Part shown: positions 1 through 57,723 of the stretch, piece by piece
Position numbering within the stretch: the stretch's first letter is position 1
Layout of the letters: each line of letters opens with the position of its first letter
Origin: Myxococcota bacterium
GTDB lineage: Bacteria; Myxococcota_A; Polyangia; HGW-17
Assembly (NCBI GenBank): GCA_018821305.1
Contig: JAHJMN010000023.1
Location: 1-57,723, forward strand
Length of the DNA: 57,723 nt
Direction of reading: 5' to 3'
The notes under the pieces: model-generated
Told to the model about the DNA's origin: nothing
Databases searched by the model: none
Seen by the model: the letters and a program-made list of their open reading frames with translations, nothing else
Translations under genes and position numbers: made by a program

Positions 1-190
1 CATCAGGAAATCAGGGGCTTTCTCCTGAAGCATTTCTTTTAAACGAGTCACTATCGTATTAATCAGGAAGCGGGATTTAGGGGTTTGTAATTACACGTTT
101 ATATTGAATGGTTACAACCTGATCCTGAACCTGTTTGCCTGATTGCCTGAGTCCCTGTTAAAATAATCAGGCAGCAGGAAAGCAGTAGCA
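1..190. repeat. Dispersed repeat R2, copy a
   Basis: No gene is seen in positions 1-523. This copy has a block at 14-87 that recurs almost perfectly at 225-298, and a Cctg-rich block at 118-163 that recurs with a few changes at 3400-3443. The stretch is full of CAGG and CCTG words (for example CATCAGG at 1, 193 and 212). The left end runs off the window, so the full length is unknown. No transposase is present; what spreads it cannot be told from the sequence. Confidence 0.7.
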
Positions 191-540
191 GCATCAGGTA
201 AGCAGGAGCAGCATCAGGGAATCTGGGGCTCTTTCCTGAAGCATTTCTTTTAAACGAGTCACTATCGTATTAATCAGGAAGCGGGATTTAGGGGTTTGAT
301 GGTTTTTTTCCTTTTTCCCCCAGAAGCGGCGCCTGCGGCGCCGCTTCTGGGGGAAAAAGGGCGGGCGTGCGTGTTTTGTCCAGGGGTTCGGATGCGGTGC
401 ATCCCTCACCCCTGGCTATTGACGATAATGTCATTTCATGACGTGCGGGTTCAGGGCCGAACGGCCCATCACCCTTCTGAGCATTGCTTCAAATTCTTGT
501 AATTACACGTTTATATTGATTGGTTACGACCTCGTCCAGC
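191..540. repeat. Dispersed repeat R2, copy b, interrupted
   Basis: The 225-298 block matches 14-87 with about two differences. In copy a it is followed directly by TAATTACACGTTTATATTGA (88-107). Here the same follow-on sequence appears only at about 500-538, so roughly 200 bases lie between two halves that are adjacent in copy a. The right end overlaps the stop codon of the minus-strand gene at 524. Confidence 0.65.
299..497. mobile_element. Hairpin-rich insertion inside R2 copy b
   Basis: This GC-rich segment splits the R2 repeat. It contains a perfect inverted repeat, arms 310-333 and 337-360 (24 bp each, 3-base loop TGC), then a nested hairpin with arms 380-387/408-415 and 390-395/399-404, then GGGCC/GGCCC around 457-467. 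There is no convincing reading frame. It looks like a REP or MITE-type palindromic unit; that class is an inference, since only one copy is in the window and no clear target duplication is visible. Confidence 0.5.
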
Positions 541-1006
541 CCATTTTCTGGATTCTGATTCCCATGATTAAAAGGCCTGAGGAACTTGAATCTGAGTTTA
601 TAAATATCAGTCCCTTTCTTTTTTGATAAATGGATAGAAAAGTTTTTATCATTTCCGTAGATGGTCCACTTTGAGGATCATAGTCGAGGGTTTCGACAGT
701 GAATCCCTTTTCTTCTGCCATTTCTACGGAAAATGAGCATGATTTGAGGCACACAATTGTCGTAATGTGATGTTTTGTCAGGATATTAAGAGTTTTCTCA
801 TTAATTTTAAAAGAACCTGCGGCGACGGAGCCGGAATAAATGATTAATTGCTCCCCCGGCGTAACTTCATATGCGGACGCATCCTTTGTTGAAACATGGT
901 CTTTATATGGCCCACTCCGCTCGGGAAGTTTTGTTGATTCTGCCCTGTCGGGTTTCGTGGTACAGGAAGTAGTTGCCATAAGGAGTAATAATAAAATTCT
1001 GCGCAT
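524..1006 (-). CDS. Lipoprotein with degenerate dual-specificity-phosphatase-like domain
   Basis: A 160-residue protein starting at the ATG preceded by AGGAG (about 8 bases away); an upstream in-frame ATG at 1060 has no such site. It begins with a basic-hydrophobic leader ending in a Cys (MRRILLLLLMATTSC), so a lipoprotein is likely although the lipobox is weak. The C-terminal half follows the secondary-structure and sequence pattern of tyrosine/dual-specificity phosphatases (GI-tVxxL, then a hydrophobic strand before the P-loop, then an RI-x-GW helix). The catalytic HCx5R signature is replaced by NSDSSSSG, so it should be inactive. The protein stops right after MGW, where this family normally continues, and the stop lies in repeat R2. 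It is probably a truncated or decayed gene product. Confidence 0.55.
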   Translation of the reverse strand: MRRILLLLLMATTSCTTKPDRAESTKLPERSGPYKDHVSTKDASAYEVTPGEQLIIYSGSVAAGSFKINEKTLNILTKHHITTIVCLKSCSFSVEMAEEKGFTVETLDYDPQSGPSTEMIKTFLSIYQKRKGLIFINSDSSSSGLLIMGIRIQKMGWTRS

Positions 1007-1082
1007 AAATCGACTCCTACTGAAAGGCTTGCAGTTTACAAAAAAATCCAAAATTTTCATATATTTCTTAAGTCGCTTTTTT

Positions 1083-1406
1083 TTATAAATCCAGAATATC
1101 TAAATTTTTTAGATTATTTTTATAGATTTTTTTAAGACCAGAAGCCAGAGCACTGTAATCATCGAACTTTTTATCAAAGTAAAAGTGCTCAAGACAATTA
1201 TTCTTCATAACCAGATGAATTCCATCTCTCATTAGAGTTATTTCTTTTATGTTATTATACCCACCGCTCAGTTGATCGTTAAATTCAAAATAAACTTCAC
1301 TATTGTCCACTTCAAGTGTCGATGATTGCCACAATAAGTATTGATCATCAGAAATCTTCAGCAAAACAATCAGGATTCCGTCTTCATTCAACTCGCTGTA
1401 ATTCAT
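1083..1406 (-). CDS. Imm10-like immunity family protein (tentative)
   Basis: A 107-residue acidic protein without signal peptide. The pattern YLLWQSS, then an acidic strand with YFEFNDQ, then SGGYNNIKEITLMRDGIHL, resembles the Imm10 family of polymorphic-toxin immunity proteins, in which a strand ending ...DQ precedes a Gly-rich turn and xVxLxRDxLxV. No toxin gene lies beside it, so it would be an orphan immunity gene. There is no clear ribosome-binding site before the ATG. The family assignment is by eye only; it may simply be an uncharacterised cytoplasmic protein. Confidence 0.45.
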   Translation of the reverse strand: MNYSELNEDGILIVLLKISDDQYLLWQSSTLEVDNSEVYFEFNDQLSGGYNNIKEITLMRDGIHLVMKNNCLEHFYFDKKFDDYSALASGLKKIYKNNLKNLDILDL

Positions 1407-1524
1407 AAGTTACTATTTTTTCTATAAATTTAACTTTGTCAATGAAGTTGTCACTCTGGTTTTTTGTTTTTTGTTTGAATCAATAGAATTACTTTAAATT
1501 AAAATAACAAGAGTATAGAAGAAA

Positions 1525-1553
1525 TTGACGGAAGGTTATTTTTCGGCTAATTT
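1525..1553 (+). promoter_or_regulatory. Sigma-70-type promoter for the DUF4143 ATPase
   Basis: TTGACG at 1525-1530 and TAATTT at 1548-1553 are separated by 17 bases. The ATG of the downstream gene is at 1585, giving a leader of about 25 bases. The -10 box is only a four-of-six match. Confidence 0.4.
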
Positions 1554-1584
1554 ATTACTCAGGTAACAGATTGGACGAAATGCT

Positions 1585-2796
1585 ATGTATATTTCTAGAA
1601 CTATTGAAGAATTTTTGCGGGTGGCAAATACTCAGTTTCCTGTTCTGGTTGTAACGGGGCCAAGGCAGACAGGAAAAACTACGTTGCTTCGTCATATAGC
1701 TGAGGAAGAACGGGCATATGTTACGCTGGATGATCCTCTTCTCCGCTCCCTTGCCTATGATGACCCGCAGTTATTTCTGCAAAGATTTCCTGCTCCGGTT
1801 TTAATTGATGAAATTCAGTATGTTCCTGAACTTCTTACACATATTAAAATAAAAGTAGACACTGAGCAAAAGGCAGGAATGTATTGGCTTACAGGTTCTC
1901 AACAGTTTCATCTGATGGAAGGAGTATCCGAATCTCTTGCTGGAAGGGCTGCAATTTTGAATCTTTCCGGGTTTTCAAGCAGAGAAATTCAAGGCAGACC
2001 TCGAGGTGAACCTTTTATTGGCGGAAATGAGATAATTGCAACAACAGACCTTAAGGAAAGTCTAAAGTTTGTCTTTGATCGAATCTGGCGTGGTTCTTAT
2101 CCAGCTATGTGGACGGAAAACTCACCGGACTGGGAGCTCTACTATAGTTCGTATCTGCAGACATACCTGCACCGTGATGTAAAAAATCTGATTAATGCAG
2201 GAGATGAAAGATCCTTCATCAGATTTTTAAGAACTTGTGCTGCAAGAACATCTCAAATGCTCAATATCAATGAACTCTGTCGCGACGCTGATATCAACCA
2301 TGCAACGGGAAAACGCTGGCTTTCGATTCTGGAAAGTGCCGGAATAATTTACCTGCTTGAGCCATACCACTCAAATATTAATAAACGGCTAATGAAAACA
2401 CCAAAACTCTTTTTTATGGATACGGGTCTGGCAGCTTATCTTTTGCACTGGTCAAGTCCAGATGTCCTTGAAAGTGGGGCAATGTCGGGGGCTTTTTTTG
2501 AAACATTTGTTGTTACAGAAATTCTCAAGAGCTGGTGGCATAACGGAAAAAGACCGCCAATCAACTGGTATCGGGATAAGGATGGCAAGGAAATAGATCT
2601 GATAATAACTAAAGGAGATGTCATTCATCCTGTAGAGATTAAAAAATCTGCCAACCCTTCAAAAGAAGATATCAGGCATTTCAGGGTATTGAACAGTCTT
2701 GGTATGAAAATTGGGGCTGGGAGCCTGATCTGCCTTGCGGATAGGAAACTTCCATTAAATGATTACGTACAGATCATCCCAACTATAATGATCTGA
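1585..2796 (+). CDS. AAA-family ATPase with C-terminal DUF4143 domain
   Basis: This 403-residue protein has a Walker A motif GPRQTGKT at residues 25-32, Walker B VLIDEIQ at 72-78, and the sensor-like LTGSQQF at 102-108 followed by SLAGRAAILNL, the standard order of the AAA_14/DUF4143 family. The C-terminal part has a helical bundle and then KEIDLII ... PVEIKKS, the D..(E)xK arrangement of a PD-(D/E)XK nuclease-like fold that ends this family. Members are common, usually solitary, in anaerobes and archaea; their role is unsettled, with links to DNA transactions and toxin-antitoxin-like elements suggested. No partner gene is obvious here. It sits between two R2 repeat copies. Family certain, function unknown. 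Confidence 0.85.
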   Translation: MYISRTIEEFLRVANTQFPVLVVTGPRQTGKTTLLRHIAEEERAYVTLDDPLLRSLAYDDPQLFLQRFPAPVLIDEIQYVPELLTHIKIKVDTEQKAGMYWLTGSQQFHLMEGVSESLAGRAAILNLSGFSSREIQGRPRGEPFIGGNEIIATTDLKESLKFVFDRIWRGSYPAMWTENSPDWELYYSSYLQTYLHRDVKNLINAGDERSFIRFLRTCAARTSQMLNINELCRDADINHATGKRWLSILESAGIIYLLEPYHSNINKRLMKTPKLFFMDTGLAAYLLHWSSPDVLESGAMSGAFFETFVVTEILKSWWHNGKRPPINWYRDKDGKEIDLIITKGDVIHPVEIKKSANPSKEDIRHFRVLNSLGMKIGAGSLICLADRKLPLNDYVQIIPTIMI

Positions 2797-2868
2797 CGGT
2801 GTTTTTTGTCCCTGACATTTTATTTAAATAAAATATTGCTATAATGTTACTTCAGAAATGGTTTTTTT

Positions 2869-3309
2869 ATGAATTTAAAAAATATGGATCAGATTACACG
2901 GGATAATTTTCTTAAAAATGAACTTTCAGAAGAGAAAGTGCTGATGATTGAAAAATTCCACCTTGAATCCAGCCCTGATCTCTACTGGGTTTCCCGGAGA
3001 GAAAATTCTCATGAACAGATATTTTTTAAACATAGTTTTATTAAAAACAGCAGCATTCTACTCATTTTATTCCGTATCAATCGATTATGCTTTGGAAAAG
3101 TGAAGTATTTTGCTGAAAATATTAATAATTTTGAACCCATGTTTTATGATTACAAATTGGGATTTCAAACTACCCAGTTGTGGAATGCGGATTTTCTGCA
3201 GCATAAAAAGAGTGGTTTGATTATAGATCTCCGGTATCTGGCAGGGATCACTGAAATTGAAAAATTCAGGGAGTTCTGCAGCTCCCTGGAAGAAAAAGAC
3301 AAAAACTAG
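2869..3309 (+). CDS. Hypothetical protein
   Basis: A 146-residue, strongly charged protein with many Lys, Glu and aromatic residues and no signal peptide or membrane segment. I do not recognise it. A central hydrophobic stretch (SSILLILFRINRLCF, about residues 61-75) is too short and charged-flanked to be a confident membrane segment. It lies 72 bases after the DUF4143 ATPase on the same strand and is AT-rich like its neighbours; no strong ribosome-binding site is visible before the ATG. A repeat (R2) starts about 85 bases after its stop. It could be cotranscribed with the ATPase. Confidence 0.5.
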   Translation: MNLKNMDQITRDNFLKNELSEEKVLMIEKFHLESSPDLYWVSRRENSHEQIFFKHSFIKNSSILLILFRINRLCFGKVKYFAENINNFEPMFYDYKLGFQTTQLWNADFLQHKKSGLIIDLRYLAGITEIEKFREFCSSLEEKDKN

Positions 3310-3394
3310 ACCGCTTGCGGAATAATAGGATCGAAATCTGGAACTTGAATTAAAAATTACGTTCTTTTTAATTATTAATTGATGTTGAATGCTT

Positions 3395-3615
3395 AACCGC
3401 TGATCCGGAACCTGTTTGCCTGACTACCTGAGTCCCTGTTAAAAAATTTCAGTTAAACAGGTAAGCAATTTGCGCAGGCGAATGCGGTAGAAGAATTCAG
3501 TAGCAGTAACAGGAAAACAGGGAGGCAATTTCGCGCAGCGGAATGCTTTAGGGGGGCTCTTTCCTGAAGATTTTCTTTAGAATAACTCACAATCGTATTA
3601 CTAAGGAAGCGGTAT
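3395..3615. repeat. Dispersed repeat R2, copy c
   Basis: This fills most of the gene-free stretch 3310-3630. 3400-3443 matches the CCTG-rich block at 118-163, and 3553-3612 matches the block at 14-87/225-298 with more divergence. Between them is a short internal duplication: GCGCAGGCGAATGC at about 3472 and GCGCAGCGGAATGC at about 3533. No coding potential is seen. The right end lies 16 bases from the stop of the next (minus-strand) gene. Confidence 0.65.
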
Positions 3616-3630
3616 AGAAGCATCATGAGT

Positions 3631-4332
3631 CTAATTCTTATCCAGGCTGAGTGAAATGTTTCTCAATGCCGAGTCTACAGAATCCAAGGCTTCAAATTTC
3701 TTGATGTATTTTTCAAGATCATTGTTATCTCTTGATTTGACTAGAAACTGATATAATTTTAATTCATAAATCCAGCCTACAAGGTTGGCATTCAGACCAG
3801 CTTTTCTCATATCTTCTTGTAAATCTTTTAGAGTTGATTTGTCTTTTAAGGTAACAAGTACCTGATTGCGGGGAAAAGTCCCATACCCGGGCACGGTAAT
3901 TACATCGCTCCGTTTACCATCATAGGTTTTGTTGTTTGATGGTTTATAATCTGCAAACATTCTCGATCTTCTACAACTACTTTTTTGTGGTTGGCGTCGA
4001 AGACGATGATACTCCCGTCGACTGCGCTGCATCCGCATTCTTCGCTCCATCATTCTTTTTCGCATATTGGCCCATTTTAATCGCTGAAGTTCTTCCACTG
4101 TATATTCTTTTGAACGATCTACGGGGATTTGTGGCTTTGACAGTTCTTCAAGGGTGTATTCCTTTGCAGTTGTAACAGTCCTGGGTTTTGAATCAGGGTG
4201 TTTTGAGACAACCTTCCGACTTTGGGATTCAGGTAAAATTGTTTTCCTGCCTGCGATGGTTTTCTTTTTTTGTGGAACAATTTCCGGGTTACAACCGAAA
4301 ACAAAAAGAATTAAAAAATATAAATATTTCAT
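3631..4332 (-). CDS. Lipoprotein with subtilase-propeptide-like C-terminal domain
   Basis: A 233-residue protein; the ATG at 4332 is chosen because GGAG lies 7 bases upstream and it opens a classical leader (MKYLYFLILFVFGC), predicting lipid anchoring at Cys14. A Lys/Pro-rich linker follows with two copies of a (K)EYT[LV]EEL motif, then a run of Arg and Met residues (RKRMMERRMRMQRSRR) that should be very basic. The last 90 residues (FPRNQVLVTLKDKSTLKDL ... VSALR-type end) follow the pattern of the inhibitory propeptide of subtilisin-like proteases (I9/fervidolysin-type): strand, helix, Gly turn, strand, helix, and V-x-S-A. No protease is encoded nearby. The propeptide assignment is an inference; the first part is unrecognised. 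Confidence 0.5.
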   Translation of the reverse strand: MKYLYFLILFVFGCNPEIVPQKKKTIAGRKTILPESQSRKVVSKHPDSKPRTVTTAKEYTLEELSKPQIPVDRSKEYTVEELQRLKWANMRKRMMERRMRMQRSRREYHRLRRQPQKSSCRRSRMFADYKPSNNKTYDGKRSDVITVPGYGTFPRNQVLVTLKDKSTLKDLQEDMRKAGLNANLVGWIYELKLYQFLVKSRDNNDLEKYIKKFEALDSVDSALRNISLSLDKN

Positions 4333-4410
4333 ATCTTTCTCCAAAAAACACATTTAACTCATATTAAAAATCTTGGATAAAAGGATCGAAAGTTGTTTTA
4401 CAAATTGTTT

Positions 4411-5166
4411 TTACAGGGCAGTTGGGCCGACCCGTATGGAGACTACTTTTCCTTCTTTGATAACGATTAAGAATCCGCAGTAATGATCTCCCACTACAAT
4501 TAAACTTTCCGAGTCTCCTGACTCGAGGTTTGACCGGTTATCTTTATCCATAACATTACCGTATGATCCAAGGACTTCTGCGGGAGTTGATCCAATTTTA
4601 ATTCCGCAACCGGTTTTACCTTTGAAAGTCTTTGTAATATAATAACTATTTAAATAATTGGGCTTCCCCTTTTTCAAATAATAGTAAAAACTGTACCCGG
4701 GATAATCCCAATCCTGAGTGGTTTCTCTACGATCATCCTCATATTTTGGTTTGGACTTTTTCGGCTTTTGGTTTTTCATTTTTTTCATGGATTCCTGGAC
4801 TGTTGGCAAATACGTAAAAACACCGAAGGTTTCTTTTTTAACATATGCACACAGTTTTTCAGGATCCATGTATTTCAACCCCTTGAAAACACATTTTTTT
4901 GGTACGTGAGCCGTTACAGGTTTCAGTTTGGTAATTTTTTCCGCTGGTACCATGGTTTTTTCTGTGCTTTTAACAATAGGCGTTTTCTTTTCTACAGGAT
5001 CCTTAGTTTTCTTTTTTGCAGGTTTCTTTGTTGTTTTTTCTGGTGGTGGAGCTTTCATTTGTGAAGGCTCATTTCGAGGTGTTTCCGAAGGGTTTTTCGC
5101 ATCTCCCTTTTTTCCACATCCCGAAATAAAAAACATTACTGCCGTAAAAATCCATAATGCCTTCAT
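4411..5166 (-). CDS. Lysine/proline-rich lipoprotein, hypothetical
   Basis: A 251-residue protein starting at the ATG at 5166 (GAGG upstream), with leader MKALWIFTAVMFFISGC giving a good lipobox. Residues about 18-90 are a Lys/Pro/Thr/Glu-rich, probably disordered tether with several KKxxxKK runs. The rest is a compact domain with four to five Cys (two near CVFKGLKYMDPEKLCAYV, others at GCGIKIG and HYCGF), ending in a G-x-KIG-S-T-x-x-EVL-x-SYG and EGKVVSIRVG pattern. That ending resembles small beta domains in which a Gly-Lys turn precedes an edge strand, but no family is claimed. A promoter-like pair lies 33 bases upstream. Confidence 0.55.
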   Translation of the reverse strand: MKALWIFTAVMFFISGCGKKGDAKNPSETPRNEPSQMKAPPPEKTTKKPAKKKTKDPVEKKTPIVKSTEKTMVPAEKITKLKPVTAHVPKKCVFKGLKYMDPEKLCAYVKKETFGVFTYLPTVQESMKKMKNQKPKKSKPKYEDDRRETTQDWDYPGYSFYYYLKKGKPNYLNSYYITKTFKGKTGCGIKIGSTPAEVLGSYGNVMDKDNRSNLESGDSESLIVVGDHYCGFLIVIKEGKVVSIRVGPTAL

Positions 5167-5198
5167 ATAACATTCCTCTTTCCAAAGTTTCAGGAAAA

Positions 5199-5227
5199 AT
5201 ACTACCCACACAATTATTTAATTGCAA
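5199..5227 (-). promoter_or_regulatory. Sigma-70-type promoter for the 4411-5166 lipoprotein gene
   Basis: On the minus strand TTGCAA (5227-5222) and TAGTAT (5204-5199) are spaced by 17 bases, 33 bases before the ATG at 5166. Confidence 0.4.
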
Positions 5228-5279
5228 CGCTTTTGCCCCAATGTTGATCGGTTAAGCCGTGTTATTTGATATTGTTAAG

Positions 5280-5304
5280 AAAAAAACATACTTTAATAAA
5301 AGTA
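5280..5304 (-). terminator. Weak AT-rich intrinsic terminator after the roadblock-like gene
   Basis: On the minus strand TACTTT and AAAGTA (loop TATT, 5304-5289) are followed by TGTTTTTTT. The stem is only 6 bp and AT-rich. It lies 18 bases past the stop at 5322. Confidence 0.35.
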
Positions 5305-5321
5305 AGAAAAAATGATCGTGT

Positions 5322-5681
5322 TCACAAACCTGCCGTTCGCAGTAATCTTGGTATTGCGAGGCTGACAACCTTTCCCATGTTTGTGCGGTTCATATTAACT
5401 AAAAAACCCTGAAGTGCGCTTCCGTAATTAATTATAACTACGGCATTGTTCTGTTCCAGTTCCAGAAGAAAATATCTCCCCAGAGCCGGAAACTGCGCTG
5501 ATTTGAGGTTTGACTCAACAAATTCATAAAAATCATTGAAGAGTTTTGTTGCTGTTGGTTGACTGTTGAATCCTGCAATTGATATTCCTTCTTTTTTATT
5601 CCAGATATCCGTTGCAACTACTGCATTTTCAAGACTTTCACGAAGTTCGGCAACAAGTGTTTCCGCTGTTCTTAAATCCAT
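5322..5681 (-). CDS. Roadblock/LC7-like protein
   Basis: A 119-residue protein with AAGGAG 8 bases before its ATG. It has the roadblock/LC7 order: N-terminal helix (LVAELRESLEN), strand AVVATDIWNKKEGISIAGF, helix with FNDFYEFVESNLK, then strands YFLLELEQNNAVVIINYG and GFLVNMNRTNMGKVVSLAIPRLL. Roadblock proteins dimerise and partner Ras-like GTPases; MglB, the GAP for MglA in Myxococcus, belongs here. It is transcribed divergently from the sigma-54 activator at 6000, and a GTPase of the MglA type is encoded 4 kb away, which supports a shared regulatory role (inference). Sequence is divergent compared with the two clearer roadblock genes at 9013 and 12003. Confidence 0.65.
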   Translation of the reverse strand: MDLRTAETLVAELRESLENAVVATDIWNKKEGISIAGFNSQPTATKLFNDFYEFVESNLKSAQFPALGRYFLLELEQNNAVVIINYGSALQGFLVNMNRTNMGKVVSLAIPRLLRTAGL

Positions 5682-5765
5682 GATGTGCTCCTTTTTTTTG
5701 TTTATAAATGGTCAACTTAATTTTTTTATAGCTCCGGATTTTTTATTGTCAACAAATATTAAGGT

Positions 5766-5922
5766 TAGTTCGTGTCCTGAAATTCAATTTTTGTCAAAAT
5801 TGAGCATGTTTACGAAAACATGCTATTCAGAACACTGCAATAATTTCAAGGTCTTCATTCTTAATGTCCTGTGTATAAATTCGTCATTAACTTGAAAATG
5901 TCGAATTACAGGACATTAACTA
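5766..5922. repeat. Dispersed repeat R1, copy 1 (157 bp)
   Basis: It fills most of the divergent intergenic region 5682-5999. Ends are imperfect inverted repeats: TAGTTCGTGTCCTGAAATTC at 5766 and, on the other strand, TAGTTAATGTCCTGTAATTC from 5922. Inside are hairpins CAATTTT/AAAATTG and GCATGTTT/AAACATGC, and a third GTCCTG near 5867. It is about 90 percent identical by eye to the copy at 57428-57584, which has the same length. No protein is encoded. A TATAAT at 5969-5974, between the repeat and the next gene, may be the -10 box for the activator gene; no good -35 box accompanies it. Confidence 0.75.
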
Positions 5923-5999
5923 CTTATTAAAAATCGTTTTTTCTTCCATTTTGTTTTTTGAAGTCTACTATAATACTTGCAGATAATCGGGAGTTTTTT

Positions 6000-7376
6000 A
6001 TGAATGATGGCGTCGTTCTGGTAATAGATGATGAGAAAACTCTTTCGGAAATGCTTGGTCGAATTCTGACTTTTCATGGCTATCGAACATTTTTTGCTTA
6101 CAGTGCGAAAGAGGGTATTGAAACAGCGAAGAAGATTCTTCCGGATATTATTTTACTTGATTTAAAGCTTCCGGATCTGGACGGTATTGAGCTTATGAAG
6201 GCTCTTATGGACCTGAATTCTTCATTTCGAATTATAATTATAACCGCCCATGCCAGCGTTAAAAGTGCTGTAAAAACAACACAATTGGGCGCTCTTGATT
6301 ATATTGAAAAGCCCTTTGAACCCGACCGTCTTCTTCTTTCCATCCGAAATGCTCTTGTAGAAAAGGCCCTGGAAGATGAAGTAAATATTTACCGGCACAA
6401 TGCAACTTCTTTAAACCGGATGTCCGGAAAATCTGCAGTTCCTTCAGAATCAATGAAAAATGTGTATGATATTGCTCAGAAAGCTGCCAATTCTGACGGA
6501 GCAATACTTATCACAGGTGAAACAGGTGCTGGAAAAGATTTTCTCGCCAACTGGATTCATTCTCACTCGATTAGAAAAAACGGACCCTATTTTTCGCTGA
6601 ACTGCAGTGCAATATCAAAGACACTGGCAGAATCCGAGCTTTTCGGTTATGAACCCGGAGCCTTTACTGGAAGTTCCGGACGAAAGCGAGGACTTTTAGA
6701 AATTGCCGCAGGAGGAACGTTGCTTCTCAACGAAATTGGAGAAATGGATCTTCAAACGCAGGCGAAGCTTTTGACTTTTCTTGATACAAAATCCTTTTTG
6801 AGGGTTGGTGGAGACAAACCAGTCAAAGTTGATACTCGAATAATTTCAGCAACAAATCTTGACCTTTTGAAAGAAGTCAAAGAGGGAAATTTCAGGCAGG
6901 ATTTATATTACAGACTTAATATTCTTCAAATCCACCTGCCTTCTTTGCGAAAAAGAAAAGAAGATATTCCAGTAATTGCAATGCAAATTATTAATAACAT
7001 TGAAATGAGCATGCCGCATAAAAAAGATATCTCAATTACTACCCAAGCAATGCATATTCTGATGCAATATCAATGGCCAGGAAACATAAGAGAACTTCGC
7101 AATGCCCTTGAAAGAGCACTCATCCTGAGCGATGACGGCATCATTAAAAGCGAGGATCTTGTATTTTTAAATCCTGCCAGTCAAACCACAAGGTTGTCAT
7201 TTAATTTGCCCGAAGAAGTTCCTCTGGATGAAATGCTGGCAAATTTTGAAAGGGATGTAATCACTAAGGCCATTGAGTCTACAAAGACGAGAAATGCCGC
7301 AGCCAAAAAGCTTGGAATTACGCGACATTCTCTAACGCATCGTATTAAGAAACTTGGAATTGAACCTGATGCGTGA
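6000..7376 (+). CDS. NtrC-type sigma-54-dependent response regulator
   Basis: A 458-residue activator. The ATG at 6000 is preceded by GGGAG (6-base gap); a TTG 42 bases earlier is in frame but has no site. Receiver domain 1-120: acidic pocket DD (10-11), phosphoacceptor D54, T82, K104. AAA+ domain 145-375: Walker A GETGAGKD at 173-180, GAFTGS loop at 220-225, Walker B-like LLLNEIGEM at 241-249, and FRQDLYYRLN. Fis-type helix-turn-helix at about 430-455 (NAAAKKLGITRHSLTHRIKK). Such proteins open sigma-54 promoters when phosphorylated. Two odd points: Asn replaces the first Walker B Asp, and the loop ends GS rather than GA. The gene stops inside a 17-bp palindrome (7370-7386), and a sigma-54 promoter starts the next operon, so it most likely controls that operon. 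The cognate kinase may be the hybrid kinase at 14363. Confidence 0.9.
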   Translation: MNDGVVLVIDDEKTLSEMLGRILTFHGYRTFFAYSAKEGIETAKKILPDIILLDLKLPDLDGIELMKALMDLNSSFRIIIITAHASVKSAVKTTQLGALDYIEKPFEPDRLLLSIRNALVEKALEDEVNIYRHNATSLNRMSGKSAVPSESMKNVYDIAQKAANSDGAILITGETGAGKDFLANWIHSHSIRKNGPYFSLNCSAISKTLAESELFGYEPGAFTGSSGRKRGLLEIAAGGTLLLNEIGEMDLQTQAKLLTFLDTKSFLRVGGDKPVKVDTRIISATNLDLLKEVKEGNFRQDLYYRLNILQIHLPSLRKRKEDIPVIAMQIINNIEMSMPHKKDISITTQAMHILMQYQWPGNIRELRNALERALILSDDGIIKSEDLVFLNPASQTTRLSFNLPEEVPLDEMLANFERDVITKAIESTKTRNAAAKKLGITRHSLTHRIKKLGIEPDA

Positions 7377-7386
7377 TTTTCACGCA
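7370..7386. promoter_or_regulatory. Palindromic activator site, distal
   Basis: TGCGTGATTTTCACGCA is a 17-bp palindrome (7+3+7) whose exact reverse complement occurs again at 7479-7495. It overlaps the stop codon of the NtrC-type activator and is centred about 207 bp before the predicted start of the next operon, a usual place for a sigma-54 enhancer. Confidence 0.6.
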
Positions 7387-7478
7387 GGATGATTAAAAAT
7401 CACTCAACGACTAAAAGAATAGTGAGAACAAGGGGTTAAAGATTTCATTTTTATATCATGTTAGAAAACTGATTTTTT

Positions 7479-7495
7479 TGCGTGAAAATCACGCA
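7479..7495. promoter_or_regulatory. Palindromic activator site, proximal
   Basis: TGCGTGAAAATCACGCA, the inverted second copy of the palindrome at 7370-7386. The centres are 109 bp apart, close to a whole number of helical turns. This one is centred about 98 bp before the predicted transcription start near 7585. It is probably bound by the Fis-type domain of the neighbouring activator (inference). Confidence 0.6.
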
Positions 7496-7558
7496 TGAGA
7501 TTTAAAAATTAAAAACTTAGTTTATTGTATTTATTGAAATATTTTAAAAACACAAACA

Positions 7559-7574
7559 TGGCACACTATGTGCT
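7559..7574 (+). promoter_or_regulatory. Sigma-54 (-24/-12) promoter
   Basis: TGGCAC at 7559-7564 and TGCT at 7571-7574 match the consensus TGGCACG-N4-TTGCW at all positions except the seventh (A for G) and the first T of TTGC (G). GG and GC are separated by the required 10 bases. The predicted start is near 7585 and the first ATG of the operon is at 7598. Confidence 0.7.
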
Positions 7575-7597
7575 CTAGTTACAAAGAAGGTGCAGTA

Positions 7598-8230
7598 ATG
7601 AACACAATGCTGATTATTGAAGATAATAAATTGCTTGCTGAGTGCATATCCATGGTTCTGGAAAAGACTTTCCCGGATAAAGTTATTCTCGAAGCAAACA
7701 CTCTAAAAGATGGCCTGAAAATTGTGGATTCCATAAATCCGGATGTGATTATTTTAGATCATGTCTTTTCGGAAGGATCCGGGCTTGAAATTCTTAATAA
7801 TAATTCAGTTAAAGCGCATAAGCCGCAGATTATCTATACAAGTGGTTCTCTTGAACCCGAAGTAGTCAAAGAAATACAGTCTCTGGGAGTTAAAACCATT
7901 CTTGAAAAACCCTATGAAGTTGTAGATTTAGTTAAAATCATAAGTGGTTTTGAAAACAAAATGGGAGTATCCATTTCTAAAACGAATTTGGATTCTTCTT
8001 CGTTGAATAATATTGAAATACCTTTTGCAGCAAAGAGTAATCATTGGATTATCAACAGGCTATCCGCCATTTTAATCGCTTTTCGGTGCATGGAAAGCGA
8101 AGTACTTGAGGTTTCAGGAGAAATCAGCCCACAGGCAGAAGCTATTGCGAGATATTCCGATGAAATCACAAGTATAATTGGTGACTTGAGCAGGTATTTC
8201 AAAGAGCAAGGACACACAAAGGATGAGTGA
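7598..8230 (+). CDS. Response regulator with receiver and DHp-like helical tail
   Basis: A 210-residue protein; the ATG at 7598 follows GAAGGTG at a good distance. Receiver domain 1-118: acidic residues E8 and D9, phosphoacceptor D54 (in VIILDHVF), T81, K104. After a linker the tail (about 145-205) forms two long helices. The first contains HWIINRLSAI (from H149), which lines up with the H-box of histidine kinases (HDFNNLLSPI in the hybrid kinase of this window): His, then Asn at +4, Leu at +6, Ser at +7, Ile at +9. There is no ATP-binding domain. It could be a phosphotransfer protein of the receiver-DHp kind, or a dimerisation tail. First gene after the sigma-54 promoter; its stop overlaps the next gene by 8 bases. 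Confidence 0.75.
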   Translation: MNTMLIIEDNKLLAECISMVLEKTFPDKVILEANTLKDGLKIVDSINPDVIILDHVFSEGSGLEILNNNSVKAHKPQIIYTSGSLEPEVVKEIQSLGVKTILEKPYEVVDLVKIISGFENKMGVSISKTNLDSSSLNNIEIPFAAKSNHWIINRLSAILIAFRCMESEVLEVSGEISPQAEAIARYSDEITSIIGDLSRYFKEQGHTKDE

Positions 8231-8966
8231 GCAGGGAACGACAGTACTTCTGATTGATGATGATCCAGATATAAGTTGGATGATCAGTCGCTTTCTTGCC
8301 CGCTCCGGTTTTACAGTCACCCTTTGTGCAAATGGAAATGATGCAATTGAAGTTCTCCGCAACCGGGATTTCAATTTTGTAATCAGCGATATTCAACTTC
8401 CAGGCATAAATGGCATTGCAGTCCTTGAATGGATTAAAGCCAATAAGCCTGATATCCGAGTGATCATAATGACGGCATACGGCGCTGTTACAATAAAGCA
8501 AATCAGCATGGGAAAAGGAGCCATTTTGTACCTTGAAAAGCCGATAGATCCCTCTCTGATTATTGAAGTTCTCAAAAATGAAATAAAAAACGGAGAGGAA
8601 AAACTTTTTAAAGGAACTGCCTGTGATATTGAACTGCTTGAATATATACAGTTTTTACTTCTTACAAGAAAGAAAGTAAAGCTTCAGTTGTCATCGGACG
8701 GTAGTGATGCACTGATATACTTTGAATACGGGAAGGTAGTTCATGCAGAATACGGAAATTATAAAGGAATTGATGCTTTTTATGAAATCATCAAAACCTT
8801 TGAGCACGGTAGTTTTATTACAACTCCTATTCATGCATCACCGGAAGTAACAATAGAAAAACCCGGGGAATTCCTGTTGTTTGAAGCAGCAAGAATAAAA
8901 GATGAAGTCACATTTGGCGCAGGGGATGAAAATGACGAAGAACTGGAATTTGATATTTTTAAATAG
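8223..8966 (+). CDS. Response regulator with DUF4388 output domain
   Basis: A 247-residue protein. Receiver 1-120: DDD at 12-14, phosphoacceptor D56, T84 in MTAYG, K106 in EKP. The second half, about 128-205, has the DUF4388 (PATAN-like) pattern: FKGTACDIELLEYIQFLLLTRK, then a beta hairpin with ALIYFEYGKVVHAEYGNYKGIDAFYEII and FEHGSF. DUF4388 domains are found in PatA of cyanobacteria and in many Myxococcota and Deltaproteobacteria regulators, and are thought to mediate protein contacts in polarity and motility pathways. The C-terminal end is acidic (GDENDEELEFD). Translation is likely coupled to the gene before it. Confidence 0.85.
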   Translation: MSEQGTTVLLIDDDPDISWMISRFLARSGFTVTLCANGNDAIEVLRNRDFNFVISDIQLPGINGIAVLEWIKANKPDIRVIIMTAYGAVTIKQISMGKGAILYLEKPIDPSLIIEVLKNEIKNGEEKLFKGTACDIELLEYIQFLLLTRKKVKLQLSSDGSDALIYFEYGKVVHAEYGNYKGIDAFYEIIKTFEHGSFITTPIHASPEVTIEKPGEFLLFEAARIKDEVTFGAGDENDEELEFDIFK

Positions 8967-9012
8967 TGTTCGAGTTGATTTTTATAATTTTTCGGATGCT
9001 AACAGGTGAAAA

Positions 9013-9477
9013 ATGCAGGTACATCATAATGCAAAGGAAGCCCTCGATAAACTTGTTAACGACAGTGAGTGCATTACCGCACTGCTGATCTCCCGGGAAG
9101 GTGTCTCCATTGAAGAATCGGGCAACACTGGATACCTGAACACAACTGCCCTCGCTGCTTTGATTGCCGGTATGTTTACGGCGACAAGAGAAGTAGCCCG
9201 AATGGTGGGAGAAGAGCATTTTTCCATTTTACTTCAGCAAGGGACAAACCGTCATATCCATATTTCTTTAATTAATGAAACTGTGATGATGGTAATAATT
9301 TTTGAAGATTATCAGCGCATTGGAAAAGTCAGGTATGAGGCTAAAAAAGCCTCTGAAGTCATCGCCAATATCATGCAGCCGGAACCTGAGGCAAGCGTAG
9401 AAAAACTCAATGTTGCAGGTTTCAGAGAATATGCACTCAATCTTATAGACAGAATTTTTGATAAACCACAGGGATAG
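9013..9477 (+). CDS. Roadblock/LC7 domain protein (MglB-like)
   Basis: A 154-residue protein; AGGTG lies 5 bases before the ATG. Residues 1-120 are a clear roadblock/LC7 domain: LDKLVNDSECITALLISREG, then GNTGYLNTTALAALIAGMFTATREVARM, then FSILLQQGTNRHIHISLI, MMVIIFEDYQRIGKVRY. A C-terminal extension of 30 residues follows. It lies 10 bases before the MglA-like GTPase gene, the same adjacency as mglB-mglA in Myxococcus, so a GAP or partner role for that GTPase is a fair inference. Confidence 0.85.
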   Translation: MQVHHNAKEALDKLVNDSECITALLISREGVSIEESGNTGYLNTTALAALIAGMFTATREVARMVGEEHFSILLQQGTNRHIHISLINETVMMVIIFEDYQRIGKVRYEAKKASEVIANIMQPEPEASVEKLNVAGFREYALNLIDRIFDKPQG

Positions 9478-9487
9478 GGCTCAGGAT

Positions 9488-10069
9488 ATGCCGTATATAA
9501 ATTATGATAAACAGGAAATTGCATTCAAAATTGTATATTTCGGGCCTGGGATGAGTGGGAAAACTACAAATCTTATTAAAATTCATGAAATTCTTGATCC
9601 CCAAAAGTGCAGTGAAATGGTTGTTTTGGATACTGAAGAAGAAAGAACTCTTTTCTTTGATTTTCTTCCATTTGATCTCGGAAGCATCTGCGGTTTTTCC
9701 GTGCGATTTAATATGTATACAGTGCCGGGCCAGGTTCAATATGAAGCTTCAAGAAAATTGATTCTGGACGGAGCGGATGGAGTTGTTTTTGTAGCGGATT
9801 CTCATCCTTCAAAACGGGAAGAAAATCTTCTGAGTTATCAAATGATGACGGAAAACTTTGTTTCCCACGGGTTTGATCCCGTTACTTATCCTCTGGTACT
9901 CCAGTTCAATAAAAGAGATCTGGATCAGGTTATGAATATATCGGAAATGAATGCATCATTGAATAAAGGTGGACATAAAACTTTTGAAGCGGTGGCTCTG
10001 AAAGGGCAAGGTGTTATTGAAACAATTAAAGAAGTTTCAAAACAGATTGTTACGAGATTTGAAATTTGA
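9488..10069 (+). CDS. MglA-family Ras-like GTPase
   Basis: A 193-residue small GTPase starting at MPYINYDKQ, close in length to Myxococcus MglA (195). P-loop GPGMSGKT at 19-26, the MglA-typical TLFFDFLP at 54-61, TVPGQV at 78-83 in which Thr replaces the Asp of the DxxG motif just as in MglA, then the signature SRKLILDGADGVVFVADS, and NKRD at 141-144 for guanine recognition. MglA sets front-rear polarity in Myxococcus and is switched by MglB. The neighbouring roadblock and DUF4388 genes suggest a parallel polarity or localisation switch. It differs from MglA enough in the C-terminal half to be a paralogue; the name mglA is not assigned. Confidence 0.9.
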   Translation: MPYINYDKQEIAFKIVYFGPGMSGKTTNLIKIHEILDPQKCSEMVVLDTEEERTLFFDFLPFDLGSICGFSVRFNMYTVPGQVQYEASRKLILDGADGVVFVADSHPSKREENLLSYQMMTENFVSHGFDPVTYPLVLQFNKRDLDQVMNISEMNASLNKGGHKTFEAVALKGQGVIETIKEVSKQIVTRFEI

Positions 10070-10121
10070 TTCGTAAAATTTCTGAAATACAGGACAAGAA
10101 CTGATTCAATTGGAGATCATT

Positions 10122-10814
10122 ATGGCGATAACAGGTTCAATCAGCGATATCGGGATAATCGATTTGATTCAGTTTCCCCATAATAAAAAGAAAACCGGGG
10201 AAATGATTATAGTCAACGAAGATTTGGGAGAAATCAGATGTAATTATGTTGATGGTAGACTTGTTAATGTAAAAACTGATTACAAAACAGGTCTGGAGGG
10301 TCTTGTTGAAATAATCGATCTCACCAGTGGAGAATTTGAATTCAGAAACCAGACTACGGATCCTGAAATCCTGATTGATATGGATCTTCATCGGGCAATT
10401 ATGGTTGCCCTGAAACTGAAAGATGAAAATAAAAAGAAGAGCAAGGAGCTCGAATTACTCAAGAATATCAATTTTGATCATTTGTACAAACTTCTTGAAA
10501 ACATTATAGAAAAATCTGGGAATTTCATTCACTACGCTGTCCTTTCCTCCGCGGGTGTGGCTTTTAAATACTGGAGTTCTCCTGAAGCAAGTAATGATTT
10601 TGAAGCAATTGAAAGTACTGTAAGCCAATTCTGGACTTCAATAAAAAGATTTTCGCCGGGAAAGCTTCTCCTTGAAACCTCTGATTTCCTGATTAGTTCA
10701 ATTTCTGCAGGCGATCATGTTCAGATAGTCTTTTTCTCTCCCGTCGGTGTAAGCCCCGGAGCCGTAACAATGGCTTTATCTAAAATAATTGCATCTGTTC
10801 GGGGGGAATCATGA
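10122..10814 (+). CDS. DUF4388 protein with roadblock-like C-terminal half
   Basis: A 230-residue protein; the ATG at 10122 follows GGAG by 6 bases. Residues 1-105 are DUF4388: ITGSISDIGIIDLIQFPHNK, EMIIVNEDLGEIRCNYVDGRLVNV, GLEGLVEIIDLTSGEFEF. After a charged linker, residues about 120-230 (LLENIIEKSGNFIHYAVLSS ... GVSPGAVTMALSKIIASV) have the helix-strand-strand-helix order of a divergent roadblock domain. Such DUF4388-roadblock arrangements sit beside MglA-like GTPases in Myxococcota-type genomes. Its stop overlaps the next start (ATGA), so the DnaA-like ATPase is translationally coupled to it. Confidence 0.75.
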   Translation: MAITGSISDIGIIDLIQFPHNKKKTGEMIIVNEDLGEIRCNYVDGRLVNVKTDYKTGLEGLVEIIDLTSGEFEFRNQTTDPEILIDMDLHRAIMVALKLKDENKKKSKELELLKNINFDHLYKLLENIIEKSGNFIHYAVLSSAGVAFKYWSSPEASNDFEAIESTVSQFWTSIKRFSPGKLLLETSDFLISSISAGDHVQIVFFSPVGVSPGAVTMALSKIIASVRGES

Positions 10815-11983
10815 TCGATCCCGCTATTCGTCTTAAAAATGAACGGGAATTACTGGATTTTTTAACTTCCGGACTCATAAGAATGGAAGATGCCCGAAAA
10901 ATCCTCGCCTACTGCGAATTGGCGGGCTGTGATATTAAAACAGCCTTCAGAAAACTTGAAATTCCTGTTGAAACTCTGAATCCAGAGGGAACGACGACAA
11001 TTCCCCACCTGCATGAATTATTTCAGAAGCCCAACCCTGATCTTAAATTTGAAAATTTCATTTCATGTCCTGAAAATGAGTTTTCTCTTGAAATTGCAAG
11101 GTCTTTAATTGAAAAAAGGGAAAAGAATCTCTTTTATAACCCCCTTTATATTTATGGTAATATCGGTGTTGGAAAAACACACCTGTTAAGCGCTATATAT
11201 AATCAGTATCAGGATAAATCCATTTTCATTACAAGTCTTGAACTTAAAAATATTTATTCCGCCCATCCTAATGCCAGTAATTTTATTATCAATTATATCA
11301 ATAATTTTGCAATAATTTGCATTGACGATATTCAATTATTTGACTCCAGTGAACAGCTCCAACTTGAACTTTTTCAAATCTTTAACACTGCTCTGGCAGG
11401 AAAAAAACATGTTATTGTCAGTTCAGACGTTCCGCCCACAAGACTCAAAGGAATCGAAGAGAGACTTATTTCAAGACTGGGTGGTGGAGTAATTGCGAAT
11501 CTCGGAATGGGTGACAGCAGTTTTAAAAGACGAGTGATCGAGGGTATGGATAAAGAAGGTGTATTTCCTCCTTCAGTGACCGACTTTATTGCAAACCACA
11601 TTTTTGATAATATCAGGCATCTGAAATCAGTTATTCATCAATTACTTACCCTGAATGAAACAATGAAAATACCTCTAACGGTGGAAACCGCGAGATCATT
11701 CGCTCCAACAGGCCATGACTTGAATAACGCACCAGAGTGCAAAAACTCAGACCCAAACATTTCTGACAGCCGCCGAAAAACGAGAGAGCGATTTCGTCAC
11801 ATGGTTGAAAGTGCTGAAACCATGGAAGAGCAAAGACTTGCCATTGAAATCGCAATGAATGATCGCCTGCGAGAACTGCGGGAACTCGGGGAATCCGGAG
11901 AGGAATATGCAAAATTAAAAAAATCCATTGAGTTTATTCAATGCGGAGAAATAGGAAAAGCAATGGAGCTTTTCCAGATTTAA
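10811..11983 (+). CDS. DnaA/Hda-like AAA+ ATPase without DNA-binding domain IV
   Basis: A 390-residue protein. Residues 80-330 follow DnaA domain III: F-x-NFI ... NPLYIYGNIGVGKTHLL (Walker A 116-123), Walker B IICIDDIQLF, SSDVPPTRLKGIEERLISRL (DnaA box-VII-type region), and IFDNIRHLKSVIHQLL, the DnaA NIReLEG-type segment. The DnaA helix-turn-helix domain is absent; instead a charged helical tail follows (about 320-390). The first 60 residues (LLDFLTSGLIRMEDARKILAY ...) resemble the two-helix repeat of GspE/MshE N-terminal domains, some of which bind c-di-GMP. Hda and DnaA act in replication initiation; here the genetic context is signalling, so a chaperone or localisation ATPase seems more likely. 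It is coupled to the DUF4388 gene before it. Confidence 0.8.
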   Translation: MIDPAIRLKNERELLDFLTSGLIRMEDARKILAYCELAGCDIKTAFRKLEIPVETLNPEGTTTIPHLHELFQKPNPDLKFENFISCPENEFSLEIARSLIEKREKNLFYNPLYIYGNIGVGKTHLLSAIYNQYQDKSIFITSLELKNIYSAHPNASNFIINYINNFAIICIDDIQLFDSSEQLQLELFQIFNTALAGKKHVIVSSDVPPTRLKGIEERLISRLGGGVIANLGMGDSSFKRRVIEGMDKEGVFPPSVTDFIANHIFDNIRHLKSVIHQLLTLNETMKIPLTVETARSFAPTGHDLNNAPECKNSDPNISDSRRKTRERFRHMVESAETMEEQRLAIEIAMNDRLRELRELGESGEEYAKLKKSIEFIQCGEIGKAMELFQI

Positions 11984-12002
11984 AGAATATAAGGAGTTGA
12001 AA

Positions 12003-12350
12003 ATGTCAAACGTGAAAATGATTCTGAACGAAATCCTGAAAACTGACGGCATCCACGAAGCCCTCATTGTAGGAAGAGACGGTTTTGTTATTGAAGCTAC
12101 AGGCAATATGGAAGCGGATATGCTTGGTGTTGCCGTTTCCACTGTTATCGGATCCATCGAAAGTATGGGAAACAACACCAATCAAGGCAAATTGTTCGAG
12201 GTCATGGCTGAATATGACCAGGGTACAATCATTGTTGCTCCCGTTGGTCGTGACGCTGTTTTGGGTGTAACCGCAAAAGGTGGTGCAAACCTTGGTGCAG
12301 TGCGTTTTGCAGTCAAGAAAAATATCCGTGAACTTGAAAGAGTGCTTTGA
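12003..12350 (+). CDS. Roadblock/LC7 domain protein
   Basis: A 115-residue single-domain roadblock protein; AAGGAG lies 6 bases before the ATG. The order is textbook: MILNEILKTDGIHEALIVGRDG, VIEATG, AVSTVIGSIESMG, KLFEVMAEYDQGTIIVAPVG and LGVTAKGGANLGAVRFAVKKNIREL. It is the best-conserved roadblock gene of the island and the likeliest GTPase-regulating partner. A copy of repeat R1 begins just after its stop codon, which may end or weaken transcription into the next genes. Confidence 0.9.
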   Translation: MSNVKMILNEILKTDGIHEALIVGRDGFVIEATGNMEADMLGVAVSTVIGSIESMGNNTNQGKLFEVMAEYDQGTIIVAPVGRDAVLGVTAKGGANLGAVRFAVKKNIRELERVL

Positions 12351-12351
12351 G

Positions 12352-12489
12352 GGTTAATGTCCTGAAATTCAGTTTTTCAATTTAAAGAAAATTTTTCAGG
12401 ACAACAAAAGCAACGTTATAAATTTACTTGTAGTGGCCGGATAGAATTTATACTAAATTCTTCGTGAAGCGAATTTCCGGACACATCTT
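12352..12489. repeat. Dispersed repeat R1, copy 2 (short subtype)
   Basis: It lies within the operon-like run, between a stop at 12350 and the next ribosome-binding site. Ends are GGTTAATGTCCTGAAATTC and, on the other strand, TGTCCGGAAATTCGCTTC. The interior has TAGTGGCCGG, which matches the copy at 57587-57723 in reverse orientation rather than the AAATTGAGCATG subtype. A middle CAGGACA at about 12398 is the internal mark seen in all copies. Confidence 0.7.
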
Positions 12490-12507
12490 AATAAAAAGGA
12501 GATAGAA

Positions 12508-12969
12508 ATGTCAAAAACTATAGATGCAAGAGTTGTTCAAGGTGTCCTTTATGGAATTTATAAATCTCTTTATGCCGTAGCTGGAGCATCGTCCCCCGCG
12601 GTAATGAGACAAGCCGCCCCACATATTTTGACGGCTTTGAATGCTCTGGGAGTTGATTTTACCTGTGTGGATAATATCGAAAAACTTCAAAGTAAACTTG
12701 GTGAAACACTAACTTCCAGTGGAATGTGCGATTCCATCAAATTCAATATCGAAGGAAACATTCTGAAAGCTGAAATCACTAATTGTTCGTTTTATGATCT
12801 TACGGAAAAATTGAAAAGTGAAGGAATTCCACCATTTGGATGTCCTTTTGCAGCACTTACAATTGCAATTGCGGAAAAAAATCTCGGCAAACGCGCCCGA
12901 ATTAAAAATCTAGAACCTAAACCTGGTGGTAACCGTGGTGATACCCTTTTGGAAGTTGAATTATCTTAA
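12508..12969 (+). CDS. Hypothetical protein, possibly V4R-like
   Basis: A 153-residue protein with AAAAGGAGAT before the ATG. The N-terminal half is helical (VVQGVLYGIYKSLYAVAG ... APHILTALNALG). The second half has ITNCSFYDLTEKL and GCPFAALTIAIAEKNLGK, then GDTLLEVEL, the pattern of a V4R-type ligand-binding domain in which paired Cys lie near the end, but only two of the usual Cys are present. The assignment is tentative. It begins the group of genes that follow the R1 repeat and probably forms one unit with the next two. Confidence 0.5.
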   Translation: MSKTIDARVVQGVLYGIYKSLYAVAGASSPAVMRQAAPHILTALNALGVDFTCVDNIEKLQSKLGETLTSSGMCDSIKFNIEGNILKAEITNCSFYDLTEKLKSEGIPPFGCPFAALTIAIAEKNLGKRARIKNLEPKPGGNRGDTLLEVELS

Positions 12970-12979
12970 AGGATAGACA

Positions 12980-13579
12980 ATGTCCAGTTTCGCTTCAGAC
13001 CTAAAACTTGGTAAAAAGGAAGTTAAAGTTGTTTCCGAAACAACAGAAAGTGGACTGTTTCTAATCAGTCGGGTCATTTACAAAGGACAATCGGTTCTGT
13101 CTGTAAAAAACCCAGTAACCGAATGTGGCGGCGTTTCCCAGTATCACCAGCAGTTTTCTGAAAATGTTAAAGACAGAATTAATGAATTGTTTAAAAGTGT
13201 TACGGGCCGTGAACCTTCCCATGCAAATATGTGCTCGTGTCTCGCAAAAAATACGGAGTTTTCTCTGGTTGCTGTGGGTAACGATCCCTGGTTTTCCGGC
13301 GGAATTTCGTCACTTCCCTTTGTGGAATGGTCGTCCCAGAGTGTTAAAGCGTTTTTATTCTGGCTCCATATTCACGGTGCCTTTAGCGGTGAACATTTCT
13401 CACTAGGTTCACTTTCAAGATTTGTCATTTCAAATGAAGAAAACAACCATTTTATAATTCCTTTTGAAAAGAGTTGGGTTTTTATTTCTACAGAAAGCAC
13501 AATAAACCTCGGACAGAGTATACAATATGTTGAAAAAGCTCTGACCCAGTCATACTCAAGCCGGGATATAACAACTTGA
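12980..13579 (+). CDS. Hypothetical protein
   Basis: A 199-residue cytoplasmic protein with AAAGGA ahead of its ATG, 10 bases after the previous stop. I do not recognise it. Visible features are an N-terminal beta-rich part (VKVVSETTESGLFLISRVIYKG), a Cys pair in NMCSCLAKN around residue 85, and a C-terminal helix-rich end. The last 60 residues (HFIIPFEKSWVFISTESTIN) have a faint roadblock-like rhythm but no more than that. It is read 3 bases before the ankyrin gene, so the two are coexpressed. Confidence 0.5.
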   Translation: MSSFASDLKLGKKEVKVVSETTESGLFLISRVIYKGQSVLSVKNPVTECGGVSQYHQQFSENVKDRINELFKSVTGREPSHANMCSCLAKNTEFSLVAVGNDPWFSGGISSLPFVEWSSQSVKAFLFWLHIHGAFSGEHFSLGSLSRFVISNEENNHFIIPFEKSWVFISTESTINLGQSIQYVEKALTQSYSSRDITT

Positions 13580-13582
13580 TCC

Positions 13583-14374
13583 ATGAAACTGAAGCAGGAA
13601 ACTCAATCCAAAAGTTTTTTTGACTCCGTTGAAGAAGGCGATCTTCAGGAAGTCCTAAAGTATCTGAAAAGGGATCCCTCATGCCTGTTTTTAAGAAATG
13701 ATTATCAGGAAACTGCACTTCACAGGGCTGCTTTATTGGGAAATATCAAGTTAGTCATGTTGCTGAAAAACAACCAGAACATCCAAATGGAAGATATTTT
13801 TGGTTTTACACCCTTCGCGCGTGCAGCCATGAGCGGTCACAGGGATTTACTACCTTTTCTCGGCAACTTAACTGATACTCCGGATAAAAATGGTTCTACT
13901 CCCCTTATGTGGGCTTGTGCCAGACATCACTCAGATGTCATTTCTTATCTTCTCAAAGTAGGAGGCAATATTGATCATCGTAATTTGTTTGGTATGACTG
14001 CACTTTCAGAATGTGCCTTGCGAGGATACACACACCTGTGTCAAGTACTGCTGGAAAACGGTGCAATTATTGACATTCCCGATAACCATCTTCAAACGCC
14101 CCTTCACAAGGCCCTCTGGAAACAATACCCCGAGACAGCCTACTATTTATTAGATTCTGGGGCAGATGCAGATTTTGCTGACGAAAATGGATTTACCCCC
14201 ATTATGTGGGCTTCAAAATGGGGATTTGAAGAAGTTGTTAAAATTCTCATCGAGAAAGGCGCTAATGTTCATCAAACAAGCATCCGGGGACAAAGTGCCC
14301 TGATGGAAGCGGCAAATCGAGGACATGTGAACATATTAAAAATCCTTGAATCGATAACATGTTCAAGCTGTTGA
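13583..14374 (+). CDS. Ankyrin-repeat protein
   Basis: A 263-residue protein built almost wholly of ankyrin repeats. About seven are visible, marked by T(A/P)LHRAALLGN, TPFARAAMSGH, TPLMWACARHH, TALSECALRGY, TPLHKALWKQ, TPIMWASKWGF and SALMEAANRGH. Loops such as NGAIIDIPDN and GADADFADENG are standard. No signal peptide, so cytoplasmic; it is a protein-binding scaffold by family. It is the last gene of the run and its 3' end overlaps that of the histidine kinase on the other strand by 12 bases. Confidence 0.9.
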   Translation: MKLKQETQSKSFFDSVEEGDLQEVLKYLKRDPSCLFLRNDYQETALHRAALLGNIKLVMLLKNNQNIQMEDIFGFTPFARAAMSGHRDLLPFLGNLTDTPDKNGSTPLMWACARHHSDVISYLLKVGGNIDHRNLFGMTALSECALRGYTHLCQVLLENGAIIDIPDNHLQTPLHKALWKQYPETAYYLLDSGADADFADENGFTPIMWASKWGFEEVVKILIEKGANVHQTSIRGQSALMEAANRGHVNILKILESITCSSC

Positions 14375-17300
14375 TTCTGGAAATAAAAGTGAGATTTTTT
14401 CCATAAGTTCACTAACCCCAAATGGCTTTTGAATATACTGAACTTTGGATGATTCTGAAATCCTGTCCATAATTACATCACCTGAAAATCCCGTCATAAA
14501 CAAAACTTTGAAATCATGATGTTTGTCTCGTATTCTATGAAAAAGCTCATGTCCGGACATTTCCGGCATAACAATATCTGTTATCAGTAAATCCGGGTGA
14601 GAGGGTCTGACCATAATGTCTAAAGCATTCCGAGGATTATTAGTTCCCTGCACTTTATGACCAAATCGAGTCAGAATTCCATTAATAAGCTCTACAATTT
14701 CAATCTGATCATCACAAACAATTGTAGAAACCGCTGAAATATCACGTATTTTTGGACTTTCACCAGTAATTGGCTTTGCAGATATACCACGAGAAGCTGG
14801 AAATAGAATAATAAAGCTGGTTCCGATGGTTTTAGGTTGAATGATGATGTATCCATTATGCTGTTTAACCAGGCCGTAAACAGTAGAAAGACCCAGGCCC
14901 GTTCCTTCGGGCTTTGTAGTAAAAAAAGGCTCAAAAACATGGGCAAGGTGCTCTTTGGGTATACCTTCCCCCGTATCTGAAATTTCAATTTGGAAGTAGT
15001 TACCGGGAATAATTCTGGTCGTTTCATGAAATTCATTACCATCATAGTATTGAGTCTTTACTATAATAGAAAGTATTCCACCCGACTTCATTGCTTCTTT
15101 GGCATTTACTACCAGATTTAAAATTATCTGTTCAAATTGCGATTCGTCCGCATCTATTACAGTATTATTTGAAGCGATCTGCATCGTAAAATCAATTTCC
15201 TGCCCAAGAGTCTGACGAAGCATGTCTTCCATTTTTTCGAGAATATGGGTTGGATTTATCGTTTCAATACGAAGCATTTTTTTTCGACTGAACGCAAGTA
15301 ATTGAGCCGTCAGATTTTTTGCAGTATATGCTGATGTTTTTATTTTTTCCAGGACACTCCGGGTACGATTACCTTCAGGAAAATCCATGATTAAAAGGTC
15401 AGCAAACCCAATAATTGGGGATAGAAGATTATTAAAATCATGAGCGATACTTCCGGCCATTTTTCCAACTACCTCAAGTCGCTGAGAATTATTTAACTTG
15501 TCTTTAAGTAACTCCTGTTCTTGTTCCAGAAGTTCTCTAGAGAGAGCGCTACTTATTATTGAAGAGGCAGTACCAAGAGCGCTGATAAGTGCTCTGGAGG
15601 TTGATGCACCAAATTTTTCAAAAGCAATAAAACCTGGAATATCATTTCTTATTTTCAGTGGAAATATTATATCAGTTGTTTGATTTTTTATGCTATATCC
15701 AGATTTGTTAATTACAAGAGTTTGTCCAGTTTCAAGTTTGTCTTTGTGCACAGAGTGATTGATAGTCTTAATTATTTTATCGAAATAGGCCGCAATATCT
15801 TCAAGCTTGTTCTTTGTCCAGTATGATTTTATGCGGAATTGGTTATCCTCACGCAAACCAATTAATATTTTATCAAAACCTGCTGCATCAGCTATCTTCT
15901 CGAGGACAACTGCGGAATCAATAGTGCTTCCAAGGTTGTTTATAAAATATTCTGAAGCATAGGCTACAGCTTCAAGAATTTGATCTCTGACAACAATGGA
16001 TTTATGGGCATTAATTTGAAAAGACACATCACGCGAAATACCTATGAGAGCTTTATCATTGTTCCAGATTCCCTGATTAATAATAGTTTCCACTGGAATT
16101 ACAGTACTTTTCTTTGACAACAGAGGAATTGAAAACCTGTTTTCACCTGGCTTAATAGCCTCAAGCATTTGATATATTTCAAGTATATATTTGGGAGGAA
16201 AAAGAAAGCTAACATGTTTTCCTTTCAATTCGTCTTTTTCCCATCCAAGTCTCTTTTCAAGAATATTGCTGATAAAAAGAATCTTTCCCGATGTACTGAA
16301 AACATAAATCATGTCTTCGACATTGTTTAAAATAGTTGTGAGGTTTTCTTCCGTGGTTTTTAACTCAAGTTTTACCTGATAATTGTCAAGCATATCTACT
16401 ATTTGAGTTACAATATTTTCAATAAAACTTATGATTTCAGGACTTTTTTCAATTTGTTTTTGGAGAGAAGCGATAAAGCAAGCATAGTTTCCATTTCCCT
16501 TTGTAGTCGAAATAATTAAAACCGTCGATTTTTTCGGAATTTCCGAATTTCTTGGAGTTGGAATAATTCCGGAAATACCTCTCTGACACATTTCAAAAGG
16601 CAGGCTAAGTTGCAAAACATTATCAATAAGAGAATCCCTTTGCCCATGTTCCAAAACTGGAATAAGTTTTTTCTCTCCACGTTCAATTGAAAAAAATATT
16701 AAATTTTCAGCATTAAGCCACGAAGCCAATCCATCTATAAAACACTCCCAAACCAACAAAATATCTGATACATTTTTCAGTTGTTCCGATATATCTTTCT
16801 GTAATCTAAAACCTTTTTCAAAAAATTTTACCGAAGTATGATCCCGCACAGCAGCAATTATTGTTTGAGATTTATCGCCATTATTGATCATGCTCGCATT
16901 AAGTAAAAGATACCTTCTTTGATTATAAATATCAAACAGATACATTTCATAATCTATTACACTATTTTCCGTTTCAATTCTCTTAAAAAAATCTTTTACT
17001 TGATTCCGATCACATGCAAGATCGATTAGATGGAAATCAACAACCTGAGATTTTGAAAAACCAATGCTTTCTTCAAACGAAGAGGATACATCAATTATCT
17101 TACCAGTTAGGTCAAGCTCCATAAATATTTCATGTGAATATTCATATATTTGATTAAATTTGCTGCTAAGATTGGTTTTCTTTGAATCTGATTGTTTCAC
17201 TTCTTCCAGTCTTCTGGACGTTCCAATAATTTTTTCAGAATGGTCCAGCAAAACATATTTTCCTTGTGAATTTATCCAGTGTAGGGTTCCATCCTCTTTT

Positions 17301-17944
17301 TTTAACTGGTGCACTATATCAAAGCCGTTCTTTTTTTCGATACAACTACTTAAAATAGAAATTAACTTTGAAGAATCTGGAAACAAAGAAAGATCAATAT
17401 CTTTACCATGAATTGGAATATTCGGTTCAGGAAGCCATAAGTGAGCAGGATTACGAGAAAGCACAGTAAAAAATTGAGTTGTTAGATCAATTTCCCAAGC
17501 GGAAATATCTGCAGTTGATAGTAAAGCATCAAGTCTGTTTTGTAATGCATTAACAACCAGACATCCATTCAACTTTTCAACTTTAAGAACCGTTATAATC
17601 AGTTCATTATCATCCTCAGAAATCGGGACTTTGTATACTTCAACAAATTGACTCTCATCAAAGGAGGCATATATTTTTTCTTTAAAGAATTTTGCATCTA
17701 CTGGGGATCCGCAGATGCAACTCTGTCCACAGGAGGTTGTCCCTTTTATTGTGTCATTCACAGAACATTTTTTTTTGCACTCGTGTTGAAAAAGGAAACG
17801 TTTCAGAGAACAGTTAATTACATTGAATGTTTCTCTTTGATCAGAAATAAAGGCGGGAATATACAAATGTTCAATAATCTTAAAACAATCAGACAATCCA
17901 TGTTGAGTAGATAACGGCAAGTCTACTATCTTTATATCATGCAT
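14363..17944 (-). CDS. Hybrid histidine kinase with PAS/GAF sensors and receiver
   Basis: A 1193-residue soluble kinase without obvious membrane segments. N-terminal sensing part: a Cys-rich PAS-like domain (Cys45, 56, 60, 72, 76, 78), then PAS-like domains at about 125-375, a GAF-like region, another PAS near 530-650 (NVEDMIYVFSTSGKILFISN) and a second GAF near 655-800. Kinase core: H-box AHDFNNLLSPI with phosphoacceptor H835, N-box NLVVNAKEAM, G1 ISDTGEGIP, G2 GTGLGLSTVYGL. A C-terminal receiver has D1123 (in ITDIVMPEMSG) and KPFG. It converges on the signalling operon and overlaps the ankyrin gene by 12 bases. It may feed phosphate to the NtrC-type activator or to the receiver-DHp protein; that link is inference. 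Confidence 0.9.
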   Translation of the reverse strand: MHDIKIVDLPLSTQHGLSDCFKIIEHLYIPAFISDQRETFNVINCSLKRFLFQHECKKKCSVNDTIKGTTSCGQSCICGSPVDAKFFKEKIYASFDESQFVEVYKVPISEDDNELIITVLKVEKLNGCLVVNALQNRLDALLSTADISAWEIDLTTQFFTVLSRNPAHLWLPEPNIPIHGKDIDLSLFPDSSKLISILSSCIEKKNGFDIVHQLKKEDGTLHWINSQGKYVLLDHSEKIIGTSRRLEEVKQSDSKKTNLSSKFNQIYEYSHEIFMELDLTGKIIDVSSSFEESIGFSKSQVVDFHLIDLACDRNQVKDFFKRIETENSVIDYEMYLFDIYNQRRYLLLNASMINNGDKSQTIIAAVRDHTSVKFFEKGFRLQKDISEQLKNVSDILLVWECFIDGLASWLNAENLIFFSIERGEKKLIPVLEHGQRDSLIDNVLQLSLPFEMCQRGISGIIPTPRNSEIPKKSTVLIISTTKGNGNYACFIASLQKQIEKSPEIISFIENIVTQIVDMLDNYQVKLELKTTEENLTTILNNVEDMIYVFSTSGKILFISNILEKRLGWEKDELKGKHVSFLFPPKYILEIYQMLEAIKPGENRFSIPLLSKKSTVIPVETIINQGIWNNDKALIGISRDVSFQINAHKSIVVRDQILEAVAYASEYFINNLGSTIDSAVVLEKIADAAGFDKILIGLREDNQFRIKSYWTKNKLEDIAAYFDKIIKTINHSVHKDKLETGQTLVINKSGYSIKNQTTDIIFPLKIRNDIPGFIAFEKFGASTSRALISALGTASSIISSALSRELLEQEQELLKDKLNNSQRLEVVGKMAGSIAHDFNNLLSPIIGFADLLIMDFPEGNRTRSVLEKIKTSAYTAKNLTAQLLAFSRKKMLRIETINPTHILEKMEDMLRQTLGQEIDFTMQIASNNTVIDADESQFEQIILNLVVNAKEAMKSGGILSIIVKTQYYDGNEFHETTRIIPGNYFQIEISDTGEGIPKEHLAHVFEPFFTTKPEGTGLGLSTVYGLVKQHNGYIIIQPKTIGTSFIILFPASRGISAKPITGESPKIRDISAVSTIVCDDQIEIVELINGILTRFGHKVQGTNNPRNALDIMVRPSHPDLLITDIVMPEMSGHELFHRIRDKHHDFKVLFMTGFSGDVIMDRISESSKVQYIQKPFGVSELMEKISLLFPESTA

Positions 17945-17991
17945 TTATATTAAATCCCTGGAATTGCTACTGAACAAAATATCCTACTACA

Positions 17992-18019
17992 AAAATAGTA
18001 CTTAATCTTTTGTTGTCAA
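17992..18019 (-). promoter_or_regulatory. Sigma-70-type promoter for the hybrid kinase
   Basis: On the minus strand TTGACA (18019-18014) and TATTTT (17997-17992) have a 16-base spacer; the kinase ATG follows about 45 bases later. Confidence 0.45.
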
Positions 18020-18178
18020 ACAAAAATTTTATCTATAATAATCTTCAGTATTATCAACAAATATTGTAGACTTTTATCATTCAAGGAATTCTGTTTATTT
18101 GAAAGTTTATGAGGCAATTAAAATACAAAGGCGGAAAGTTCAAAGGCAAGAACGTATCCTTACACATTTATTTGAAAG

Positions 18179-18251
18179 TGGAGCTGAAGGGACTCGAACC
18201 CTCGGCCTACGCATTGCGAACGCGCCGCTCTCCCAACTGAGCTACAGCCCC
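18179..18251 (-). tRNA. tRNA-Ala(CGC)
   Basis: Minus-strand cloverleaf of 73 bases: acceptor GGGGCTG pairs with CAGCTCC and contains the G3-U70 pair that marks alanine tRNAs; D arm GCTCAGTTGGGAGAGC; anticodon loop TTCGCAA with anticodon CGC; T arm ending GGTTCGAGTCC. The CCA end is not encoded. The anticodon stem closes with G-U pairs at both ends, which is unusual but tolerable. Confidence 0.93.
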
Positions 18252-18265
18252 GGAACATGACTCAT

Positions 18266-18293
18266 GTTGTACCCGTCATCCGAATTTGGTCAA
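18266..18293 (-). promoter_or_regulatory. Promoter for tRNA-Ala
   Basis: On the minus strand TTGACC (18293-18288) and TACAAC (18271-18266), spacer 16. A perfect 15-bp palindrome (18254-18268, AACATGACTCATGTT) overlaps the -10 end and the start region. Confidence 0.45.
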
Positions 18294-18305
18294 GCTGATT
18301 TTCTA

Positions 18306-18334
18306 TTGTAAATTTCTAAATCTTGCTTTATACA
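18306..18334 (+). promoter_or_regulatory. Promoter for the Cys-rich lipoprotein gene
   Basis: TTGTAA at 18306-18311 and TATACA at 18329-18334 with a 17-base spacer, about 60 bases before the ATG at 18397. Confidence 0.45.
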
Positions 18335-18396
18335 AATAATGGCCCTTTTAAAGAGCCTTTTGATGCACCATAACTTTAACTAAAGGAGGAGATAAT

Positions 18397-18834
18397 ATGA
18401 AAAAGCTACATTCTTTTGGAATTTTGGCAGTTATAATTGGATTGATTTCCTGTGAGAAGCATGATGACAAGTCAGAAAAACTTTGTGAACGATACTCCGA
18501 GTGCAACGCTATGGAATATGATGAATGCCTTTCTTCAATTGGCTCCCTGTCCCTTTCCAGTGATTGCTATGACTCAATGATGGATACGACTTGCGAAGAC
18601 CATTTATCTGCGCCACCGTCCTACTTCGGAACATGCTTTCCGTACTGCTCTGTGGAATCGAGGGAATGTCGAAATGACAAAATTTACCTCTGCAATGGAA
18701 CCTATGAAATGGTTTATAATTGCGAAAAAGTATGTGAATATGCCTACGATGGAGCAGAGTATACCGGGACTTGTGGTACAGTTGCCCCCAACGGTGAAAT
18801 TTCCGCGGAAGAAGTCTGCTGGTGTCAGTATTAA
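18397..18834 (+). CDS. Cys-rich lipoprotein, hypothetical
   Basis: A 145-residue protein with AAGGAGGAGA before the ATG. The leader MKKLHSFGILAVIIGLISC gives a good lipobox at Cys19. The mature part has about 16 Cys spread as CERYSEC, C-x-SS, SDCY, TCEDH, TCFPYC, ECRNDKIYLCNG, NCEKVC and CWCQY, suggesting a disulfide-stabilised small secreted domain. The same style (many small Cys-rich anchored proteins) is common in Myxococcota. No family recognised. Confidence 0.65.
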   Translation: MKKLHSFGILAVIIGLISCEKHDDKSEKLCERYSECNAMEYDECLSSIGSLSLSSDCYDSMMDTTCEDHLSAPPSYFGTCFPYCSVESRECRNDKIYLCNGTYEMVYNCEKVCEYAYDGAEYTGTCGTVAPNGEISAEEVCWCQY

Positions 18835-19035
18835 TACAAATGATTTCCACATGTTCTGTCTGGTATTTAATAAAAAATCAATCCAGGCCTCTTGCTGAAT
18901 AATACGATTATAAAGAATTGCTTCAGGCAAGAAGACAGGATCAGTGCGTAAACATTCAAAATTAATGTATAATTACAAGTGGCGGGATAAAATTATTCAA
19001 TTTCCTAATTACGATTTTTTTATTCTGCAAGCGAT

Positions 19036-19986
19036 CTAATCTTTTGATACTGGAATACTTTCAAGCTTATGGTCATTTTCTCGATACACTGCATCATCGG
19101 TAATTATCCTGGTAAGTGCCGGTGCTTTGGGGCCTGAGAGTTTCTCATTCATTACTAATTTCCCATTTTTGATTGTGAATTTAACACTCATCACTGTCCA
19201 GGTAGTCTTTTTACCGTTTATGTATTTACTTGCATACGCGCTTGCTACGTATTCGCCATCTTTGGAAGAGACTTTCTGGACAATTTCCCTCTGGAAACTA
19301 ATACCCTTGCATATGTATGCTGTCCTTCCACGATCAATCTGGAACGGTCTGTTTGCACTGCCACTGTCTGAGACAATGACTTTACCGTTTTGTTTTATAT
19401 CTCCTGTGAAATCAAAACCTCTGAAATTCTTTTTTGAGGGGAACCATCCATGAGTTTCTGGTGGAGCAAACCATCCGCAAACTCTTGATCCAACACTGCC
19501 TTTTGAAAAAGTGAAGTATGTTAACTTTGTCCACCTTCCGATTATATAATAGTGGTTTTTTCCTTCGAATTTATCATTTTTAACAACAAAGTCCGTTGTC
19601 CATACTTTTGTCTTTCCATAGAACATATCTAATGTATATTTACCTACTTTAAATTCTTTAATCTTCCATTTATTCCCCTTCGCTGCTGGCCATTGATTTT
19701 TAATTTCCTGGACTTTTGCAAAATCACCATATGCTTTTGGTCTGAAATTAAAAGTTGCCCATGCAAAGGATTTTCCTGCGGATGTTTTAATAACCACTTT
19801 AAGTTCCGTACCAGCGTCAAGACCTGATGTCCACCAGCCCTCCTTTGGTGACCATGAACCGTCTTCTGGAACCACGTACAGAATATTATCAGAAACACTT
19901 TTCAAAGTTGGACCTTTTTCACGAGCCTCAACATTGAATGCAATAAAAATTGATACTAAAAACACAACTATTTGAAATCTTTTCAT
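19036..19986 (-). CDS. Secreted protein, hypothetical
   Basis: A 316-residue protein; the ATG at 19986 is preceded by AAAGGAGATAATA and opens a signal peptide (MKRFQIVVFLVSIFIAFNVEA, cleavage after VEA), so the upstream in-frame ATG at 20040 is not used. The mature part is beta-rich with many Trp, Lys and Gly. I see no known family. An apparent two-domain make-up can be drawn: residues about 25-160 (GSWSPKEGWWTSGLDAGTEL ...) and about 165-316 (WFAPPETHGWFPSKKNFRG ...). Three-prime end lies about 200 bases past the previous gene; that gap (18835-19035) holds only a faint R1-like fragment near 18977. Confidence 0.6.
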   Translation of the reverse strand: MKRFQIVVFLVSIFIAFNVEAREKGPTLKSVSDNILYVVPEDGSWSPKEGWWTSGLDAGTELKVVIKTSAGKSFAWATFNFRPKAYGDFAKVQEIKNQWPAAKGNKWKIKEFKVGKYTLDMFYGKTKVWTTDFVVKNDKFEGKNHYYIIGRWTKLTYFTFSKGSVGSRVCGWFAPPETHGWFPSKKNFRGFDFTGDIKQNGKVIVSDSGSANRPFQIDRGRTAYICKGISFQREIVQKVSSKDGEYVASAYASKYINGKKTTWTVMSVKFTIKNGKLVMNEKLSGPKAPALTRIITDDAVYRENDHKLESIPVSKD

Positions 19987-20104
19987 TATTATCTCCTTTG
20001 TTGAAATGACCACACACCCTGAAATACAGATAGCAATCAATGAAAATTTCTTCGTTTTTTCTTTTTAAACGTTATTTATGTAAATTACAATCCAAATATG
20101 GCAT

Positions 20105-20259
20105 TTTCCAAGAATAGCATGTTCCTGCTGCAAATTGCTTCACGAAAGAATTTCACTGACTTTAAGAATGAAAACATTGAAATTTTTAAAGTGTTCTGAA
20201 CAGCATGTTTAGGAAAACATGCTCAATTTTGAAAAAATTGAATTTCCGGACAGTAACTA
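20105..20259. repeat. Dispersed repeat R1, copy 3 (degenerate at one end)
   Basis: Read on the minus strand, the element begins TAGTTACTGTCCGGAAATTC at 20259 and continues through the AAATTGAGCATG hairpin segment to about 20105, where the distal end is worn. The opening TAG is also the stop codon of the crystallin gene. It includes TTCGTGAAGC words typical of the short subtype, so it looks mosaic. Confidence 0.6.
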
Positions 20260-20880
20260 TTTAGGGGAGATTATGATGGAGGAAAGTTTATCGTTGAAAC
20301 CGTATTTTACAAGGCAAGGAACTGATTTGTAAATTGTAATAGCGCGGCCACGGAAGTTCGGGCGGGCATAAAGGGTTGCTTTGTAACCTGGAGCAAGCCA
20401 AACACCGGAAATGTCGTTATTTACAACACCTTTGCGGCGTAACTGATCAATATTATAGGCTTTTGCTTTGAGTTTAACCATATAACCTCTCCATCCACAA
20501 TGCTGATATACTGCGGCAGTATGTTTCGGGCGCGGTGGAGGTGGAGGCGGTGGGGGAGCTGTTACGATAAGTGATGAAACTTTATCGTTGAAGCCGTATT
20601 TTACAAGGCAGGGAACGTTGCCTTTAATAACAAGACTGCGACCACGGAAACCGGGTCTGCTGTATACAGTCACTGTCCAACCGGGAGTTACGGCAACACC
20701 GGAAAGATCGTTGTTGCGAATACCTCTGGCTCTGAGATGGGCTAAGTCATAAGAACCTGCACCAAGGGTAACTCGATACCCACGATATCCGCAATGCTGA
20801 TAAACCGTGGCACTTGCACTGGCCAGTGACGGTATAATCATTGCGGCCAGTGTAGCGGTTAACAGAAATAATTTTTTCAT
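20257..20880 (-). CDS. Secreted two-domain beta/gamma-crystallin-like protein
   Basis: A 207-residue protein with an AGGAGTGG site before the ATG and a signal peptide (MKKLFLLTATLAAMIIPSLASA). Two domains of about 84 residues, joined by a proline run (PPPPPPPP), are each made of two Greek-key motifs and are clearly internal duplicates: YQHCGYRGYRVTLGAGSYDL and YQHCGWRGYMVKLKAKAYNI. The calcium-binding motif (N/D)(N/D)xx(S/T)S occurs once in canonical form per domain (FNDKVSS and FNDKLSS), with a near-canonical NNDLSG or NNDISG partner, so Ca2+ binding is likely. Microbial members are often Ca-binding or extracellular-matrix proteins. The TAG stop is provided by the end of the R1 repeat. Confidence 0.85.
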   Translation of the reverse strand: MKKLFLLTATLAAMIIPSLASASATVYQHCGYRGYRVTLGAGSYDLAHLRARGIRNNDLSGVAVTPGWTVTVYSRPGFRGRSLVIKGNVPCLVKYGFNDKVSSLIVTAPPPPPPPPRPKHTAAVYQHCGWRGYMVKLKAKAYNIDQLRRKGVVNNDISGVWLAPGYKATLYARPNFRGRAITIYKSVPCLVKYGFNDKLSSIIISPK

Positions 20881-20928
20881 TGTCCACTCCTTTTCTTTCT
20901 GCCGGCATTCCGGCTTTTACTGAAGTTA

Positions 20929-20956
20929 ATTATAAATAAAAATCTGAAAGTCTCAA
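20929..20956 (-). promoter_or_regulatory. Promoter for the crystallin-like gene
   Basis: On the minus strand TTGAGA (20956-20951) and TATAAT (20934-20929) with a 16-base spacer, about 50 bases before the ATG. A GCCGG/CCGGC hairpin lies in the leader. Confidence 0.5.
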
Positions 20957-21051
20957 TCGGTTTTATAACCAAATTCTGTAGGCTTTGATTGAAGAAAATC
21001 ATTTTTTATTCAGATTTTTTTATTTTTTTTTGGAAATTATTGAAAATAAAC

Positions 21052-21081
21052 AAAAAAAAAGCCCTCCGAAGAGGGCTTTTT
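21052..21081 (-). terminator. Intrinsic terminator, bidirectional
   Basis: GCCCTC and GAGGGC around the tetraloop (21061-21076), flanked by nine A on one side and five T on the other, so it works in both directions. It lies 22 bases past the stop of the minus-strand gene at 21103. Confidence 0.85.
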
Positions 21082-21102
21082 AATATCTAACCGATAGTCA
21101 GA

Positions 21103-22617
21103 TTATTCGTGTACACATGGAGGACATGTTGCAACAACGTGATCCTTTGTAGGATCCGTAGCATGGCAGTAACGGCAGGAGAAGTCACCACAGTCAACAA
21201 AGCCATTTCCGTCGTTATCAAGACCGTCTGCGCAGGTTACAGCAGTACCTTCGCAAACCGTAACATTGGGATTAAAACGGCAGGAATTATCCTGACAATC
21301 CATAAAGCCGTTTCCGTCGTTATCAATACCATCGGAGCAGGTTGCATCCGTTACTTCGCGGCCTTCCTGACAGTCTACTGAGTTATAGAGACATGCGAAG
21401 TCAGCACAGTCAGTAAAGCCGTTTCCGTCGTTATCAACGCCGTCAGCGCAGTCAGTTTCGATGCAGGCTGGATCATCTTTGCAGTCGTTGTCGTTACAGT
21501 CGATGTATGTGTCGCCATCGTCATCAAGGCCATCGGTGCAGTTTTGTTCAAATTCTCCAGCACAAGCTGTATCATTGGCACAATCCCAGTCTTCGCAATC
21601 AGTATAGCCGTCACCATCGTTGTCAGCTCCATCATCACAACTGGATTCTTTACAAAGAGTAACATCCGGGTGATTGGAGCATGAAGGATCAGCACAGTCG
21701 ATCATACCGTCTTCGTCATCGTCTGTGGAGTTAGAACAAAGGTCATTGGTGTTTTCAGCTTTTGGAGGACATGCGGGATCGCCGATACAGGCAAAGTCTT
21801 CACAATCGGTAAAGCCATTACCATCGTTATCCTGTTCGTCATCGCAGATTTCGTCAGCAACCACGGGGCAGGCATTGTCATCAGCACTTACTTCGATATC
21901 TGCAGCTGTTCTGGGGAGAATGTAGTATCCGTAGAAATAAGTTACGATACCGGTTACTTTAGAAAGGCATGCACCTTCGGCAACGGTGGAGAGATCCATT
22001 AGGTCATCCTGAAGTTTTGTTCCCTGATAGAGGTTTACTTCGAGGCGGCCATTTCTATCCTGTTTGGTAGTAACGCGAACGTTTTGAAGAGTTACTAAAA
22101 CACCTTCATAAGGTTCGGCGTCAGCAACAGTATTTAAATCTGTGATATCGATCTCAACTGGAGCCGGAACGCTTGTGGTGCCCTGAATAGTTACTGTTGG
22201 GCTTTCAATTTCTGTAACGCCATCTTCAAATTCATTGTTATAGTTGTATTCAACTTTAAGACCTGTGATATCTACGAGATCGCCAACTTTAATGTTAGTG
22301 AACCAGGGAGCTACGAGATCCATGTTGTAGACCATTACTCCGCTGTAAGGGCCACCATTAGGTTCTGCAACCCATATGTTTCCCTGAAAGGATCCGGATT
22401 TATCAACAGCTGTTACTACAACACCTTTAAAATCAACAGCATCACCTTCCTGAATAAAACCGGGATTTGCAGGATTTTGAGCGGCATAAATGGTGTCGTC
22501 ATTGGGATTGTTTATGTTGTTTGTGTTGTTGTTGTTTTCGGAATCGTCATCATCACGGCAACCGGTGAATGCAACGAAAAGCATAGACATGATAAATAAA
22601 AGACGTGTAATTTTCAT
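21103..22617 (-). CDS. Lipoprotein with OB-fold-like domain and seven Cys/Asp repeats
   Basis: A 504-residue protein with AAGGAG before the ATG and a lipoprotein leader ending FVAFTGC, followed by a long Asp/Asn linker. Residues about 50-250 (VDFKGVVVTAVDKSGSFQ, DLVDITGLKVEYNY, YEGVLVTLQNVRV) follow an OB-fold-type pattern seen in secreted nuclease-associated and lipoprotein domains. Residues 255-504 hold seven repeats of the form C-x-DG-x-DNDG(N/D)G-x-x-DC-x-D-x-x-C, each about 30 residues, a calcium-binding style widespread in Myxococcota surface proteins. The product should be an outer-membrane-anchored, extended Ca-binding protein. No sorting signal is seen at the end. Confidence 0.75.
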   Translation of the reverse strand: MKITRLLFIMSMLFVAFTGCRDDDDSENNNNTNNINNPNDDTIYAAQNPANPGFIQEGDAVDFKGVVVTAVDKSGSFQGNIWVAEPNGGPYSGVMVYNMDLVAPWFTNIKVGDLVDITGLKVEYNYNNEFEDGVTEIESPTVTIQGTTSVPAPVEIDITDLNTVADAEPYEGVLVTLQNVRVTTKQDRNGRLEVNLYQGTKLQDDLMDLSTVAEGACLSKVTGIVTYFYGYYILPRTAADIEVSADDNACPVVADEICDDEQDNDGNGFTDCEDFACIGDPACPPKAENTNDLCSNSTDDDEDGMIDCADPSCSNHPDVTLCKESSCDDGADNDGDGYTDCEDWDCANDTACAGEFEQNCTDGLDDDGDTYIDCNDNDCKDDPACIETDCADGVDNDGNGFTDCADFACLYNSVDCQEGREVTDATCSDGIDNDGNGFMDCQDNSCRFNPNVTVCEGTAVTCADGLDNDGNGFVDCGDFSCRYCHATDPTKDHVVATCPPCVHE

Positions 22618-22744
22618 AGTAAATCTCCTTGAAGAAAATTAAAAAAAGCAGGCTGTAAAACCTTCACGTAACTGTATACCACATTTAATCAGTCAAACAC
22701 TGAAAAAATGTTAATTACTTGACTGTTATGTCAGAGTGAGGAAA

Positions 22745-23194
22745 TTATTTGGTTTCTTCGACTTCTTCGATTTTCTTTTCGAAGGTGACGAGTTCAATAA
22801 GAGCCATGGGAGCGTTGTCGCCGCGTCTGGGATAACTCTTTACGATGCGAGTATATCCACCTTCGCCGTCTCTTTTAGCCATTGCAGGGGCAACTTCTTT
22901 GAAGAGTTTGGTGAGGAGCTTTTTATCGGGAACAAGGCGTGCAGCCATTCTGTAATGATGAACGAGTTTTGCTCTCTGCTCTTTTGAAAGCTCTTCAACG
23001 GGCTTACCGAGGATATCACCAAGGGAAATACCCCAGGTAATAGTTTTTTCAGCAAAGCGACGAAGTTCTTTTGCCTTTGTAATGGTGGTCTTGATACGGC
23101 CATGTTCGATCAGAGCACTGATCATATTGCGGTACATGGCTTTTCTGTGGCTTGAATTTCTACCTAATATTTTACCAGATTGACGATGTCTCAT
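22745..23194 (-). CDS. rplQ: 50S ribosomal protein L17 (bL17)
   Basis: A 149-residue protein opening MRHRQSGKILGRNSSHRKAM, the signature of bL17. The C-terminal extension (VTFEKKIEEVEETK) is acidic and longer than the short 117-127-residue forms. It is the last gene of the whole translation locus, directly after rpoA as in most bacteria. No convincing intrinsic terminator is seen after it in 22618-22744; only a 7-bp CAGTCAA/TTGACTG inverted repeat is present. Confidence 0.96.
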   Translation of the reverse strand: MRHRQSGKILGRNSSHRKAMYRNMISALIEHGRIKTTITKAKELRRFAEKTITWGISLGDILGKPVEELSKEQRAKLVHHYRMAARLVPDKKLLTKLFKEVAPAMAKRDGEGGYTRIVKSYPRRGDNAPMALIELVTFEKKIEEVEETK

Positions 23195-23215
23195 AACATA
23201 CTCCTGCTTTTCAGC

Positions 23216-24253
23216 TTATTTCTTGGATGCACCAACGCCCTTGGGAGGCGGTCCATCCGCCGGCCACCAGTCTATTTTCATACCGAGGGTAAGGCCCATT
23301 TCTGTCAATATTTCTTTAATTTCTTTCAGAGATTTACGACCAAAGTTCTTGGTTTTGAGCATTTCCTGCTCAGTCTTCTGAACTAACTGGCCAATATATT
23401 TAATATTTGCATTCTGCATACAGTTTGCACTGCGTACAGTAAGTTCAAGTTCATCAACACTCTTGAACAGGAACTGATTGATTTCGGATTCACTGGCGCC
23501 ATCCATATCGTCCGAAGGCTCATCCTGCTCATCAAAGGTAATGAAGATCTGAAGATGCTCTTTCAGGATTTTGGCGCTGAAAGAGAGAGCATCTTTGGGA
23601 TGGATTGTTCCATCACTCCAGATTTCCATAACAAGTTTGTCATAATCTGTACGGCGACCAACGCGAGCGTTGGAAACGGTGTAGTTGACTTTGCGGATTG
23701 GACTGAAGATAGCGTCGACAGGGATTGATCCGATGCCGAGGGTCATATCTTTGTGAATTTCCGCGCCAACGTAGCCTTTGCCAGTACGAACACTGAGCTG
23801 CATGTTTATTCTGCCACCATCACTGACGGTGCAGATGTGATGATTGGGGTTTACGATTTCCATATCATCCACAAGTTCGATATCCGATGCTGTAACCGTT
23901 GCGGGACCCGTAACGTTCAGATTGAGAATAACGGGTTTGGGATTGGATTTACGGAAACGAACACCTTTAAGGTTGAGAATAATGTCGATGACATCTTCTA
24001 CAACATTTGGAATGCTTGTAAATTCGTGTAAAACGCCATCAATTTTCACTGAAGTAATGGCTGCGCCCTGCAGTGAAGAAAGTAAAATACGACGCAGGGA
24101 ATTACCAAGAGTAATACCAAAACCGCGTTCCAAGGGCTCACATACGAATTTACCGTAGGTCCTGCTCAATGTTTCGTCGTCGACAGAAACGGCGTTGGGA
24201 CGTATCATTTCCCGCCAGTTTCTGGCAACCCAGTTATAAACGTGATTGCTCAT
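23216..24253 (-). CDS. rpoA: RNA polymerase alpha subunit
   Basis: A 345-residue protein; the ATG at 24253 follows AGAGGT, and the in-frame region above it is not conserved. The N-terminal domain includes [37 protein letters not shown], the dimerisation helix characteristic of alpha. The C-terminal domain ([45 protein letters not shown]) has the helix-hairpin-helix used to contact UP elements and activators. In most bacteria rpsD precedes it; here rpsK does. Confidence 0.97.
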
Positions 24254-24343
24254 CTTTACCTCTTTTTCGGGATCCACTCCGGCTGTCTCAGAAACCACTC
24301 CCGGAAAACATATTACCCGCAATTGACAGCAAACGGGAAAATA

Positions 24344-24733
24344 TCAGACTCTTCTGCGTTTGGGAGGCCTGCAACCATTATGCGGAACCGGAGTTACGTC
24401 TTTTACGAGCGTAATTCTGATACCGGATGCGGCTACAGCGCGGAGAGCAGATTCTCTACCAGCGCCAGGGCCCTTCAGGTTTACAATGCAACTCTTCATA
24501 CCGTGTTCAACGGCTTTCTTAGCAGCATCTTCACCTGTCAACTGAGCAGCAAACGGAGTTGATTTTCTGGATCCTTTGAAACGGAGTCCAGCACTTGACC
24601 ATGAAATAACATTCCCACTGAGATCAGTCATTGTAACAATAGTATTGTTAAAAGTGGAATTGATGTGTGCAATGCCACTTTGAATGTTTTTCTTGACTTT
24701 TTTCTTACCACCTCTGCGTCTTGGAGCTGCCAT
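24344..24733 (-). CDS. rpsK: 30S ribosomal protein S11 (uS11)
   Basis: A 129-residue protein with [40 protein letters not shown] and [11 protein letters not shown], all diagnostic of uS11. It overlaps the stop of rpsM by one base and is followed, after about 90 bases, by rpoA; rpsD is not in between. Confidence 0.97.
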
Positions 24734-25119
24734 TACTTACCTACCTTCTTCTTTGCACCGACTGTTGCGCGTCTGGGGCCTTTTCTCGTTCTTGAGTTTG
24801 TATGAGTTCTCTGTCCACGAACGGGAAGATTTTTCATATGTCTCAATCCACGATAGCATTTAAGATCCATGAGGCGTTTGATATTCATGTTGATATCGCG
24901 CCTGAGATCACCCTCAACTCTGTAGGTTGCGTCGATGATATCACGAATCACTTTTACATCAGTTTCATTGATCTCATCAGAATTCTTACCGTAATCGATA
25001 TTGGCTTCTTTAAGAATTTTCTGAGCGGTCTTTCTACCGATCCCATAAATATAGGTAAGAGCTATTTCGATTCTCTTGTTTTTTGGAAGGTCTACACCGG
25101 CGATGCGCGCCATTCTCAC
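24733..25119 (-). CDS. rpsM: 30S ribosomal protein S13 (uS13)
   Basis: A 128-residue protein with [26 protein letters not shown] and [28 protein letters not shown]. Start at MRMARIAG or at the second Met; the second (MARIAG) is the conventional beginning. It sits directly after rpmJ. Confidence 0.97.
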
Positions 25120-25149
25120 TATCCTCCTGACGACTCTTAAGTCGACTCG

Positions 25150-25263
25150 TTATCCTTGTCTCTGCTTATGTCTGGGATCTTCACAGATTACCCGGACAAC
25201 ACCTTTGCGTTTAATTACTTTACATTTATCACATATTTTTTTAACTGAAGCACGAACTTTCAT
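25150..25263 (-). CDS. rpmJ: 50S ribosomal protein L36 (bL36)
   Basis: A 37-residue protein beginning [20 protein letters not shown]. The zinc ligands C11, C14, C27 and H32 are all present, so it is the zinc-binding form. AGGAG precedes the ATG. infA, which usually lies between map and rpmJ, is absent: the map stop is 2 bases from this ATG. Confidence 0.95.
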
Positions 25264-25265
25264 TT

Positions 25266-26036
25266 TTATCTCCTGCTAAGGACCAGTGGTCCATTCTCAG
25301 TAACAGCAACACTGTGTTCGAAGTGAGCTGCGAGTTTGCGATCTTTCGTGACGACGGTCCAGTCGTCATCGAGTATTTCTACAGCCCAGTGGCCCTCAGT
25401 GACCATGGGTTCTATAGCAATTACAAGCCCGGGATTCAAGACCATTCCGCGACCTTTTGGACCATAATTCGGCACCTGAGGCGGCTCATGCATTGCTGTA
25501 CCGATTCCATGACCAACAAAATCCCGGATTACACTGAATCCTTGAGATTCTACCCAAGTCTGAACGGCATTTGAAACATCTCCAAGTCTGTTTCCGGCCA
25601 CCATCTGTTCGATGGCTTTTTCAAGTGAAATTCTAGTAACTTCCGAAAGTCTATGTGCAGTTTCAGAAACTTTTCCTATTTCATAGGTACGTGCACTGTC
25701 ACCGCAAAAGCCTTTATAAAAGGCACCAAAATCAACACTCAAAATATCACCTTCTTTTAAAATCATAGACTTTGAAGGTATTCCATGCACAACAACTTCA
25801 TTTACTGAAGTACATAAAACCGCGGGATAAGGAGCTATTCCATAACCCGGGGCATAATTCAAAAACGCAGATCTCGCTCCCACTTTGTCAAGGTACGCTC
25901 TGGCAGCGACTTCCATATCCCAGGTAGTCACTCCCGGATTTGCCATTTCCTGGCAAATATCAAGCACATCCGAAACAATCAGATTTGCCTGACGTAGTTT
26001 TTCGATGTCCTTAGCGGACTTCAACTGGACGAGCAT
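25266..26036 (-). CDS. map: Methionine aminopeptidase, type I
   Basis: A 256-residue enzyme that removes the initiator Met from nascent proteins. The metal site is complete: [19 protein letters not shown] (two Asp), the His of [12 protein letters not shown], and the Glu of AIEPMV, plus the last Glu in the C-terminal AHFEHSVAV region. Length and the absence of an N-terminal zinc finger fit type Ia. It lies between adk and rpmJ, the usual order. Confidence 0.95.
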
Positions 26037-26060
26037 TATTAGTTGATCTCAGTCTTTTGA

Positions 26061-26705
26061 TCAAGACAGAATGTTAATTATTTTTGAAAATACTTCCTCA
26101 AGCTCACCATCACCATCAACTCTTCTCAGTATTTTCTGTTCTGAGTAGTATTCAACCAGGGGTTTTGTCTGCTTCTGGTAGGCTTCAAGTCGCTGAGTAA
26201 CTGCTTCTTCTGTATCATCACTGCGTTGAATTAATTCAACTTTACAGTCATCGCAATGATTTTCGACCGTCGGTTTCAGAAAACTGATATGAAACGGTCG
26301 TTTGCATTCCGGGCAAGATCTCCTGCCAGTAATGCGCGGTACAATCATGGAAAAAGGTACGTCTATTTCCACAACGTGATCAAGTTTTATATTAAGATCT
26401 TCTAAAACTTTGTCCAGAGCCATGGCTTGGGGGATCGTTCGGGGGAATCCATCAAGGATAAATCCCTTTTCGAGATCTTTCATTCCCAGGCGTTCTTTAA
26501 CAATGCCTATTACAACTTCGTCCGGTACGAGAGATCCGCCATCCATATATGTGGAGGCGAGTTTGCCCATTTCAGTTCCGTTTTTACGGGCTTCTCTGAG
26601 CATATCCCCTGTTGAAATCTGAGGTATACCTAATTTTTCAACAAGTTTTACAGCCTGAGTTCCTTTTCCTGAACCAGGGGCACCTAGAAGGATAATACGA
26701 GGCAT
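26061..26705 (-). CDS. adk: Adenylate kinase
   Basis: A 214-residue kinase converting AMP and ATP to ADP. P-loop GAPGSGKGTQA at the start, GFPRTIPQA, and a LID domain with four Cys (SCPECKRP ... HCDDCKVE), so it is the zinc-containing form. Arg residues of the LID and DDTEEAVTQRLEAYQ are standard. It is placed between secY and map as in most bacteria. Confidence 0.96.
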   Translation of the reverse strand: MPRIILLGAPGSGKGTQAVKLVEKLGIPQISTGDMLREARKNGTEMGKLASTYMDGGSLVPDEVVIGIVKERLGMKDLEKGFILDGFPRTIPQAMALDKVLEDLNIKLDHVVEIDVPFSMIVPRITGRRSCPECKRPFHISFLKPTVENHCDDCKVELIQRSDDTEEAVTQRLEAYQKQTKPLVEYYSEQKILRRVDGDGELEEVFSKIINILS

Positions 26706-26717
26706 TGTCTATCTCCT

Positions 26718-28052
26718 TTAAGCTGGGCTACGACCGCGGATTCTCGGACCTGTACCCCTGCCACCACTTCCGCCGCCAAAGCCTTCATAGTGACGCGTAA
26801 TCAGATGTCCTTCGATCTGCTGAACAGTATCAAGGGCAACGCCGACGACGATGAGGAGGGATGTTCCACCGAAATAGAACGGGACGTTGAATCTAGCGCT
26901 CATAAGGTTTGGAAGTACGCAAACCAGAGAAACATAAATTGCACCACCCCAGGTGATTCTGGTAAGAACGCGGTCAATGTACTCTGCTGTACGCTGTCCC
27001 GGTCTGATTCCAGGAATGAATCCACCTTGTTTCTTCATATTGTCTGCAACATCCTTAGGATTGAATGTTACTGCCGTATAGAAGAAGGCAAAGAAGACGA
27101 TCATTGCTACATAAATAAGGTTGTAGCGCCAATCCGTTGGGTTGGAAAGTGGCTGAATAAATCGGCGAAGTGTCTCATTGTCTGTAAATGAGGCAATCTG
27201 AGCCGGGAACATGAGTAAGGAAGATGCGAAAATCGGAGGAATAACGCCAGCCATATTCACCTTCAAAGGAAGATGACTGGATGCGCCTCCGTACATGCGC
27301 CGCCCAACAACACGTTTGGCATATTGTACTGGTATCTTTCTATAAGCCCTTTCAAAGAAAGTAATTACAGCAATTGCACCTATTGCAATAGCAACAATTA
27401 TGGCAAGATTGAGAATACCAATGTCACCGCGGCTGAACTGACGATAGAGTTTTATTACTGCGTCAGGCAGATTGGCTACGATACCGGCGAAAATGATAAG
27501 GGAAATTCCGTTACCAATACCGCGTTCAGTAATCTGTTCACCAAGCCACATGATAAATACTGTACCAGCGGTGAGAGTAAGAACGGTCATAAGACGGAAA
27601 CCAAGACCGGCGCCAAGTACAAGCCCTGGATATGCGCGGTTTTGACTTTCAAACCAGGTTGCCATGAAGTAACCCTGAACGATGCAGAGAAAAACAGTTC
27701 CGTAACGGGTATACTGGTTTATTTTGCGTCGTCCTGCTTCGCCTTCTTTGTTCAGTTGTTCCAGGTGAGGAACTACAACCGTCAAGAGTTGAATAATAAT
27801 TGATGCACTGATGTAAGGCATAATGCCTAGTGCAAAAATTGATAACTGGGAAAGAGCACCGCCGGAAAACATGTTGAAAAGGCCAAGGAATGTACCACTG
27901 GCTCCTGACATGATCTGTTTCATAATGTTACGATCCACACCGGGGACCGTTACAAAAACACCGACTCTGTAAACTGCAAGTAAGAATAGAGTTAACAGTA
28001 ATCTCTTTCTAAGTTCTGGAATTTTTGGAATATTTGCAAATCCGCTTGCCAT
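26718..28052 (-). CDS. secY: Preprotein translocase subunit SecY
   Basis: A 444-residue membrane protein with ten expected transmembrane segments and the classical stretches [35 protein letters not shown] and [23 protein letters not shown]. The C-terminal tail is Gly/Arg-rich. It forms the SecYEG channel; SecE is encoded at the other end of the locus (51951). About 74 non-coding bases separate it from rplO. Confidence 0.97.
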
Positions 28053-28126
28053 GTTTTTAAACTGTTCCTTTAAGAGTAAAAAATTTTACGCGGTCAGATT
28101 AATATACATTTTGTGGAAAAAAGCAA

Positions 28127-29062
28127 CTAGTCAATGAGGGTAATTTTACCACCAAAAGACTCAAGCTTTCTTCTGGCTATGGCGGATGCTTTGTGAACCT
28201 GTACACTGTAGGGAGCTTTTACTCTGCCGTCACCGGAAAGTTTTACTTTCTGGCTTGCGTTTAAAATGCCCATTTTTGTGAGAGCAGCAACAGTAACCTC
28301 GCCGCCTTTCGGGAACCATTTTTCAAGATCCCGGAAGTCAACTATGCGGTAATTATTAACCGGATCAATAACTGTAACTTTTCCGTCCTTCATTTCAAGT
28401 GCTTTACGAGCTTCTCTCGAAATTTTATGAACTGAAATGTTATATTTACCGTTAAGCTTGCCTACGGCGACAACAGCAACTTTTGTTTTACCTTCAGGAA
28501 CAAGTCCTGCGGATTTCATTGCATCAAATGTCACGTCGACAGCGGAATCTCCCTTTTTGGGGAATTTCCTGGTAATCTGACCAAGGGTAACGGTAGCATA
28601 TTCATTGGTAGATGAAACAAGATTTACGCTGCCGCCCTTTTCTTCGATTATTTTCCATGCTGCTTCGGTAACTTTATCGGCGGTAATTTCGTATTTACCG
28701 GAGATTTCTTTCGTACCGAGTACTTTGAGCATGGTTGCATCATTTCCTGCATAACCGTTTTCACGAAGAACTTCAAGATTTACTTTCCCGCCTTCGGGCA
28801 TAATTCTTGTGAGTTCTTCAAGGGTCAGGAGACAATATTCCTTACGGAAATTATTGTTAAATCCACGTTTGGGTACACGTCTCTGAAGTGGCATCTGACC
28901 GCCTTCGAAACCAGGGCGAATCTTTCCGCCTGTTCTCTGCTTCTGACCTTTGCAACCCTTACCGGATGTTGAACCCTGTCCACTTGCGCGTCCACGACCA
29001 AGGCGTTTACGATTTTTTACAGAGCCTTCGTTTGGTTTTAAATTTGAAAGTATACTCATCAT
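28127..29062 (-). CDS. rplO: 50S ribosomal protein L15 (uL15) with tripled C-terminal domain
   Basis: A 311-residue protein, about twice the usual 145. Residues 1-73 are the standard uL15 N-terminus (LGRGRASGQGSTSGKGCKGQ, GFEGGQMPLQRR). Residues 74-150 are a first C-terminal L18e/L15P-type domain. Two more copies follow at about 153-232 and 237-311; all three share a motif of the form V-x-L-x-x-[IL]-x-[RK]-x-[FM]P, then G(K)Y-x-[IV]-x-x-[HD]K-x-[ST]-x-x-A, then GG(K)-[VI]. The last copy looks closest to ordinary uL15 (VHKASAIARRKLESFGGKI). No frameshift or stop interrupts it. GGAG precedes the ATG, which follows the rpmD stop directly. Confidence 0.93.
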   Translation of the reverse strand: MMSILSNLKPNEGSVKNRKRLGRGRASGQGSTSGKGCKGQKQRTGGKIRPGFEGGQMPLQRRVPKRGFNNNFRKEYCLLTLEELTRIMPEGGKVNLEVLRENGYAGNDATMLKVLGTKEISGKYEITADKVTEAAWKIIEEKGGSVNLVSSTNEYATVTLGQITRKFPKKGDSAVDVTFDAMKSAGLVPEGKTKVAVVAVGKLNGKYNISVHKISREARKALEMKDGKVTVIDPVNNYRIVDFRDLEKWFPKGGEVTVAALTKMGILNASQKVKLSGDGRVKAPYSVQVHKASAIARRKLESFGGKITLID

Positions 29063-29260
29063 TTACTCCATTTCTGTCTCACAGGGCTCGATTTCAACAA
29101 GGTGAGAAACCTTACGGATCATGCCTCTGATTTCCGGAGTATCTTTGAGAATACTGACTTTACCTGTCTTACGCAGTCCCAGACCGATAAGAATTTTTTC
29201 AAACTTTTCAGCTCTGGCAATGGTACTCTTTACCTGCTTTATTTTAATGTAGGTAGCCAT
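29063..29260 (-). CDS. rpmD: 50S ribosomal protein L30 (uL30)
   Basis: A 65-residue protein with IKIKQVKSTIARAEKFEKIL and GLGLRKTGKVSIL, then DTPEIRGMIRKVSHLVE. It is in its usual place between rpsE and rplO, with no gap to rplO. Confidence 0.95.
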   Translation of the reverse strand: MATYIKIKQVKSTIARAEKFEKILIGLGLRKTGKVSILKDTPEIRGMIRKVSHLVEIEPCETEME

Positions 29261-29284
29261 ATCTAACTCCTGATATTCTGATTA

Positions 29285-29779
29285 TCAATGCTCGATTTTA
29301 ACACCGCGTCTGAGTTCGACGGCTTTTGGACTGCTCATTGTTTTGAGCGCCTCGAAAGTCGCTTTCAGAACGTTGTGGTGATTATTTGTTCCGATACATT
29401 TCGTAAGTACGTCATGAATGCCAACAGCTTCCATAACAGCTCTCACTGCACCACCGGCGATAACACCAGTACCTTTTGCAGCAGGTCTTAAAAGTACATG
29501 ACCTGCGCCATAGCGACCGATGATCTCGTGAGGAACGGTAACACCCTCAAGCGGAACATTAATCATAGTTTTTTTGGCTTTTTCAGTAGCTTTGCGGAGG
29601 GCTTCGGGAACTTCATTGGCTTTGCCAAGTCCATATCCGACTTTACCTTTTCCGTCACCTACAACAACCAGTGCTGCGAAACTGAAGCGGCGACCGCCCT
29701 TCACAACCTTAGCAACGCGGTTGATATAAACCAATTTTTCAATAAACTCACTGTTTCCTTCTGGCAAACTGTGCATCAC
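29285..29779 (-). CDS. rpsE: 30S ribosomal protein S5 (uS5)
   Basis: A 164-residue protein with [35 protein letters not shown], and [21 protein letters not shown]-terminal 10 residues ([10 protein letters not shown]) are unusual; the first Met pair leaves the exact start open. Confidence 0.96.
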
Positions 29780-29803
29780 AGAAACCTCTTATATTCCAAT
29801 CAG

Positions 29804-30166
29804 TTAGAAATCGAGTCCGCCTTCTCTGGCGCCTTCGGCAAAAGCGGCAACTCTTCCATGATAAATAAAGCCAGCTCTGTCGAAGACAACCTGGCGGATG
29901 TTCTTTTCAATACAGCGTTCGGCAAATTTCTTGCCTAATAACTTGGCTTGATCTTTCTTGTTTTTACCCTTTAGTTCATCGACAAACTCTTTAACAAGAG
30001 TTGATGCTGCAACAAGGGTTTTGCCTTCGTTGTCATCAATGACCTGTGCATAAAAATGGGATAAAGATCTGTAAACGTTAAGCCGCGGTCTTGCTTCAGT
30101 CCCAGCTACTCTTTTCCGTACTCTTACCTGACGGATTTTTCTCATAATGCGCTTAGTACGTTTCAT
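29804..30166 (-). CDS. rplR: 50S ribosomal protein L18 (uL18)
   Basis: A 120-residue protein with basic N-terminus ([18 protein letters not shown]), [20 protein letters not shown] and the C-terminal [26 protein letters not shown], the 5S-rRNA-binding family pattern. Located between rplF and rpsE. Confidence 0.96.
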
Positions 30167-30189
30167 TGCAAACCTAACCTTTTCAAGGA

Positions 30190-30729
30190 TTAACCCTTGG
30201 TTTTTCCTTCCTTCTGCCTTACGAACTCACCAGCATACCTGATTCCTTTACCTTTATAGGGCTCCGGCGGTCTGAGTGCGCGAATTTCACTTGCAACTTG
30301 GCCGATAAGGACCTTATCAAATGATTTCAGAATAACGGTAATACCTTTATCCTGAACTTCGCCAGTTACACCCTTCGGCAGCTGGTAATATATCGGATGT
30401 GAGTAACCGAGGGAGAAAACAATGAAGTCTCCTTTAGCCTCTGCTCTATATCCGACGCCAATAATGTTAAGGTTTCTAATAAATCCATCAGAAAGACCTT
30501 TAACTATATTAGCAACTTTGGCTCTTACCATACCATGATTGATTCTGGTCTGCTTTTCCTCGTTTTCTCTGGAGAATGTAAGTACTCCTTCTTCGAGGTT
30601 GGCTTTAATACCAGCAGGAATAACTTCAGTAAGTTCACCAAGTTTTCCTTTAGCATGGATGGTGTTTTCTGTAATTTTAACTTCCAATCCTTTCGGAATG
30701 GCTATTGGTAATTTTCCTATACGAGACAC
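30190..30729 (-). CDS. rplF: 50S ribosomal protein L6 (uL6)
   Basis: A 179-residue protein beginning [17 protein letters not shown] and ending [27 protein letters not shown], the diagnostic uL6 end. Two related alpha/beta domains fit the family length. Confidence 0.97.
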
Positions 30730-30746
30730 CCTCAGCCTCCTTGCAG

Positions 30747-31145
30747 TTACCAGATGGCGCAGATAATTTCTCCGCCAACGTTGTTTTTAATAGCTTCCCT
30801 GTCGGTCATGACACCATGACTGGTGGTAACAATGGATACACCAAGACCATAACGTACACGGGGAATTTCGTCCTTTTTGGCATAAATCCTCTGTCCAGGG
30901 CTGGAAATTCTTTTCAAACCTTCGATAGCTGACTGATTATTATCATTATATTTCAGTTCAACTGTGAGGGTTTTGAAAGCGCCTTCCTCAGCTACAGAGT
31001 AGTTTGTAATAAAGCCTTCTCTTTTAAGAACTTCACATATGTGCATCTTCATTTTGGATGAAGGCATTGAAACAGTTCTTTTCCGGGCTTTAATAGCATT
31101 ACGTATTCTTGTTAAATAATCAGCAATAGGATCTGTCATCGACAT
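30747..31145 (-). CDS. rpsH: 30S ribosomal protein S8 (uS8)
   Basis: A 132-residue protein with [13 protein letters not shown], the C-terminal [17 protein letters not shown] and [16 protein letters not shown] precedes the first ATG. uS8 binds 16S rRNA and in E. coli represses the spc operon. Confidence 0.97.
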
Positions 31146-31157
31146 ATCAGTCTCTCC

Positions 31158-31337
31158 CTACCAACTTGCCTTAATAACGCCAGGTATCATACCTTCAAGT
31201 GCCAACTTTCGGAGGCAGAGGCGACACATATCAAATTTACGATAATATGCTCTTGCTCTTCCACAGTGTGGGCATCTGTTGTGGTGTCTTACCTTGAATT
31301 TAGGCTTCTTTTCAATCATTTTACATAAACGGGCCAC
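31158..31337 (-). CDS. rpsN: 30S ribosomal protein S14, zinc-binding type (uS14)
   Basis: A 59-residue protein starting at GTG (31337), preceded by AGGAGG. Zinc ligands C22, C25, C38 and C41 lie in [10 protein letters not shown] and DMCRLCLRK; the end is GVIKASW. It is the short zinc-binding form, located between rplE and rpsH. Confidence 0.94.
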
Positions 31338-31351
31338 TTTGATCCTCCTAT

Positions 31352-31984
31352 TTAATTCCTGAAGGGTACGCCAAAGTGTTTCAGCAACGCCCTGGCCTCG
31401 TCATCAGTTTTGGCCGTAGTAACCATGGTAATGTTAAGGCCACTTAATTTTTCAATTGTGTCGTAACTGATTTCAGGGAAAATAATCTGTTCCTTGATAC
31501 CAAGCGTACAATTTCCACGACCATCAAAACCTTTGGCACTAACGCCTTTAAAGTCTCTGGTGCGGGGGAGTGCGAGGGCTACAAATCTATCAAGGAATTC
31601 AAACATAACTTCCCTGCGAAGAGTAACCATAGCTCCAATCTTCATTCCCTCACGGAGTTTGAAGTTTGCAATGGAGTTTTTTGCACGGGTTACAACTGGT
31701 CTGCGGCCGGTGATGATTTTGAGTTCTTCAACAGCAGCTTCCAGAAGTTTTGGGTTGTGAATAGCTTCGCCAAGACCAACATTGATAACAATCTTGGTTA
31801 GACGGGGAATTTCCATTACGTTACTGTAATTGAATTCTTCCTTCATTTTCTTCGCGATGGTTTCGTTGTAGCGAACCTGAAGTCTGGGAAGCTTTTCTCT
31901 TTTAATAGTTTCATTCTGAAACTTTTCTTTTCCTTTTTTGCCTTTACCGGCATCGCCTCTCGGCTGACCTTTTTCTTTGGCCAT
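31352..31984 (-). CDS. rplE: 50S ribosomal protein L5 (uL5)
   Basis: A 210-residue protein, about 30 longer than usual because of a Lys/Gly-rich N-terminal extension ([20 protein letters not shown]). The core is normal: [66 protein letters not shown]-like sequence lies before the first ATG, so the extension is translated unless a downstream start is used. Confidence 0.95.
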
Positions 31985-32003
31985 AACTAAAACCTCCTAA
32001 AAA

Positions 32004-32378
32004 TCAGGCTTTTCCGCTTTCGATTATATCACCGCTGGATTTTTTACCGCGGGCTATTCTAACTTTTCTGCCATCAGGAAGAACTTTTGTTCCAATTCTA
32101 GTACCGCGTACGAGCGTTTTTTCATCTTTTCCGCCGGCAGCTGCTGCTGTTGCAGGATCTACGGGCTGAACATTTGAAATATGAATTGGAGCTTCAGTTT
32201 TTGTCTGAGTTCCCTTCTGGTTTTCACCAGTGGCTTTCTTGTTTTTAACTACTATATTAACGCCCTCAACTATAACTTGTTCTTTCTTTGTAAGAACTCT
32301 GAGGACTTTTCCGGTTTTTCCTTTGTACTTACCGGTAATAACTTTTACTAGATCGCCTTTTTTAATTCTCGCGAGCAT
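32004..32378 (-). CDS. rplX: 50S ribosomal protein L24 (uL24)
   Basis: A 124-residue protein with the KOW motif ([20 protein letters not shown]) and [28 protein letters not shown]. An Ala/Gly/Lys-rich stretch of about 15 residues ([13 protein letters not shown]) separates the two halves, making it longer than the usual 102-105. It overlaps the stop of rplN by one base. Confidence 0.95.
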
Positions 32379-32746
32379 TACAGCACCTCCGGAGCAAGGG
32401 AAATAATTTTCATGAATTTCTTTGCTCTGAGTTCCCTGGCAACGGGTCCGAAGATACGTGTGCCGATAGGTTCCAAAGCTCCGTTAAGTAATACAGCCGC
32501 ATTATTATCAAACTTGATATAAGAACCGTCTTTTCTTGATATCTCTTTTGCAGTCCTGACAACAACAGCTTTAAGTACTTCACCCCGTTTAACCTTGGCA
32601 GTGGGAATTGCTTCCTGTACAGCAACAACTATAACGTCGCCTATAGAAGCATATTTCCTTTTTGATCCGCCAAGCACCTTAATACAGAGAACACTTTTTG
32701 CTCCTGAATTATCAGCGACGTCCAAAATAGTCTGCATCTGGATCAT
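32378..32746 (-). CDS. rplN: 50S ribosomal protein L14 (uL14)
   Basis: A 122-residue protein: [35 protein letters not shown], and FGPVARELR. Standard in length and order. Confidence 0.97.
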
Positions 32747-32768
32747 CGTAACACCTCATACCCTGGGT

Positions 32769-33032
32769 TTATCCAGGTTTCCTCTCTACAAGTTTCTGGA
32801 CTCTCCATCTTTTAAGTCTGGAAAGAGGCCTGGATTCACTGATCACTACCTTGTCACCCTCGCGATATTCATTGCGTTCATCGTGGGCAAGGTATTTCTT
32901 ATATTTGGTAATAAATTTCTTATAAAGGGGATGCCTTACCCGCCGCATTACCTGGACCACTACAGTTTTGTCCATTTTTCCGGAGGATTTCACAACACCC
33001 AGAAGTGTTCTGTTGTTCCCGCGCTCACTCAT
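32769..33032 (-). CDS. rpsQ: 30S ribosomal protein S17 (uS17)
   Basis: An 87-residue protein with [21 protein letters not shown] and a conserved [15 protein letters not shown]. Its 5' end overlaps the 3' end of rpmC by 8 bases. Confidence 0.96.
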
Positions 33033-33252
33033 TTTCCTGCCTCCTGCGGCTAATTTTCTTATCGGTCATCTCCGTAAGAACTCTGGCTATATTTCTTCTA
33101 TTAGCTGCTATTTTATTATTGTCTTTTAATTGACTTGTGGCAGCCATAATTCTCAAATCGAATTTTTCTTTTTTAAGTTCAGCCAGCAAACCTCTGAGCT
33201 CTTCTAGAGAACGCTGTCTGAGCTGTGAACTAGCATACGGTGAATCTTTCAT
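33025..33252 (-). CDS. rpmC: 50S ribosomal protein L29 (uL29)
   Basis: A 75-residue helical protein with [20 protein letters not shown] and [18 protein letters not shown] overlap with the stop of rplP, and 8-base overlap with rpsQ, indicate tight translational coupling. Confidence 0.95.
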
Positions 33253-33665
33253 ATCACGGCCTCTTTCTTCACAAACCTGGTTTTAATAGGCAGCTTGTGA
33301 TGAGCAAGTCGAAAGGCTTCTCTTGCTGTTTCTTCCGGAACTCCAACAACTTCAAACAGTACGTGACCGGGTTTTACTACACATACCCATTCTTCCGGAG
33401 AACCTTTACCTTTACCCATACGAGTTTCAGCTGGCTTCCTGGTAAGAGGTTTCTGTGGGAAAATCCGAATGAAAACCTGACCACCGCGTTTGATATGTCT
33501 TGTGATGGCAATACGACCAGCTTCAATCTGCCTGGCTGTAATAAAACCGCATTCAACAGTCTGAATTCCATATTCGCCAAAGGAAACGCTATCGCCACCC
33601 TTAGCCCTGCCGGTCATGCGGCCTTTCTGTACTTTTCTATGTTTAACTTTTTTCGGGCTCAGCAT
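33249..33665 (-). CDS. rplP: 50S ribosomal protein L16 (uL16)
   Basis: A 138-residue protein: [38 protein letters not shown], and [23 protein letters not shown]. Between rpsC and rpmC as usual. Confidence 0.97.
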
Positions 33666-33692
33666 TTTAATAACCTGCTTTCCTTGGAAAAA

Positions 33693-34349
33693 CTACTGAT
33701 TGTCTGTTGACATGTTTCTGTCGACGAGAACATCACCTTTATAAATCCAGCACTTAACGCCAATGGCGCCGTATGTAGTTCTGGCTTCGGTAACACCATA
33801 TTCAATATCAGCTCTGAGTGTGTGAAGAGGAACACGACCTTCCATGTACCATTCACGACGTGCCATTTCAGCACCGCCCAGACGTCCGGAAAGGAACACT
33901 TTGATTCCTTTTGCGCCCATACTCATTGAAGTCTGGATTGCTTTTTTCATAGCTCTTCTAAAGTTAACACGTCTTTCGAGCTGTCTTGCAATATTTTCAG
34001 CAACAAGTTGTGCGTTTGTTTCTGGTCTTTTTACTTCCTGAGGCTCAATATAGATTTCAGAGTCGGTTACGGCCTTGAGATCTTTCTTGAGTTTTTCAAC
34101 ATTAGCGCCACCTTTACCGATTACTTTACCTGCAGAGGATGTAATAATGGTAACGGTAATCTTTTCAGATGTACGGCGTTTAATTTCGATTCCGGCGATA
34201 CCGGCATCGGGAAGTTTTTCAAGTATGAAACGGCGAATATGGAGATCTTCCTTAAGCCATTTTGCATATTGAGCTTTTTCGTACCATCTTGAATTCCAGG
34301 TTCTTACGATACCCAGTCTCATTCCTATAGGATGTACTTTCTGTCCCAC
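33693..34349 (-). CDS. rpsC: 30S ribosomal protein S3 (uS3)
   Basis: A 218-residue protein with [16 protein letters not shown]-domain [30 protein letters not shown] and the C-terminal [10 protein letters not shown]. Standard. Confidence 0.97.
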
Positions 34350-34361
34350 GGGTCACTCCTA

Positions 34362-34751
34362 TTAAACTTCACCAACTGTTACAGTTATGTGACTTGTTCT
34401 TTTGTTAATTCTGAATGCTCTACCTCTAGCTCTGGGTCTCCGCCATTTCATGATGGGACCTTCATTTACGAAAATGCTTTTAATACAGAGTCTTTCTGAA
34501 TCGTCAAGACCTTGATTTTCAGCATTGTAAACAGCACTCATAACGAGTTTCTGAAGAATTTTAGCTCCGTATTTCGGCGTAAAAGTCAGAAGAGCCATAG
34601 CTTCATCGATTTTCTTACCGCGGATCATATCGGCGAGCATCCTCATTTTTCTGGGAGCAACCCGGAGATTTCTGAGGATCGCGCGAGGATTTTCCTTACG
34701 CTCTGCTTCATATCTTAGTTTCTTAGTTGCGTTCTTCGTATAAAGCGACAT
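34362..34751 (-). CDS. rplV: 50S ribosomal protein L22 (uL22)
   Basis: A 129-residue protein with LRVAPRKMRMLADMIRGKKID and MKWRRPRARGRAFRINKRTSHITV, the loop that lines the exit tunnel. Confidence 0.96.
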   Translation of the reverse strand: MSLYTKNATKKLRYEAERKENPRAILRNLRVAPRKMRMLADMIRGKKIDEAMALLTFTPKYGAKILQKLVMSAVYNAENQGLDDSERLCIKSIFVNEGPIMKWRRPRARGRAFRINKRTSHITVTVGEV

Positions 34752-34762
34752 GATCTCTCTCC

Positions 34763-35041
34763 TCAGCCTTTCTTGGCCTTTCTATCGGCTGCGTGGCCGT
34801 AGAAAGTACGAGTAGGAGCAAACTCACCAAGTTTATGATCAATCATTTCTTCGGTGACATACACTGGAATAAATTTTCTGCCATTGTGGACAGCAATGTT
34901 GAGCCCGATCATTTCAGGCACAATAGTGGATCTTCTGGACCAGGTCTGGATTGCTTTTCTGGATCCTTCAGCCTGAGCCTTCACAATTTTCGCCATCAAA
35001 TGGTGGTCAACAAATGGTCCCTTTTTTCTAGAACGAGCCAT
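34763..35041 (-). CDS. rpsS: 30S ribosomal protein S19 (uS19)
   Basis: A 92-residue protein: [56 protein letters not shown]. Confidence 0.97.
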
Positions 35042-35055
35042 CTTTATATCCTCAC

Positions 35056-35892
35056 TTATTTAGAGTTTCTTCTCTTTACGATGAACTTTTCAGTCCGTTT
35101 ATTCTTCCTGGTCTTATAACCCTTAGTGGGTTTTCCCCAGGGAGTAGTTGGGTGACGTCCACCGCAGGAGCGTCCTTCACCACCACCCATCGGATGATCG
35201 ACTGGGTTCATCGCGACACCACGGTTATGGGGGCGTTTTCCAAGCCATCTATTACGACCGGCTTTTCCGACTTTAATATTTGAGTGACTGCCATTTGAGC
35301 ATGTGCCAACTGTTGCCCGGCAGTTAATGTTAACTTTACGAAGCTCTCCAGAGGGCATTCTAAGAAGAGCATAGTTACCTTCTTTTGCCATTACCTGAAC
35401 GCCATTACCTGCTGAACGAGCAAGTTGTCCACCATGACCGATGTGAAGTTCAACATTGTGAACCATTGTTCCGTCGGGGATGAAACGAAGTGGCATTGCG
35501 TTACCGGGGATGATATCAGCGCTTCCGGTGTTAACGGATACGATTTTGTCACCAGCTTTAAGACCATTTGGAGCAAGAATATATGCTTTTTCGCCGTCAA
35601 CATAGTTAAGGAGTGCGATAAAAGCTGTTCTGTTTGGATCATACTGTACACTGTCCACAACAGCGGGGATACCGGTCTTAGAACGTTTGTAATCGAGCAT
35701 ACGATATTTACGTTTGTGACCACCACCCTTAAAGCGGGAAGTGATGCGACCATAGCTGTTTCTACCGGCTTTATTTGATCTCTTTGCGAGAAGAGATCTT
35801 TCAACATTATAACCTGCGGTGAGTTCGCTAAAATCGTTTGAACTCATGCCTCTGCGGCCCGGGGAGGTTGGATTATATTTTACGATACCCAT
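35056..35892 (-). CDS. rplB: 50S ribosomal protein L2 (uL2)
   Basis: A 278-residue protein with [30 protein letters not shown] and the functional [18 protein letters not shown] (peptidyl-transferase His). Standard length. Confidence 0.97.
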
Positions 35893-35907
35893 TTTAGTTT
35901 CTCCTGA

Positions 35908-36213
35908 CTACATAGCATCTTTGAAGAAATCGATTTCGCTTCCTTCGGAAAGGGTAACGATTGCTTTCTTCCAGTTACGCTTTTTGCCTTCGATTCTTGA
36001 TCTTTTAACTCTTCTAACAACATATTTTCCCATTACATTCTGTATATTTACAGCTTGTACTGATACATTGAAAAGTTTTTCGATGGCTTCGCGAACCTGA
36101 ATTTTATTGGCATCAGCTGCTACTTCAAATACGTACTTCCGTTCCGTATCTTGAAGGTTTACGGCTTTCTCTGTCATTATAGGCCTGATAATAATATCTT
36201 CCAGGAATTTCAT
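35908..36213 (-). CDS. rplW: 50S ribosomal protein L23 (uL23)
   Basis: A 101-residue protein: IIIRPIMTEKAVNL, FEVAADANKIQVREAIEKLF, VQAVNIQNVMGK. Exit-tunnel protein that binds trigger factor and SRP. Confidence 0.95.
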   Translation of the reverse strand: MKFLEDIIIRPIMTEKAVNLQDTERKYVFEVAADANKIQVREAIEKLFNVSVQAVNIQNVMGKYVVRRVKRSRIEGKKRNWKKAIVTLSEGSEIDFFKDAM

Positions 36214-36216
36214 TTT

Positions 36217-36849
36217 CTACCTCACCGGCCGGGCAAGTCTGGAATCAAGTTCCTTTGCCACATTCACGTTCATGATAACTATGTCATGATTAAGCACATC
36301 GTATACATTGATAGCTTCAGGAGGAAGCCATTTATGTTTTTCGAGGTTCCGGGTAGAAAGCACAAGATTCGTGTTTTCTCTGGATTCGATTACGAGAGCT
36401 TTTTTAGTTTTGAAATTGTTAATAATACCAACCATTAATCTTGTTTTGATTTCGGGTAAGGTAAGATCATCTACAAGAACAATTTTCTTCTCATTTGCAC
36501 GAAGGCTAAGAGCACTGATGAGAGCAACTCTCTTCTGACGCTTTGGAATAGCCTGAGCATAACTGCGTGGTTTTGGCCCGAAAGCCATACCGCCACCTAC
36601 ATGCTGTGCAGCACGAATAGATCCCTGCCTGGCACCGCCGGTTCCCTTCTGTTTGAAGGGCTTGCGACCACCACCACGGACTTCAGCGCGTGTCTGAACC
36701 TTATGAGTTCCTGCTCTTCTTCCTGCGAGTTGTGCTTTAACTACCAGCCACATTGTGTGCTGCTTGACTTCGCTTCCGAAGATGTCATCAGAAAGTGTTA
36801 CTTCACTGACTTTCTGACCTTCTTTATTGTATACATCAAAGTTCGGCAT
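36217..36849 (-). CDS. rplD: 50S ribosomal protein L4 (uL4)
   Basis: A 210-residue protein from the ATG at 36849 (AGGAG 6 to 10 bases ahead), beginning MPNFDVYNKEGQKV. Diagnostic: TRAEVRGGGRKPFKQKGTGGARQGS and FGPKPRSYAQAIPKRQKR. It follows rpsJ with only 25 bases between, leaving no room for rplC. Confidence 0.96.
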   Translation of the reverse strand: MPNFDVYNKEGQKVSEVTLSDDIFGSEVKQHTMWLVVKAQLAGRRAGTHKVQTRAEVRGGGRKPFKQKGTGGARQGSIRAAQHVGGGMAFGPKPRSYAQAIPKRQKRVALISALSLRANEKKIVLVDDLTLPEIKTRLMVGIINNFKTKKALVIESRENTNLVLSTRNLEKHKWLPPEAINVYDVLNHDIVIMNVNVAKELDSRLARPVR

Positions 36850-36874
36850 TGTGATTTCTCCTAAAACTTTCCTA

Positions 36875-37183
36875 TCAGGTCTTGATCTCAACTTTGATAC
36901 CGGGAGCAATATCAAGCTTGAGCAGAGCATCAACTGTCTGAGGAGTGTGCTCAAGGATGTCAATCAGCCTTTTATAAGTTCTGATTTCAAACTGTTCCCT
37001 TGATTTCTTGTCAACATGGGGTGAACGAAGAACACAATATCTGGAGATTTTGGTAGGTAGAGGAACGGGTCCTGCAATCCTGGCACCATTTTTTCTCGCA
37101 GTGTCTACGATTTCCATTGCTGACTGATCAAGAAGTTTATGATCGTAAGCCTTTAACGTAATTCTGATTTTACTTATCTGCAT
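36875..37183 (-). CDS. rpsJ: 30S ribosomal protein S10 (uS10)
   Basis: A 102-residue protein; start [18 protein letters not shown] at 37183 with AGGAG 5 bases upstream. Includes [32 protein letters not shown]. It lies between fusA and rplD. Confidence 0.96.
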
Positions 37184-37212
37184 CGCTGCTCCTAACAAAG
37201 ATCAATAAAAGA

Positions 37213-39336
37213 TCAAATCACCTGATTTTTCTTTAATAGTTCATCCACATTCTGAGGCACGGGAAGGTAATTTGCAAACTGCATAGTGTAAGTTGCACGT
37301 CCCTGAGAAAGTGACCTCAGCTGTGTAGCATATCCGAACATTGTTGCCAAGGGTATTTCTGAATTAATTATCTGTACTCCTGGTCGATTTTCGAGACCAA
37401 GTACTCTTCCACGCCTTGTTGCAACATCACCCAGAACGTCCCCGAGGTAATCCTCAGGAGTAACAATTTCAACGTCCATAACCGGTTCCATTATGATAAT
37501 ACCGGCTTTTTTGGCAGCATCCTGAAGAGCCATTGAGCCTGCAACACTAAAAGCAAGCTCAGAAGAGTCCACGGGATGATAAGATCCGTCTTTTACAACA
37601 ACTTTGAGATCTACCATGGGAAATCCGCTTTTCAGCCCTCGGGCCATAGCTTGAGAGATCCCTTTTTCAATCGCCGGAATATATTCTCTCGGAATAGATC
37701 CGCCGATTACAGCATTTTCAAAGATCAAACCACTACCTTTTTCACCGGGTTCAACTTCAATGTGGCAATGACCATATTGACCACGACCACCACTCTGTCT
37801 CACAAACTTACCTTCGCCGGATGCTTTACGTGCGATTGTCTCACGATAAGCTACCTGAGGTTGTCCAACGCGGGATTCCACACGGAATTCCCTGGTGAGT
37901 CGATCAATGATGATCTCCAGATGAAGTTCTCCCATACCAGAAAGTACTGTCTCACCGGTTTCGGGATCAACATTCACTCGGAATGTGGGATCTTCCCGGG
38001 AGAGTTTTCCAAGAGCTGAAGAAAGTTTCTCGGCATCTGCGGAAGATTTCGGTTCAACTGCAATTGAAATAACAGTTTCAGGAATATCGACAGATTCAAG
38101 AATAATGGGATTTTTAATATCACACAGTGTATCACCGGTGGAAGCAAGCTTGAGTCCAACGGCAGCACCAATGTTTCCCGCAACGATTCCATCAACTTCT
38201 TCACGCTTATTTGCATGAATTCTCAGAAGACGGCCAATGCGTTCTTTTTTATCCCTGGTGGAATTCAGTACTGTATCGCCAGACTTCAAAACGCCACTGT
38301 AGACTCGAATGAAAGTAAGTTGACCCACGTAGGGATCTGTCATAATTTTAAATGCCAGAGCACTTACGGGTTCACCATCACCGGCATACCGGATGATTTC
38401 AGAACCGTCTTCATCTTTTCCATGAATTTCAAATCGATCTACGGGGGAAGGAAGATACTCCAGAACCGTATCTAAAAGTGGCTGAACGCCTTTATTTTTA
38501 AAGGCAGAACCACAAATTACAGGGGTAATTTTGAGAGAATGAGTCGCTCTTCGAACAGCAGAAATAAGATCTTCCGAGGAAATATTTTCTTCTTCAAGAG
38601 CAAGCTGCATGAAGTCTTCGTCGACGTCGGCAATGGCATCAATGAGTTCAAGGCGACGACGAGTTACTAATTCTTTATATTCCGACGGAATTGCCACTTC
38701 CTCGTAACTTGAGCCGAGGATATCTTTCTCCCAGATGAGAGCTTTTTCTCGTATAACGTCAATTACACCCAGAAAATCTGCTTCAGCACCTATAGGCATC
38801 TGAATAATTACCGGATTAGCTCCAAGACGGGACTTCATTGTGGCGACAGCTCGATCAAAATCTGCTCCCTGTCGATCCATTTTATTAATGAATGCAACGC
38901 GGGGTACTTTATATTTATCAGCTTGTCTCCACACTGTTTCGGATTGTGGCTGTACACCGGCAACGGCACAGAAGACAACCACACCACCATCTAAAACACG
39001 CAGAGATCTCTCAACTTCCATTGTGAAATCTACGTGTCCCGGAGTATCAATAATATTTATGCGATGAGCTTTCCAGTAACAGGTCGTAGCAGCGGAGGTT
39101 ATTGTAATACCACGCTCTTGTTCCTGTTCCATCCAGTCCATGGTGGCAGTGCCTTCATGAACTTCACCGATTTTATATGTAACGCCGGTGTAAAAGAGGA
39201 TTCTCTCAGTAACGGTGGTTTTTCCGGCATCAATGTGGGCCATAATCCCAATATTTCGGACATCATGGATTGGGCAGTCTCTTAAAGGACTTACCTGAGC
39301 CAGAATTTCATTTTTGTTAACGATAGAATCACTCAT
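37213..39336 (-). CDS. fusA: Elongation factor G
   Basis: A 707-residue translocase. G-motifs: AHIDAGKT at 33-40, [18 protein letters not shown]; then domain [12 protein letters not shown] and the C-terminal [17 protein letters not shown]. The N-terminal 20 residues are an unusual extension over the commonest length. It is placed between rpsG and rpsJ, without a tuf copy next to it. Confidence 0.96.
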
Positions 39337-39417
39337 AAAAATACAACCTGGAATTCAAAACGCAAAGATCCCCGTATCCACATTCGCAGGTTCGCAAAAT
39401 GCGCCTGGCGAGCAGTG

Positions 39418-39444
39418 ATCCTGAAGGGAGATCGCTTTCAGGAT
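39418..39444 (-). promoter_or_regulatory. Hairpin in the rpsG-fusA gap
   Basis: The 121-base gap contains an 8-bp perfect inverted repeat, ATCCTGAA (39418-39425) and TTCAGGAT (39437-39444), about 15 bases past the rpsG stop, without a T-run. In E. coli S7 regulates around the neighbouring rpsL-rpsG gap; whether this hairpin has any such role is unknown. Confidence 0.35.
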
Positions 39445-39457
39445 TAATAATTATTTG

Positions 39458-39946
39458 TTACCAGCGGTAATGTGCATATGCTTTGTTAGCATCTGCCATT
39501 TTGTGGGTGTCTTCTCTCTTTTTGACGGAGTTCCCACGATTATCAGCAGCTTCCATAAGCTCGGCGGCAAGTCTTTCTCTCATGGAGTTTTCACCGCGGT
39601 TTCTCGAATAGCCGATAATCCATCTCATTGCAAGCGCAAAAGCTCTTTTCGACCGAACTTCAACGGGAACCTGATAGGTACTGCCGCCGACGCGTCGAGA
39701 TTTAACTTCCACTTTCGGTTTTACGTTATTGAGAGCTCTTTCGAATACTAAAAGAGGCTCTTCATTTAAACGTTGGTTAATAATGTCAAAAGCGCCATAA
39801 ACGATACGTTCAGCGGTACTCTTTTTTCCATCAAGCATGATTCTGTTGATGAATTTGGTGATCTGCTGACGCATTTCCATATGCGCAGTTCTGAACTTCG
39901 GATCTGGAATAACTTTTCTTTCCGGGGCACGTCCTCTGCGTGACAT
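39458..39946 (-). CDS. rpsG: 30S ribosomal protein S7 (uS7)
   Basis: A 162-residue protein with [55 protein letters not shown], and [17 protein letters not shown]. Confidence 0.97.
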
Positions 39947-39957
39947 ATAACTACCTC

Positions 39958-40332
39958 TTATTTCTTCGGTCTTTTTGTACCGTATTTACTTCTTCCCTGA
40001 CGACGATTGTTAACACCAGCCGTATCAAGGGTTCCACGGACAACGTGATACCTTACACCGGGGAGATCTTTTACACGACCGCCACGAATAAGAACAACGC
40101 TGTGTTCCTGGAGGTTGTGGGATTCACCCGGAATATAAGTTGTTACTTCCATACCATTTGAAAGCCTGACACGGGCAACCTTCCGGAGTGCGGAGTTCGG
40201 TTTCTTCGGTGTAGTAGTGTAAACACGGACACATACGCCCCTTTTCTGCGGGCAGGATTTAAGTGCCGGAGCCGTACTTTTGGCTTTAATAATGCTTCTT
40301 CTTTTTCTGATCAACTGATTAATAGTCGGCAT
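39958..40332 (-). CDS. rpsL: 30S ribosomal protein S12 (uS12)
   Basis: A 124-residue protein: [31 protein letters not shown] and [18 protein letters not shown], with the Lys residues tied to streptomycin sensitivity in other bacteria unchanged. It is first in the str set and has its own strong promoter. Confidence 0.97.
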
Positions 40333-40389
40333 TTCTAGCTCATATCCTCAAAGTTGGTTACGTCTCCCACAGGGGAGAAAACGCTGGGT

Positions 40390-40417
40390 ATTATAGGTAA
40401 GGACACCTCAGTGTCAA
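40390..40417 (-). promoter_or_regulatory. Strong promoter for the rpsL (str) operon
   Basis: On the minus strand a perfect TTGACA (40417-40412) and a perfect TATAAT (40395-40390) with a 16-base spacer, in the 175-base gap after rpoC. This suggests separate high-level transcription of rpsL onwards. Confidence 0.75.
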
Positions 40418-40507
40418 CACCATAATTTCGATAAATGACTGTCCGGAGCACAAAAACCCCGGAAAAAGTCGAAAAAAATGCCCGAATCAACAGATCCGGA
40501 GATCTTT

Positions 40508-43500
40508 TTAATAAGATCCCTCATCATCCACGTCTTCGAGATCTGTTTCTTCTGTATCAACGGCATATGTAAGGCGATTATATGCAGCAAGACCTGTACC
40601 GGCGGGAAGAAGACGACCGATAATAACGTTTTCCTTGAGTCCACGCAGGTAATCCACTCGACCCCAGATAGCCGCTTCCGTAAGAACACGGGTGGTCTCC
40701 TGGAATGAGGATGCTGCAAAGAAACTTTCCGTAGAGAGTGAAGCCTTGGTAATTCCTAAAAGAAGTGGTTCTGCTAAAGCAGGTCTTCTACCTTCGCCCA
40801 GTAATTTCAAGTTTTCGATCTCGAATACAACCTTATCAACCTGCTCGTCGATGAGGAAGTCGGAATCGTTGGGCTCAATCACTTTAACTTTACGCATCAT
40901 CATGCGAACGATCATTTCAATATGCTTGTCGTTAATCACAACGCCCTGAACGCGATAAACTTGCTGAATTTCTTCAACGAGATATTTTGCAAGACGCTCA
41001 ATACCAAGAACCTTAAGAATATCATGCGGATTGGGCGGCCCTTCCATGAGAGCGTCACCTGCATGAACATATTCACCTTCGCGAACTTTAACGTGTTTCA
41101 TCTTAGGAATAAGGTATTCCTTTGATTCACCCTTCGGTGGAGTAATAATAATTCGCTGTTTACCTTTTACATCAGGTCCGTAACTTACGGTTCCGTCGAT
41201 TTCGGTAATAATTGCATGCTCTTTAGGTTTGCGTGCCTCAAAAAGCTCAACAACGCGGGGGAGACCACCGGTGATGTCTTTTGTCATCTTGGCAGTTTCA
41301 ATGGGCAGTTTTGCGAGAACATCACCCATACGGATCTCGTCTTTGTGGTTCACAAGAACATAGGCTTTTGCCGGAAGACGAATTTCCATGATGTGGTTTT
41401 GTCCTGGAACCTTTTTAGGTTTTCCATCCTTGTCAACAATGCGGACGCGGGGTTTCAATGAAGCATCTTTGGATTCCGTAACCATTTTACGTGAAAGACC
41501 AGTACCTTCGTCAATGGTTTCACTCATCGTTTGACCTTCTTCAAGATCTTCAAACTGAACAAAACCATCTACTTCAGCCAGGAATGTTTCGGAATACGGA
41601 TCCCATTCACTTAAAAATGCGCCTTTATCTACTAATTGCCCATCTTCTACTAAGAGTTTTGCACCATAAACGAGATCATAAGTTTCTTTTTCTCGTCCAG
41701 CTTCGTCGCGAATAATTAACTGTGCATTACGGTTAATGATAACACGTTCAATGAATTCACCCGTTTCCTGATCAAATTTTTCAGCGTATTTGACTTTCTC
41801 GAGATGAACAGTACCACGGGTCTGAGCTTCGATAGAAGATTGTTCTCCCTTGGTAAGTGCCGTACCACCGATGTGGAAAGTTCTCATGGTGAGCTGTGTT
41901 CCAGGTTCACCGATAGACTGAGCGGCAATAGTTCCCGTTGCTTCACCAATTTGCACCATTTGACCGCGGGCGAGATCTCGACCATAGCAATAAGCACAAA
42001 TTCCACGAAGAGCTTCACAGGTGAGCACGCTTCTAATTTTAACTCGATCAATACCAGCCTGTTTGATGCGCTCTGCTTTTTCCTCATCTACGATTTCATT
42101 GTTATACACAATGATTTCATCCGTATAAGGATCAACTACATCTTCCTGAACAACACGGCCGAGGATACGTTCATTGAGTTCTTCAATTGTACGACCACCG
42201 TCAGTCAGTTTTGCAAGGTCAATACCCTTGGTTGTACCGCAGTCAAGTTCCGTTACAATTGCATCCTGGGCCACGTCAACAAGACGACGGGTAAGATAAC
42301 CGGAGTTTGCGGTTTTAAGAGCGGTATCCGCAAGACCTTTTCGTGCACCGTGAGTAGATGTGAAATACTGATGAACAGTAAGACCTTCACGGAAGTTTGT
42401 AGTAATTGGTGTTTCAATAATTTCGCCGGAGGGCTTGGCCATAAGACCGCGCATACCAGCCAACTGCCTTAACTGCTGAGCACTACCACGAGCACCGGAG
42501 TCGGCCATGATATAGATAGGATTGAACGAACCCGTTGTAACTTTTTCACCCGTACGGGGATCTTCTACAACTTCCTCTTCAATTTCCTTCATCATTTCTG
42601 CAGCAACTTCTTCAGATTTATTTGACCACAAGTCAACGATTTTGTTGTGCTTTTCACCAAGAGTAATGAGACCTTCACTCTCCTGCTGAATGATGCTTTC
42701 AAGTTCTTCTTCCGCCTCACGAAGCATTTCTTTCTTCTTAGAAGGAATATGCATATCGTTGATACCAATCGAAATACCTGCAAAAGTAGAATATTTGTAA
42801 CCAAATGTTCTAAGGTTGTCTGCAAGCAAAACAGTTGCTTTTTCGCCCTTGAGTCTGTAACAGCGGTCAATGAGAGCAGCAAGAGCTTTTTTATTCAGAA
42901 CTTTGTTTATGGAATCAAAAGGCATACCCGGAGGCAGCAAATCATATACAAGTACACGACCTGTTGTCGTTCTGAAGAATTTAATTACTTCATTTCCCCA
43001 ATCATCATATGATTTAAGGCGTACTTTAATATTAGCATGAAGGTCAATTTCGCCCTGATCATAACCCATTCTTACTTCATCTATTCCGTCATAAACTCCG
43101 GAGAAAGGAATTTCACTATTTTCACGGAAACGACCTTTAGAGAGCGGACGTTCACGGGTAACATAGTAAAGTCCAAGAACGATATCCTGGGTAGGAACAA
43201 TAATTGGTTTTCCAGAGGCTGGCGACAGAATATTGTTAGTACTCATCATGAGTACCCTGGCTTCCATCTGGGCTTCAATGGAAAGTGGCACGTGTACCGC
43301 CATCTGGTCACCGTCGAAGTCAGCGTTGAATGCAACACAAACAAGAGGATGAAGTTGGATGGCTTTTCCCTCGATGAGTACTGGCTCAAAAGCCTGAATA
43401 CCAAGACGGTGAAGAGTAGGAGCACGATTTAAAAGTACCGGATGTTCCTTGATTACCTGTTCGAGGATATCCCAGATAACATCCGCTTCAGAATCCACCA

Positions 43501-44701
43501 TTTTCTTTGAGTTTTTAATGGTGGTGGTGTGACCCTGTTTCTCTAATTCATGATATATAAAGGGTTTAAATAACTCAAGTGCCATCTTTTTGGGAAGACC
43601 ACACTGATGAAGTCTCAGTTCAGGACCAACTACGATGACCGAACGACCAGAATAGTCGACGCGCTTTCCAAGAAGGTTCTGACGGAAACGACCCTGTTTA
43701 CCTTTCAACATATCAGAAAGGGATTTCAGGGGACGTTTGTTGGTACCGGTAACGGATTTACTCCGACGACCATTATCAAAAAGGGCATCCACCGCTTCCT
43801 GCAGCATCCTTTTTTCGTTTCGGATGATGATGGAAGGAGCTGTAAGTTCAATAAGTTTTTTCAAACGATTGTTACGATTGATAACTCTTCGATAGAGATC
43901 GTTAAGATCTGATGTAGCAAAACGACCACCATCAAGAGGTACCAATGGACGAAGATCCGGTGGAAGAACGGGAAGAACCTTCACCATCATCCACTCTGCT
44001 TTATTCGTAGAAGTACGGAATGCATTGACGGTTTTCAGACGCTTGGCCAGTTTTTTCCGTTTTGCATCATTTTTTTCGGTTTGCATCTGATCTCTGAGAT
44101 TTACCGCAAGAGATTCAATGTCTACCTGAGTTAAAAGTTCATAAATTGCCTCTCCACCGGTCTCAGCTCGGAAACTTCCGTAACCAAATTCATCGGTAAG
44201 CTCTTGATATTCCTTTTCCCTCAGAATTTTTCCTTTTTCAATATTTGTTCCCAGTGGATCTGTAATGATATAAGCTTCACAATACAGAATAGCTTCGAGA
44301 TTTTTAATCGAAATATCCAGAATATTACCAATTCTAGAAGGAAGAGATCTTAAAAACCAGATGTGAGCAACAGGAGAAGCAAGTTCAATATGACCAAGTC
44401 GTTCTCTTCGAACCTTGGATGAAATAACCTGAACACCACATTTTTCACAGACAACAAGTCTGTGCTTCATTCTTTTATATTTACCGCAGTTACATTCATA
44501 ATCTTTAACGGGTCCGAAAATCTTTGCGCAGAAGAGACCATCACGCTCGGGTTTGAATGTGCGATAATTGATAGTTTCCGGCTTTTTTACTTCACCGAAA
44601 GACCATTCCCGGATTGCTTCCGGAGAGGCGAGCGAAATCCTGATGGCGTTAAAATCCCTTGTTTCCTGTGTTGGTTCGAAGAAACTGAAGATATCTTTCA
44701 T
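40508..44701 (-). CDS. rpoC: RNA polymerase beta' subunit
   Basis: A 1397-residue protein starting at [10 protein letters not shown] (44701, GGAG 9 bases upstream; the TTG at 44716 is less likely). Zinc site 1 around [22 protein letters not shown], catalytic [12 protein letters not shown], trigger-loop region [20 protein letters not shown] with the bridge helix-type [27 protein letters not shown], zinc site 2 around [13 protein letters not shown]. Length fits Proteobacteria. 175 bases separate it from rpsL. Confidence 0.98.
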
Positions 44702-44751
44702 TAAGGTCAACTCCAATCCCGGTTTTATCCGGGTTCAGTGATTAACTGGTT

Positions 44752-44792
44752 CATGTCCGGAACAAAATTTTTGTTTTAAAGTTCCGGACATG
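44752..44792 (-). terminator. Hairpin in the rpoB-rpoC gap
   Basis: CATGTCCGGAAC (44752-44763) and GTTCCGGACATG (44781-44792) form a perfect 12-bp stem with a 17-base loop. The arms contain TGTCCGGAA, the same core as R1 ends, so this may be a worn mini-copy. It is not followed by a T-run and could pause rather than stop transcription. Confidence 0.45.
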
Positions 44793-44803
44793 TACTGTTC
44801 AGG

Positions 44804-44823
44804 AAAAACCTGAACTGTTCAGG
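44804..44823 (-). terminator. Terminator-like hairpin directly after rpoB
   Basis: On the minus strand CCTGAA-CAG-TTCAGG (44823-44809) is followed by five T, 5 bases past the rpoB stop. A shortened repeat of the same bases lies next to it. If active it would attenuate transcription into rpoC. Confidence 0.4.
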
Positions 44824-44828
44824 AAAAC

Positions 44829-47800
44829 CTAGAAGAACATGCCGTCACGAAGAGTCGTAACGATGGGAATATCGTGTCTGACGGGAGAATCCTCAGTGAT
44901 TGTTTCCAGATTCAGGCACAGACTCTGCATTTCTTTCAGAAGAACATTGAATGATTCCGGAAGCCCGGGTTTGAGAGTATTATCACCCTTAACAATTGCT
45001 TCAAACATTCTTGTTCTTCCAGCCACGTCGTCAGACTTGACTGTAAGGAATTCCTGCAGTGAGTATGCTGCACCATAAGCTTCTACAGCCCAGACTTCCA
45101 TTTCACCAAGTCTCTGACCACCAAACTGAGCTTTACCACCAAGTGGCTGCTGAGTTACAAGGGCATATGGTCCAGTAGAACGCGCGTGGATTTTGTCATC
45201 GACAAGGTGATGCAGTTTGAGAACATACATAACACCAACGGTTACAGGTCTATGGAATGCATCGCCGGTACGACCGTCGAAAAGAACCATTTGACCTGAT
45301 TCATCCTGCCCCGCCATCTGGAGAAGGCTCTTGATTTCCTCTTCAGAAATACCTTCAAATACCGGCGTGAAGAAATGAATACCGTTTCGTATTTTGTTAG
45401 CCCAACGCTTGATATCGTCCGAATCCAGAAGTTCAATTACTTTTTCCGCCTGAGGAGTCGGATAAAGTTTTTTGAGTTGGTGGCGGATAACTTCCGTCTT
45501 CCAGTCAACGGTTTCAATATACTCATTGATCTGATGACCAAGTTCCAGAGCAGCTAAACCTAGATGTGTTTCAAGAATCTGGCCAACGTTCATACGAGAA
45601 GGAACGCCCAGAGGATTGAGTACGATATCAACGGGAGTACCATCGGGCATGTATGGCATATCTTCTTCTGGAAGAATACGGGAAACAACACCCTTATTAC
45701 CGTGACGTCCTGCCATTTTATCGCCAACGCTGAGTTTACGTTTAATAGCAAGATATACTTTTACTTTTTTGAGAACGCCCGTTCCAAGTTCATCACTTTT
45801 CGTAAGACGAGTGATCTTTTCTCTGTAGAACGTTTCGATATCATGAATTGTATCTTCCAGAGATCTAGACAAACTTTCAAGTTTGTTTTCGACAGATCCG
45901 TTTGAATCTCTGATCTGAATTTCCGGCCAGTAACGACGGGGAACTTTATTCAGAGAAATCTCATCAATTTCAACACCCTTGGGAAGAAGAACTTTACCAG
46001 TATCATCAATAAGTCTTGAAGCAGTTACTTTACCGAGAATGAGTTTTTTCATGCCGGCATAGTAGCTCTGACTGACTATTTTTATTTCGTCAGCCTGGTC
46101 TGTATGAAGTTTTTCTTTCAGTTCATCTTCTATTTCTCTGGAGCGTTTATCTTTTTCCTGCCCTCTACGGGAGAAAATTTGAGCACCAATAACGATCCCC
46201 TGTACTCCAGGAGGAACGCGAAGCGATGTATCTTTTACATCTCCAGCTTTTTCACCGAATATAGCCTTTAACAGTTTTTCTTCAGGTGTAAGTTGTGTTT
46301 CACCTTTTGGTGTAACTTTACCTACGAGAATATCACCAGGTTTTACTTCGGCACCGATGCGAACTATTCCCGCATCATCAAGATCTTTTAATGCTTCGTC
46401 GCTTACGTTGGGAATATCTCTTGTTATCTCTTCACTTCCAAGTTTGGTTTCCTTGGCATCACATTCGTATTCTTCAATATGAATGGATGTGAAGGCATCT
46501 TCTTTGACCAGTCTTTCATTAATAAGGATTGAGTCCTCAAAGTTGTATCCAGACCAGGGCATGAAAGCTACAACGACATTTTGACCAAGAGCAAGTTCGC
46601 CCATCTCCGTTGCAGGACCATCAGCAATAACGTCACCGGCTTTTACACGGTCGCCGACATCAACAATCGGTTTTTGATTATAGCAGGTGTTCTGATTTGT
46701 ACGACGGAACTTTACGAGAGTATAAATATCAGGTTTTACATCTTTTCCGAGATCTATTGAATTTTCATCAATGTCTGGTTTAACAACGATGCGAGCACCG
46801 TCAACCATAACTACTGATCCATCACGCTTGGCAACGACGCAAACACCGCTGTCTCTTGCAATGTGAGGCTCAAGTTTTGTTGCAACTAAAGGAGCCCGGG
46901 TTTTTACAAGAGGTACAGCCTGACGCTGCATGTTTGCACCCATGAGAGCACGGTTAGCGTCGTCATGTTCAAGGAAAGGAATAAGTGAAGCAGCAACGCT
47001 TACGAGTTGCTCTGGAGCAACATCCATAAGGGTTATCTCTTCCGTAGTGATATTAATAACCTCACCGGAATGCCTTACGGATGACCAGTTAGGCTTAATA
47101 TAACCTTCTTCATCGTAGGGTATTGTAGCCTCAACTATTTTATGATCTTCTTCTTCAAGAGCTGAATAGTAACGAATGTGACCATCAGTATCCACAACTT
47201 TGCGTTCAATAACATCACGATACGGTGTTTCAATGAATCCGAACTCATTGATTTTAGCATGAGATGCCAATGATGCGATAAGACCGATGTTTGGACCTTC
47301 CGGTGTTTCAATCGGACAAATGCGACCATAGTGAGTTGAGTGAACGTCGCGAACGTCGAATCCTGCTCTTTCTCTTGTAAGACCACCGGGGCCGAGAGCA
47401 GAAAGACGGCGTTTGTGAGTAATTTCGCTCAGTGGATTAGTCTGATCCATAAACTGGGACAACTGGCTTGAAGAGAAATATTCTTTTACTGCACTGGCCA
47501 CTGGTCTGGAATTCACCAGATCATGAGGCATACAGGTTTCCATTTCTCCACTGGTGGCCATTCTTTCGCGTACCGCGCGTTTCAGTCTTTCAAGACCTGC
47601 ACGATACTGCGCTTCAAGAAGTTCGCCAACGGCGCGAATACGTCTGTTACCAAGATGATCAATATCATCTATGGTTCCATGATTTTCCCTGAGTCTAAGC
47701 AGATAACGGATTGTTTCGATAATATCTTCGGAACAAAGAATTGTCTCTGTTTTAACAGGCTTATATTTGAATTTCAAATTGATCTTCATACGACCGACGC

Positions 47801-49064
47801 GACTGAGATCGTATCGGTTGGGATCAAAAAACAGACTTTCAAAATATTTTTTTGCTGTTTCAAGAGTCGGCGGCTCCCCGGGGCGGAGTCTTTTGTATAT
47901 TTCCAGAATAGCTTCTTCTGGAGAATTTACTTTATCGACCGTCGTCGTTTGTCTCATGTAATCATGAACATGACGATTATCAATAAAGAATGTCTTAAAT
48001 TCGCTAATAGCTGCTTCACGGAGTTTCTTGAGCACTTCACGGGTAACGATCTGATTGCATGTGGCAAGAACTTCCCCAGTGGAAGGATCAATAATATCTT
48101 CAGCTATGATTTTAGGCGTAAAGCCTTCTTTTCCGAGAAGGTATGCATCAGGAACGATATGAATATCGCCACCGAGTTTTTTGGCGTCTCGAATACGCTT
48201 TTTAGACAGTTTTTTCTTTCTTGGGATAAGAATTTCTCTTGTCTCTGAAGCAATGATGTCATAGTTAAGACTGAAATTCAAAAGCTTGTCGAGATCAATT
48301 TCTTTTTTCCAGGTACTGTCATCAAGAGGCCTGATGGTCTCTGTAAAATAATATGTATTGAGAATAGTCGGCGTATCCATTCCAAGAGCACGAAGCAGAA
48401 TGGAAGCCGGCATTTTTTTGCGTCGATCGATTCTTACATAAAGAATATCTTTCGCATCAAATTCAAAATCAAGCCAGCTACCGCGGGCAGGTATAAGTCG
48501 GGCACTGTAGAGAAGTTTCTTGGAAACGTGGCCCTTTCCTTTATCATGATCAAAAAATACACCAGGACTACGGTGTAACTGAGAAACTACAACACGTTCA
48601 ACACCGTTTATCATGAAAGTACCATAATCGGTGATGAGCGGAATAGTTCCGAAAAATACTTCTTCTTCTTTGAAATCACGAATTTCCCTTGCTTCGGAAA
48701 CTTCAGGATTTTCTTCATCTTCCGTCGCAGGTTTATCCCAGATTATGAGCCTTATTGTAACACGTACTGTTGCTTCATAAGTAAGCCCACGCTGACGACA
48801 TTCTTCAACATCGTACTTTGGTGGTTCGATTGTATATTTTACGAATTCAAGAGAAGAGATTCCCTGGTAATCGGTTATAGGGAAAATGTCCTTGAAAACT
48901 TTCTGCAGACCAGTGTCTTTCCGGTCATCAGGATGAACATCCATTTGCAGGAAATACTCGTATGACTCTTTCTGAAATGATATCAGGTTAGGAATTGAAA
49001 CGGGGCAGTGGATCTTACTGAAAGTTCTCCGGAAACGGCTATTCCTTTGTATAAGAGAGGACAT
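44829..49064 (-). CDS. rpoB: RNA polymerase beta subunit
   Basis: A 1411-residue protein. The rifampicin region is wild type: [20 protein letters not shown] and [18 protein letters not shown]. Other marks are [33 protein letters not shown], and [19 protein letters not shown]-terminus [15 protein letters not shown]. The C-terminal end ...RDGMFF is short. It is 113 bases from rplL and 112 from rpoC. Confidence 0.98.
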
Positions 49065-49079
49065 TTACAACTCCTGGAG

Positions 49080-49128
49080 GTAAAAAACAAAGATATCCGA
49101 CGCTGGTTACACTTCCCAGCGCCGGATA
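49080..49128 (-). terminator. rplL-rpoB attenuator hairpin
   Basis: On the minus strand TATCCGGCGCTGG (49128-49116) pairs with CCAGCGTCGGATA (49106-49094) with one mismatch, followed by TCTTTGTTTTTT. A partial terminator at this junction is known in E. coli, lowering rpoBC relative to the L7/L12 genes; the position here suggests the same. Confidence 0.6.
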
Positions 49129-49177
49129 CCCGGAATCTTTTCGGTCATTTTATTCCTGTCGATCTGACAGGATCTTA

Positions 49178-49552
49178 TTACTTAACTTCGACCTTAGCCC
49201 CAGCTGCTTCCATAGCCTTCTTAATTGATTCAGCTTCGTCCTTTGTAACAGCCTGTTTCACCATTGCGCCGTCTGCGGCCATATCTTTGGCTTCTTTGAG
49301 GCCAAGACTTGTGATCTGACGGATGGCTTTAATAACTTCTATTTTATTAGCGCCAACTTCTTTGATGATTACATCGAATTCAGTCTTTTCTTCTACTTCT
49401 GGTGCAGCAGCAGCAGGAGCAGCAGCAGAGGCTACAACTGCAGGTGCAGCTTCAACGCCCCATTTGTCCTCGAGTTCTTTTACGAGGTTAGCCATGTCCA
49501 TGACTGTCATGTTGCTGAGAAATTCTATTACTTGTTCTTTAGTTACTGCCAT
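49178..49552 (-). CDS. rplL: 50S ribosomal protein L7/L12 (bL12)
   Basis: A 124-residue protein: dimerisation helices at the N-terminus, Ala/Pro-rich hinge (about residues 37-52), then [21 protein letters not shown] and GLGLKEAKD-type CTD ([14 protein letters not shown]) which contacts translation factors. Confidence 0.97.
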
Positions 49553-49584
49553 TTTGTCCTCCTAAAAAATATTAAAATATAATA

Positions 49585-50112
49585 CTAACTGTTATTTTCA
49601 TCCATTTTGTTCTTTTTTGCGTTAAGCACAAGCAGCATACGCTGAGGAGCCGCAAGCATAAGCTTGAGCATTCCCTGCGGAACTGCAAGCATAGTCGCAA
49701 GAAGCATTCCCTGAAGTTCCTTTTTGGAAGGCATCTTTGAGAGAGCTTCAACACCTTTATCATCAAGAACAACACCATCAACATATCCGCCATGAATGCG
49801 GAATTTGTCAACTTCTTTGGCAAATTTCACAGAAACTCTTGCAGGTGCTGCAGGATCTTCTTTTGAATAGGCGATTGCAATCGGTCCATGGAGAAGTTCA
49901 TTAATTACTTCAGCTTTTGTACCTTTTACAACGTGAGCCAGAAGAGTGTTCTTGATAACTTTGTATTCGCAGTTGGCTTCCCGGAATTCACGTCTAATGC
50001 GAGTGATTGTTTCAACATTAATTCCTTTGAAATCAATCAATACCAGGGAAGGTGCAACATTTATTACATCCTTCAGATATTCTAACTGGGCGTCTTTTTG
50101 AACTCTGTTCAT
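49585..50112 (-). CDS. rplJ: 50S ribosomal protein L10 (uL10)
   Basis: A 175-residue protein with VINVAPSLVLIDFKGINVETI, RREFREANCEYKVIKNTL and the C-terminal helix that binds bL12 dimers. Only 12 bases separate it from rplA, so the long leader at which L10 represses its own operon in E. coli is not in front of rplJ here. Confidence 0.96.
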   Translation of the reverse strand: MNRVQKDAQLEYLKDVINVAPSLVLIDFKGINVETITRIRREFREANCEYKVIKNTLLAHVVKGTKAEVINELLHGPIAIAYSKEDPAAPARVSVKFAKEVDKFRIHGGYVDGVVLDDKGVEALSKMPSKKELQGMLLATMLAVPQGMLKLMLAAPQRMLLVLNAKKNKMDENNS

Positions 50113-50124
50113 ATCTGTATCCCT

Positions 50125-50835
50125 TTACTGTGACAGGACTGAAAGAACCTGAGAAACATCAAGTTTTATTCCAGGTCCCATGGTGGGGGAAATAGAAATA
50201 CTTTTTACATATGTTCCCTTGGCGGTTGATGGCTTCAATTTAATAAGCGTATCAACAACAGCCATGATATTTTCGGCGAGTTTTTGTCCACCGAAACTAA
50301 CTTTGCCTACAGTACAGTGGATGATACCGGCTTTTTCAACACGGAATTCAACTCGACCACCCTTAAGTTCTTTTACGGTTCTATCGACATCGAAAGTTAC
50401 CGTTCCAACTTTAGGGTTGGGCATGAGCCCCCTTGTACCAAGTATACGGCCGATTTTACCAACAAGAGCCATAACATCTGGTGTTGCAATGGTCTTGTCG
50501 AAATCAAGCCAGTTTTCTTTCTGGATCTTTTCGACCAGGTCTTCGGCTCCAACAAAGTCTGCTCCAGCGTTTAAAGCTTCCTGTGCTTTATCGCCCTTTG
50601 CGAAAACGAGTACCCTTACGACTTTTCCAGTACCGTGGGGGAGAACAACTGCACCTCTGATCATTTGATCAGCGTGTCTCGGATTAACACCGAGTTTTAC
50701 AGCTATATCCACCGAGGCATCGAATTTTGATGTGGTAATCTTTGGGATTAAATCTGTGGCCTCATTCAGAGAATATCTCTTGAGTCTGTCGACTTTTTCA
50801 AGAGCGGCCAGATACTTTTTACCTCTTTGCGGCAT
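50125..50835 (-). CDS. rplA: 50S ribosomal protein L1 (uL1)
   Basis: A 236-residue protein from the ATG at 50835 (AAGGAG upstream), beginning [16 protein letters not shown]. Diagnostic: [10 protein letters not shown]-type [51 protein letters not shown]. Confidence 0.97.
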
Positions 50836-50894
50836 AGTTACTCCTTTTGCCTCCCACCGGCATAATTGCACGGTGGTAACGGGAAAAAATAGAC

Positions 50895-51317
50895 TCAGTC
50901 TACTACGTCAATACCCATCGAACGAGCAGTTCCTTCGATGGTTCTGATTGCTGCATTAAGATCGGTGGTGTTAAGATCCACCATCTTGAGTTTGGCAATA
51001 TCAGCAACCTGATTATGGGTTACTTTGCCAACTTTATTTTTATTAGGCTCTCCACTTCCTTTTGCAACGCCGGATGCTTTAATAAGCAAAATAGCGGCAG
51101 GAGGTGTCTTAGTAATAAATGTAAAGGATCTGTCTGAATAAACGGTAATTACCACAGGGATAATCATTCCATCGTCCTTCAGAGTTTTTGAATTGAAAGA
51201 CTTACAGAATTCCATAATATTAACGCCGTGCTGACCGAGAGCGGGACCAACGGGCGGAGCAGGTGTTGCTTTTCCTGCGGGTAACTGAAGCTTAATTTGA
51301 CCAATAACTTTTTTCAT
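50895..51317 (-). CDS. rplK: 50S ribosomal protein L11 (uL11)
   Basis: A 140-residue protein: [43 protein letters not shown], and [11 protein letters not shown]. GTPase-centre protein. Confidence 0.97.
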
Positions 51318-51368
51318 GAAATCACCAATATTAGCGTTATATAGTTAATAAACGCAAAAACCGTCGCA

Positions 51369-51397
51369 TGTATACTGTATGTAAGACAAGAATACAA
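51369..51397 (-). promoter_or_regulatory. Possible rplK promoter
   Basis: On the minus strand TTGTAT (51397-51392) and TATACA (51374-51369) with a 17-base spacer, in the 88-base nusG-rplK gap. Confidence 0.35.
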
Positions 51398-51405
51398 GTG
51401 GTTTT

Positions 51406-51933
51406 TTAACTTTTTTCAACCTGTGTGAAATCCAGCTCGACAGGAGTTGCTCTTCCAAAAATTGAAACAAGTACGCGGAGTTTCTGCTTTTCAGGTTTAA
51501 CTTCTTCAACGATTCCCTGGAAGTTACTGAAGGGTCCGTCGGTAACTCTGACTCTTTCACCATCAGAAAAGGAGATCTTCGGCTTGGGTTTTGTGGCACC
51601 TTCCTGGATCTGAGCCCTTACAGCCTCGATCTCATGTTCAGGAAGAGGAGCCGGTTCTTGACCACCAAGAAATCCGGTTACTTTAGGTGACGACTTCACC
51701 AGATGCCATGCTTCTTCACACATTTCCATCTGGACAAAGATGTAGCCACTGAAGAATTTCCGGGAGGATGTCCTGCGCTCTCCGTTTTTAATGTCAACGA
51801 CTCTTTCCATAGGAATAAGAATTTGACCGAAGAGATCGCCCAGGCCTTCCGCCGCGGCTCTTTCAAGAATGGATGCTTTTACAGACTCTTCAGCCTGAGC
51901 GTAGGTATGAACCACGTACCATTTCATAGCCAT
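51406..51933 (-). CDS. nusG: Transcription antitermination factor NusG
   Basis: A 175-residue protein with NGN domain ([38 protein letters not shown]) and KOW domain ([22 protein letters not shown]). It links RNA polymerase to Rho or the ribosome. Located between secE and rplK. Confidence 0.97.
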
Positions 51934-51950
51934 GGTATTTCTCCAGAAGT

Positions 51951-52310
51951 CTAACTGGTAAGAATCCAGTCAGTTACAAAGGACCAGAACCAGTCAAAAG
52001 TGAACATTATAATGGCAGAAATGAAAACCGTAATAATTACAACATATGTTGCACTGCTGGTTTCCTGCTTAGTAGGCCAGGTAACTCTTTTAAGTTCATT
52101 AACTATAAGACTTACCCATTCAAAAGCAGATTTCCGCATCCAGTAGCGACCTACAAAAATCGCTCCGGCGGCAACACCGATTAGACTTACCCAAAGTCTT
52201 TCAGGTCTGGCAAAGTAACCCCAGATCCACTCAGTCAGGTTAATCATGATCCATGACATGACTATCATGCCTACCAGAAAAACCAAATGTATATATTTTC
52301 TTTCGCCCAT
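51951..52310 (-). CDS. secE: Preprotein translocase subunit SecE
   Basis: A 119-residue membrane protein; start at 52310 (AGG upstream), since the longer frame runs into tRNA-Trp. Three hydrophobic segments are visible, at about 7-26, 38-55 and 85-106, as in E. coli and unlike the single-span form. The conserved amphipathic helix is VNELKRVTWPTKQE, just before the last span. Confidence 0.93.
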   Translation of the reverse strand: MGERKYIHLVFLVGMIVMSWIMINLTEWIWGYFARPERLWVSLIGVAAGAIFVGRYWMRKSAFEWVSLIVNELKRVTWPTKQETSSATYVVIITVFISAIIMFTFDWFWSFVTDWILTS

Positions 52311-52337
52311 ATGTATACCTCGAAGCCTCGAAGGCGG

Positions 52338-52410
52338 CAGGGCAGGAGGGATTCGAACCCACATCCCGCGGTTTTGGAGACCGCTGCTCTACCGTTGGAG
52401 CTACTACCCT
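52338..52410 (-). tRNA. tRNA-Trp(CCA)
   Basis: Minus-strand cloverleaf of 73 bases: acceptor AGGGTAG with CTGCCCT, discriminator G, anticodon loop CTCCAAA with CCA. No CCA end encoded. It lies between rpmG and secE, the classical place. Confidence 0.95.
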
Positions 52411-52534
52411 ATAGGGAGGCGATTATTACACCTCCCGAGAAACACTGTCAATGATCTCAACAATATTTTTTAGAAGTCTTTTGAACTAATATGTTGAGAT
52501 CTGAAAACGGAAAGAATTGAGGAAACCGGGAAAA

Positions 52535-52690
52535 CTACTTGGTCTCTTTATGAGATGTATGCTTCCTGCAGAACCGGCAGTACTTATTGAACTCCAACTT
52601 ATCGGGAGTTGTACGCTTATTCTTAGTCGTAGTATAATTACGGTTTTTACAATCCTTGCATTCAAGGGTTACTATTACGCGGTTACCCAT
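52535..52690 (-). CDS. rpmG: 50S ribosomal protein L33 (bL33)
   Basis: A 51-residue protein: [20 protein letters not shown], and [12 protein letters not shown]. Zinc ligands C11, C14, C38 and C41 are present. Located between tuf and tRNA-Trp. Confidence 0.95.
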
Positions 52691-52702
52691 GAGAAACCCT
52701 CA

Positions 52703-53902
52703 CTATTCATTAATTTCAGTTACAACGCCGGAACCGACTGTTCTTCCACCTTCACGGATAGCGAAGCGGAGACCTTTTTCGGCTGCGATCGGAGTAATGA
52801 GTTCAACGGTCATGGTGATATTGTCACCGGGAAGAACCATTTCAACGCCATCCGGAAGCTTAATGATACCGGTAACGTCTGTTGTTCTGAAGTAGAACTG
52901 TGGTCTATAACCATCTTTGAAGGGCTTGTGACGGCCGCCTTCTTCTTTTTTCAGTACGTAAACTTCAGCAAGGAACTTGGTGTGCGGTTTAATTGAACCG
53001 GGTTTTGCAACAACCTGACCACGTTCTACGTCTTCTCTTTTGATACCACGAAGGAGGAGACCTACGTTGTCGCCAGCCATACCTTCATCGAGGATCTTGC
53101 GGAACATTTCAACACCAGTACAGGTGGATTTTGTTGTTTCGCCAAAGCCAACGATTTCTACTGCGTCGCCGGTATGTACCTGACCGCGTTCAATACGGCC
53201 GGTAACAACGGTTCCACGACCAGTAATCGTGAAAACGTCTTCAACGGGCATAAGGAAGTCTTTGTCGATCTGTCTTTCAGGTTCCGGAACGTTATTATCG
53301 CAAGCGTCCATAAGGGCCTGAATATCCTGACTCCATTTATCGTTAGGATCGCTGGTCTCGAGGGCTTTAAGAGCTGAACCTCTTACAACCGGGAGATCGT
53401 CTCCTGGGAATCCGTATAAAGAAAGGAGTTCGCGAACTTCCATTTCAACGAGATCGATGAGTTCTGCATCGTCTGCATCCATCATGTCAACTTTGTTGAG
53501 GAAAACTACGATATAAGGAACGTTAACCTGTCTTGCAAGGAGAACGTGTTCTCTTGTTTGAGGCATCGGACCATCGGGAGCGCTTACAACGAGAATAGCT
53601 CCGTCCATCTGAGCGGCGCCGGTGATCATGTTTTTAATGTAGTCGGCATGTCCGGGGCAGTCGACGTGTGCGTAGTGTCTGTTTGCTGTCTGATATTCAA
53701 CGTGAGCTGTATTAATTGTAATACCGCGTTCTTTTTCTTCGGGGGCTTTATCGATTTCATCGAAAGCTACGAATTTAGCGCCTCCCTTTGTGGCGAGATA
53801 CTTGGTGATGGCAGCTGTAAGAGTGGTCTTGCCATGGTCGATGTGTCCGACGGTACCAATGTTTACATGCGGCTTATCACGTACAAATTTTTCCTTTGCC
53901 AT
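52703..53902 (-). CDS. tuf: Elongation factor Tu
   Basis: A 399-residue GTPase starting [20 protein letters not shown] (53902, GGAGG upstream). G-motifs [20 protein letters not shown]; the C-terminal [19 protein letters not shown] and [17 protein letters not shown]. It is the only tuf copy in the window and lies directly after tRNA-Thr(GGT). Confidence 0.98.
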
Positions 53903-53956
53903 TAGCTGTCCTCCAAAATGCCCATTCGTAAGGGCGTGAATTATGTTGTTAAGGTG

Positions 53957-54029
53957 AGCCCACGATCGGACTTGAACCGATGACCTCCTCCTTACCAAGG
54001 AGGTGCTCTACCTCCTGAGCTACGTGGGC
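53957..54029 (-). tRNA. tRNA-Thr(GGT)
   Basis: Minus-strand, 73 bases: acceptor GCCCACG with CGTGGGC, discriminator T, anticodon loop TTGGTAA (GGT). The CCA end is not encoded. Confidence 0.95.
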
Positions 54030-54044
54030 AGCTCCCGGGATTGG

Positions 54045-54117
54045 AGCGGGAAACGGGATTCGAACCCGCGGCCCTCAGCTTGGAAGGCTGATGCTCTACC
54101 AACTGAGCTATTCCCGC
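54045..54117 (-). tRNA. tRNA-Gly(TCC)
   Basis: Minus-strand, 73 bases: acceptor GCGGGAA with TTCCCGC, discriminator T, anticodon loop CTTCCAA (TCC). Confidence 0.95.
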
Positions 54118-54126
54118 AAAAAATTG

Positions 54127-54208
<82 letters not shown>

Positions 54209-54236
54209 AAGGGTGTGCTGGATAAAAATCCAGCAG

Positions 54237-54309
54237 AGCTGGCGATGGGAATCGAACCCGCAACCTGCTGATTACAAATCAGCTGCTCTGCCGATTGAGC
54301 TACGCCAGC
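54237..54309 (-). tRNA. tRNA-Thr(TGT)
   Basis: Minus-strand, 73 bases: acceptor GCTGGCG with CGCCAGC, discriminator T, anticodon loop TTTGTAA (TGT). First gene of the whole translation locus. Confidence 0.95.
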
Positions 54310-54333
54310 GAACGCAATCGCGCGTGACTCAGC

Positions 54334-54362
54334 TTTATAGGTTATGCATTGCTCCTTGTCAA
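54334..54362 (-). promoter_or_regulatory. Strong promoter of the tRNA-tuf-rpo locus
   Basis: On the minus strand a perfect TTGACA (54362-54357) and TATAAA (54339-54334) with a 17-base spacer; predicted start near 54327, about 18 bases before tRNA-Thr(TGT). GC-rich bases (CACGCGCG) lie just after. The rest of the gene-free stretch 54363-54917 holds R1 copy 5 at 54646-54800 and otherwise nothing recognisable. Confidence 0.8.
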
Positions 54363-54645
54363 GTAAATAAAGCAGTATTTTTCTTTTTTTCTTACATGGA
54401 AATTCATGGTTTGTAGTTGTGAAAAATCCATCAAAAACAAAGTGATAACCCTAATAAACAGGCATGTATTAAATAATATTCTTCACAAAAAATGCGCATA
54501 AAAAACCGAATAAAACCACAGTTTTGAGATCTTCGTTTTTCCGGTATTGCTATCTGAAAAGGTTCTTTTACATAAAAAACCTTTAAAAATCAGGTTAATC
54601 TTTTTAGAGAACAGCCGTTATAACACTATAAGGAGTTTTTTATTC

Positions 54646-54800
54646 AGGTAATGTCCTTTAATGCCGAATTTTCAAGTTAACGATGAAATTCAACACTGGA
54701 CAATAGTAATTAAGAAGTTGAAATTATTGTCGTGTTCTGAATAGCAGGTTTCCTGAACATGCTCAATTTTGATAAAAATTGAATTTCCGGACACGAACTT
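54646..54800. repeat. Dispersed repeat R1, copy 5 (reverse)
   Basis: Read on the minus strand from 54800: AAGTTCGTGTCCGGAAATTC, then the AATTGAGCATG hairpin region, CTATTCAGAACACG, the internal mark ATTGTCCAG, and the end AAAGGACATTAC. It lies in the divergent region between the tRNA/tuf promoter and the FHA-GGDEF gene. Confidence 0.7.
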
Positions 54801-54917
54801 TTTAAAAATATCTGTTCATCCGTTCATCTACATATTGAATTGATATACGGTTGTGTTAAAAATAGTATTTGGTACCTGATTGTACCAATTATAATAAATA
54901 TTAAGTGGAGTAACGAT

Positions 54918-55805
54918 TTGACTGAAGAAACCACACAAATTGTAAGTTTAAATAGTCTTCGAGGGTCCAGGAAAAAAGCCTATGCGTGCCTCATAGTTAT
55001 CTCAGGAACCGCCGTCGGTCAGATGTTTCGTATCGAAGAAGATGAAATGACCATAGGCCGAAGCCATGCAAACACTGTGCCCCTCCTTGAAGAAGGCGTT
55101 TCTCGCAGCCACTGCAGACTTATAAATCTTCCCGGCGGCGAAGTAATGCTCGAAGATCTTAACTCCACAAATGGAACTTATGTTAACTCTGATAAGATTT
55201 CCCGGCGACTTCTGCAGGACGGAGATAAAATTCAGGTTGGTCAAACAACGATTTTGAAATTCACATATCATGATAAAATTGAAGAAGAATTTCAAAAGCA
55301 AATGTTTGAAAGTGCCCTGCGTGATGGCCTGACTAAGGCTTATAATAAAAGATATTTTCTTGAACGCCTTGAGAGTGAATTCTCATATGCAGTCAGGCAT
55401 AAATTCCCTCTTACGCTGGTAATCATGGATCTTGATCACTTTAAAACATTTAATGATACATGGGGTCATCTTTGTGGTGACGCTGTTTTGGTAGAGCTTT
55501 CCAAACGGATCCATCGTTCAATTCGGAGTGAAGATGTATTTGCCCGTTACGGTGGTGAAGAATTCGCACTGATCGCCCGTGGAATTGCTCACGATAACGG
55601 TATGATTCTCGCGGAACGCATGAGAATTGCAATTTCCGATTATCCCTTCCCCTGGGAGGATAAACCTCTTAAAGTAACCATGTCCCTGGGGGTTTCTTCT
55701 ATTCCTTATCATAATATTCTTACCACCAGGGAAATGATCGAATGGGCTGACAGAGCTCTTTACAGTGCTAAAAACGCCGGTCGCGATCAGGTCCAGACAC
55801 TCTGA
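54918..55805 (+). CDS. Diguanylate cyclase with FHA domain
   Basis: A 295-residue protein starting at TTG (54918) with GGAG 7 bases before; an in-frame ATG at 54840 lacks a site and would add a hydrophobic, unconserved stretch. FHA domain about 20-115 (TIGRSHANTVPL, GVSRSHCRL, LNSTNGTYVN). GGDEF domain about 130-295 with the signature RYGGEEF, so it should make c-di-GMP; the I-site RxxD (RSED) lies five residues upstream, allowing product inhibition. The FHA domain would bind a phospho-Thr partner. It overlaps the next gene by one base (TGATG). Confidence 0.9.
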   Translation: MTEETTQIVSLNSLRGSRKKAYACLIVISGTAVGQMFRIEEDEMTIGRSHANTVPLLEEGVSRSHCRLINLPGGEVMLEDLNSTNGTYVNSDKISRRLLQDGDKIQVGQTTILKFTYHDKIEEEFQKQMFESALRDGLTKAYNKRYFLERLESEFSYAVRHKFPLTLVIMDLDHFKTFNDTWGHLCGDAVLVELSKRIHRSIRSEDVFARYGGEEFALIARGIAHDNGMILAERMRIAISDYPFPWEDKPLKVTMSLGVSSIPYHNILTTREMIEWADRALYSAKNAGRDQVQTL

Positions 55806-57430
55806 TGTCCCCCCTTGCCTTCCTGAAAAAATATAACATCCCTCTCATTTTACTTTTCGCAGCGGTCTCACTGGCTGTTTTTACTGCATGGATTGGATTT
55901 TTTGTAAGTGATGACGCTTTTATTTCTTTTCGATATGCTCGAAATCTAGCCCGCAGTGGGGAGTTGGTTTTCAATTCCGGAGAAAAAGTTGAAGGATACA
56001 CAAATTTTCTCTGGACTCTCACTCTTTCATTCTTTTCGCTCCTTCGAATTCGCCTTGAAATTATTGTTCATTTTTTAACTTTCATCTCCGCAGTTGCTGT
56101 TTTAGCAGCCGCAGGAAAAATACTGAAAGATTCTTTTTCTGTGTCTGTCCCTCTTGTTATTCTTGCTGTTTTCTCATGTCTGTTTAATGGTACTTTTGCT
56201 TTCTGGACCACAGGTGGACTTGAAGGAATGGCTTTTACGGCCTTTTTCCTGTGGGGTGTTTACCTGACTTTTGAATTGCCATCCTCACGTCGATGGGTTT
56301 TACTTTATTTTCTAACCTGGAGCGGATGCATTCTTACGAGACCGGAAGGTATCATGCTTGCGGGGATTTCCGGCTTTTTCGTATTTTTCCAGAGTATTTT
56401 ACGAAAATATAAAGATTCTATACCATATTTTAACAATGTTTTCATCGCGGGGTCACTGCTCGTTTCTGCTTTTATCGTTCACAGCCTTTTCAGATTTTTT
56501 TATTACGGTTCACTCATCCCAAATACATGGTACACAAAAGTATATGGTATTCCGCCTGATTTTCTTATAAAACATGGAATTAACTATGTAAAATCTTTCT
56601 TTTCTTACTACTGGCTGTTTGCCTTTTTACCCCTTATAGCAGCCGTTTTTATTAAACCGGAAAGAATTACCCGGGCCATTTTACTGATAGTTTTATCTTT
56701 AAGTCTGACTATTCACATTGTCCTTTCCGGCGGGGACTTTATGGCCATGCATCGCATGATGTTGCCCATCTGGCCGATTTTAATAATTCTTTTATTCAGT
56801 TCCCTTAATGAGGCTCATATTTTTCTTCAAAAACACTTCAGATATACATTTATAGTAACTGGTGCAATTGCCATTCTTTTTGCCACTGTTCAGTTAACTC
56901 AATCATTAAAAATACTATCAAAGAGTAAAAAATCCGAAAAAACCTGGTTCGGAATGGAATCAGTTGCGGGAATGAAAAACTTTGTTTCAGATCGAGTAAT
57001 TGCAGGAAAAAGGTTCAAATCCCTGTTGGGCCCTGAAGGCCATACTGTAAAAATAGCTGTAGGTGGTGCAGGAGCTTTATCATATTTCAGTGAAGGCAAA
57101 ATCATTGATTCTTTTGGCCTCATGGACCCTGTAACTGCAAAGAAAAAAGTAATTCCAGGTAAGTTTTACAAACCCGGTCATCTCAAACAGGCATCCTGGA
57201 GCTACATAGCAAAACTTTCTCCCCAAATCATCTGTACTCCTGGAATTGCCACCATGGGGATGGGGCCTCCGTCTTTAAAACATCGCAGACGAATTCAAAC
57301 TTACTGGAAAAACTACGCTTATTTCTGCATTCGCGGTAACTACAGTCGTGATGATCGGGGACGGCCACGCAATTCTTACTGCTGCTTGATTCAAAATGAC
57401 TTTCGTAAAGACATCGTTCGGGTGAAATAG
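55805..57430 (+). CDS. GT-C-type membrane glycosyltransferase (AftB-like)
   Basis: A 541-residue multi-span membrane protein with about ten hydrophobic segments. After the first span comes VSDDAFISFRYARNLARSGE and VEGYTNFLW, the DD-A-F ... GYTNFLW pattern of GT-C enzymes such as mycobacterial AftB and related lipid-linked sugar transferases; the DD pair would be catalytic. A large soluble C-terminal part (about 380-541) faces the outside. It probably adds a sugar to a cell-envelope polymer. Coupled to the FHA-GGDEF gene, hinting that c-di-GMP controls an envelope sugar. The TAG stop is the first three bases of R1 copy 6. Confidence 0.75.
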   Translation: MSPLAFLKKYNIPLILLFAAVSLAVFTAWIGFFVSDDAFISFRYARNLARSGELVFNSGEKVEGYTNFLWTLTLSFFSLLRIRLEIIVHFLTFISAVAVLAAAGKILKDSFSVSVPLVILAVFSCLFNGTFAFWTTGGLEGMAFTAFFLWGVYLTFELPSSRRWVLLYFLTWSGCILTRPEGIMLAGISGFFVFFQSILRKYKDSIPYFNNVFIAGSLLVSAFIVHSLFRFFYYGSLIPNTWYTKVYGIPPDFLIKHGINYVKSFFSYYWLFAFLPLIAAVFIKPERITRAILLIVLSLSLTIHIVLSGGDFMAMHRMMLPIWPILIILLFSSLNEAHIFLQKHFRYTFIVTGAIAILFATVQLTQSLKILSKSKKSEKTWFGMESVAGMKNFVSDRVIAGKRFKSLLGPEGHTVKIAVGGAGALSYFSEGKIIDSFGLMDPVTAKKKVIPGKFYKPGHLKQASWSYIAKLSPQIICTPGIATMGMGPPSLKHRRRIQTYWKNYAYFCIRGNYSRDDRGRPRNSYCCLIQNDFRKDIVRVK

Positions 57431-57584
57431 TTCGTGTCCTGTAATTCAATTTTTGTCAAAATTGAGCATGTTTACGAAAACATGCTATTCAGAACACTAC
57501 AATAATTTCAAGGCCTTCATTCTTAATGTCCTGTGTACAAATTTGGTGTAAACTTGAAAATTTGGTATTACAGGACATTAACTA
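57428..57584. repeat. Dispersed repeat R1, copy 6 (157 bp)
   Basis: Same length and orientation as copy 1 at 5766-5922 and about 90 percent identical by eye. Ends TAGTTCGTGTCCTGTAATTC and, on the other strand, TAGTTAATGTCCTGTAATAC. Its first three bases are the stop codon of the glycosyltransferase gene. Confidence 0.8.
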
Positions 57585-57586
57585 AA

Positions 57587-57723
57587 TAGTTCGTGTCCTG
57601 TAATTCGCTTCGCGAAGGATTTTATTAAAAATCCTAACAGGCCACTATAATAAATTCAACACCTTGCGGTTACTGTCCTGAGCAAAAATCGGGCGAAAAA
57701 TTTGATTTTCGGTATTTCAGGAC
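57587..57723. repeat. Dispersed repeat R1, copy 7 (short subtype, cut by window end)
   Basis: Begins TAGTTCGTGTCCTGTAATTCG two bases after copy 6 and contains GCGAAGGATTTT and the AGGCCACTAT segment shared with copy 2 (12352-12489) in reverse orientation. It ends at the window edge in TTTCAGGAC, just short of the expected terminal ATTAACTA. Positions 57431-57723 contain no gene. Confidence 0.75.

Follow-up and report, generated by a model that had tools for sequence, protein, structure and literature searches.

Among the Ras-like polarity switches of bacteria, MglA has been studied most. The MglA-MglB module of M. xanthus and Thermus (RomR, RomX, RomY, SgmX, FrzS) resembles the locus described here in its GTPase with MglA motifs, its adjoining roadblock protein and the receivers beside it, whereas here there are in addition a DnaA-core ATPase, a PATAN-roadblock protein, a predicted Bet3-fold protein, a DHp phosphotransfer-like protein and a sigma-54 activator of its own. 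Neighbourhoods in which MglB and MglA genes lie beside PATAN (DUF4388) genes, as they do here, have been reported before (Wuichet and Sogaard-Andersen 2014, PMC4316618, citing Makarova 2006); the available part of that paper does not describe the conserved multi-gene set of this module, and a term search for 'DnaA' in it gave no occurrences. The actinobacterial conservon (CvnA-D) likewise unites in one operon a kinase gene with genes of the MglB and MglA types, but its four core proteins, as presented in the available part of PMC4316618, include no PATAN, ATPase or Bet3-fold protein, and a comparison of gene content did not match the CvnA-B-C-D set to the module. The cyanobacterial phototaxis regulators PixE, PixG and LsiR combine a receiver with PATAN, as does the receiver-PATAN protein here, and PATAN regulators of this kind are believed to work on the type IV pilus apparatus; the part of this review available to us mentions no MglA cluster with a DnaA-like ATPase (PMC7690835).

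Two further comparisons concern single components. The AAA+ core of the DnaA clade is common to DnaA, Hda and the module ATPase, but the latter lacks domain IV, has a C-terminal tail of its own and occurs only in the MglA cluster. TRAPP (Bet3/TRAPPC3 with longin), Ragulator and the Asgard TRAPPC3/roadblock proteins also offer a parallel, since here too a predicted Bet3-type fold stands beside a roadblock protein and a small GTPase; in contrast, the module is bacterial, and its predicted Bet3-fold protein matches neither TRAPP nor V4R models in sequence.

Gene set and conservation across genomes

The locus lies in a stretch of 57,723 nucleotides (the window, from genome G000) of a Myxococcota bacterium. 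Behind a sigma-54-type site, positions 7598-12969 encode a receiver-DHp protein, a receiver-PATAN protein, an MglB-type roadblock protein, MglA, a PATAN-roadblock protein, a DnaA-like ATPase, a second roadblock protein and a protein without annotation. The features are:

6000..7376, + strand: NtrC-type sigma-54 activator with receiver, Sigma54_activat and Fis-type HTH (PF00158 2.5e-62, PF00072 1.1e-26, PF02954 9.7e-9)
7370..7386, no strand: palindrome TGCGTGATTTTCACGCA, candidate activator site; A/T-centred form, in G000 only here and at 7479
7479..7495, no strand: palindrome TGCGTGAAAATCACGCA, candidate activator site; A/T-centred form
7559..7574, + strand: sigma-54-type promoter site TGGCACACTATGTGCT, 10/12 consensus positions; 23 bases separate its end from the first start codon
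7598..8230, + strand: RR1, receiver and DHp-like domain with a conserved His, phosphotransfer candidate (PF00072 4.7e-13)
8223..8966, + strand: receiver and PATAN (Pfam 6.5e-26 and 1.1e-11)
9013..9477, + strand: MglB-type roadblock protein (PF03259 1.3e-9), with a conserved C-terminal segment in the alignment
9488..10069, + strand: MglA-type GTPase with catalytic motifs (phmmer to T. thermophilus MglA 2.7e-56)
10122..10814, + strand: PATAN (PF14332 3.4e-10) and roadblock-like domain (hhalign)
10811..11983, + strand: DnaA-like AAA+ ATPase (PF00308 1.2e-29) with a conserved C-terminal helical tail
11997..12350, + strand: second roadblock protein, Robl2 (PF03259 1.2e-14), constant partner of orf8
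12508..12969, + strand: orf8, predicted TRAPPC3/Bet3-V4R fold (model pLDDT 84)
12980..13579, + strand: orf9, no family match in Pfam, no relative seen in the other loci
13583..14374, + strand: ankyrin-repeat protein (PF12796 2.8e-58), also the last gene in several other copies
14363..17944, - strand: convergent PAS hybrid histidine kinase (HisKA, HATPase_c, receiver, PAS), candidate sensor

Every receiver, DUF4388, roadblock, GTPase and DnaA-like gene that the initial annotation had listed was recovered by Pfam, NCBIfam and phmmer. Its two roadblock domains are both present, but the count rises to three, because hhalign pairs the C-terminal half of the 10122-10814 protein with the second roadblock family (E 1.9e-6, probability 89.7); the same half gave no match to the MglB family (hhalign E 0.19). 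The upstream activator and the two palindromes had gone unnamed, as had the protein at 12508-12969, although it falls within the span annotated. A gene at 5322-5681 that appeared roadblock-like by eye was discarded, as Pfam gives it no match.

The module comprises about ten genes and is distributed over two bacterial phyla. Its ATPase family has 15 loci in 14 genomes of two phyla, and was found in 11 of the 317 genomes of the class (G593 is the same genome as G199 and was counted once). A Desulfomonile MAG (G590) carries two full module copies. The PATAN-roadblock gene lies directly upstream of the ATPase gene in all 14 loci whose upstream side is visible. Ten of 13 readable loci show exactly the order RR1, receiver-PATAN, MglB, MglA, PATAN-roadblock, DnaA-like, or 11 if a fusion of RR1 with receiver-PATAN in L066 is counted; L064 lacks RR1 and L068 is rearranged. 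The order is thus kept across genera, families and two phyla, and since the ATPase was not found elsewhere either, the proposal that these genes form one system is well supported. Locus L038, with a partial ATPase, was left out of analyses A1 and A5, L061 and L064 out of A5, and the cut locus L074 out of the protein comparisons except those of RR1, MglB, receiver-PATAN and the GTPase. A partial ATPase match was seen at G089:C239, and no gene in L039 was labelled by the profile and sequence searches; a match in G233 to the tail alone (E 4.9e-5), for which Pfam gives nothing, was counted as chance.

The closest solved relatives of the window GTPase are MglA of T. thermophilus and M. xanthus. The motifs GPxxSGKT, RTLFFDF (with the switch I Arg), PGQ (replacing DxxGQ) and NKRD are all kept in the 14 module GTPases read (the window and 13 others; the pattern did not catch L064), and the GTPase of the distant locus L106 lacks two of the MglA motifs. 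The GTPase gene is coupled to that of an MglB homologue at 9013-9477, which scored 64.9 bits (8.7e-18) against the NCBIfam Thermus-type MglB model NF052242, below the cut-off of 200.

The operon head and its candidate phosphotransfer protein

Sigma-54 control, as initially annotated, is supported for the window's family and the Desulfomonile MAG, but not for every locus, as sites scoring at least 10/12 are limited to 6 of 14 operon heads (background for this score, about 0.014 per 380 bases on one strand). In L065 and L066, two members of the family, a site near the first gene scores 11/12; in the Desulfomonile copy L113 the score is 12/12. The palindrome TGCGTGAWWWTCACGCA is present twice upstream of the operon (7370-7386 and 7479-7495). 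Its A/T-centred form GCGTGANNNTCACGC (GCGTGA-N3-TCACGC) is restricted to the module operon, with two copies in G000, two in G006 and one in G003, and a search of five further family genomes gave no copy; among them is G005, whose module has its operon head off the contig. An activator homologue stands beside the module in several other loci. As read from the sequence, the putative sigma-54 site, the activator gene and the upstream palindromes occur together in the window, L065 and L066, and L072 and L113 have the activator and an 11-12/12 site without these palindromes.

In an alignment of 13 RR1 sequences with the HisKA domains of two kinases, the DHp-like His is kept in 12, and Pfam finds no HATPase_c in the window's RR1. 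With a DHp-like helix pair, a His and no ATPase domain, RR1 would fit a His-containing phosphotransfer protein. The convergent kinase at 14363..17944 presumably belongs to the module.

The module could instead be a conservon-like transcriptional signalling cassette, in which MglA and MglB would tune kinases and the output would be gene expression through the NtrC-type activator. Several receiver proteins, the His-bearing DHp protein and often a kinase at each locus would suit such a cassette, and conservon operons do join kinase, MglB-type and MglA-type proteins, according to the available part of PMC4316618. However, a Pfam scan of ten operon proteins found no DNA-binding domain, the two PATAN domains in each copy point to another output, and candidate activator sites lie, in the window's family, only at the operon itself, so that the activator looks like the module's own switch rather than its output. 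Hence, we regard a transcriptional output as doubtful.

Robl2, the predicted Bet3-fold protein and the DnaA-like ATPase

Robl2 adjoins orf8 at 12 of 13 orf8 loci, the exception being L076. Within the class, orf8 was found in 8 of 317 genomes, all of them among the 11 with the ATPase (hypergeometric 7e-14, relatedness ignored), and it is absent from 4 of the 14 ATPase genomes (G063, G068, G508 and G199). Neither a TRAPP nor a V4R profile matched any of eight orf8 members (Pfam, E up to 1), and no PDB sequence matched orf8 up to E 10. The structure model, in contrast, aligned to a chain of TRAPPII, a eukaryotic membrane-traffic complex, over 145 of 153 residues (VIA-align Z 10.8, rmsd 3.1) and, in Foldseek, to 1wc8 (E 4.4e-4, TM 0.68). 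Orf8 is therefore predicted to have the alpha/beta fold of the Bet3/TRAPPC3-V4R superfamily.

This fold leaves room for another reading, that orf8 is a small-molecule sensor in the manner of V4R or H-NOX and the module a ligand-gated motility control, with no exchange-factor role. V4R, H-NOX and PoxR/MopR domains share the modelled fold (VIA-align Z 7.4-8.6), the two cysteines C93 and C112 recur in each of 8 members, and V4R domains are thought, in the available part of PMC2253512, to bind hydrophobic ligands. In the model comparison, however, TRAPP-type chains take ranks 1-24 (Z 9.4-10.8), with the other families at 8.9 or below, a fold likeness that in itself shows no function, and the constant partner of orf8 is Robl2, much as longin and Bet3 folds pair in TRAPP. 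We consider this reading unlikely; it is partly compatible with the explanation that we prefer.

The ATPase model matches the fold of DnaA domain III. No DnaA C-terminal domain is among the Pfam matches listed for 10811-11983, and the DnaA DNA-binding signatures, seen in six true DnaA proteins aligned, were found by pattern in none of 13 ATPases. On its sequence, the ATPase keeps the DnaA core, with a conserved helical tail in place of the DNA-binding domain IV. All 11 aligned ATPases retain the Walker A lysine and Walker B, but 7 the DnaA arginine finger and 9 the sensor II arginine (by eye in the alignment), so ATP hydrolysis may not be general. In DnaA, basic residues before Walker B bind single-stranded DNA. 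These seem lost in the module ATPases, but the window genome's DnaA is also odd there, and hence this loss was not leaned on. Isoelectric points were likewise not used against DNA binding: as whole proteins the ATPases have lower values than the six DnaA proteins set beside them, but the values of the AAA+ cores overlap. A resemblance, by eye, of the N-terminal region to the small N-terminal domain of pilus and secretion ATPases has no corresponding Pfam match and was dropped.

An Hda-like replication regulator, tying replication start to GTPase polarity or cell-cycle state, would agree with the kept Walker motifs and with DnaA as the best family match (161.5 bits for TIGR00362, against 96.2 for the Hda model TIGR03420, below its cut-off of 194.8), as well as with the Foldseek scores of the model (TM by target length 0.77-0.78 for DnaA domain III, 0.58-0.68 for Hda). 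However, the ATPase is limited to few genomes of the class and tied to the PATAN-roadblock gene at every readable locus, it lacks the DnaA DNA-binding domain, no Hda-type clamp-binding motif was seen by eye in its N-terminal alignment, and a true DnaA of 439 aa is encoded separately, on another contig of the window's genome (G000:C194). A role in replication is thus decidedly unlikely, and a stray DnaA paralogue was rejected on account of the genome's own DnaA and the tie to the PATAN-roadblock gene.

That the ATPase is a passenger of an ordinary MglA cluster and takes no part is hardly credible: related clusters do occur without it, in a Calditrichota MAG (L077; MglB-MglA-PATAN-roadblock-roadblock) and in the roadblock/Bet3-fold/PATAN/MglA grouping of L106, but the 14/14 linkage holds at 20-62% protein identity across two phyla, the frames overlap (the ATPase start shares ATGA with the PATAN-roadblock stop in the window, and the 4-base overlap recurs in 8 of 12 loci checked, counting a trimmed TTG start assumed in L066), and pairwise distances are correlated (13 loci; GTPase/PATAN-roadblock r 0.89, ATPase/PATAN-roadblock 0.77, GTPase/ATPase 0.62; 0 of 2000 permutations as high for each). 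The L077 cluster does indicate that the ATPase is not indispensable to the core.

Proposed working and meaning

The locus is most likely a phosphorelay-driven MglA switch that acts through PATAN proteins, with a repurposed DnaA core as its assembly ATPase. A sensor kinase would phosphorylate the NtrC-type activator, which would then bind the palindromes and switch on the operon; RR1, with its receiver and the His of its DHp domain, would also hand phosphate on to the receiver-PATAN protein. The MglB-type protein would cycle MglA between GTP and GDP, and GTP-bound MglA, with the PATAN proteins, would position or gate an apparatus at the surface, most probably type IV pili. The DnaA-like protein, an AAA+ core now without a DNA-binding domain, may bind the PATAN-roadblock protein and serve as a scaffold, switched by ATP, on which the complex of PATAN-roadblock protein and MglA is assembled or reset, rather than as a replication initiator. 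Robl2 and the predicted Bet3-fold protein may form a pair, perhaps as a platform that senses a ligand or works like an exchange factor. The gene set, its conservation and co-occurrence, the regulatory sites and the domain make-up are read directly from the genomes; what we infer are all contacts between proteins, the route of the phosphate, the output on pili and the part played by the ATPase.

By analogy with the cyanobacterial regulators, the output is probably on type IV pili, and localisation may be what the module controls. PilT is uninformative in this respect, as 22 of the 25 genomes, whether or not they carry the module, have it above the cut-off, and it does not discriminate; it is missing in G005, G006 and G007, and the two module genomes in which it was not found above the cut-off are both incomplete. 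Taken whole, as one co-inherited MglA-type switch module with its own regulators, sigma-54 activator, DnaA-core ATPase and pilus output, the explanation is in our judgement evenly poised between holding and failing. Going further, the module might be a bacterial counterpart of TRAPP or Ragulator, with MglA regulated by a complex of roadblock proteins and a Bet3-fold protein from the same operon and run by an ex-DnaA AAA+ machine that would now handle protein complexes at the envelope, a tentative idea that is probably wrong; if it were true, the L106 grouping without the ATPase would be the older core.

The linkage of PATAN with MglA is known, and a set that includes the DnaA-like ATPase and the Bet3-fold protein was not found in the open-licence literature, the scope of our search. 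The initial suggestion of an undescribed localisation or switching system thus stands for a variant of the MglA system, but not for its PATAN neighbourhood, which had been reported earlier. The new elements are the DnaA core with its helical tail, the predicted Bet3-type fold of orf8, the A/T-centred palindromes, confined to this operon in the window's family, and the DHp-like domain with its conserved His.

To our knowledge, few partners of MglA have been identified beyond a handful of model species, and this cluster is a fixed list of such partners, held together across two phyla. The combination suggests a form of the polarity switch not yet described. The pairing of a predicted Bet3-fold protein with a roadblock protein beside a small GTPase bears on how the folds of eukaryotic GTPase regulation were assembled, because the Asgard work could not link GTPases to their regulators by operons: according to the available part of PMC10933270, the GTPase genes of MK-D1 do not as a rule share an operon with those for roadblock, longin or TRAPPC3 proteins. 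Finally, the DnaA core of the module has seemingly departed from replication and would thereby give the DnaA clade a new function.

Gene layout and distribution of the module

The module belongs to a genome of 5.2 Mb (G000), and its genes and those flanking it are laid out as follows. PATAN, the name used here for the domain of two of the products, is taken to be the same as DUF4388.

6000-7376, +, NtrC-type activator (sigma-54)
7598-8230, +, RR1, receiver and DHp-like protein
8223-8966, +, receiver-DUF4388 (RR-PATAN)
9013-9477, +, MglB-type roadblock
9488-10069, +, MglA-type GTPase
10122-10814, +, DUF4388-roadblock (PATAN-roadblock)
10811-11983, +, DnaA-like ATPase
11997-12350, +, Robl2, second roadblock
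12508-12969, +, orf8
12980-13579, +, orf9
13583-14374, +, ankyrin repeats
14363-17944, -, hybrid PAS kinase, meeting the ankyrin gene convergently by 12 bases

Other copies of the module are likewise flanked by kinases. A small gene divergent from the activator (5322-5681, minus strand) is roadblock-like by eye and gave no match in a Pfam search. Further out lie an AAA_14/DUF4143 ATPase gene (1585-2796), with no link to the module, and five tRNA genes on the minus strand (52336-54309). To the right of the module (18000-22000) the G+C content climbs from about 0.38 to 0.43, so the segment carrying the module may have been acquired.

A search profile made from the last 72 residues of the DnaA-like ATPase matched 11/317 genomes of the class, 4/377 in the phylum sample (G000, G089, G199 and G233) and 2/18 in the order of a Desulfomonile MAG (G590, with two copies, and G592). 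G000 and G089 are also in the class set and G199 is outside the class matches; the match in G233 was weak and was discounted. This gives 15 loci in 14 genomes, whose neighbourhoods were read with HMMs made from the first eight loci. PATAN-roadblock immediately precedes the ATPase in all 14 loci with visible upstream sequence (the contig of G005 begins within the ATPase gene and is outside this count), and the GTPase immediately precedes PATAN-roadblock in 12 of the 13 loci where this is visible, the exception being L068, where two regulator genes intervene. The six-gene order from RR1 to the ATPase, in which the initial annotation had seen a possible system, is exact in 10/13 loci. G590 holds two whole copies, one of which (L113) reads kinase-like gene (520 residues, so labelled from its position only), activator, RR1, RR-PATAN, MglB, MglA, PATAN-roadblock, ATPase, orf8, Robl2 and ankyrin. 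The module is real and conserved, and its distribution is patchy, yet the genes stay closely together, as expected of a module that is transferable or frequently lost.

A minimal form in a Calditrichota MAG (L077, 2084-4595) has MglB, MglA, PATAN-roadblock and Robl2 consecutively, without a DnaA-like gene. In three loci of one genus (L067, L071 and L073), an additional receiver protein and a kinase-receiver come after the ATPase; the receiver protein matches DUF4388 in L033, which is on the contig of L073. In two of these three genomes, orf8 and Robl2 stand at separate loci.

The DnaA-like ATPase and the orf8 protein

The ATPase scored 161.5 bits against the DnaA model TIGR00362 (cut-off 343.9) and 96.2 bits against the Hda model. 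Its predicted structure (pLDDT 78.7, pTM 0.57) resembles DnaA domain III (2z4r and 8bv3; TM 0.77-0.78, by target length), and alignment with six true DnaA proteins places a different helical tail where the DNA-binding domain would be. All 11 aligned ATPases have the Walker A lysine/threonine and the Walker B aspartates, whereas the arginine-finger position is retained in seven and the sensor II arginine in nine (both by eye), so that binding of the nucleotide seems to be under stronger constraint than its hydrolysis. In 8/12 loci (L066 counted with an assumed TTG start) the ATPase and PATAN-roadblock frames share 4 bases, which suggests that their synthesis is coupled, and hence we read the ATPase as a putative partner of PATAN-roadblock.

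The orf8 protein did not fit any TRAPP-family or V4R-family model in Pfam. Of seven relatives, six are 61-72% identical to the window copy and one is 38% identical. The predicted structure (pLDDT 84.3) was closest to mouse Bet3 and TRAPP subunits in a structure search (Z 9.4-10.8, ranks 1-24), followed by BcsD (8.9), YslB (8.8), guanylate cyclase (8.6), H-NOX (7.8) and PoxR/MopR (7.5). By predicted fold we take orf8 to belong to the Bet3/V4R superfamily, an assignment that carries no functional implication and from which the next families are less than 2 Z units off.

The orf8 profile matched 8/317 genomes of the class, all within the 11 that carry the ATPase, and orf8 adjoins Robl2 at second loci in G051 and G074. 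Beyond the class, it occurs in G590 (two copies) and G592; a profile search did not find it in G063, G068, G508, G199 or the Calditrichota MAG. The phylum sample around G590 gave 4/297 genomes, namely G590 and three distant ones. As a distant locus in that phylum (L106, 4858-7781) groups a GTPase, a roadblock, an unknown gene, PATAN-roadblock and an orf8-like gene without the ATPase, and another (L105) pairs orf8-like and Robl2-like genes, the link between roadblock, Bet3-fold, PATAN and MglA proteins may be older than the ATPase.

Putative signal input and sigma-54 control

The C-terminal half of RR1 aligns with the HisKA domains of nearby kinases, and a Pfam scan of the window RR1 found no ATPase domain. 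Its histidine is conserved in 12/13 RR1 sequences (L076 has two RR1 genes, one of them the exception) and lies in a pattern, H-x3-N-x-[LF], that we take to be reminiscent of Spo0B. A role in a phosphorelay is the natural reading of these sequences. RR1 and receiver-PATAN are fused in L066 (7444-8901) as a single gene of 485 residues, which supports their joint working. A review connects regulators of the PATAN type with the control of pili (PMC7690835), and a pilus study names two M. xanthus PATAN proteins (PMC11580455).

A -24/-12 site 5′ of RR1 has 10/12 matches in the window, 11/12 in L065, L066, L070 and L072, and 12/12 in L113, with a chance expectation of 0.014 per region for at least 10/12. 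No site of at least 10/12 was found in the eight other operon heads of the 14 scanned, nor in L077, which lacks the ATPase. The site lies more than 300 bases upstream of the start codon in L072 and 130 bases upstream in L113. The palindrome TGCGTGAWWWTCACGCA stands upstream of the operon in the window (two copies), L065 (one) and L066 (two). Among the eight family genomes searched, GCGTGANNNTCACGC occurs three times in G000 (two at the module operon; one on C145 with centre CGG), three times in G006 (two at the module operon; one with centre ACC), once in G003 (at the module operon), once in G004 (centre ACC) and in none of the others. The third G000 copy is GCGTGACGGTCACGC, with a G/C centre (G000:C145:86148-86162; L115 1649-1663). 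Given these genome-wide counts, the activator seems to have a single target, if the TGCGTGAWWWTCACGCA palindrome is, as we infer, where it binds.

The MglB segment and the nature of the module

In M. xanthus MglB, the exchange activity is provided by the C-terminal helix, according to PMC6785124. The C-terminal segment (FKEYALNLIDRIF-like) is kept in 8/8 aligned members of the module MglB family and may likewise serve in exchange. The module is a new form of MglA system, with two surprising parts, a DnaA core and a predicted Bet3 fold.

Follow-up and report, generated by a model that had tools for sequence, protein, structure and literature searches.

Ribosomal protein uL15 is a core component of the ribosome that, to our knowledge, hardly varies elsewhere. 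The stretch of DNA analyzed here (the window; 57,723 nucleotides of contig JAHJMN010000023.1 from a Myxococcota bacterium) encodes a uL15 whose single reading frame had been predicted to hold a normal N-terminus followed by three tandem domains of the L18e/L15P type. The locus raises the questions of whether these are genuine L15-type domains, where the extra copies came from, and what they might contribute to the ribosome.

The uL15 Gene and Its Context

The uL15 gene lies between uL30 and secY, the canonical spc-operon position shared with other bacterial uL15 genes, in the gene order uL30-uL15-secY (PMC10931766). The open reading frame occupies 28127–29062 of the minus strand and counts 311 codons from the first ATG at 29062, which adds one Met; the second ATG (29059), giving 310 aa, is the likelier start because a GGAG motif lies six bases upstream of it and only that Met is common to relatives (Table 1). 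Reading of the sequence by eye revealed no internal in-frame ATG at either domain boundary, which argues against internal starts yielding separate domains. In a search of the genome, the long form was its sole uL15.

Table 1. Features of the uL15 locus; positions are those of the window.
Feature	Position	Strand	Basis
uL30, directly upstream of uL15	29063..29260	-	ORF; gene end holds GGAG able to serve uL15
uL15 (rplO), long form, 310 aa plus stop	28127..29059	-	ORF; TIGR01071, 203.6 bits; start by GGAG spacing and relatives
N-terminal tail, residues 1-71, net charge +15	28847..29059	-	Alignments; canonical GRG...FEGGQMP.QRR.PKRGF
Domain 1 (D1), residues 72-150, L18e/L15P domain in ancestral position	28610..28846	-	PF00828; AF2 fold
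Domain 2 (D2), residues 151-231, extra L15-type domain, net charge +7	28367..28609	-	PF00828; VIA-align; charge
Domain 3 (D3), residues 232-310, extra L15-type domain, net charge +6	28130..28366	-	PF00828; VIA-align
secY, directly downstream of uL15	26718..28052	-	ORF; gene order

Three L15-Type Domains in One Chain

The long uL15 scored 203.6 bits against the bacterial uL15 model TIGR01071 (cut-off 77.95), with residues 5–146 matching positions 2–143 of 144, such that the N-terminal tail and D1 together align over the full 144-aa model; residues 5–147 are 46–48% identical to the uL15 of the solved Staphylococcus and Listeria ribosomes. When the domains were isolated, each exceeded the curated cut-off of PF00828 (E values of 1.7e-11 for D1, 9.3e-11 for D2, and 1.2e-14 for D3) and each matched the C-terminal half of TIGR01071 (1.8e-8, 1.2e-7, and 8.9e-9, respectively). 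With an HMM trained on single-domain relatives alone, all three domains of each of the nine long forms were detected (E ≤ 2e-9). Identity between domains of one protein is 23–39%, with alignment scores 6 to 16 standard deviations above those of shuffled sequences. Conservation is highest in the tail (mean pairwise identity 71%), whose motif GRG...FEGGQMPLxRRxPKRGF shows little or no variation across long and single forms; among the three domains D3, which bears the clade signature LxxWFPxGG, is the most conserved (53%).

The domain-by-domain HMM scan that had been proposed as a check thus bears out the original prediction: residues 153–311 do score as L15 domains behind a normal uL15 N-terminus, the predicted domain limits (about 74–150, 153–232, and 237–311) agree within a few residues with those in Table 1, and the extra copies are free of internal stops and frameshifts. 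The claimed doubling in length also holds, ordinary bacterial uL15 having about 145–190 residues vs 310 here. Because three PF00828 stretches are present, rather than the one C-terminal L18e/L15P domain that marks uL15, the protein is classed by its sequence as a variant architecture of uL15.

The predicted fold is consistent with this classification. AF2 run on a 26-sequence alignment (pLDDT 81) gave the three domains the same succession of strands and helices, with the relative placement of the domains insecure (pTM 0.54); a model made from the single sequence reached a pLDDT of 36.5 and was hence unusable. In VIA-align, the C-terminal domains of solved uL15 proteins fit each predicted domain with Z values of about 12 to 14, among them up to 13.9 for D1, 13.1 for D2 (5o60 uL15), and 11.9 for D3 (Thermus uL15), and the predicted domains also align to the C-terminal domain of Haloarcula uL15 (4v9f, Z 10.6). 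D1, D2, and D3 are therefore predicted to share the fold of uL15 C-terminal domains, bacterial and Haloarcula alike.

Distribution in Myxococcota

The long form was present in all 8 sampled genomes of the family to which the window belongs and in one genome of a sister family (G009), while the other 4 genomes of the order carry a single-domain uL15. Absence from related genomes had been named beforehand as a sign of an assembly artefact, and since every genome concerned is a metagenome assembly, an artefact of assembly or gene calling might be suspected. This explanation, to which we give next to no weight, is refuted by the nine separate assemblies from different submitters, whose long forms are 47–67% identical to the window protein, contain no stops, and show the same architecture throughout. 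Named records with the long form likewise derive from metagenome-assembled Deltaproteobacteria or Myxococcota of different projects; the pattern used to scan genome contigs was specific to D3 and so reports this clade only, not any unrelated multi-domain uL15 proteins of other phyla. One scan of viral contigs gave no relative.

Whole-domain gains had been expected to be rare, and so they proved in Myxococcota, the phylum surveyed. A PF00828 scan gave a match in 330 of 379 genomes, and more than one domain per uL15 was counted only in the long-form clade (three) and in f30, a family of another class (two). In a further genome (G382) two PF00828 matches lie on two contigs, with one domain each. 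A less sensitive first scan (A2) had missed the second domain in one f30 genome, and the domain counts are accordingly those of the PF00828 scan. The literature searched, which took in few subscription papers, did not describe any uL15 with a repeated domain, and within that scope the three-domain protein would be a previously unreported variant of uL15.

Origin of the Additional Domains

In a tree of 18 concatenated cluster genes the long-form genomes are monophyletic (100/100) and exclude f2 and f4, the families with the single form. A domain tree with broader sampling, resting on 85 columns, places D1, D2, and D3 in one clade (99/94), within which D2 (96/82) and D3 (98/91) are sister clades (91/92); in an earlier tree with fewer outgroups, D1 grouped with the single forms, and D2 and D3 were placed as in the later one. 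From the grouping of all three domains it follows that the copies arose within the lineage, and this phylogeny puts the copying inside Myxococcota, before the split of the window's family and its sister family. Horizontal gain of the extra domains is unsupported, as D1, D2, and D3 form one clade. The tree is read most simply as a doubling of the ancestral domain followed by a doubling of the added copy.

The uL15 of f30 (G066, L070:1258-1953:-; G061, L075) resembles the long form in having an extra C-terminal L15-type domain, but it carries one such domain instead of two, belongs to a different class, and has a very diverged second domain. That domain groups with the first domain of f30 itself (99/88), and the two clades are separated by many single-domain lineages; for these reasons the f30 duplication is probably a second, independent event. 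A common origin of the f30 and long-form copies was not rejected by the AU test (p 0.23), owing to the long f30 branches.

Selection and Divergence of the Domains

Comparison of three close relatives gave dN/dS values of 0.02–0.13 in each of the three domains, showing at the level of coding sequence that all three are retained under purifying selection. The domains have nonetheless changed in different directions. In the window's family, D1 has replaced the Ser before the last helix with Thr (8/8), lost the Lys in the last helix (8/8), and lost a loop Gly in most members (5/8), although each of these residues is present in all 29 single forms compared; D2 has retained the Gly and the Ser (8/8 each), and D3 the Gly (8/8), the Lys (8/8), and in part the Ser (5/8). 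Net charge averages +2.8 (s.d. 1.5) in single forms vs −0.5 in D1, +7.8 in D2, and +7.5 in D3 of this family. The surface role of the old domain thus appears to have passed in part from D1 to D2 and D3, and from the residue and charge patterns we infer that rRNA contacts may have been transferred along with it.

An alternative would have D3 (or D2) filling the ancestral site in the 50S subunit, with D1 turned into a linker or peripheral domain. The loss from D1 of residues invariant in single-domain uL15 would fit, as would the invariant Lys and Gly, best PF00828 score, and highest conservation of D3. On the other hand, D1 directly follows the tail, which is threaded into the subunit (PMC4881015), leaving little room there for another domain; it keeps the front-face Lys or Arg at alignment column 48 and G51 (8/8 each), both of which D2 lacks in 8/8; and in the sister-family genome G009 it is clearly the most ancestral-like domain (98.8 bits vs 43.9 and 60.4 for the other two). 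We regard such an exchange of sites as unlikely.

The same data bear on the view that the duplications were fixed by chance and that D2 and D3 persist only for folding or solubility of the chain. No compensatory loss was found, and the 12-residue uL24 insert and longer uL22 N-terminus of the clade (see below) could reflect general ribosome drift. D2 and D3 are ancient, however, and have been lost in none of nine genomes, dN/dS is low in every domain, and the shift in charge and invariant residues is directional and family-wide, all of which make neutral elaboration decidedly improbable.

Possible Roles in the Large Subunit

The reading we favor, with moderate confidence, is that the C-terminal domain was tripled by two tandem duplications inside the gene, in an ancestor shared by the window's family and its sister family, and that D1 occupies the usual site while D2 and D3 are extra rRNA-binding modules of the 50S subunit. 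The N-terminal tail and D1 would then sit where uL15 is normally found, and the basic D2 and D3 would lie on neighboring rRNA at the solvent side, where they may serve to stabilize the subunit. Their charge fits rRNA as a partner, but it would equally fit other acidic partners. Bacterial uL15 contacts uL4, bL35, and bL21 (PMC4881015); genomes with the long form contain both bL35 and bL21, and the gain is therefore not a replacement of either, which disposes of compensation for a lost neighbor. A search for 23S rRNA in the assemblies of the order's 13 genomes, using the Rfam model and a PTC pattern, found none.

D2 and D3 might alternatively have been adopted for something other than packing against rRNA, such as docking of a protein factor (in assembly, hibernation, or contact with the translocon or membrane) or an extra-ribosomal function. 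Strong conservation of each domain combined with their mutual divergence is what specific surfaces would be expected to show, and secY adjoins the gene, though this is the ordinary operon order; the charge of D2 and D3 is nevertheless typical of RNA binding, and we think a role of this kind improbable.

The favored model of added rRNA-binding modules invites comparison with eL18, a separate archaeal and eukaryotic paralog whose CATH fold, 3.100.10, is that of uL15 (PMC11354259); contacts of eL13 and eL18 on uL15 have been reported (PMC7804294). In both cases the large subunit would contain the uL15 C-terminal fold a second time, as judged here from sequence and predicted structure, and a single chain would combine, by analogy, what archaea and eukaryotes hold as uL15 plus eL18. 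Unlike eL18, which has its own gene, D2 and D3 are fused to uL15 and arose within Myxococcota. The L18e equivalog model NF003079 touches only D1, at 15.1 bits on its own (cut-off 85), and L18e models gave no match to D2 or D3 even at E ≤ 10. By sequence, D2 and D3 are not eL18, and because they match L15 rather than L18e models, the relationship is one of analogy only. More tentatively, the added domains may bind rRNA or proteins at sites left uncovered in other bacterial ribosomes and take over part of the contacts of D1, which would amount to an independent, eL18-like expansion. If this is true, then together with the probable second case in f30 it would mark the uL15 C-terminal domain as a recurrent site of ribosome growth by domain duplication.

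Long uL15 proteins are also found in organelles, where chloroplast uL15c and mitochondrial uL15m (240–320 aa) carry C-terminal additions, but in a search of PDB sequences each of these chains had one matched stretch and no repeated L15 domain. With respect to ordinary bacterial uL15, the window protein differs in its two further complete C-terminal domains and, in the window's family, in its altered D1. The case offers a defined bacterial clade in which uL15 has gained two whole domains, with single-domain sisters for comparison, and hence a dated and testable example of a ribosome gaining protein mass by in-gene duplication; a division of an old role between duplicated domains would possibly parallel the way in which eL18 arose. 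The case also calls for caution: phylogenies built from ribosomal proteins, like HMM pipelines, may place the wrong copy of the domain in an alignment.

Other Ribosomal Proteins and Neighboring Genes

Among 25 cluster genes scanned, inserts of at least 5 residues confined to the clade were found in just two, uL15 and uL24, which argues against a general growth of ribosomal proteins in the clade. The insertion in uL24 (window 32004–32378, minus strand) is of 12 residues, occurs in all long-uL15 genomes, and is absent from the single-form relatives compared. By eye, the N-terminus of uL22 (window 34362–34751, minus strand) is longer in the long-uL15 clade than in f2 and f4, by ~20 residues. An apparent long, low-complexity N-terminal extension rich in Lys, Ala, Pro, and Glu was seen in uL5 of f2 (L052, L053; G008, G011), and bL21 of G009 (C46:8104-8419) is split across two overlapping frames, likely through an assembly error.

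Two further genes on the minus strand of the window encode repetitive proteins. The product of 20257–20880 looks secreted and consists of two similar halves (YQHCGYRGY... and YQHCGWRGY...) resembling crystallin-type repeats, while that of 21103–22617 has an N-terminal domain followed by about seven tandem acidic Cys/Asp repeats of the DGxDNDGxGxxDCxD type.
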